IMG/VR virus record: IMGVR_UViG_3300036800_000065
Coordinates: 1-29,223 of that record
Origin: a virus
DNA length: 29,223 nucleotides
Reading direction: 5' to 3' (one strand)
Shown: piece by piece, positions 1 to 29,223 of the stretch
How the letters are laid out: each line of letters starts with the position of its first letter
How positions within the stretch are numbered: the stretch's first letter is position 1
Notes under the pieces: generated by a model
What the model was told of the DNA's origin: nothing
What the model saw: only the letters and a program-made list of their open reading frames with translations
The model's database searches: none
Translations under genes and position numbers: made by a program

Positions 1-437
1 GTGCCGCTGGTCACCGTGCCGGAGAAGGTGTAGGAGAAGCCGGCCCCGAACGTGGTGGTTCCGTCGCTGGTGGTGTCGTCGGCGATAACGCCGAGCGCCT
101 TGGCTTGGGCTCGCGCCAGCCACCAGTTCCCGCTCGAGGACGGGTCGCTGGCCGGTATCGACCCGCCCGGCCCTAGCGCGGTCTGGTCGCTCGCTGACGT
201 AGCATCCGCGACAAGCGCGGAGCGAAGGTTCGCGTACGTGATCGGCAGCAGCTGCGTGAGGCTCTCGCCCAGCACGCTCTGGTCTGATACCGCGTCGACC
301 GTGACGTTGACATGGATCGGATCGGAGAACTGGCTGGTGTAGATCTGCGATGCGGCTATCCATGCGTTCTTTGCCGCTGTTGCGCTGGACCCGAAGAACG
401 TCGTGAAGTTCGTTGTGAAGGCCGGCGTGATGATCAA
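1..437 (-). CDS. Partial secreted-type protein resembling NF038122 metalloprotease family (C-terminus beyond window)
   Basis: An open frame runs from a TTG at 435-437 to the left edge, 145 codons without a stop. The TTG is preceded by GAGGGG at a good distance, and the gene begins just after the stop of its upstream neighbour. The product starts LIITPAFTTNFTTFFG and contains SQFSDPIHVNVTV, VLGESLTQLLPITY, SIPASDPSS and RAQAKALGVIADD. From memory, this order of segments (FSDPI, LGES, a Y-x3-R-x-AL step, LP-x-SDP, AEAKALG) matches proteins named NF038122 family metalloprotease, usually secreted bacterial proteins. The expected HExxH zinc site would lie past the edge, so catalysis cannot be judged. 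The frame assignment is firm; the family call is a memory-based match. A phage appendage protein with a similar fold remains possible. Confidence 0.5.
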   Translation of the reverse strand, partial: MIITPAFTTNFTTFFGSSATAAKNAWIAASQIYTSQFSDPIHVNVTVDAVSDQSVLGESLTQLLPITYANLRSALVADATSASDQTALGPGGSIPASDPSSSGNWWLARAQAKALGVIADDTTSDGTTTFGAGFSYTFSGTVTSG

Positions 438-447
438 GGCGTGCCCC

Positions 448-771
448 TCACTGGCTTTTGAACTCCGCTAGCCGCGCGGACCACGTGATCAGGAAAACGC
501 CGGGGATCGTCGGCGCGGCATCACCCCCCGTCGCGATCAGATAGAAGATCGACGCTGTCGCCCCCGAGCCCGCCGTCGACGTCTCAGCCACCGCGATCGA
601 CCAGCCCGACGGAGTCGTCGGCACTGTCGTCGCACCCGCGCCCGTCACCCACATGATCAGCAGGTTGCCTGCGCTACGGCTCTGACCGGTCCCCCACGCG
701 GGCGAAACGGGCTGGCTTTCAAACGAGGAGGTGACGACCGCCCCGACCGAACCGACGAGGGTGTAGGGCAT
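448..771 (-). CDS. Small beta-rich phage appendage-type protein
   Basis: The 107-aa product starts at ATG 771 behind a GGGAGG Shine-Dalgarno about five bases upstream. It contains SAGNLLIMWVTGAG, PTTPSGWSIAVAE, ASIFYLIATGGDAAPT and ends ITWSARLAEFKSQ. The pattern 'N-L-L-x3-V-T, T-P-S-G-W, A-S-I-F-Y, GGDAAPT, W-S-A-x-L-x-E-F' recurs in beta-sandwich proteins and domains of phage tails and appendages, as far as I recall. It therefore looks like a complete single domain rather than a fragment. It has no signal peptide or membrane segment. It lies between the 588-aa structural protein and the partial metalloprotease-like gene, all in one direction with gaps of 10-14 bases, so co-transcription is likely. 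No enzymatic role can be claimed. Confidence 0.6.
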   Translation of the reverse strand: MPYTLVGSVGAVVTSSFESQPVSPAWGTGQSRSAGNLLIMWVTGAGATTVPTTPSGWSIAVAETSTAGSGATASIFYLIATGGDAAPTIPGVFLITWSARLAEFKSQ

Positions 772-785
772 CCGGCCTCCCTAAG

Positions 786-2552
786 TCAGAATGATGTGCC
801 GGCCACCTGGATCGAGATCGAATCGCTGGAGTTGTTGACAGCTCCCGGTGGGATTGTGCGCCGCAGCCAGATCGCCTTATAGCTCCCCGGTGGCATATTG
901 GTCCCCAGCGAGATGCCGGCACCCTGCGATGTCGGCGAGGAGAACGTGATCGCGGGCGTGGGTGCGACCGTGGTCAGCGGAGACGACGAAACGGCCGTTT
1001 GTCCCATCGGTGCCGAGTCGATCCCGATCGCTGCCGTCCCCTGCGCCGGTACCCCGTCGATCCATACCACCACCGACTGGAACGCGAACGTGCCGCCCGT
1101 GTTGTTCTTCAGATAGACGCAGGCGTAGGTCGTGATCCCGCTGGCCGCTTGTGTTGCTGTGATCCCGTCCCACACGTTGTTGAACGCGTTGGCGGGGATC
1201 GTCCCGTTGGCGATCGGACCGCCGAGCGACAGGTCGATCGCGAGGTTCTGCGCTCCCCCGCTGAGGTGATACTCGATCTCTGAGGTCAGGATCGTCGCCC
1301 GCTTTACAACCAGCTCCGAGGTTGCGGTCGCGTCGGCCACGGAGATGGACGTGGTTGGCGTAAACGGGATCGATTCGACGTACAGGCCGATCATGCAGGC
1401 CATCACGTAGTCCGTGGTGACCGACCCCTTGCGAAACGCGACCACCGGACCAGTCCCCAAGGTCACGGGCGGGTTGTAGACCGGCCCGGTCTTGAGCGTG
1501 ACCCAGCCGGCGGGATACGTGCCCGCCTGCGCTGCTGGCGTCAGCCCCGTCGTCTCCGCTATGACCGGATTGGACGCAACCCGAAGGCCGTCCGTGTACT
1601 GGCCCGTGCTCGATGTGCTGCCGTGCGAGCAGATCCCCTGCACCAACGCCACCGTGTCCAGGGTGCCTACCCCACCGCCGCCCGAGGCTAGCGCTGTCGT
1701 GTACGCCCCCATGCTCGCCTGGTAGTTGTCGGTGGTGTTCGCGGTGTTGTCCTCGATCTGCGAGGTTGCAGAGCCCGCTCCCTGCGCCACCCCCACCGGG
1801 GGAGCGTTATCGACGGCAGCAAAAAGACCGACCGTGGCCTGAGCTCCATCGGTCGTGAACCCCGTGTTCCGGCTGTCGCTGACCGGCCGCAATAGCGCGA
1901 TCTTGTTCGCCCCGCAAAACGTGTTCTGAGCGCTGCCGGTCGAATCGTTGAGCGCCAGCTCGTCATAGTTCCACGTGTTCGCCGACGCATTGTTCGTGTT
2001 CTCCCAGCCGAACACGATCTGCATCGCTGACGTGCTGAACGCGTCCGCTGCGCCCGTCCCGTAGTTCGACCCGCCGACCACCAGGCCACAGAACCCCGTC
2101 TGCGGGGTCAGGGAGATCTCAACAACCACCCACACACCCGTCGAGATCGTCGGCCCGTTGACCTGAACCGCGCCCGCCTGGTTTTGCACCTGCACCTGGT
2201 TCGCACTCGTGATCACCGCGTACGCCCCCAGACCCCCAGGCGTCTGGATCGACAAGGCCGGGAAGCTGGCAAGCGACCCCAGCTGCGCCGTCTGGGCATA
2301 CACCGCAAGACGCGCGAAGTACGTCAAGGATGCGTTGCCGGTAAACGGCCACGCGAACTGTGCTTGGGCGTTCGCGCTCGCGCTGGTCGACGTGTACTTC
2401 ACCGACGACCCACCACCATGAGCGAGCGTGCTATCGATCGAGAGCGTGTAGGTCCCGGTGTTCGTCGCCTGCGTGAAACCAGGGTCCTCGGGTGCGAGCG
2501 TGAACGTGGCGGGCGACCCAACCTCAAAGCCACACGTCAACAGTCGGGCCAT
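786..2552 (-). CDS. Minor structural / appendage protein with concanavalin-like N-terminal region
   Basis: This 588-aa protein starts MARLLTCGFEVGSP. Its first ~220 residues read as a beta-jelly-roll of the LamG/concanavalin type: GFEVG, a GGGSSVKYTS strand, YFARLAVY, VWVVVEISL and WNYDELALND are typical alternating strands. The central and C-terminal parts (about 220-588) include RPVSDSRNTGFT, a block near residue 330-400 with MACMIGLYVESI, and Ser/Thr/Ala-rich beta sequence ending SDSISIQVAGTSF. Similar proteins sit among minor tail or virion-surface genes of actinophages; that is family knowledge, not proof of location here. The start is ATG 2552 with a G-rich stretch (GGGGG) about four bases upstream. 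It lies directly downstream of a methyltransferase (11-base gap). No catalytic motif was recognised. Confidence 0.6.
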   Translation of the reverse strand: MARLLTCGFEVGSPATFTLAPEDPGFTQATNTGTYTLSIDSTLAHGGGSSVKYTSTSASANAQAQFAWPFTGNASLTYFARLAVYAQTAQLGSLASFPALSIQTPGGLGAYAVITSANQVQVQNQAGAVQVNGPTISTGVWVVVEISLTPQTGFCGLVVGGSNYGTGAADAFSTSAMQIVFGWENTNNASANTWNYDELALNDSTGSAQNTFCGANKIALLRPVSDSRNTGFTTDGAQATVGLFAAVDNAPPVGVAQGAGSATSQIEDNTANTTDNYQASMGAYTTALASGGGGVGTLDTVALVQGICSHGSTSSTGQYTDGLRVASNPVIAETTGLTPAAQAGTYPAGWVTLKTGPVYNPPVTLGTGPVVAFRKGSVTTDYVMACMIGLYVESIPFTPTTSISVADATATSELVVKRATILTSEIEYHLSGGAQNLAIDLSLGGPIANGTIPANAFNNVWDGITATQAASGITTYACVYLKNNTGGTFAFQSVVVWIDGVPAQGTAAIGIDSAPMGQTAVSSSPLTTVAPTPAITFSSPTSQGAGISLGTNMPPGSYKAIWLRRTIPPGAVNNSSDSISIQVAGTSF

Positions 2553-2563
2553 GAAACCCCCGT

Positions 2564-3100
2564 TCAGCGCTTCGTCGCTACCCCGATCAGGCAGTACGGA
2601 GCAACCTCGTCGCGTTCAATCACACCCTCAAAGCCGGCCGCCGTCAACGTCTTGGCGAGCGTCTCGCCGGTCCAGCCGGTCCTGTGGCCCATCAGGGGAT
2701 TGTCGTCCCACCGGGCGTTGCCATACAGGAAGTCCAACGTTCGGACCGACCCGGCTGCGCTCTGATGAAGCACGTCGGTCAACCGTCCCTCCAGGATCTC
2801 TGAGGCGAGCGCGGCCAGGTCGGGGACGATCACGAACAGCTCACCGCGTGGCCGAAGCACGCGCTGACATTCGCTGAGCACCTGCCGCGCGTCATCTTCG
2901 GTGAAGTGCTCCAGAACGCCACCGCAGTAGACCGCGTCAGCGTAGTCATCGCCAAACGCGAACTCCATGTCACGCAGATCAGCCACAATGTCGGGGTCAA
3001 CGTAAGGATCGGAATCGACCCGCACTTCGTGCCATCCGTCCCAGCGTCCCGGTGGCAGCGGAGCACTGCCACACCCCAGGTTCAGAACTACGCTCACCAT
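2564..3100 (-). CDS. Class I SAM-dependent methyltransferase
   Basis: The 178-aa product begins MVSVVLNLGCG; the ATG overlaps the upstream glycosyltransferase stop as TAATG, which fixes the start better than the longer frame back to 3244. Motif I (NLGCGSAPLPPG) binds SAM, VRVDSDP supplies the acidic residue after strand 2, and VYCGGVLEHF followed by RVLRPRGELFVIVPDL are the usual post-motif strands of methyltransferase-11/23 type enzymes. The C-terminal part (TGETLAKTLTAAGF) is also typical. The acceptor is unknown; sitting right after a GT-A glycosyltransferase and near a second methyltransferase, a sugar O- or N-methyl transfer is the natural inference. The length is short but complete for this fold. 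Confidence 0.83.
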   Translation of the reverse strand: MVSVVLNLGCGSAPLPPGRWDGWHEVRVDSDPYVDPDIVADLRDMEFAFGDDYADAVYCGGVLEHFTEDDARQVLSECQRVLRPRGELFVIVPDLAALASEILEGRLTDVLHQSAAGSVRTLDFLYGNARWDDNPLMGHRTGWTGETLAKTLTAAGFEGVIERDEVAPYCLIGVATKR

Positions 3101-3972
3101 TAGCCCGGAGGAAAGATCTGTCCGTCCGGAGAAATGTGACCGCACATTATCGACGTGTCCACCAGAAATGGCCAGCGCTTCCGCGCATACTTGCCCCACC
3201 CGGACTTCTTCAAGTAGCCACCGTCGATGATCTTCGAGCACCACTCCAGGTCGCTGGTGCCGGTCGCGGTGTTGACGTCACCGGTCGGGCTGACCCAGGC
3301 TCGTGTCGGGGTTTGGAACACGTCGCGTGTCGTCTGGCCGGCCACCGTGTACTCAGTCGCGTCTTCCCACATCGCTCTCAGTAGCGCGCCGTGGACCAAA
3401 ATGCAGCCAGTCGCGACCCCGTCACACCAGACTGGCTGACCCATCTTCCAGTCGGTGTATGACCCATTGCCTCGGCCTCTGTAGATGAGCGGCTCTGACG
3501 GAACACCCTTAGTGAAGTACAGACCACTTACTACTGGGGGGCCTTCCTTCATGTACTTACTCAGCTTGAGATACAGGTCCGGGGGCGGCAATGTGTCATC
3601 CTCGATCAGGAGCATGAACTCGAAGTCGCGGTTGATGACCTCTCGCACGATGAGATTCTGCGCATCCGCGACGGTGAAACGGATCGGAATGAACTCCGGG
3701 AGCATCTGAGTCATCGACACTGTCGACCAGTTCGGCGGGGTCATCAACCCACGCATCGCGGAATACCACTCGATCCGAACCGTCCCGCGTGTTGGGGTGC
3801 CGACCAGGATCCGGTTGGTGTAGCCAGGATCGTTTGAGTCCAGCATCACGATCTTGGTCTCCCGGATCGGCGTCCCCTCGGCCCCACCGTCGCTCTGCCC
3901 GGAATTGGTTCGTCTGACGTGTCCTCCGTTTGCCAACGTTTCGTCGGCAAGCTCCTCCAGCGTCTTCGTCAC
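3100..3972 (-). CDS. GT-A type glycosyltransferase (GT2-like)
   Basis: This 290-aa protein starts at a GTG (3970-3972) that overlaps the preceding stop as GTGA and has a strong AGGAGGA four bases upstream. After a ~40-residue polar leader, KIVMLDSNDPGYTNRILVGTP leads into a GT-A fold: VADAQNLIVREV, then FEFMLLIEDDTLPPPDL with EDD at residues 124-126, the probable metal/nucleotide-sugar site. VVSGLYFTKG and VWCDGVATGCILVHGALL follow, as in GT2-family enzymes that patrol for acceptor. The C-terminal half has SDLEWCSKIIDGGY. Donor and acceptor cannot be read from sequence. It lies between two methyltransferases in an overlapping block, which suggests a glycan that is both built and methylated. 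Confidence 0.78.
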   Translation of the reverse strand: MTKTLEELADETLANGGHVRRTNSGQSDGGAEGTPIRETKIVMLDSNDPGYTNRILVGTPTRGTVRIEWYSAMRGLMTPPNWSTVSMTQMLPEFIPIRFTVADAQNLIVREVINRDFEFMLLIEDDTLPPPDLYLKLSKYMKEGPPVVSGLYFTKGVPSEPLIYRGRGNGSYTDWKMGQPVWCDGVATGCILVHGALLRAMWEDATEYTVAGQTTRDVFQTPTRAWVSPTGDVNTATGTSDLEWCSKIIDGGYLKKSGWGKYARKRWPFLVDTSIMCGHISPDGQIFPPG

Positions 3973-4562
3973 GACTTCCTCCTGTACTTGATCTCCCCGT
4001 TGTGATGCCAGTGCGGCTGGTCTAACCGCTTGCGCAACACGACTTCCATCATGCCTTCACCATGGTAAAGGTTCTGTTCAATGCGGAAGGGTGCCGGTTC
4101 GTAAAACCCGTAGAATCGCGATTCGTCCTCGGGGGCGAAATATCTCCAGGTGTCCTGGTTGCAGGGGTTTGCGTGGGTAGGGTCCTGGGCGTAGAAACGG
4201 TTAGTGCCATAGGGACATGCAATGGCGAGCTGCCCTTCGGGCTTGAGAATCCGCCAGCATTCATTCATCCAGTCGATGAAGTGTCCGTTGACCGGGTTGA
4301 CGTGCTCGACCACGTGGGAGGCGATGATGGTGAGCACCGACTCGTCATCGAGCGGCCAGGGAAACTCGTCCCAGGAGTGGACGATATCCACCTCCGCGAA
4401 CGCCTGGTGGTCCATGCCCACAGCGCCCGGCTGCGGATTTCTGCCACAGCCAACGTCGAGAATGATCCCGCGCTTGCTGGCGAACTTCTTCGCCAGCGCT
4501 GCGCTACGACCATTAGCAGACTGGGGCTTGGCGGCAACCTTGCGCTTTGCTGTTGCGCTCAT
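3969..4562 (-). CDS. Class I SAM-dependent methyltransferase
   Basis: The 197-aa protein has a basic, Ala-rich N-terminal leader (residues 1-30) followed by IILDVGCGRNPQPGAVGMD, the SAM-binding motif I with its acidic partner. TIIASHVVEHVNPVNGHFIDW and CWRILKPEGQLAIACP are the usual strand 4 and strand 5 regions of methyltransferase-11/23 proteins. It also carries ANPCNQDTWRYFAPE, unlike its two cousins in the window, so it is a distinct family member rather than a recent duplicate. The ATG at 4562 overlaps the upstream stop as ATGA, and its own stop overlaps the next start as GTGA, so it is translationally coupled within the cluster 4870-2564. The substrate is unknown. Confidence 0.83.
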   Translation of the reverse strand: MSATAKRKVAAKPQSANGRSAALAKKFASKRGIILDVGCGRNPQPGAVGMDHQAFAEVDIVHSWDEFPWPLDDESVLTIIASHVVEHVNPVNGHFIDWMNECWRILKPEGQLAIACPYGTNRFYAQDPTHANPCNQDTWRYFAPEDESRFYGFYEPAPFRIEQNLYHGEGMMEVVLRKRLDQPHWHHNGEIKYRRKS

Positions 4563-4870
4563 GGCTGCTCTTCCGGGATCACGCCGGCACCGAACGTCGA
4601 GCTCTCACCCGGCGTCTCGATACCGACAGACACGTCCTCTGACGCCTGGGCGCCGTCGTGAAAGCCGTTGCCGCCCAACGGAGCGTCGGGATTATGGTGG
4701 GTCTGGAGATGACCGGCGACAGCGTCTGCATCGGGGAATGAGGTGCCGTGCTCTGTGCAGGCCCAGCGCCTGGTCTCGTTGAGCAGCCCGGCTGGCTGGT
4801 AGACGCCAACCTGGTGCTCGTGTAGGGACCACTCCTGGGAGACCAGGAGACGGATGGGGGTGATATCCAA
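4559..4870 (-). CDS. Small protein with a C2H2-like zinc-finger pattern
   Basis: The product is 103 aa. The start is TTG (4868-4870), chosen because GGAGGAG lies seven bases upstream and no ATG fits. Residues about 37-60 read WACTEHGTSFPDADAVAGHL then QTHH, a Cys-x2-His plus His-x3-4-His arrangement that could hold one zinc ion like a degenerate C2H2 finger. The rest is polar and probably flexible. Similar one-finger proteins are common among hypothetical actinophage genes. It lies between the giant enzyme gene (27-base gap) and the methyltransferase (ATGA overlap), so it belongs to the same transcript. Function unknown; DNA or protein binding are both possible. Confidence 0.6.
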   Translation of the reverse strand: MDITPIRLLVSQEWSLHEHQVGVYQPAGLLNETRRWACTEHGTSFPDADAVAGHLQTHHNPDAPLGGNGFHDGAQASEDVSVGIETPGESSTFGAGVIPEEQP

Positions 4871-4897
4871 GAGGTTTCTCCTCCGCTTGGTGGGTGG

Positions 4898-7800
4898 TTA
4901 TGGTCCGAACGGGGCGTTCGTGAGCGTTGCCGCAACCGACTCGTAGGTCGGCCCGGCTGCTGGTGCCCCATGGAAGAGGGGCGAGGTGTATGACGCCCCG
5001 CTGTTGTTCCGGTAGTTGTTGATCTGAATCCAGTTGTTCCCGTTGTCGGTGCCCGGTTCAAGCGTTGGGTAATGCACCGTTGTGGTCCCGCAGCCCGTCA
5101 GCGTGCTTGTGTTCGAGCACGAGAAGGTCATGGGCTGACCATCCTTCCACAACTGAACCTCGCCCGTGGTTGCCGACGTGGAGAACACTACGTGCTCGAT
5201 GAAATCGTGCCACTTGCCGTCAGCCGCTGGTACGGAGTCTCGCCACAGCGTTGTCCCGCCGCCGGACTGGCCGCTGACGTCGCCACCGTAGCCGAACACC
5301 ACGCACCCCCCGTTGTTCTGGAATATGTCCAGGCCGATGGTAGGCGAGCCTTGCGAAACCCCGGACTGAGGGTTCCCGAACTGCTCATTGAAGTTCACGA
5401 GCGTACTATTGCTCGACCCGATGGAGCAAGGGAAAGTAGTAGGTACGAGAACAGGGATGCTGATGTATTGGTCTGACCCCGCCGCGATGAAGTGTGGGCT
5501 ATCCCAATCCATCCGCTGCTCGCACTGATACGCGCACGTACTACTCCCAACCGTCATGTTCAGGACCGTCGCGCCGCTGCCGTTCGGATCAGTTTGGCAC
5601 TGTAGGGTGCCGTTTCCGATAGCACTCGCACCCAGGTCCGGGCTGCGGTAGGGGTATTCCGTCGCGCTATTGCAGGTCGGCGTGAACGCGCCGCTCCAGT
5701 TCAGGCTGGGAGCCGCGGGGGTCAAGCCAAAGCTGGTGGCCATCGAGTTCGCGCTGGCGGCATTCCCCAGGAGCGGGAGTCCGAGCAGCTCCTCCGTGGT
5801 GCGCAGCAGCGAATAGTGGGTGTAGGTCGTCGCGCTCTTGACAGCGCTCGTGTTCCGGGAGATCACGGCCGTGTAGACGTGGTTGTCGGGTGGTGTGGTC
5901 GCGCCCTGCGTGTCATTCACGTTCGATTCGTCGAAGGTGACGAAGATCGCCATACTCCCCGACTGGTACTGCGGGGTTGCCATGATCGCCGGTATCTCGT
6001 TCGATAGCCACGTATCCCCTGTGCTCGGGCTGCTGTCGTGGTCGTCGTTGGTCTTGTTGGGCGTGATGAACACGAACTTCGGGTTGAACGCCGTAGACGA
6101 GAACGGGGCGGATGGCAACGTCTGCTCAAAACCCGATCCCAGGTCGGTGTAGTACTCGACCGGGTTGTGGTTTGAGTCGGTGTTGCCGGACTCCACATAG
6201 TTGACGGCGTTCCCGGAGCCGAGCTGGTGGAAGATGTTGTCCTGGGACTGGGGGCACGAGCTCGGGGAGCCGTCGCCGCCGAGGCAACTGTTCCACGGGA
6301 CGCCGCTGGTCGCGGAGATGTAGTTGTCGGCGGAGAAGTGCCCGATCCCGTAGTAGTTGGTCGCCAGCCCGTAGGTGTTAGCGAGCTGCGTCTCATAGGA
6401 CTGCGGGCCGTAGATGTTGCTGTAGTCGTTGTTCTCCATGGTGATCCAGACGACGTGCTGAATCGCTCCTGTCGAGCAGGCGGCCGTCGTGCCGGTCGTG
6501 GTAGCGGGCGTGCTGGTGTTCCCGGCCGCGTCGTTGGCTTCGATGCCAAGCTGATAGGTCGTGCCGCACGACAGGCCGGTGAACGTCAGGGTAAGACCGG
6601 AGGCAAACCCGAATCCGGTGGTGTTGAGGAACGCGTTGTAGCCCGTGATCGCGTCGGTGCCGCCGTTGTCGTTCGCAGCAGCCCATCCGAGCGTCAGGGT
6701 GGTCTGCGTGGAGCTCGTGACGCTCAAGCCAGTCGGGACACTAGGCGGGGTCGTGTCCGTACCGCCTGCCCCAACCCGAAGGTTGTGGGCGAACAGCCAC
6801 GCGGTTAGATGGTCTGGATAGTCGATGTCTGCGCAGTCGACATATGTGCCCCCGACTGAGCAGTTCCCGGCCGAACCGGCAAACCAGGCGTGCCCGGCGT
6901 TAGGCACGAGAATGTTCTCCACCCGCGTGTGCCCGTTGGCATCGTTCCACTGCTCTTGGTTTCCGCCGTTCCCGCCAGGCAGGGTCGAAGTGCTCGTAGG
7001 ATTCTGCAAGAACGGTTCCGAGGACACGGCACCATTCCCGGGTTGACAACCGTAGGTCATAGTCCAGCCGCTCGGATTGGCCGTATTGGTAGCTGAAGAC
7101 ATGCCGTAGGTCTGGAGCATGCCTGCCACATTGGTTGGCGTGTTCATCTCCGCCACTGTTCCGTCGCAGGACCCGACCACGGCCGAGAAGATCTGTGTGC
7201 TGAGCGCGGCTGTTTGGTCCGTGCCGGTCCCGTTGTTGGCGGCATAGTGCTTGCAGTTTGCCGACATCGTGGCCGGGTCGCCGAACGGTGGCAAGGCACC
7301 CTTCGTGCCGTCGGTGCCGGCCTCTCCTAGCGTGACGCCAGAGTTAGATCCACCACCAGCGAACACGTTCGGAGCCAGGCAGATCAGAGGCATTACTTCA
7401 GCGGCACCGGCGGACAGCCCTGATACGTAAATCTGGTTCGGGTCGATGGAATACTGGGTGTTCGCTTCAATGTTCTGGATGAGCGCAACCATCCAGCCCG
7501 CGTCCCACGGAGCGCCGTTCCCAGTCCCGGCTCCCAATATCTGGTTGGTGCCCCACCACGTCCAGCAGCCCAGCGAGTGGCCAGACCCGGCGGTTGGGGC
7601 CACCACCATCATCCCGTACTTCTCCGCCGCGTTCTCCCAGCCAAAGCCGCCATTAGCAACGTTCGTACTCGACTGAGTACAGCCGTGAAGCGACAGCATC
7701 AACGCCCGCTTCCCATTGACCACTGCCGGAGCGGGATTCTTCGGCCAGTACAGCTGGAAAGTCTGGGTTTCGCCGGCAGCGGTAAACGAGGACGATGACG

Positions 7801-10800
7801 TCCACGTCCCGGGGCCAGGCGTCAGCGTCGTAGACGTCCCCGTTGGCGTTGCGGATGCCGGGGGCGAAGACTGCCCGCTCGTATTCACCGGGGTCTGGTT
7901 ATCGAACGCCGCGACGGTGTAGAAGTACTGGGTGCCGTTGGTCACGGAGGTATCCGTGAAGCTCGTCCCGGTCGATTGCGCAACCTGCGTGAACGGCCCG
8001 CTGGCGCTCGTGGACCGGTAGATGTTGTAGCCGGCCACGGACACGCCACCGCCCGAGCTATCGGTAGAAGCGTTCCAGCTCAGCGACACCTGTGCGTTGC
8101 CGGCCGTAGCGGCAAGCCCGGTCGGAACGGTCGGCGGGGATACCGTGCCGCTCGATTGAGTCCGGAGATTGTTGGCAAACAACCAGCCGGTCAGCCAATC
8201 GGGGTAGTCGGGGCCGGTGCAGTCGGTGTAGGTGCCGCCGTTGCTGCAGTTGCCGCCCGAACCCATAAACCAACGGTGGTCAGCCCCCGCCACCGTGATC
8301 TCTGCGACCCGGACATGCCCGTTGGCGTCCTTCCAGTCCTGGCCTAACCCTGGTGTGCCGCCGCTCGTAGTCGCGGGAAGCGTGAACGTGTCTGATGGGT
8401 TTTGCGTGTACCCCGGCGATCCGGTTTGGCAGCCAGTACCAGCACCCCAACTGTTCGTCGTATTGACGTCAGCACCCAGCCCAAAGACGCTCAACATGCC
8501 CGCCGTAAGAAGGGGGGTGTTGATCGCAGGCACTACTGAGTCGCACGTTCCCGCGATCGTAGAGAAGATCTGCGTCTTGAACGCCGCTGTCTGGTTGGTG
8601 CTCGTTCCGTTGTTCGCCGCGTAGTGGTTGCAGTTAGTCGTCACCGTCGAGGAGTTGGCCGGTGGTGAGGTGCCGAAACCCAGCGGCTGTCCCAGAGAGA
8701 CGCCAGAGTTGGCTCCGCCACCCGCAATCAGGTTCGGAGCCAGGCACATCAGCAGCGGAACCTCAGCACCACCGGCCGATATTCCGGCGACATACACCTG
8801 ATTGGGATCGATGTTCCACTGAGGATTAGCCAGCGCGTTCTTGATCAACTGCACCAGCCAACCGTTGTCCCACGTAAAGCCTGCCTCTGACCCACTGTTT
8901 AGTGTCTGGTCGGTGCCCCACCACGTGTAGCAACTGGGGTGCGCCTGATTCTTGTTGACAGAAGTGTTCGTACCCGTCTCATGCGCCCCGCTCGAAGTAT
9001 GGATACTCGGCGCGAGAACCATCATCCCGTACTTCTCCGCCGCCGGCTCCCAGTTCTCGCCACCGTTGATGATGTCTCCTGAGGACGTGTAGGACCCGAC
9101 CACGGTGCCCGCCGGGTTCTCTGCGTCCTGCGTGCAACCATGCAACGCGACCATCAGCGCCCGCTTGCCGTTGACCACCTGCGGGCTCGAGTTCTTGGGC
9201 CAATACGTCCAGTAGGACATCGTCTCGCCGCCGGCGTTGAGACTGGTCCCGCTATCCCACGTTCCCGGCCCCGGCGTCATCGTCGACACGGCCGGCGTCG
9301 CCGATACCGACCCAGACAGTGGGCTGACGTTCGGAGGCGTCTGGTTGTCGAACGCCGCTACCTCGTAAAAGTATTGCGTCCCGTTCGTCGGGGTCGTGTC
9401 CGTGAAATTGGTGCCCGTCGTTTGCGTTATCTGGTTGAACGGCCCGCCGCTGCTCGTCGCTCTAAAGACGCGGTAGCCGGCGACCGCCGCACCATGGCCG
9501 GCCGTATCCGTCGAAGCGTTCCACGTCAAAGCCACCTGCGCATTACCCGCCGTGGCGGTAAGCCCACCCGGGACAGACGGTGGCTGCGTAATCCTGGGCT
9601 GCGGGTCGGCCGCAGATGCAGCACTAGACGCCCCACTTGCGTTAGACGCCGTGACTATCGAGATCACTCGCCCACCGTTAGCAACATCGCTGGCCTGCAA
9701 CTGGTAGGTCGGAGAAGTCGCCCCGCTGACGGTCAGGCCACGCCGGACACCACCCCGCCGAGCGTTGCGTCGGGCGTGCCCGACGCTGCCGCTGCTCGGG
9801 TTCCCGACCCACGCCCAGTTGATATAGACGTGGCCGCTGCTCCCGGTACCGCCGTTAGCCAGCGGCTGAAGCTGGAGCTGCCAGCGCTCCGGCTGGGACC
9901 ACACCTGGTTCGTGCTCGTCCCGATCAGGTTGCCGTCGACGAAGTAGGACCGGAAGCCAGGACCCCAGGTCTGCGTGTAGACGTGCCACTGGGTCAGGTC
10001 GATCGTCGGCGTCGAGTAGAAGTCCTGGCTGCTGGTACCGAAGTGCGCGAAGGCGCTCATCGACGTGGCGTTGAAGTTCCCCTCGGGGAAGTCTGACTCG
10101 GCCGCCGGCCCGTTGGAATCAGCCGACGGCCATAGCAGGACGGCCTGTTTGAAGTCATTGAGGTTGGAGCCCGCATCCGGCGCGACCTTCTCGCACATCG
10201 ACCACGCCCCATAGGTCTGATAGCGATTGCCGCCAGGGAGGGGGGACATGTTTGCGGCGACGTCATTGTGCAGGTTGAAGTCCATGACGCCGTCGTGGAC
10301 GCTCATGACCGTGGACGGCTGGTAGGCCGTGGTAACGCCGTTAGCCCCCCACCCGTCGGGATAGCTAGTCCAGCCCATCCCCTGATCGCCGGTATACACC
10401 GGAGCCGTGTCGTTGCCGTTGGTCCAGGCTGTTCCGCTTGCCTGAGCCTTGGTAAACGTATCCCAGCCCTCGCGGGCATAGGAGGTAGACCCGAACGTCG
10501 CCAACGTCCCAGGGACCGTCTGCCCGCAGGACCCCAAGCTGTTGGAAGCCCCCGTGATCGGATGGCAGTTGATCCCGTTCGCATCACACGCCTCCCACGC
10601 ATAGTTGAACGAGGTCGGCGAATTGGACCACGTCCCGTTCGACGTCGAAATCGTGTCCCCGGCCGAATACGCTCCCGCACTCGTCGTATCCGTCTGCACC
10701 GGAATCGACACGTTGACGGGCGTCCCGGTCGGCTGCGTAGACCCGCACACCGAAAGGCTCTGGGAGTTCTGCGTAGACGTCCCGAACGAGGCCGACGGCC

Positions 10801-11674
10801 CGGACGTGTACGTGTTCGGGTTGAAATCCGTGCTGCCCAGCGTCCCATTCGAGTAGGCGTAGTTGACCGCAGCCGTGCCGCCCGTGATCGGCCCCACCCA
10901 CACCGGAGCGCCGGACGTGACCGCAATCGACGTCGGGAACGTGAACGTCACGTAGCCGCCGCTGATCGTGTTCGGCTCAGAGATCTCGTCTGAGACGCCC
11001 AGCAGCGCCCCAGGCCCACCACTAGACCCCGTGGTGTCATAGACCGCCATCCGGAAGTTCTCGGTGCCCGCCGTGCTGCTCCCCGTCAGATACTCCGATA
11101 CGGTCGTCAACTGCCCCGACGAGTTCGGCGTGATCTGCACCGCCCGCTTCTGATCAACCGGAAACGGCGTGGTACTGACCGACGTTCCCTGCGTACTGTT
11201 GCCGAACGTGCAGCCCCGGAAGGCCTGAGATTGCACGACCCCGGTTGGTGTCGAAGGCTGCGAAGCCGTCAACCCGCCGCTGAACGTCGCCGTCACCACG
11301 ACCACGATCGCGAAGCCCGCGTCCGAGCTCTGCACCGTGTACGCCGCCCCCGTCGCGTTCACGATCGGCTGGCAGCTCCGTCCCGCCGCATTGCAATCAA
11401 ACCACTGATAGGCATAGGAGAGCGGGGTTTGCGACCAGTTTCCCTGGCTGGCATCGAACAGCTCGCCCACCACGGGTCCGGCCACTGAGCCGAACCGCAC
11501 CCCGGCGTAGGACACGAACTGCTGCCTGCCGATCGGCGAAACCCCGTGGCGACCGACCACCGGCCCGACGGTGCTATGAGGGGAGACGTAGTGCGACGTC
11601 AGACCAGCAACGACGAGACCCGCGATCGCCAGCATGATCGCGACCCAATGCACAACGTGAGCCGGCAGCTTCAT
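4898..11674 (-). CDS. Giant multi-enzyme surface-polymer degrading protein (GH16-like, two CE1/PHB-depolymerase-like, phosphoesterase, lyase-like)
   Basis: The protein is 2258 aa. The start is ATG 11674 behind GAGGGG. Residues 8-27 are a hydrophobic signal or membrane anchor. Domains in order: Ig-like (~45-150, YAYQWFDCNAAGRSC); beta domain (~150-315); first half of a second Ig-like domain (~315-395); GH16-like domain (~398-621) with catalytic-type ESDFPEG near 526; second half of that Ig-like domain (~640-690); FN3 (~696-795); esterase 1 (~800-1170) with LHGCTQ, nucleophile GISAGG near 963, GTCDSVVP and GADHRWF; FN3 (~1181-1275); esterase 2 (~1286-1630) with LHGCTQ, GLSAGA near 1418, GSCDGTVAE and NAGHAWF; FN3 (~1643-1731); phosphoesterase-family domain (~1740-1981: VVWITMENNDYSN, FVTFDESN, DNHVYTAVIS); C-terminal lyase/concanavalin-like domain (~1995-2258). 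Both esterase copies keep Ser, Asp and His. It probably cleaves several surface polymers. A hydrophobic N-terminus is odd for a virion protein, so a secreted product is possible. Confidence 0.8.
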   Translation of the reverse strand: MKLPAHVVHWVAIMLAIAGLVVAGLTSHYVSPHSTVGPVVGRHGVSPIGRQQFVSYAGVRFGSVAGPVVGELFDASQGNWSQTPLSYAYQWFDCNAAGRSCQPIVNATGAAYTVQSSDAGFAIVVVVTATFSGGLTASQPSTPTGVVQSQAFRGCTFGNSTQGTSVSTTPFPVDQKRAVQITPNSSGQLTTVSEYLTGSSTAGTENFRMAVYDTTGSSGGPGALLGVSDEISEPNTISGGYVTFTFPTSIAVTSGAPVWVGPITGGTAAVNYAYSNGTLGSTDFNPNTYTSGPSASFGTSTQNSQSLSVCGSTQPTGTPVNVSIPVQTDTTSAGAYSAGDTISTSNGTWSNSPTSFNYAWEACDANGINCHPITGASNSLGSCGQTVPGTLATFGSTSYAREGWDTFTKAQASGTAWTNGNDTAPVYTGDQGMGWTSYPDGWGANGVTTAYQPSTVMSVHDGVMDFNLHNDVAANMSPLPGGNRYQTYGAWSMCEKVAPDAGSNLNDFKQAVLLWPSADSNGPAAESDFPEGNFNATSMSAFAHFGTSSQDFYSTPTIDLTQWHVYTQTWGPGFRSYFVDGNLIGTSTNQVWSQPERWQLQLQPLANGGTGSSGHVYINWAWVGNPSSGSVGHARRNARRGGVRRGLTVSGATSPTYQLQASDVANGGRVISIVTASNASGASSAASAADPQPRITQPPSVPGGLTATAGNAQVALTWNASTDTAGHGAAVAGYRVFRATSSGGPFNQITQTTGTNFTDTTPTNGTQYFYEVAAFDNQTPPNVSPLSGSVSATPAVSTMTPGPGTWDSGTSLNAGGETMSYWTYWPKNSSPQVVNGKRALMVALHGCTQDAENPAGTVVGSYTSSGDIINGGENWEPAAEKYGMMVLAPSIHTSSGAHETGTNTSVNKNQAHPSCYTWWGTDQTLNSGSEAGFTWDNGWLVQLIKNALANPQWNIDPNQVYVAGISAGGAEVPLLMCLAPNLIAGGGANSGVSLGQPLGFGTSPPANSSTVTTNCNHYAANNGTSTNQTAAFKTQIFSTIAGTCDSVVPAINTPLLTAGMLSVFGLGADVNTTNSWGAGTGCQTGSPGYTQNPSDTFTLPATTSGGTPGLGQDWKDANGHVRVAEITVAGADHRWFMGSGGNCSNGGTYTDCTGPDYPDWLTGWLFANNLRTQSSGTVSPPTVPTGLAATAGNAQVSLSWNASTDSSGGGVSVAGYNIYRSTSASGPFTQVAQSTGTSFTDTSVTNGTQYFYTVAAFDNQTPVNTSGQSSPPASATPTGTSTTLTPGPGTWTSSSSFTAAGETQTFQLYWPKNPAPAVVNGKRALMLSLHGCTQSSTNVANGGFGWENAAEKYGMMVVAPTAGSGHSLGCWTWWGTNQILGAGTGNGAPWDAGWMVALIQNIEANTQYSIDPNQIYVSGLSAGAAEVMPLICLAPNVFAGGGSNSGVTLGEAGTDGTKGALPPFGDPATMSANCKHYAANNGTGTDQTAALSTQIFSAVVGSCDGTVAEMNTPTNVAGMLQTYGMSSATNTANPSGWTMTYGCQPGNGAVSSEPFLQNPTSTSTLPGGNGGNQEQWNDANGHTRVENILVPNAGHAWFAGSAGNCSVGGTYVDCADIDYPDHLTAWLFAHNLRVGAGGTDTTPPSVPTGLSVTSSTQTTLTLGWAAANDNGGTDAITGYNAFLNTTGFGFASGLTLTFTGLSCGTTYQLGIEANDAAGNTSTPATTTGTTAACSTGAIQHVVWITMENNDYSNIYGPQSYETQLANTYGLATNYYGIGHFSADNYISATSGVPWNSCLGGDGSPSSCPQSQDNIFHQLGSGNAVNYVESGNTDSNHNPVEYYTDLGSGFEQTLPSAPFSSTAFNPKFVFITPNKTNDDHDSSPSTGDTWLSNEIPAIMATPQYQSGSMAIFVTFDESNVNDTQGATTPPDNHVYTAVISRNTSAVKSATTYTHYSLLRTTEELLGLPLLGNAASANSMATSFGLTPAAPSLNWSGAFTPTCNSATEYPYRSPDLGASAIGNGTLQCQTDPNGSGATVLNMTVGSSTCAYQCEQRMDWDSPHFIAAGSDQYISIPVLVPTTFPCSIGSSNSTLVNFNEQFGNPQSGVSQGSPTIGLDIFQNNGGCVVFGYGGDVSGQSGGGTTLWRDSVPAADGKWHDFIEHVVFSTSATTGEVQLWKDGQPMTFSCSNTSTLTGCGTTTVHYPTLEPGTDNGNNWIQINNYRNNSGASYTSPLFHGAPAAGPTYESVAATLTNAPFGP

Positions 11675-11705
11675 CCATGTCCCCTCTCTGCAGCACCCAA
11701 AGCCA

Positions 11706-11734
11706 GGGGCACCGCCGGTCCTTGGCAGTGCCCC
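11706..11734 (-). terminator. Strong hairpin between the HNH gene and the giant gene
   Basis: On the minus strand the RNA would form an 11-bp stem, GGGGCACTGCC against GGCGGTGCCCC with one U.G pair, closing a 7-base loop. It lies in the 83-base gap between the HNH endonuclease stop (11758) and the giant gene start (11674). No U-tract follows, so it is not a classical intrinsic terminator. It could slow polymerase, stabilise an mRNA end, or be a remnant of the endonuclease insertion. Confidence 0.45.
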
Positions 11735-11757
11735 GCTATCGAATCGCTACTGCCGCG

Positions 11758-12492
11758 CTACGGTGTGCCGTCAGGATCCAGCCCGTTATCGAGCAAGAGT
11801 CCACGCAGACGGAAGTTCTCCGCCCGCAAAACTTCGGTTTCGGCGCGCAACGAGTCAGCGTCCCGGCCGTCTGCGAAGTGATCGGCGATGTGCTGCCCAG
11901 CCTGAAGAACACGGAGGTTCTCCGGCCGGTTGTCGTGCCTGATCCGGTTGATGTGATGCACGACCTCGCCCGGCTCCAATAGCCGGCCGAGCTTTTCCTC
12001 CGCCACCAGGATGTGCTCAAACACCCAGTCCCTGCTGGTAGCGCGTGGATGGTCGGGTGAGTGGACCGTGACATAACCAGCTGACGTGGTGTGCCGCCCG
12101 CCCTTCCAGTTGCCGGCGTTCTCTCCAGAGCGCCCATCCGGGAACTTCTTGCGAAGGCCGGCCTTGATGGCCTCGGATCTAGTGCCGGTGCTCAATCCGT
12201 ACTTCTTCAGGTAATGACTGACTGCGCCGGGCGTAGTGTTGAGGTCTCGCGCGATATCCGTGACCGTCTGGTAATCCGCGCGCGCGGCTAGCGCGACCCT
12301 GTCTTCCAGTTCCGCGGCCGCCGGTCGACGTCCGCGGATGCGCTCGATGCCGTGCTTTCTCAGCGCCCGGTAAACCGCGTGCTTGTTGCAGCCAACCTCG
12401 GCTGCTATCTCGCCCGCTGTCTTGCGTTCCGTGACGTAGCGCTGGTAAAGCCAGTCGCGGTCATTGAGTTGTGGGTAGATGGATTTGATCAT
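11758..12492 (-). CDS. Free-standing HNH homing endonuclease with helix-turn-helix repeats
   Basis: This is a 244-aa protein. Residues ~20-50 (TAGEIAAEVGCNKHAVYRAL) and ~75-100 (TVTDIARDLNTTPGAVSHYL) are two helix-turn-helix segments for site recognition. Residues ~128-205 form the HNH nuclease: NWKGGRH, FEHILVAEEKLGR, then VVHHINRIRHDNRPENLRVL with HH at 179-180, Asn at 188 and 192 and a final His at 201. This is the HNH_3-type arrangement common in phage homing endonucleases. A short helical tail (~210-235) may be a coiled coil. The start is ATG 12492; upstream only a weak GGGTGG is seen. It interrupts the run of structural genes and has its own spacing of 43 bases upstream and 83 downstream, consistent with an invading element. 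Its target site is unknown. Confidence 0.85.
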   Translation of the reverse strand: MIKSIYPQLNDRDWLYQRYVTERKTAGEIAAEVGCNKHAVYRALRKHGIERIRGRRPAAAELEDRVALAARADYQTVTDIARDLNTTPGAVSHYLKKYGLSTGTRSEAIKAGLRKKFPDGRSGENAGNWKGGRHTTSAGYVTVHSPDHPRATSRDWVFEHILVAEEKLGRLLEPGEVVHHINRIRHDNRPENLRVLQAGQHIADHFADGRDADSLRAETEVLRAENFRLRGLLLDNGLDPDGTP

Positions 12493-12535
12493 CCACCCAG
12501 CCTAGCACACTATTCAGAAGGATGCACCTGCACAC

Positions 12536-13024
12536 TTAGCTGAAACTCAAAGTGTAAGTTGCATTAACATTCTGGTTCGTCGCGCAAGTGCTGCTGGCGT
12601 AGGTGTTTCCGGCGAACAGGTTGGACCCGGATGAGGCCGCGTACAGGCCGATGTTGCTGATGTTCGACGAGCCGGCGAGGAACGAGTTGGCCGAGCTGAA
12701 CGTGGCGGTGAACTGGACGGACTTGGAGGTGCTCGAGGAGGCGGCGGTGACGGCGGTGCGCTTGGTGGATGCGCTGATTTCGCCGTTGAGGGCTGTGTCG
12801 GAGGTTCCGGGTGCGGTGCCGGTGCCGAGGGCCATGAACCCGACCTGGGACGATCCGGCGATGGCGCCGAGGGTTTCGCACAGGAACGCGTTGAAGCCCT
12901 GGGTGACGATCTGGTTCTTCTGCCAGCCGGAGTCGCCTAGGACCTTTCCGTCTTCGGTGAGATGAACGCGGTACATGCCTTTGACGTTGACGCCGTCTTG
13001 GGGCGGGGTGAGCTTTTTGGCCAT
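12536..13024 (-). CDS. Phage structural protein, beta-rich (accessory fibre or head/tail decoration type)
   Basis: The 162-aa product begins MAKKLTPPQDG at ATG 13024; AAGGAG lies ten bases upstream and the longer frame back to 13234 is a shadow. Segments such as DSGWQKNQIVTQGFNAFL, FMALGTGTAPGTSDTAL, VQFTATFSSANSF, SNISNIGLY and FAGNTYASSTCATNQNVNAT recur in a family of small phage virion proteins of unnamed function that I recall from many siphophages. The protein is nearly all beta-strand and Ser/Ala/Thr-rich, with no signal peptide. It follows directly on the 119-aa protein (17-base gap). Head fibre, decoration or tail-tip roles are all possible. Confidence 0.65.
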   Translation of the reverse strand: MAKKLTPPQDGVNVKGMYRVHLTEDGKVLGDSGWQKNQIVTQGFNAFLCETLGAIAGSSQVGFMALGTGTAPGTSDTALNGEISASTKRTAVTAASSSTSKSVQFTATFSSANSFLAGSSNISNIGLYAASSGSNLFAGNTYASSTCATNQNVNATYTLSFS

Positions 13025-13041
13025 TTGGGTGGTTCTCCTTG

Positions 13042-13401
13042 CTAAATGAACGCGATCGTCAACGGTGCGGCTTGTGCCCCGGAGGCGTTGAGGATCAGGG
13101 TGGATGGTGCGACGAGCGGGAACGGGTAGATCGTGGGGTTCCCGGTTCCGTTGATCGGCATGCCGGCGTCGCTGCTGTTTAGGTTTGTGCGGAGCGTCAG
13201 GGTGACGGCGCCGTTGGTGGGTCCTTGGATCCATACGGCGACGGCGCCGGCGGGGACGGCGAAGGTGTTGTCGCCGATTCCGAGGCTGGCGGCGAGGGTT
13301 TCGCCGACGACTTGGGTTCCGACGATGCTGATGGGACCGAAGATCCGTTCGCCGGTTGCTTCGCTGGCGGACAGGCCTGTGACCGTGAAGGTTCCTGCCA
13401 T
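13042..13401 (-). CDS. Small beta-rich structural protein
   Basis: The 119-aa product starts MAGTFTVTGLSA at ATG 13401, with AAGGGA seven bases upstream; the frame extends to 13608 but that part is the shadow of the next gene. It is built of alternating hydrophobic strands (TQVVGETLAASLGI, AVAVWIQGP, AVTLTLRTN, PFPLVAPSTLILNA, PLTIAFI) with Gly and Pro turns, and no charged helix or Cys. This fits a small virion decoration or adaptor protein. It sits between a zinc-ribbon-like small protein and the 162-aa structural protein, all co-oriented. I do not recognise a named family. Confidence 0.6.
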   Translation of the reverse strand: MAGTFTVTGLSASEATGERIFGPISIVGTQVVGETLAASLGIGDNTFAVPAGAVAVWIQGPTNGAVTLTLRTNLNSSDAGMPINGTGNPTIYPFPLVAPSTLILNASGAQAAPLTIAFI

Positions 13402-13402
13402 G

Positions 13403-13711
13403 TTATTTCCCTTGGGTTTGGAGGTCTTCGATCTCGGCCTGGGTGCAGTCTTCGCAGCGGTCGGCGATGTTGCCGTGCTCGCACCGGGGTTTGGGGGGAC
13501 GTCCGGCGCGTTTCTTGGGAGCCTCGGCCTGCTCAGAAGCAGCGGCTTGAGCGACGGCGGCCTGTGCTGTCTTCGGCTTGGATAGCAGCGTCGCCTCTGA
13601 CGGAACACCCAGCCGGAGCAGGTCGGCGGTCAGCGAGCGCTCGACACCGCGGTCGCCTCGTGCTCTCGCTCGGTCGCGCTCATTGATGAACATCCTCACG
13701 CGAGGGTGCAT
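13403..13711 (-). CDS. Small basic protein with putative Cys/His zinc-binding cluster
   Basis: The product is 102 aa. ATG 13711 was preferred over the overlapping GTG at 13714 because AAAGGAG stands seven bases upstream of the ATG. The N-terminal 30 residues are Arg-rich and helical (INERDRARARGDRGVERSL); the middle is Ala/Lys-rich (residues ~45-72). The C-terminal part contains CEHGNIADRCEDC, a Cys-x-His and Cys-x2-Cys cluster able to bind one zinc, followed by a short acidic helix. Its start overlaps the upstream stop (TGATG), and the next gene begins one base after its end. Similar short Cys/His proteins near head genes of actinophages are usually left hypothetical. No function is proposed. 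Confidence 0.62.
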   Translation of the reverse strand: MHPRVRMFINERDRARARGDRGVERSLTADLLRLGVPSEATLLSKPKTAQAAVAQAAASEQAEAPKKRAGRPPKPRCEHGNIADRCEDCTQAEIEDLQTQGK

Positions 13712-14091
13712 CACGAAGCTCCTTTGCTCATCGCCTTGACGGTCACCGGACGCAGGATGAGACGGTCAACAGCCACTCCGTTCGCGTTCGCGTTGTAGTC
13801 GGCCAGCTCTACGCGCTCTAGACGTGCAGAGATCTGCAAGCCCGCATCAGTCTGGGTGCCGTCGTTCCTGTTCATGTGCGCTTCGGTTACCAGAAGCTCG
13901 CGACCAACGTGTTGGGTGAACTCAACAATGGAGTTGACGTTCCGGTCATCACGGAACCGTTCGACGGTGAACTCCGACCACTTCGTCCAGCCTCTAGCGG
14001 TCTCGCGGGCGAGCCCGCGCGCCCCAGCCCAAGGCGTGGGGTCAAAGTCGCCAACCGTGACGTACATCTGGTCCTCTCGTACGAGAGTCAT
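13711..14091 (-). CDS. Hypothetical phage protein, probably structural
   Basis: The product is 126 aa from ATG 14091, which has GAGGAG eight bases upstream; a GTG two codons earlier is too close to that site. It contains YVTVGDFDPTPW, TARGWTKWSEFTVERF, NSIVEFTQHVGRELLVTE and ARLERVELADYN, an alternation of strands and short helices with no Cys cluster, signal or membrane segment. The upstream glycosyltransferase ends two bases before its start and the next gene overlaps its stop, so it is translationally coupled to both. I do not recognise the family; its place at the junction of the glycan cluster and the small structural genes does not decide its role. Confidence 0.6.
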   Translation of the reverse strand: MTLVREDQMYVTVGDFDPTPWAGARGLARETARGWTKWSEFTVERFRDDRNVNSIVEFTQHVGRELLVTEAHMNRNDGTQTDAGLQISARLERVELADYNANANGVAVDRLILRPVTVKAMSKGAS

Positions 14092-14093
14092 CT

Positions 14094-14633
14094 TCACTGC
14101 TCCTCTGGTCGGATCAGGGCGATGACATCCGTGTGCCAGATCGGTTCGCCCATGAGCTTGCTCGTGCTGGTGATGAAATCCAGGTCGCCTTCATAGCGCG
14201 CAGACCAGGTCCCCAGCTTCTCGTACACGCGCGGCACGACGACGATCTGGGTCGAGACATTTCCTGGGGCGATCTCCGGCTTGACCCAGATCTCGTACGG
14301 CCCGCTTCCGTCACCATCGTCGAGCGACGGGAAGATGTAGTGGCGCGGGGGGTAGCGCATCTTGAACATGTGCATCCGCGACGGATCCTGGGCTACGCCT
14401 GCACGTACCGCGTCGAACGCTCCCGGCAGATAAAGGTCGTCATCGTCCAGGAACATGAGATGCGAGCCGCGGGCGCGTAGCATCATCCGGTTCCGCGCTT
14501 CGTTCCCATAGGGTGCGTCGTCGTTGCAGTCGACAATCAGCTCGTCGCCGGGGCTCAGCTGGCTGCCGATGGATTGCAGGGTGCGAGCCAGGGTCGGCCG
14601 GCCAGAGGATGCGACGAGCACCGACAGTCTCAT
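14094..14633 (-). CDS. GT-A glycosyltransferase, family 2-like (short)
   Basis: The 179-aa product starts MRLSVLVASSGRPTLARTLQSI, the standard GT2 first strand and helix, followed by GDELIVDCNDD, NEARNRMMLRARG and HLMFLDDDDLYLPGAFDAV. The DDDD at residues 63-66 corresponds to the metal-binding DxD. GPYEIWVKPEI and a C-terminal SARYEGDLDFI complete a short but plausible catalytic domain; GT2 enzymes are usually 220-350 aa, so this one is near the minimum. The ATG overlaps the upstream methyltransferase stop (ATGA-like overlap of four bases). With 14630-16855 it forms a four-gene glycan cluster. Donor and acceptor are unknown. Confidence 0.78.
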   Translation of the reverse strand: MRLSVLVASSGRPTLARTLQSIGSQLSPGDELIVDCNDDAPYGNEARNRMMLRARGSHLMFLDDDDLYLPGAFDAVRAGVAQDPSRMHMFKMRYPPRHYIFPSLDDGDGSGPYEIWVKPEIAPGNVSTQIVVVPRVYEKLGTWSARYEGDLDFITSTSKLMGEPIWHTDVIALIRPEEQ

Positions 14634-15121
14634 CCCTCACCCCCCCGTTTAGGCGTCGCTGTAAGAGCGAACTGCCAAGGATCGCGGCCCACTACCGGCC
14701 AGTCGTCTGATACGTCTTCGATATCCAGCAAGTGCGCGTCGAACAGTTCCTCTACGTACCGGAGCGTCAGCGCCCCGGTGGGAACCCAAAGGTGCTCATC
14801 CCCCGGCCACCGCTTTCCCCCATGTCGGACCCCGTCTTCCAGTAGCGGTTCGTAGCGCATCGTCAGGTCAATATCGGGACCAACGACGACGAGCTCGCCG
14901 GTGGGAGCTAGGACGCGGTGGATCTCGCTGAGCGCTCTAGGCAGGTCGGTGGTGGCGACGTGTTCGAGCACGTGACCGCAATACACCTGCTGTGCGGACC
15001 CGGTGTCGAAGGGCATGTCAAGGACGGAGCAGATGGCATCCGGCCGTGGCCCATCTTGGTGAAGGTCTGTGTTGGTCCACCCCGGGGCGTAGTGCTGCCC
15101 GCACCCGATGTTCAGTCTCAT
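14630..15121 (-). CDS. Class I SAM-dependent methyltransferase
   Basis: The 163-aa product begins MRLNIGCGQHYAPGWTNTD, placing the SAM-binding motif I at the very N-terminus as in the enzyme at 2564-3100. VYCGHVLEHVATTDLPRALSEI and RVLAPTGELVVVGPDI follow, typical of methyltransferase-11-type proteins. The C-terminal third has MRYEPLLEDGVRHGG and DEHLWVPTGALTLRYVEELFD, which probably closes the acceptor pocket. GAGG stands close to the ATG. It lies seven bases after the GT4 stop and overlaps the following GT2 gene by four bases. The gene order, glycosyltransferase then methyltransferase then glycosyltransferase, points to a methylated sugar. The substrate itself is not readable. Confidence 0.83.
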   Translation of the reverse strand: MRLNIGCGQHYAPGWTNTDLHQDGPRPDAICSVLDMPFDTGSAQQVYCGHVLEHVATTDLPRALSEIHRVLAPTGELVVVGPDIDLTMRYEPLLEDGVRHGGKRWPGDEHLWVPTGALTLRYVEELFDAHLLDIEDVSDDWPVVGRDPWQFALTATPKRGGEG

Positions 15122-15128
15122 ACCTCAA

Positions 15129-16271
15129 TCATGCGAGCGTCAACGCGTAGCGCAGCACTTGGTCCCAGTGCTGCCAGTTGTTCGCGATCGAGTACTGCTC
15201 GGCGATCGTGCGGTTGCGTTCACTCTCGGCAGCGTGAACGTCGGGGTCCTGGAGCTCGTTGAGATGCCGCCACCAGTCGCCCGGTTTCTTCACCAGCCGG
15301 CGAGCCTGAAGCTCTCGGTAGGCGGGATGGTCAGACGCGATGAACGGGATCCCCCGCGCACACGCCTCGAGCGATTTAACCCACGACTTGGCTAAGCCAA
15401 AGGACGAGTTCTCGATCGGGCACAGCGCGGTCCGCAATGGACGCCACAGCGACGGGTAGGAGCCAATCTCGACCGCGGGGTTCACGGTCACGTTGCCGTA
15501 GCCAAGGATGGCTGATGCTGACTTGTCGGCATTCATGTGCCCGCCGTGGTAGAACGTTTCGTTGTGCTGGGCCAGCCAGGGGATGATCGGCCGCAACAGC
15601 TGCAGGTCGGCTCCCCGCCACCGATTCGCGCCAACCCAACCGATATACCGTCCCGGCTTACGGGGCTTCCAGTCATCCAGGTTGATGTAGTTGCGGACCG
15701 TTTCCACCGGGGGTCCCCAGCGAGCCAGAGCATTCGCCAGCCACGGGGTCGCGACGGTGATCAGGGTCGACGCCTTGATCGTGTCGCGATAGTGGTCGCG
15801 GTTGAAGCTGGCGTGAGCGACGGGATCGGTGCCCCGGTTGGCGACATGGCCCTTGGGGATCGCCCAGTAGTAGTCGTCGACATCGTTGATGATCACCTGC
15901 CCCGTCGACCGGGCCTTGCGGATCCAGCCGGCGGTGTCGTCAGACATCCACTGGCGCCAGATCACGATCTCGCGGTCTGACCACCACGTCCCGTGCTGAT
16001 CACGGATCGACATCGTCCCATCCGCTTTGAACCCCACCGCTCGAGCCAGCATCACGTCATGGCCCTGCTTCTTCAGCTCGGCTGCGGGGACGATCAGCCG
16101 CCAGTAGTCAGACCCGCCGATCTGGATGTCCTGAGCCTGGTTGGCCCACGCGTGGCTGAAGATCGCGATGCGTAGCCCCCCGGCGCGCCCCGGGGAGGAG
16201 AGGGAGGCAGAGCGCAACCGGGGAGCTATCTGTTCCGGTGCCGCGGACGACCCCGAAGTCTTCATGCCCAT
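15129..16271 (-). CDS. GT-B glycosyltransferase, GT4-like
   Basis: The 380-aa protein has a ~30-residue low-complexity leader, then LRIAIFSHAWANQAQDIQIG, GGSDYWRLIVPAAELKKQGH and DVMLARAVGF, the N-terminal Rossmann half of a GT-B enzyme. The middle includes STGQVIINDVDDYYW and TLITVATPWLANAL. The C-terminal half has GRYIGWVGANRWRGADLQLL, NSSFGLAKSWVKSLEACARG and IPFIASDHPAY, where the Lys and the Glu of S-x-E-A-x-A-x-G resemble the nucleotide-binding positions of GT4 enzymes. Two in-frame ATGs (16271 and 16265) are possible; both overlap the upstream gene's stop, the second as ATGA. Such GT4 proteins occur in actinophage genomes near structural genes. Donor and acceptor are unknown. Confidence 0.78.
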   Translation of the reverse strand: MGMKTSGSSAAPEQIAPRLRSASLSSPGRAGGLRIAIFSHAWANQAQDIQIGGSDYWRLIVPAAELKKQGHDVMLARAVGFKADGTMSIRDQHGTWWSDREIVIWRQWMSDDTAGWIRKARSTGQVIINDVDDYYWAIPKGHVANRGTDPVAHASFNRDHYRDTIKASTLITVATPWLANALARWGPPVETVRNYINLDDWKPRKPGRYIGWVGANRWRGADLQLLRPIIPWLAQHNETFYHGGHMNADKSASAILGYGNVTVNPAVEIGSYPSLWRPLRTALCPIENSSFGLAKSWVKSLEACARGIPFIASDHPAYRELQARRLVKKPGDWWRHLNELQDPDVHAAESERNRTIAEQYSIANNWQHWDQVLRYALTLA

Positions 16272-16855
16272 GGATGGTGGTCAACCCACGGGTAATGCCA
16301 GTGATGCTTGAAACCAGCTGCCCGCAAGTTGTTCCCCAGGCCATCACACATATACGTCCAATGCCAGGAGTCCCGAGGGATCGAACGCATAGCATCGGGA
16401 ACCGCTTCGATGATCTCCTTGCGAAAGCGCGTGCAGCCGAGCGCGTTACGCCAAGCCTCCATGCACTCCACATGGCAGATGTTGGAGTACCCGAAAACAC
16501 ACCACGGCTCGGGACACTCCTCGAAAGCCTTCACCACATCTGGCCTGCAGATGATGTCGTGCTCCATCACAGCGAAGGTTTCCCCCCGGTCCCAAAGGTC
16601 CAGCATCGCGCCGTAGTACGCATCCACGGACGAGTTGACACCAACCCAAATCGCGTCGCGCGGTGCGCTCTCAACCGCGAGAGGATGAAGGAAGGTATAG
16701 GGCACATACCAGGCGACCTCGCCCTTGCGAGCTTCAGGCGCCGGCGGCTCCAACAGCCCCTCGTACTTCGGATGGGAAACGATCACCATCCTGTTCCCAG
16801 CAGGCCGCTCGACTACTTCTAGGTAATAACCTTCTTTCAGCAGCGCGCTACTCAT
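16262..16855 (-). CDS. Putative GT-A glycosyltransferase
   Basis: The 197-aa product begins MSSALLKEGYYLEVVERP at ATG 16855, with GAGGAG three to four bases upstream; an upstream GTG at 16912 has no ribosome site. RPAGNRMVIVSHP is a first strand; DAIWVGVNSSVDAYYGAMLDLW and GETFAVMEHDIICRPDVVKAF resemble the core of a GT-A fold, with EHD around residue 99-101 in the place of the DxD. VFGYSNICHVECMEAW and DSWHWTYMCDGLGNNLRAAG follow. Four Cys are present without a clear zinc pattern. It is weaker than its neighbours as a glycosyltransferase, but the fold order and its position at the head of the cluster support it. It lies 71 bases after a virion protein gene. Confidence 0.6.
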   Translation of the reverse strand: MSSALLKEGYYLEVVERPAGNRMVIVSHPKYEGLLEPPAPEARKGEVAWYVPYTFLHPLAVESAPRDAIWVGVNSSVDAYYGAMLDLWDRGETFAVMEHDIICRPDVVKAFEECPEPWCVFGYSNICHVECMEAWRNALGCTRFRKEIIEAVPDAMRSIPRDSWHWTYMCDGLGNNLRAAGFKHHWHYPWVDHHPWA

Positions 16856-16925
16856 TGGCTCCTCGTTGGGTAGATAGCGGCCCCCGAGCGCAGAAGCGCC
16901 CAAGGAGGCCACTTATCTTGGTCAA

Positions 16926-17543
16926 TCAGGTCAGGATGACGATCGGCGGGTTCGCGATGTTCGTGATCGCCGCCATGGTCGCAGGAGCAGTTGCTGCCGC
17001 TCCCGTGAACGAAGCCGCCGACTGTGGCCCGTTCGTGTACCAAGCGTAGTTCGCGACCACCGTCGCCCGCAGCACCGATTCCACCGCCGTAGCGGTAGTG
17101 CAAAACGCGGCATACACCCAGCCGAACGGCGCGTTCGTCGCTGTGATCACCTGCGGCGTTGCCAGCGTGTACGAGAGCAAGGTCGATGCCGTGATCGCAG
17201 CGGTGGTCGTATCCGTGCTCTGCCCCATCAGCGCCGGGATGGTAATCCCGGAATAGAGCGCTGCCCACTGATGAGTGGGTGTAGACGACGCCGTAGCCGC
17301 GCCGACGAGCACGCTCACCTTCGTGATGGTGTCCCCCGCAACAACCGGGATGGGAACCGCAATGCCCAGCCCCGAGGTAAGGCCGGTCGCGCTATCGACC
17401 AGACCGTTGAGTCCGGTCAGGTAGAGGTTGCTGCGAGCCGCGAGGTTCGGCTGGGCGACCTGGGTCGTTCCGTTGAGGAACGCTGTTACGGGATTGCTCG
17501 TCGCGTATCCCGCCGAGACAAGATCAGGTCCTGTTTGAGGCAT
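16926..17543 (-). CDS. Beta-rich virion protein downstream of the capsid gene
   Basis: The 205-aa product starts MPQTGPDLVSAGYATSNPVT behind an AAAGGAG seven bases upstream. It contains ARSNLYLTGLNGLVDSATG, VVAGDTITKVSVLVG, THQWAALYSGITIPALMGQS, SYTLATPQVITATNAPFGWV and YAAFCTTATAVESVLRATVV. The pattern 'NLYLTG..., GDTITKVSVLVG, QW-ALYS, PFGWVYAAF' recurs in beta-sandwich phage proteins next to capsid or tail genes, so decoration or head-fibre protein is the best guess. It follows the intron-bearing capsid gene after a 78-base gap that contains a strong hairpin and its own good ribosome site, an arrangement that allows lower expression than the capsid. Confidence 0.6.
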   Translation of the reverse strand: MPQTGPDLVSAGYATSNPVTAFLNGTTQVAQPNLAARSNLYLTGLNGLVDSATGLTSGLGIAVPIPVVAGDTITKVSVLVGAATASSTPTHQWAALYSGITIPALMGQSTDTTTAAITASTLLSYTLATPQVITATNAPFGWVYAAFCTTATAVESVLRATVVANYAWYTNGPQSAASFTGAAATAPATMAAITNIANPPIVILT

Positions 17544-17579
17544 TAGTTTCTCCTTTCCGACCCAAGGCCGGAGTCAAGC

Positions 17580-17608
17580 GAGGGGGCCGACAACAGGCCG
17601 GCCCCCTC
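17580..17608 (-). terminator. Hairpin after the second capsid gene (partial terminator or mRNA-end stabiliser)
   Basis: The minus-strand transcript contains GAGGGGGCC and GGCCCCCTC, a perfect 9-bp GC-rich stem with an 11-base loop, starting 14 bases after the capsid stop at 17622. Outer segments CCGACC and GGTCGG could extend the structure. No run of U follows. Such hairpins after highly expressed capsid genes often reduce read-through; that role is inferred. Confidence 0.5.
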
Positions 17609-17621
17609 AGGTCGGTTTGGA

Positions 17622-19624
17622 TCAGAAGTTGCCGCCGCCGGCGCCGCTGAACGTCTGCGGCTGACCGAACGACGCGCCGAAGCCGAGCGTGATCGACACG
17701 CCGTACCGCGCCAGGAACGCCACGTATCCGTACACCTGGAAGCGGAGCTCCAGTGTGCCGCTGAGTACCTCAGCCAGGACACGGGTCCTGAGGTCGCCCT
17801 CGAACAGCCACAGGTCGTCCCAGATCGCACCAATGACGATGTCCTTGGTGCCACCACCGGCCACACCAGTCCCGTCGTCCGTGATCGGCACATTGCCGTC
17901 GATGTAGACGTTGGGGCCGTACGGCAGTCGGCCGGCGAAACCCTCGTAGGGAGCCGGGTCGATCTCGACCTCCTGCGCGTTCATGGGACCGAACGGAGAA
18001 CCGTCGATGCCCAGTGGGCGACCGAAGGCATCCAGGCCCGTCACAGACCAGAAGTGACGGCGCGGGTGCATGAGCAGGTTGAAGTCCGTCAGGTTGAACC
18101 TGTTGTAGGACGTCTTCGACGTTAGAGCGCCGAGGAACTGGTAGAACTCCGACTGGGCTGGAACATACGGCGACGATGCCGCGTTCTGTCCCATGGTGGC
18201 AACCGAAGCCGTCACCGTGGTGGCACCCCAGTTAGCCGCCGGGTAGATACCAACCACCTGGCCGCCCGAGAGCGGGGCACCAACGCCCGACCCCTGAATC
18301 ACCTGCAGATCGAGCTGCTTGTTGTAGTCAGCAATGAGGTCGGTCATCAGGACCCGGTCGAGGATCTGCCCCGGTGACTGCTCGATGAGCTGGATCGGAA
18401 CGTCTTCGTTTCCGGCGATCGTCTTGACATTCGCCTGCTGGAACGTGTCACTGAAGTCCCTGCTGGTCACAGGAGCGGCGTCAGCGGTCTGGATACCCGT
18501 CAGTGTCGGCGTGAGCAGACGCGGGATGTTGATGGAGTCCGTGCCCTCAGGCAACGGCATCTGGCGGCACAATCCAGCTGCCACCCTGCCCGGACGCAAT
18601 GCCGGGATATATTCGTCCACAAGCCACAAGGGCGGTATGGCATACGAGTTGTTACTCCATGTAGTAATTCGCCCTACATGGGGCCAGGTCATTTCTGCCT
18701 GACTCTGCATCCTTGCCGTAGATGCAGACCCGACTGTAACTTCTTCTGGCAGCAATTCCGAAATACACAGTTCCGGGTGCTTATGCCAGAGCCTCACGTT
18801 CAGTCTGTACGGACTCTCCCTGTGCGGGTTGCCTCGGTATTCCCCTTTGAGTACGGCCGGGGTTCACCGATACGGTGAGGTTTTCTAGCGTAAAGTCGCC
18901 TCTACGCGGCGGCCAGCGTCAACAAACCGCCCTGTCCAACGATCCGGCTGGGAGCACGGGTTTCCTGCAGGTCGTACTGAAGCCGCATCGACTCCAGCTG
19001 CGCCTGCCGTGTGAACGGCGACTCCGACAGCTCGCCCCTGCCGAGACGATGGCGGGACCGGAGCTCTGACTCCGCGTTCTCGACCTGACGCTCAGCGTCG
19101 CGCTTGCGTGACGCCCAGCGGTCGGGCATGACGTCGCCCATCATCTTCGCGTGGCGTTCCAGCCGGTCCCGGTAGCCCTCCAGCTTGGCGTTCGGGACTG
19201 ACCGCACTTCCTGATTCTGGTGAGCGGCCAGGTCCAGGAAGTAGCTGTGCTGTCCCTGGTTGTCCTGGCGGTACACCATCGGTTCGCGCTGGCTTTCGAG
19301 CTTCTCGAACGAGACGCCTCGTGAAGAGCGCTGAGCGACTGCCAGGGAGTCCGCGAGGGTCTCCTCCTGCTCAACACGGGTCTTCAGGGTACGCAGCTCG
19401 CCGAGCCTGCTGTCCAGGTCGCGGTTGAACTTCGTTTCCGCCTCGGCGAACGTTGCGCGTTCCTCGTCGGTCGGGTGCTTGGTTTCGTCCGTGTCGGCGG
19501 ACCGGGTGTCGAACGTTTCGCGTTCGCTTCGGCGTGCCTCCAGCATGGGCTGAATTTCAGCCACGAGGGTGTCGTGCCGGGAGCGAAGCTCCGCGAGGAC
19601 GTCCTGCTTGTCCTTGGGGTCCAT
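17622..19624 (-). CDS. HK97-fold major capsid protein 2, interrupted by a group I intron (exons 19624-18926 and 18644-17622)
   Basis: Exon 1 (19624-18926) encodes 233 aa from ATG 19624 with AAGGAGG four bases upstream; it is a charged, helical delta/scaffold-like domain (coiled-coil-rich, ~1-200). Exon 2 (18644-17622) encodes 340 aa of HK97 fold: YAIPPLWLVDEYIPALRPG, then TIAGNEDVPIQLIEQSPG, the G-loop and the C-terminal strand region ending GQPQTFSGAGGGNF. Without splicing exon 1 reads seven codons into the intron and stops, and exon 2 is left without a start of its own. Splicing joins GGCGGT to TATGCC and gives GQGGYAIPPLWLVDEY, the normal capsid junction, in frame (573 aa). It assembles the head. 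It shares the TIAGNxDVPxQxxEQSP block with the other capsid protein but is otherwise diverged. Confidence 0.88.
18645..18925 (-). ncRNA. Group I self-splicing intron (281 nt, no ORF)
   Basis: Intron numbering runs from 18925 (1) to 18645 (281). P1: exon GGCGGU pairs with GCCGCC (13-18), giving the required U.G at the 5' splice site. P2: 19-23/34-38. P3: CCTCAC 46-51 with GTGAGG 129-134. P4: TCGGT 56-60 with ACCGA 88-92. P5: CCCC 64-67 with GGGG 81-84. P6: 98-100/106-108. P7: GACTG 121-125 with CAGTC 190-194. P8: TCTGGCA 136-142 with TGCCAGA 175-181. P9: TCTGCATC 198-205 with GATGCAGA 215-222. P9.1: 225-228/238-241. P9.2: CCATGTAG 245-252 with CTACATGG 262-269. The last base is G. The P3/P7/P8 pseudoknot order and the Q-like AATACCGAGGC and R-like GTACAGACTGAAC segments are those of group I catalytic cores. 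It should splice with guanosine and needs no protein encoded inside it. Confidence 0.9.
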
Positions 19625-19727
19625 TGCCCCTCCTTCTGTGGGGGTGTTTGGGTCCCGGTACGACGTCTGGCCGGCTGGCGGGACGCGTCTGCGGGGGTTA
19701 GTGCCTGCCTGTAAAGAGAGAGAAAAA

Positions 19728-19777
19728 GTTCGGGGTTAGCCACACACTCTCATACGTCATAGTTTTGTTACCCGAAC
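19728..19777 (+). promoter_or_regulatory. Inverted repeat in the divergent region between capsid gene 2 and the plus-strand cassette
   Basis: The 203 bases between the two divergent starts (19624 and 19828) contain a 7-bp inverted repeat, GTTCGGG (19728-19734) and CCCGAAC (19771-19777), separated by an A/T-richer 36-base stretch with TTAGCC and CATAGT about 16 bases apart. This is the only sizeable non-coding gap besides the intron and the only place for a plus-strand promoter. Operator, promoter or weak terminator are all possible; no consensus sigma-70 site is clear. Just before the cassette start is a palindrome AGAGGCCTCT (19815-19824). Confidence 0.35.
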
Positions 19778-19827
19778 GACGAGAGGCTCCTGCTCATTCG
19801 TCGAGCACCCAACGAAAGAGGCCTCTC

Positions 19828-20358
19828 ATGAGGACGACCCGAATCACCATCCAGGCCATCATCCTGGTAACCCTACTGGCCCTTTTGACAGGTGCCGCCG
19901 TGCAAAGTATCGCTGCCACGGCGGCGCGCGCGGCCACCCTCCCGAACGCGTTCCCGCACATGACGGTCTCGCCTAGCTACGGCGCGCCGGGAACGCCGGT
20001 CACGATCTACGGGAAGGCAAACGCATCCAGTGGGCAGACCGCTGAACTGTTCTTCGCCTACACAGACAAGAAGTTTGCCTTCCAGACCGACTACGTAGAC
20101 CTCGGGGTCAAGATTGTCTTCATCGGCTGCTCCTCGTGTGCGTATGACATCTCCACGAGGGTCCCGGCCGATGCGCCGGCAGGACAGGGGTCGTTCGTTG
20201 TAGGGAACCCCATCACCGAGTTCGCTTCGGGCAACTTCTACGTCCTGCCATCGTTTACCCCACCACCGACCCCGAGCCCAACCCCGGCGCCGAGGCCAAG
20301 TCCGAGCCCGACGCCGTTCCCGCCGTTCCACTTCCCGCCGTTCGTCGGTGGGTCATGA
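19828..20358 (+). CDS. Secreted, wall-spanning-type protein with IPT/TIG-like domain and Pro-rich tail (probable moron)
   Basis: The 176-aa product starts MRTTRITIQAIILVTLLALL; AAAGAGG lies six bases upstream. Residues 1-~34 are a Sec signal peptide with an AxA-type end (TAARA-A). The mature part (~36-140) resembles an IPT/TIG Ig-like domain: HMTVSPSYGAPGTPVTIYG, TAELFFAYTDKKF, then VPADAPAGQGSFVVG and SGNFYVLPS. A Cys pair (GCSSC) may form a disulfide. Residues ~145-176 are Pro/Ser/Thr repeats (PPPTPSPTPAPRPSPSPTP), typical of spacers crossing a Gram-positive wall. It is on the opposite strand from all head genes and overlaps the lipoprotein gene by ATGA. It probably acts in the lysogen or infected-cell envelope. 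No specific target can be read. Confidence 0.78.
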   Translation: MRTTRITIQAIILVTLLALLTGAAVQSIAATAARAATLPNAFPHMTVSPSYGAPGTPVTIYGKANASSGQTAELFFAYTDKKFAFQTDYVDLGVKIVFIGCSSCAYDISTRVPADAPAGQGSFVVGNPITEFASGNFYVLPSFTPPPTPSPTPAPRPSPSPTPFPPFHFPPFVGGS

Positions 20359-20621
20359 GGCGCTTAGGCATCTTGCTGGCATCCACCGTCGCTATCGCGG
20401 CCTGTGGCGGTAGCGCCACCACGTCGTACCCCGCCAACGTGCAGACCAACTTTCTGAACGCCTGCGAAATGAAAGCGGGGGTGGCCGCTTGCGATTGCAC
20501 GCTCAGTCACATCGAGCAGCATGTGTCCCTCGGCGATTACCAGATTGGCGAGCAAAATATCGCGAGTGGCGTGCCTCAGTGGCTCGACACTGCCGTGCGC
20601 AGCTGCGCTAGCACCCACTAG
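20355..20621 (+). CDS. Small lipoprotein (probable moron, candidate envelope/superinfection-exclusion protein)
   Basis: The 88-aa product begins MRRLGILLASTVAIAACGGS, with a clear lipobox (IAAC) and lipidated Cys17. The mature part has four more Cys (37, 46, 48, 84), including FLNACEMK and AACDCTLSHIEQHVSLGDY; a 'C-x8-C-x-C-x4-IE-H' pattern is shared, as I recall, with small exported actinobacterial proteins. The gene starts in the last codons of its upstream neighbour (ATGA), so the two are a translational unit. Its stop overlaps the stop of the convergent capsid gene 1 (CTAG, 20618-20621), leaving no terminator between. Phage lipoproteins often block superinfection or change host adhesion; that role is inferred. 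Confidence 0.75.
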   Translation: MRRLGILLASTVAIAACGGSATTSYPANVQTNFLNACEMKAGVAACDCTLSHIEQHVSLGDYQIGEQNIASGVPQWLDTAVRSCASTH

Positions 20622-22015
20622 AACCCGGACTGCACCACCATGCCGGTACCGGTCAGGTATCCCACCGATGCCGGCTGACGCAGGAGAGCTGCCACGTATC
20701 TGCGCATCTGGATTCGGACCATCAGCGACCCCGAAATCGCTTCGGTCATGATCCCCACGCCGGCACTCGGGTCCCGGGAGCCGGTGTTGCGCGCCAGGTT
20801 CTCCACCCCCATCTTGCGGTCTGACTCCAAGATAAGCCAATCCGACGGCCGGCAGGCCACCACAATGTCCTGATTGGTGTTGACCGTCGTGGGGATAGCG
20901 TCGTTCTGCCAGGCCGGATAGGCCAACAGGTCAAACGCGCCGGGTCCTGACTGGTTTGATAACGCGATCGGGAACTCCACATATCCCGAAGTGATCCAGG
21001 CACCCCGCGAGGTGGTCATCATCCAGATCTCGGGCTTGACCTTGCGGTTGTTGCCGATCGCCGCGATGACCTGCGCTACTGGGCCGCCCTGCCCACTCGT
21101 CTGGATCATCTTCGCCACCGTCGGCGTAGCGTCGGTGTAGGCGACGATGTTGCCCGCCGGGATGCTCGTGTTGTTCAAGATCCCCAGCAACTGGTTGTTC
21201 CCGGACCCTTGTGGGGTTGCTGCACCGGTCCCGGTAAACAGCTGCTGCTCAAGCTTGTAGCCGTAGCGCGACTCCATGTTCGTAAACACCGCCCAGTCCA
21301 GGTGCGCGCCCTGCGGGGACTGTTCGAGCATCTGAAGCGGAACGTCGGCGTTACCGGCAATCGTGGTCACGGCCGAACTGACCGCTGCACCAAGCAGGTC
21401 CGTCGATGTCGTAGCCCCGCTGACCGGTGTGACACCAACGTCAGCGCCCGCGGTCCACCGGGGCAGGTTGACCGACTGCGCACCGATCGGCAGGTCAAAG
21501 CAGGGAGCCATGCTGGACAGCACCCGCTCGGGTGTGGGGACCGTGGCAAACCACTCCACGATCCACAGTGGGGGAGCACCATAGCCGCCGGCGCCGTTTG
21601 TCCAGGAGACTGCGCGCTGCTCAAGCTCGTAGCTGACTTCGTGGCTGAAGATCTGCCGGCGCCGGTCACGGATCGCCTTCATCTCCTGCTCGTGGCGCAT
21701 CAGCCGTGCCCCGGCAGACACATAATCCCCGGACATCCGCTCATACGCCACCAGGTCAGCGATATAGCTGTAGTCATCACTCAGCGCGACGGCTCGTAGA
21801 CCGTTGTGGCCACGGCGGTCGGGGACTAGCCGGGCTTCGTAGGTCAGCGGCTCGCGGCCGATGGTGATCTGCGGCGAACGTTGCTCCCTGTGCTTAGTGG
21901 CCAGCCTTTCGGCCTCGGCTTCTCGAAGCATCCTGGACTGATCTTCAAGCAGTTCGGCTACACGCTCGTTGGAGTGAATCAGTCGCTCTACCTGGTCGGG
22001 AGCTATGGTGTCCAT
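20618..22015 (-). CDS. HK97-fold major capsid protein 1
   Basis: The 465-aa product starts at ATG 22015 with GGGAGG seven bases upstream. Residues 1-~140 are a helical, charged delta-type region (SNERVAELLEDQSRMLREAE; RLMRHEQEMKAIRDRRRQIF). The HK97 core follows: GGYGAPPLWIVEWFATVPTP (about 142-160), FDLPIGAQSVNLPRW, TIAGNADVPLQMLEQSPQG, LEQQLFTGTG, and at the end DIVVACRPSDWLILES, GSLMVRIQMRRYVAALLRQP. It lies directly after the prohead protease, the usual place of the main capsid gene. Its GGCGGC-TATGG junction (21589-21578) corresponds to the intron site of capsid gene 2 but is uninterrupted. Its relation to the second capsid protein (mixed shell, minor vertex form, or replacement) is not decidable here. 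Confidence 0.87.
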   Translation of the reverse strand: MDTIAPDQVERLIHSNERVAELLEDQSRMLREAEAERLATKHREQRSPQITIGREPLTYEARLVPDRRGHNGLRAVALSDDYSYIADLVAYERMSGDYVSAGARLMRHEQEMKAIRDRRRQIFSHEVSYELEQRAVSWTNGAGGYGAPPLWIVEWFATVPTPERVLSSMAPCFDLPIGAQSVNLPRWTAGADVGVTPVSGATTSTDLLGAAVSSAVTTIAGNADVPLQMLEQSPQGAHLDWAVFTNMESRYGYKLEQQLFTGTGAATPQGSGNNQLLGILNNTSIPAGNIVAYTDATPTVAKMIQTSGQGGPVAQVIAAIGNNRKVKPEIWMMTTSRGAWITSGYVEFPIALSNQSGPGAFDLLAYPAWQNDAIPTTVNTNQDIVVACRPSDWLILESDRKMGVENLARNTGSRDPSAGVGIMTEAISGSLMVRIQMRRYVAALLRQPASVGYLTGTGMVVQSGF

Positions 22016-22017
22016 GA

Positions 22018-23406
22018 TCAGCCTCCCAGCGCCCGGAGCTCAGCCTCAAACTCCGTGTAGCGCGCCACTGGGATGACAAGCTCCTTGGGCTCCGGATCAG
22101 CTCGCCAATCTTCTGGGAGCAGGGCCATGGCCGTGGCTCCCAGTGCCTTAGCGCGCTTGATGATCCATGCCTTGGCGGCAGCCGGATCCTTCGCTCGACC
22201 GTATGCAGATATGGCATTTTTGAGGTCCGCGACGTTCCGAATCGGGAATGCTCCCCCTGGCATCGCTTGTTTCTTGTCGGCCAGGTTCTGGCGCTCCTTG
22301 TCGGAGAAGTCCTTGCGAGCATCCTCGTCGGCCGCCCAGTACTCCTCACCCTCGAACTTGACCGTCCGCTCGAAGATGGTCTCCCCACCCGTCTGGTAGT
22401 GGTAGATAAACCCGTCGGTGTCGGCGGACAGGTGGTCGAGTTGCTCTGACGTCGTGATCGTGTCGCCATCCTCATCGTCGTCGTCGTCGTCATCGTCATC
22501 GGGGTTAGGTACGCCCATCAGATCGGCCAGCAGTGGCTGAGCTTCGTCGACGGCAGCGTCGGCCTGCGCTACCAGATCGAGCACGTTGCGAAGCACGTCC
22601 ATCGACTGAGAAGAGATCACCTTGCCAGCCCGCGCCTCGAGCAGCTCCACCGTAGCGTCCCTACCGTGACGCTTGAGATGATCGGCGACGAACTGGAACG
22701 CGAACTCGTGCAGAGAGCCGATCATCCCCTCGGCACCCCACTTGCGCAGCTCGGCGGTCGTCTCCTCTGACCGGATCATCGACAGGGTGTTAGATGCTGC
22801 CCCGAAGGTGACTATGGACACATCGCCTCGATGTAGCTCTGCGGAGCGAATCGTCCGTTGCGTGTAGTCGTCAGACCACTCGTCGTCGTTGCTTCTGAAG
22901 GCGAACGACATCTCCTTCAGATCCCCCCGGCGATATTTCGGCAACAAGCGGGCCACGTCTGGATCGGTGGGATCAAGCAAAGCGCGCACTTTCAAACCGT
23001 CATTGTCTTCAGAGAGCTGCAACGTCGGCTCTTGAGACCCGTCAGACAGCTTCACCGACCCGGTTGTACGAGCCAACGGCAGGTCGCTGTGCTCAGTTCT
23101 AAGCACAACATCGAGATCGGGGTTGTTCAGGGAGCGTTTGAACGCTCCCGGGGTGATCGTCTCTGAGTAGCGCCCGACTCGGTAAGCGCGGTTGAACAGC
23201 GAGGCGTAGCCAGTGAACTCCAGCAGCTTGACGTCCTGACCCGTGGTCTCGTCGCGATAGGTCAGGCCGGAAGTCCGCAGCTCGACCTCTTCCACGGGCA
23301 GCGTCCGGTGCTCCAGATCACCCTTCTTCGGGAGACGGGCCTTACGTGCCTCGATCGTGTTCGTCAGTTTCACGCGCAGCTTCTCCGGCTCGGTGCTCTT
23401 GGTCAT
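22018..23406 (-). CDS. HK97-type prohead protease fused to an acidic/scaffold-like C-terminal region
   Basis: The 462-aa product starts at ATG 23406, supported by GGAGGTG eight bases upstream; an earlier ATG at 23457 overlapping the portal end is weaker. The S78-type protease spans ~40-215: LLEFTGYASLFNRAYRVGRY, ETITPGAFKRSL, then His106 in VVLRTEHSDLP and Ser167 in DLKEMSFAF as the probable catalytic pair. Residues ~303-314 are an almost pure Asp tract, and ~366-423 a module with DFSDKERQNLADKKQAMPGG and IRNVADLKNAISAYGRAKDP, which I recall as a common C-terminal extension in phage proheads. It cuts scaffold/delta regions during head maturation. Two capsid substrates are encoded next to it. 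Confidence 0.85.
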   Translation of the reverse strand: MTKSTEPEKLRVKLTNTIEARKARLPKKGDLEHRTLPVEEVELRTSGLTYRDETTGQDVKLLEFTGYASLFNRAYRVGRYSETITPGAFKRSLNNPDLDVVLRTEHSDLPLARTTGSVKLSDGSQEPTLQLSEDNDGLKVRALLDPTDPDVARLLPKYRRGDLKEMSFAFRSNDDEWSDDYTQRTIRSAELHRGDVSIVTFGAASNTLSMIRSEETTAELRKWGAEGMIGSLHEFAFQFVADHLKRHGRDATVELLEARAGKVISSQSMDVLRNVLDLVAQADAAVDEAQPLLADLMGVPNPDDDDDDDDDEDGDTITTSEQLDHLSADTDGFIYHYQTGGETIFERTVKFEGEEYWAADEDARKDFSDKERQNLADKKQAMPGGAFPIRNVADLKNAISAYGRAKDPAAAKAWIIKRAKALGATAMALLPEDWRADPEPKELVIPVARYTEFEAELRALGG

Positions 23407-23449
23407 GAGGGGCACCTCCACGGTGTCCGCTGTAGTCGATTTCCTGCGG

Positions 23450-25814
23450 TCATTCATCGGAGTGACCGTTGACGTATTCCGCCGGCTCTTCCAGTCGGAG
23501 AAGAATGTCGAGCAGATCCCCGCGCGACGGGTCCAGGAGCGCTTCGGTGACTTCCCGGCGGGTCGCCGGCACGCTCTTCTTCTGTACCGGGGTCTGACCT
23601 GCCGCAGCGGACCCGTTCGGGTTCGGATTGGATGTTGCCGCCAACGGTGATGGTTCGGTCTTGGGTGGCGGCTGAGGCTTCTTGAGATTGGTCAGCTGCT
23701 GCTTGGCGGTATCCACTTGGACGCCTGCCATGTCGAGCAGCTGCGTGTTGATCGGCATGAACGACTTCTGGCCGTCACCGTCGGGCAGGTTGGCCCAGTC
23801 AAACCAGTCGCGCACATCGTCGGCCTGGGCGGCGCCGGATGTCATCAACAATGCGGCGGCCTGCGCCCGCTCCAATGTCGCTCCGCGTTCGCGTGCTGTG
23901 GTGTCGAACAGGACGTACTGGCCTTCGGGATGGCAGGCGGTGAGTGCTTCCCTGCCGATCGACAAGTAGCCGACGAGCGTGTTGGTGAAGAACCCGCGTT
24001 CTTGCTGCTCGATGCCGCGGTAATCGACCCCAGCTGTTGTGGACCACGACGCCTTCGGCTAGGAAGGTGTGGTTTCCAGCAACAGAGAGGTCATAGACCG
24101 CCTCCTCTGTTTTGCCGACAACGATCCGGCGGACGCGCTGCAAGATGACCCCGGGCGTATGCCAGTTGGGATCCTCTTGCTCAATCCTGAACTGGTAGGT
24201 CGGGTCGCTTACACGCCGACCTGAGCTATGGCGTAGATGGACGCGGCCGACAGGGACGCCGACCTGCATGCACAGATGGCGTACGTCCTCCAGCAGCATC
24301 CGATGGCACGACGAGTAGATGATCCGCCCGTGCGCCATCGAGCCAGCCGCGTCGAGATAGCCGCGCAGAAACGCGAACTGCAGCTCACGGTTGAGACCGA
24401 ACACCCAGGCCGGAACGCGCTTGGTGTGGGTGGCCTCGGCGGTGTCAACGTAGGCTCCGCCGAACTCGGTGTGATCGGACTCGTGCGCGATCTCGAAGCG
24501 GTTGTGGTCCTGAGAACCGTCGCCCGTGTACAGACCGCAGAACTCCATCGCTTCGACCGTCAACCGACGCCCGTTGGGCGCATGCTCACCATCGGTGTCG
24601 CCGAAGCCGTGGGGAACCATCAGATAGTCCCCAACGACGATCTCGTCAGCCCGAACCCAAACGTTCTCCCAACCACACTCCCCGGGCTGGCGACCAGCAT
24701 CCCGACCAAAGTACCGGCGTACGGGAATGACGTGATTGGCGGTAGCACGGACAGTGCGGCCGATCGTCTCGATCGACAACAGCGGCTTGTGGCCGGTCAT
24801 CTCCTGAGCGGTGACGGTCGCCGGTTCAATCCCGTGATCTCCGAGCGACCAGACCTCATCGCCCGCACGAACATCGACAATTGCCTTGGGACCGTCGGTC
24901 GTGAACACTTGCGCGTCGGCCGGTAGGCATGTCGTCTTATCCACAATGCCGACCATGTGCGGCGGCACCCGGAAGATCCGTCCGCAGATCTGCTGCTCTG
25001 AGAACCCCAGCGCCTCGAGCAACTGCGCATCGTTGGGAGAGATCGTGATCGGCTTGAACGTCGCGCTATCGGTCAGAATCGCGGGCAGGTTGGCTGCGCC
25101 CAGTCCCTGGTGCGCCGCGATCCAGGAGCGCATCATCTTGCGTGTCTCAGCGCGGTCTAGGTAGCCGGGAACCTCGATGACGCCCATCGGGTTCGCCGAG
25201 TTCAGGAAGAAGCTCTCGACGAAGCGCTGTTGGGCTACCGCGTTACCGAACGTCAAGGCCATCACCTGGATCGGGTTTAGGCCGATGATGTTTCCCGACG
25301 TGGACTGGTAGCGGACGTGAAAGACGTCCTGAAGCGGGATCTTGGCGCCGTAGAAGCGGTAGACGATCTCGCCGGACGCCTGGTCTCGCCACATCTGGAC
25401 GGCGTCGTTGTGGATCGGCTTGATCTGAACCGGGAAGCCCTGCCCGTCGCGCTGGATGACCTGACCGTAGAAGTTGCCCCTGAGCGCCAGGGACCAGATG
25501 AACTGCGTCCACCAGTCCCGCCGGGAGATCTCCGCATAGGGCTTGAGAAGCAGAGGAGTCGGTTTCAGCAGCCCGGTTCCCTTGCGTGTCGGGCCGGTGC
25601 GCAGCTCGATCGGCAGCGACGAGACCGAGTCGGCGATGAGACCTACGCAACCGTAGACGGCGGCGATACCTTCGGCGGTCTGCTGTGTGACGGGAATGCC
25701 CGAAGCGTTCGCGCCGACCATTGATGGGGGTGGTGGTGTGGAGTCACCCCACGGCAGCCGGGGGTCGCCCGCACGCTGCTCCAGTCTGGCGATCGCCCGA
25801 CGAGTAAACGACAT
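23450..25814 (-). CDS. HK97-family portal protein, interrupted by an intein and an apparent frameshift
   Basis: It starts at ATG 25814, with GAGGAGGT and AGGGG upstream. Residues 1-295 are the N-extein: GIPVTQQTAEGIAAVYGCVG, LIADSVSSLPIELR, ALRGNFYGQVIQRDGQGFPV, VFHVRYQSTSGNIIGLNPIQ, QICGRIFRVPPHMVGIVDKTT. An intein (296-593) follows. Right after it the reading frame breaks: as written the frame runs 69+ nonsense codons to a stop at 23799, while the correct C-terminal sequence (YRGIEQQERGFFTNTLVGYL, then ALTACHPEGQYVLFD, NTQLLDMAGV, to NGHSDE) is in the frame ending at 23450. Dropping one G from the G4 run at 24028-24031 restores SWVDYRGIEQQ and one 787-aa precursor (489 aa after splicing). 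It forms the portal vertex. The error could be real, recoded or a sequencing fault. Confidence 0.8.
24028..24031 (-). other. Apparent +1 frameshift site in a G4 homopolymer of the portal gene
   Basis: On the minus strand the sequence after the intein is AGC TGG GGT CGA TTA, in frame with the intein. The portal continuation (GTC GAT TAC CGC GGC ATC GAG) needs one G fewer. The four G lie at 24031-24028, two codons past the intein's last Asn. The continuation frame is open up to a stop at 24058-24060, so the shift must occur between there and about 24020. Confidence 0.65.
24036..24929 (-). other. Intein (298 aa) with Hint splicing domain and degenerate LAGLIDADG endonuclease, inside the portal gene
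   Basis: The element runs from Cys1 (codon 24929-24927) to Asn298 (24038-24036), followed by Ser+1. Block A is CLPADAQVFTTDGPKAIVDV; block B is RTVRATANHVIPV with the TxxH-like His; blocks F/G are VYDLSVAGNHTFLAEGVVVH and the final HN-S. All splicing residues (Cys1, block B His, penultimate His, Asn, Ser+1) are present. Between them lies a LAGLIDADG homing endonuclease: first motif FCGLYTGDGS keeps its acid, second motif FLRGYLDAAGS has Ala where the catalytic Asp usually stands. It sits in the conserved VDKTT-SW stretch of the portal. Splicing looks competent; homing activity is doubtful. Confidence 0.9.
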
Positions 25815-25832
25815 CCCCTAAACCACCTCCTC

Positions 25833-26303
25833 TCAGCCGCCGTAGGTTTCGCGCTGCTTGCGGCCGTCCCCGCGCCTGGCCCGCCGGTCGGCCAGATCAT
25901 GTGCGGCCTGCTCGGTGACCGGATCGATCTCGATCGGCGGGTGAGGGCCGTTGCCGTTGGTGTATTCGGGGTTGGGGATCCATCCCTCGCCGTGGCAGAC
26001 AGGACAGAGATCACCGGCATTCAGTCCCGTGCACACATCACAGGGGATGAACTGGTCGGGGTGAGGCATGGTTGTGCCAGCGATGACGGCACCGTCCTCC
26101 CTGGCGAGCTGTTTGCGCCAGTAGTCGCGAATCCAGCCGAGTCCGCGCACCCCCTGGGCGTGAACCTCGGCGTCGTCGATGACGTGGCCGATGAACACGA
26201 GAAGCACCCCGGCGGTCAACAGGGCAGCGGGGGTACCTAAGAGCATCCCGACGGCGATTGAGATGAGCGCGAAGCCCACGAGCTGGGTGGACCGGGAGAG
26301 CAA
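25833..26303 (-). CDS. Small membrane protein with a four-Cys zinc knuckle
   Basis: The product is 156 aa from TTG 26303, chosen because GGAGG stands five to six bases upstream and the previous stop (TAA) immediately precedes it. Residues ~8-42 form a long hydrophobic stretch or a two-helix hairpin (LVGFALISIAVGMLLG, ALLTAGVLLVFIGHVI). Cys 88, 91, 100 and 103 make a Cys-x2-Cys-x8-Cys-x2-Cys pattern, with CPVCHGEGW resembling a DnaJ-type zinc knuckle. The tail is charged (RRARRGDGRKQRE). It lies 18 bases upstream of the portal gene. Membrane topology with a soluble zinc end is clear; function is not. It is too different from known holins to call it one. Confidence 0.62.
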   Translation of the reverse strand: MLSRSTQLVGFALISIAVGMLLGTPAALLTAGVLLVFIGHVIDDAEVHAQGVRGLGWIRDYWRKQLAREDGAVIAGTTMPHPDQFIPCDVCTGLNAGDLCPVCHGEGWIPNPEYTNGNGPHPPIEIDPVTEQAAHDLADRRARRGDGRKQRETYGG

Positions 26304-26588
26304 TTAGCCCTCCGCGTGCTTGCTGTAGGCGATGCTGATCCGCTCGTATTCGCGCACGAACTCTTCGTCGTTGCAAGTCGTGTAGAGCACGCGCTCGCAG
26401 ATGAGCCAATCACCTTCAGCACAGCGCCTACGGGCCACTGGCGTATCAACGAACAGCGAGTGAGAGCTCGAGTCCCACTTGACCGTGCCGAAGCCCTCGG
26501 TAGCTTGAACGAAATCGTTGATGTCGTCCCAGTTGTGGCCCAACCAGCGGATCGCTTCAACCTCAACCGGCTTCTTGCGGTAGAGCAT
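26304..26588 (-). CDS. Small conserved phage protein (YRKKPVxVEAxxW family)
   Basis: The 94-aa product begins MLYRKKPVEVEAIRWLGHNW, a signature I recognise from many short phage proteins that start 'M-x-YRKKPV-x-VEA-x-x-W' and carry a 'GDW/GDY' step; here it is EGDWLICERVLYTTCNDEEF followed by VREYERISIAYS. Those proteins are about 80-130 aa and have no assigned function. The ATG overlaps the preceding stop as TGATG. It is likely translated from the same message as the portal. Confidence 0.72.
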   Translation of the reverse strand: MLYRKKPVEVEAIRWLGHNWDDINDFVQATEGFGTVKWDSSSHSLFVDTPVARRRCAEGDWLICERVLYTTCNDEEFVREYERISIAYSKHAEG

Positions 26589-26827
26589 CAGCCGCTCGTA
26601 ATCAGACCGGGGTCGATCGTCGCCGTGTATGAAGCCGGCTCAAACACGCTCTTGACGACGGCGCGAACGGTTGCGATGCCGTAGTCCGACGCGACCGCGA
26701 TCGAGGCGTATCCCCCGACGGGGGTGTGGATGGTTGGCCGGGTGCTTGGTGCTGTCGCAACGCCCGAGTCGATGGCCGTGATGGAGACGGCGTCTCCGGT
26801 GGTGTTGGTCACGGTGTATGTCGCCAT
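26588..26827 (-). CDS. Small beta-rich hypothetical phage protein
   Basis: The 79-aa product begins MATYTVTNTTGDAVSITAID and continues GGYASIAVASDYGIATVRAV, VKSVFEPASYTATI. It is a short beta protein without Cys, signal or charged helix. Proteins of this sort ('M-x-YTVTNT-x-G') occur in phage head or connector operons. It begins three bases after the end of the previous gene and its stop overlaps the next start. No function assigned. Confidence 0.58.
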   Translation of the reverse strand: MATYTVTNTTGDAVSITAIDSGVATAPSTRPTIHTPVGGYASIAVASDYGIATVRAVVKSVFEPASYTATIDPGLITSG

Positions 26828-26830
26828 GTT

Positions 26831-27085
26831 CTATCTCCGGTCGGGCGGGGGCCAGGGGTGGGCGTGCGCGTGCACTGGCATCGGCACGTTGCGAAACTCC
26901 TGCTCGGGCTCGGGGCGAGTCTCGGGTTCGATCGCGTCCTCCGGAGTCATGAGCGGCTCGGTAGCGTCCTCTGGTGTCTGAAGGGAAGGTCGCCCTTCGG
27001 GAGTCTCTTGATCGGCTTGCGTGTCTTGCGGGGTGGTCTTCTTGGCCGCTTTCGGGGCACGCGCGCCGGTGGGCCGCTCGGTCAT
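26831..27085 (-). CDS. Small low-complexity Pro/Glu/Thr-rich protein
   Basis: The 84-aa product has a basic N-terminus (TERPTGARAPKAAKKTTPQ), an acidic Pro-rich middle with an imperfect repeat (TPEDATEP and TPEDAIEP), and a His/Pro-rich tail (VHAHAHPWPPPDRR). It is probably disordered. The gene overlaps its upstream neighbour by four bases (ATGA), which supports it as real despite the low complexity. Similar tails occur on small phage connector or scaffold helper proteins. Function unknown. Confidence 0.5.
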   Translation of the reverse strand: MTERPTGARAPKAAKKTTPQDTQADQETPEGRPSLQTPEDATEPLMTPEDAIEPETRPEPEQEFRNVPMPVHAHAHPWPPPDRR

Positions 27086-27276
27086 CGCCGCTGTGTTGCC
27101 GATCGGGCAGCAGGCCGGATCACGACCGTTGTCTTGGTTCCCGTGTCGTGCTCCAGGTTTGAGAGCGCGGGAACGCTGGTGTGGATGTCGAGATGCGTGG
27201 ATGGGCGCTGGGTAGCGAGAACGTTCTCTCCGCTGTCCACGTAGGCTCCCATGTCGTCAGTTCCGGTAAGGGGCAT
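27082..27276 (-). CDS. Small hypothetical protein
   Basis: The 64-aa product MPLTGTDDMGAYVDSGENVL continues with THLDIHTSVPALSN, EHDTGTKTTVVIRPAARS. Its ATG overlaps the preceding TAA as TAATG, and its stop overlaps the next ATG as ATGA; the two coupled junctions are the main support. No domain is recognised. Confidence 0.52.
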   Translation of the reverse strand: MPLTGTDDMGAYVDSGENVLATQRPSTHLDIHTSVPALSNLEHDTGTKTTVVIRPAARSATQRR

Positions 27277-27515
27277 TAATCAGTCCTTTTGTAGACGCCG
27301 ATCACAGTCAGGGCCCGTACGCGGCGGTGAAGCTCTCGCGCGTAGGCGTGCCCGTCCATATCTTTGAGGCGGACGATGAGATAGCCGTCGGGAGTGAGGA
27401 GCGGCTCTTCTGGGTCGTCTGGGTCTTTCATCAGCCGACCGTTGCCAAGCTGGGTCAGGGCGCTCTCCAGGCTGTCTTCGTGGAGGGTGTCTATGACGAG
27501 ATCGGTGATAGCCAC
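27276..27515 (-). CDS. Small hypothetical phage protein
   Basis: The product is 79 aa from GTG 27515, which has an AGG nine bases upstream; a TTG at 27524 overlapping the previous stop is the alternative. The sequence (VAITDLVIDTLHEDSLESAL, GNGRLMKDPDDPEEPLL, PDGYLIVRLKDMDGHAYARE, RRVRALTVIGVYKRTD) alternates helix and strand and resembles short head-completion region proteins, without a named match. It ends in a TAATG overlap with the next gene. Confidence 0.55.
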   Translation of the reverse strand: MAITDLVIDTLHEDSLESALTQLGNGRLMKDPDDPEEPLLTPDGYLIVRLKDMDGHAYARELHRRVRALTVIGVYKRTD

Positions 27516-27520
27516 GCTCG

Positions 27521-27727
27521 TCAACCTGTTTGGGGCGCCGTGCCGTTCTGGTCGTCGAGCCGCTTCTGCCACGCCTTGACCTCGGCCGGGAACCGCTCGC
27601 CGGAGTAGTCCGACCACTCGGCAGCTGGAATCGCAACTGCTGGATGCTCGATCTCGGTGACGTTCTCGCCGTCGTCGAGCACGAAGACAGGCTGAACGAG
27701 GACTTTGATGAGCCTGAGCTTGGCCAT
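27521..27727 (-). CDS. Small hypothetical phage protein
   Basis: The 68-aa product starts MAKLRLIKVLVQPVFVLDDG at ATG 27727, two bases after the stop of the fibre gene; the longer frame back to 27982 is a shadow of that gene. It continues ENVTEIEHPAVAIPAAEW, SGERFPAEVKAWQKRLD. The family 'L-x-K-V-L-V-Q-P-V-F-V-x-D-D-G' is one I recall from short phage proteins of unknown role. The next gene begins within or just after its stop, so the small genes form one coupled chain. Confidence 0.58.
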   Translation of the reverse strand: MAKLRLIKVLVQPVFVLDDGENVTEIEHPAVAIPAAEWSDYSGERFPAEVKAWQKRLDDQNGTAPQTG

Positions 27728-27729
27728 CG

Positions 27730-29070
27730 CTATTTCCAGGCCGGAACGAACACGGTTGAGCCGTCGCCGCTCATCATCTTCAGCCACGTGTACGGTGCTG
27801 TCGCTGTAACCGCAGGACAGTTTGCGCCGAGGGCTGCCGACCCGGCGCCGGTCGTGTTGTTTGAGACCTTGACCTGATGGTTGGCGGTGCCAAGCGCAAT
27901 GACGTCCTGCGTGGTCGTCGACGCCGACGTATTGAGGTGATCGCGTCCGATTGCCACGGCACCGGCCGCCCCAGCCAGACATGCAACCCCTAGGGCTACT
28001 GCATTGTTGCCACCGACTTGTGAGTTGTATCCAACCGCGACCGAGTTGGTAACAGCACCCAGAGCGCTTGAGTTAGGTCCAGTTTGCGAACCGACCATAG
28101 TGTTGCCAGTTCCGGTCGTGATCTGCTGCCCTCCGACGCCGCCGCCTTGATAACCAGCGACCTGGCCGAAAGCGGTATTGTTGTTGCCGGTGGCGCCGTG
28201 TAATGCGTAGTAGCCGATCGCGGTCGGGCCGCCTGAGGACAATGTGCCCTGGGCGACCATTGACGAGAGCGAGTTGTATCCAACCGCCGTCAGGCCAATT
28301 GAGCCCGCGCTGGTGCCAGCCGCGTTACCACCAACCGCGACACAGTACCCATCGGTTGTGGCGTTGAAAAAGGCGTTGAGGCCGACCGCGACATTGTCGT
28401 GGGCGGTCGTGTTGCTGTAGTGGGCCTGATAGCCGACCGCCACGTTATTAGAACCGGAAGCCTGCACGCTGGTGCCCGGGCCGCCATGGAGGGCGTCGCC
28501 CCCAATGGCTGTGTTCAAGCCGCCTGAAAGGTTGTTGTACATCGCGCTGGCGCCGAGGGCAACATTTGTGTTGCCGCTCGTAGCCTGCCAGTTGGTGTGG
28601 TTCCCAACACACGTGTTCTCGACCCCGGCGACCAGCATCGCGTTGAGCGCGTCGAGACCGATCGCGACGCTGTAGCTGCCGCCGGCCTGCGAGGCAAGCG
28701 CACCATGACCAATCGCGATGTTTTCGCTGCCGGTCGTTTCGGCTGCGATTGCGCCCTGCCCGATCGCGATGTTGGTCAGGCCGGTAGTCAGCGCGGCTAG
28801 CGTGCCCGGCCCGACGCCTAGATTCCCGCCGCTGTTGGCGGTGGCCGAACTACTCATGGGCGGACCAGAGATGAGGTCGCCGTTGACGTCAACCGCCAGC
28901 AGCGTACTCGGTGTCGCACCCTGGACAGCCGCCCCGACCCCCGTCAGCGCCATCCAATTCGCGGCGTTGAACGAGGTACCCGACGTGAAGTTGGTCAGTG
29001 CTGCGTAGAGGTTGCCGTTGTAAAAGACAACCTGGCCCGTAACGTATGCGGTGTTCGGCTGCCAAGCCAA
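27730..29070 (-). CDS. YadA-like repeat fibre protein (tail or head fibre / adhesin)
   Basis: The product is 446 aa from TTG 29070, chosen because GGGAGGA lies four bases upstream; the frame is open to the window edge but that part overlaps the preceding gene's end. The N-terminal ~45 residues (AWQPNTAYVTGQVVFYNGNL, YAALTNFTSG, AANWMALTG) resemble a carbohydrate-binding module of the CBM5/12 type. Then come many 14-30-residue repeats of the YadA-head kind: NIAIGQGAIAAETTG, NIAIGHGALAS, YSVAIGLDALNA, TNVALGASAMYN, NTAIGGDALHG, NSVAVGYNSQVG. The last ~70 residues form a cap region ending FVPAWK. Such repeats fold as trimeric beta-helices on virion fibres. It is located upstream of the portal gene, not after the tail genes. 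Confidence 0.75.
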   Translation of the reverse strand: MAWQPNTAYVTGQVVFYNGNLYAALTNFTSGTSFNAANWMALTGVGAAVQGATPSTLLAVDVNGDLISGPPMSSSATANSGGNLGVGPGTLAALTTGLTNIAIGQGAIAAETTGSENIAIGHGALASQAGGSYSVAIGLDALNAMLVAGVENTCVGNHTNWQATSGNTNVALGASAMYNNLSGGLNTAIGGDALHGGPGTSVQASGSNNVAVGYQAHYSNTTAHDNVAVGLNAFFNATTDGYCVAVGGNAAGTSAGSIGLTAVGYNSLSSMVAQGTLSSGGPTAIGYYALHGATGNNNTAFGQVAGYQGGGVGGQQITTGTGNTMVGSQTGPNSSALGAVTNSVAVGYNSQVGGNNAVALGVACLAGAAGAVAIGRDHLNTSASTTTQDVIALGTANHQVKVSNNTTGAGSAALGANCPAVTATAPYTWLKMMSGDGSTVFVPAWK

Positions 29071-29107
29071 TGAGTCCTCCCTGAGTTGAGAACGGCAGAG
29101 TTGATCT

Positions 29108-29223
29108 CTAGTAAGCCCCGAGCCACCAGCCGCGGGTACCGCCTGTGAGCGAGCCGTATTGGCTCCCGATGCCAAGCACGTCCGAGCGTCCGGCCTGGAG
29201 GAGCGTCGATTGCAGGCCACCGT
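29108..29223 (-). CDS. C-terminal end of a gene cut by the window edge
   Basis: A frame enters from the right edge and stops at TAG 29108-29110, 37 bases before the fibre gene start. The 37 visible residues include GGLQSTLLQAGRSDVLGIGS and TGGTRGWWLGAY. The Gly/Trp-rich end looks like a virion protein C-terminus, but too little is present for an identity. The choice of this frame rests on its natural stop just before the next ribosome site. Confidence 0.42.
   Translation of the reverse strand, partial: GGLQSTLLQAGRSDVLGIGSQYGSLTGGTRGWWLGAY

Follow-up and report, generated by a model that had tools for sequence, protein, structure and literature searches.

The window, which is the whole 29,223-base IMG/VR virus record analysed here, contains on its minus strand a single open reading frame at positions 4898-11674. 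This frame starts with ATG and encodes 2258 residues without an internal stop. It is the sole long frame across the interval and takes up 6777 of the 29,223 bases (23%), in agreement with the initial annotation, which had described a protein of this length filling almost a quarter of the window; the strand is added here. The next ORF on the same strand begins at most about 30 bases after the gene and is preceded by a Shine-Dalgarno sequence (GGAGGAG). No promoter-like site was found upstream of the gene, and neither an RNA family search nor a PADLOC defence search gave a match.

The encoded protein, hereafter the polyenzyme, carries five enzyme-type domains, in the order GH16, esterase 1, esterase 2, PF04185 phosphoesterase and PF14099 lyase-like domain. 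Its linkers are Ig-like, beta-sandwich-like and FN3 segments. The features of the locus are as follows:

4898-11674, minus: whole polyenzyme gene, 2258 aa (ORF; SD-like AGAGGGG before the ATG)
11585-11674, minus: hydrophobic N-terminus, aa 1-30, either a putative signal peptide or a putative signal anchor (sequence, hydropathy)
11225-11545, minus: Ig-like linker module, aa 44-150 (alignment with the split Ig module)
10730-11215, minus: unclassified beta-sandwich-like segment, aa ~154-315 (assigned by eye)
10535-10720, minus: N-terminal half of the split Ig-like module, aa 319-380
9755-10534, minus: GH16 domain between the Ig halves, aa 381-640; ExDxxE at aa 526-531 (10082-10099)
9593-9757, minus: C-terminal half of the split Ig-like module, aa 640-694
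9290-9586, minus: FN3 linker 1, aa 697-795 (profile, duplicate alignment)
8159-9289, minus: esterase 1 (PF10503/TIGR01840), aa 796-1172; triad S966-D1045-H1133
7835-8143, minus: FN3 linker 2, aa 1178-1280
6770-7834, minus: esterase 2 (PF10503/TIGR01840/NF050058), aa 1281-1635; triad S1421-D1504-H1595
6476-6757, minus: FN3 linker 3, aa 1640-1733
5720-6463, minus: PF04185 phosphoesterase, aa 1738-1985; conserved E1747, N1748, H1779, S1781, H1836, D1877, H1879, D1915, E1916, H1953
4901-5677, minus: PF14099 polysaccharide-lyase-like domain, aa 2000-2258 (profile)
11758-12492, minus: HTH/HNH endonuclease gene directly upstream of the polyenzyme gene
17622-18797, minus: major capsid protein, from which the related phages and the slot discussed below were defined

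The FN3 and Ig-like linkers and the hydrophobic N-terminus that had been proposed initially are all present. In a 19-residue stretch that starts at position 7, the N-terminal segment attains its maximum mean hydropathy of 2.4. It is signal- or anchor-like, and export by the Sec pathway is proposed on this basis. The content of 36 Cys was also considered as an indication of export. It does not discriminate and is no proof, since some spikes of the related phages are equally Cys-rich. Beyond the initial description, the FN3 and esterase unit was found to be duplicated in tandem, the GH16 domain was found to lie within a split Ig module, and the beta-sandwich-like segment at aa 154-315 was recognised; Pfam and NCBIfam profile scans gave no match for the latter.

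Catalytic domains and their relatives

The five predicted domain types were recovered: the two esterases (PF10503/TIGR01840), the phosphoesterase and the lyase-like domain score above their profile cutoffs, and the GH16 domain is recognised by its motif, its relatives and a Foldseek search. AlphaFold models were built from seven rows per alignment and are partial. They are confident only in the GH16 core and in part of the phosphoesterase, and do not resolve the nested Ig module or the lyase region.

The GH16 domain lies between two halves of one Ig-like module. Its Pfam score in the domain scan is 18.0 bits against a cutoff of 22; the three viral GH16 relatives that were scanned, with 32-34% identity to it, exceed the cutoff. 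The motif E526-S-D528-F-P-E531 is intact, and its E, D and E are invariant in both GH16 alignments (A5, A6). The top Foldseek matches of the model (mean pLDDT 48.8, confident only in the core) are GH16 enzymes, namely glucanases, with E ~3e-7; PL7 lyases share the fold. The identity to an actinobacterial ORF amounts to 43%. A tandem pair of GH16-type genes, the second judged by eye, was observed in one further viral contig (L228:2589-4456).

The two esterases match PF10503 with 31.9 and 54.5 bits (cutoff 23) and TIGR01840 with 120 and 160 bits (cutoff 107.85). Both possess the GxSxG motif and the Ser-Asp-His triad, which were aligned with plasmid-borne esterases of the PHB-depolymerase family. 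The copies of the duplicated FN3 and esterase unit share 54% identity in an alignment of 488 columns. For NF050058 (extracellular dPHA-SCL type 1, cutoff 150 bits) scores of 150.9 for esterase 2, 121.2 for esterase 1 and 253.5 for the whole protein were obtained. Esterase 2 shares 37% identity over its domain (46% over part of it) with a 582-aa ORF of Paucimonas lemoignei, and this match stops where the catalytic domain ends. No PHB- or substrate-binding domain was recognised after the catalytic domain in the profile scans of the polyenzyme. The esterases are therefore classed in the esterase family and not as PHB depolymerases.

The PF04185 domain scores 51.6 bits (cutoff 23), only when the domain is scanned alone. 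All metal-ligand- and nucleophile-like residues that are invariant in five bacterial and six viral relatives have been kept (E1747, N1748, H1779, S1781, H1836, H1879, D1915, E1916 and H1953). We take these residues to occupy an AcpA-type site, as known for the family. The Foldseek matches of the phosphoesterase model fall in the alkaline phosphatase superfamily, with AcpA among them. The PF14099 domain likewise scores above its cutoff (43.7 against 29.9 bits) only when scanned alone, and the AlphaFold pLDDT is ~30-45 across this region.

In IMG/VR, the phosphoesterase alignment matched six viral contigs, and a signal-like hydrophobic start was seen by eye in all six proteins. Half of them are also fused to a glycanase. 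The GH16 domain of L223 is supported by an hhalign probability of 97.6% and by the presence of ExDxxE. An endolysin-type gene lies on the same contig, and a terminase also occurs on another of the six (L222). The fusions of a signal-like start, a glycanase and PF04185 are located at:

L223:6960-8792: GH16 fusion
L224:998-2854: GH99 fusion
L225:3151-4989: GH99 fusion

None of nine bacterial PF04185 controls contains a glycanase; in these, PF04185 is accompanied by linkers (TIG, Ig or FN3) or by no further Pfam domain. The comparison (six viral and nine bacterial proteins) is a small and non-random sample. On these sequences, proteins with a signal, a glycanase and PF04185 may represent a candidate class of phage exoenzymes.

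The scans of INPHARED (50,697 phage records) and IMG/VR make use of short peptide patterns that can miss relatives, and "none" should be read here as none found. A whole-protein search of IMG/VR gave no close relative. In INPHARED, no match was obtained for the phosphoesterase-lyase part and no relative was found for the esterases; for GH16 there was one match, a protein of Curtobacterium phage Kithara annotated as a minor tail protein. The broader esterase alignment (A2) matched 238 relatives in bacterial genomes and none in IMG/VR viruses, and the narrower esterase-only patterns (A1) matched neither genomes nor viruses. Neither the domain combination nor the twin PHB-depolymerase-like esterases were found in any other virus among those searched, and no report of a phage PHB depolymerase was found in the literature searched.

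Phage context and the late-operon slot

On both sides, and on the same strand, the polyenzyme gene is flanked by phage genes: a portal, a head protease, two capsid-type genes, the HNH endonuclease and unclassified PHROG families. Its codon usage correlates with that of the phage structural genes (r=0.964), with a GC3 of 0.80 compared to 0.72-0.83. A misjoined host fragment had been named at the outset as a finding that would overturn the interpretation. Because the phage late region continues on both sides and the codon usage matches, no misjoin is visible. Residence of the gene in the phage genome is thus supported, although not proven.

The modules themselves are likely of bacterial origin, since the esterases resemble bacterial exoenzymes in their family, and the phosphoesterase does so in both its family and the type of its linkers. 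Among cultured phages, mycobacteriophages come closest in the capsid protein, at 38-39% identity, and the style of the Ig modules and linkers, together with the domain relatives, points to actinobacteria. Soil-type actinobacteria would be the most likely candidate hosts. Two further observations were made in the late region. The gene at 20618-22015 and the major capsid gene are neighbours that both belong to the phrog_2263 capsid family, and this pair is kept in related contigs. Methyltransferase and glycosyltransferase-type genes occur on either side of the polyenzyme gene (2564-4562 and 14094-16271).

Related contigs were collected by means of the capsid protein, and six of the longer records were read. 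In six relatives, the slot downstream of the capsid genes is occupied by a large spike (1105, 771, 750, 765, 1038 or 784 aa). A beta-helix/pectate-lyase-like profile was found in one spike and a CBM5/12 in another, and the spikes are interlinked by a common N-terminal anchor/coil region. When this region was searched against the window, no match was found. In one relative, the slot is taken instead by an 881-aa protein (L009:8707-11352, G006), which is the closest analogue by position and N-terminal style; it begins with a hydrophobic stretch, and its content is of beta-helix type, with a weak match to GH49. No homologue of the polyenzyme was found in ten related phage records; several of these are partial, which makes this a weak negative.

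The window itself encodes a spike-like protein at 27730-29220, with CBM5/12 and YadA-head-type repeats; the slot spike of L149 gave a match to its CBM region. In that contig, a short integrase-like ORF (by eye) directly follows the spike (L149:16157-16741), and the slot may thus be a recombination site.

Possible roles of the polyenzyme

We lean towards a Sec-exported phage polyenzyme, secreted or membrane-tethered, which was assembled from actinobacterial-type exoenzyme modules and dismantles the extracellular glycopolymer around the infected cell. The polyenzyme would be produced along with the late genes and leave the cytoplasm via Sec, either as a secreted protein or tethered at the membrane. 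The GH16 domain would then cut a beta-glycan backbone, while the twin esterases would strip ester substituents or cleave a polyester. The PF04185 domain would take off phosphate, the lyase-like domain would bind or cleave a uronate-containing glycan, and the FN3 and Ig modules would serve as spacers. The capsule, wall or biofilm glycopolymer of the host could in this way be loosened, allowing the progeny to disperse. The exported polyenzyme is supported by the domains, the intact catalytic motifs of GH16, the esterases and the phosphoesterase, the phage context, the lack of a spike anchor and the recurrence of the signal, glycanase and PF04185 combination. Several points count against it: the N-terminus shows no clear cleavage site, the slot is otherwise occupied by virion spikes, GH16 falls short of its Pfam cutoff, and without a close whole-protein homologue in IMG/VR or the ten related records there is none to show purifying selection.

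A rather less probable explanation is a virion-associated enzymatic spike or fibre that digests the capsule at adsorption. In its favour, the large beta-helix or CBM spikes of the relatives sit just downstream of the capsid genes, and GH16 domains are also seen in the Kithara gene and, on other viral contigs, in genes of tail type. However, the polyenzyme lacks any match to the anchor/coil of those spikes, and its hydrophobic, export-like N-terminus is unusual for proteins that are built into virions in the cytoplasm. The initial annotation had favoured a secreted or anchored enzyme over an ordinary tail spike. The missing spike anchor and the signal-like N-terminus bear this out, with the qualification that the gene occupies the spike slot of its relatives and that an association with the virion may hold.

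It is unlikely that the polyenzyme is an auxiliary metabolic exoenzyme feeding the infected host from environmental polymers such as plant or fungal beta-glucan, PHB or organic phosphate. Its likeness to bacterial exoenzymes (the P. lemoignei and actinobacterial identities given above, and actinobacterial PF04185 proteins with TIG/FN3) and the in vitro activity of soil phage phosphatases (PMC10987575) would fit such a function, but the gene sits among the late structural genes instead of in an early or metabolic cassette, and whether a lytic infection lasts long enough to yield a gain is doubtful. That the gene is a host gene present by chance, a misassembly or recent cargo without function for the phage is very improbable: the host-type modular architecture, the absence from the ten related records and the adjoining HNH endonuclease gene are outweighed by the phage genes on both sides on one strand, the codon usage, the intact 6.8-kb frame with all tested catalytic motifs, and the next ORF with its Shine-Dalgarno sequence immediately after.

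Taken as a whole, the earlier interpretation is partly supported, and its predicted role on extracellular polymers is retained. If the five domains cooperate, the polyenzyme would be a viral counterpart of the bacterial multi-catalytic exoenzymes, and phages would be able to attack the extracellular matrix from within the infected cell by enzyme export, besides from the virion. Since the signal, glycanase and PF04185 combination recurs in viral contigs, the class can be put to the test, and phosphate-bearing glycopolymers are suggested as its common target. Only tentatively, a wider proposal can be made: fusions of a glycanase and a phosphoesterase may recur in soil-type actinobacterial phages and be exported in the course of infection to break down polymers of the host or of a biofilm. 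Among these fusions the polyenzyme would stand at the extreme. It would unite five activities, and its type-1 PHA-depolymerase-like esterases, which may attack polyester freed at lysis, would be the first known to be encoded by a virus.

Comparison with known systems

Domain types like those of the polyenzyme occur in bacteria. With the extracellular PHB depolymerases of type 1 (NF050058/TIGR01840/PF10503), such as that of P. lemoignei, it shares the alpha/beta-hydrolase domain, the central GxSxG, the S-D-H triad and the FN3 linkers. It differs by its two tandem copies, their fusion to GH16, PF04185 and PF14099, and the phage location. The ExDxxE motif and the ConA-like fold are common to GH16 beta-glucanases and laminarinases and to phage GH16 proteins (Kithara gp31, L228-L233), whereas the placement between Ig halves and inside a polyenzyme is distinct. 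The GH16 proteins of L229, L231-L233 and Kithara are of tail-region type in appearance and lack a signal segment.

The secreted actinobacterial PF04185 proteins (AcpA/phospholipase C group, with TIG/FN3/Ig linkers) have the metal and nucleophile residues and the linker types in common with the polyenzyme. In the latter, one loop is shorter and the domain is joined to a glycanase and esterases. The fusions in L223, L224 and L225 are likewise single phage-encoded proteins that bring together an export-type N-terminus with a glycanase and PF04185, but measure only 610-618 aa, contain neither esterases nor a lyase and are found in other viral contigs.

Late-region glycopolymer-degrading enzymes of Curtobacterium prophages have been reported (PMC9862828). 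In the accessible part of that source, these comprise phage-region esterases, glycosidases and phosphodiester glycosidases directed against wall or envelope glycopolymers, similar to the polyenzyme; unlike the latter, they are there mostly single-activity enzymes of 400-700 aa. Considering these enzymes and the soil phage phosphatases mentioned above, phage polymer-degrading enzymes are already known, and the novelty of the polyenzyme lies in its combination of domains and in its esterases.
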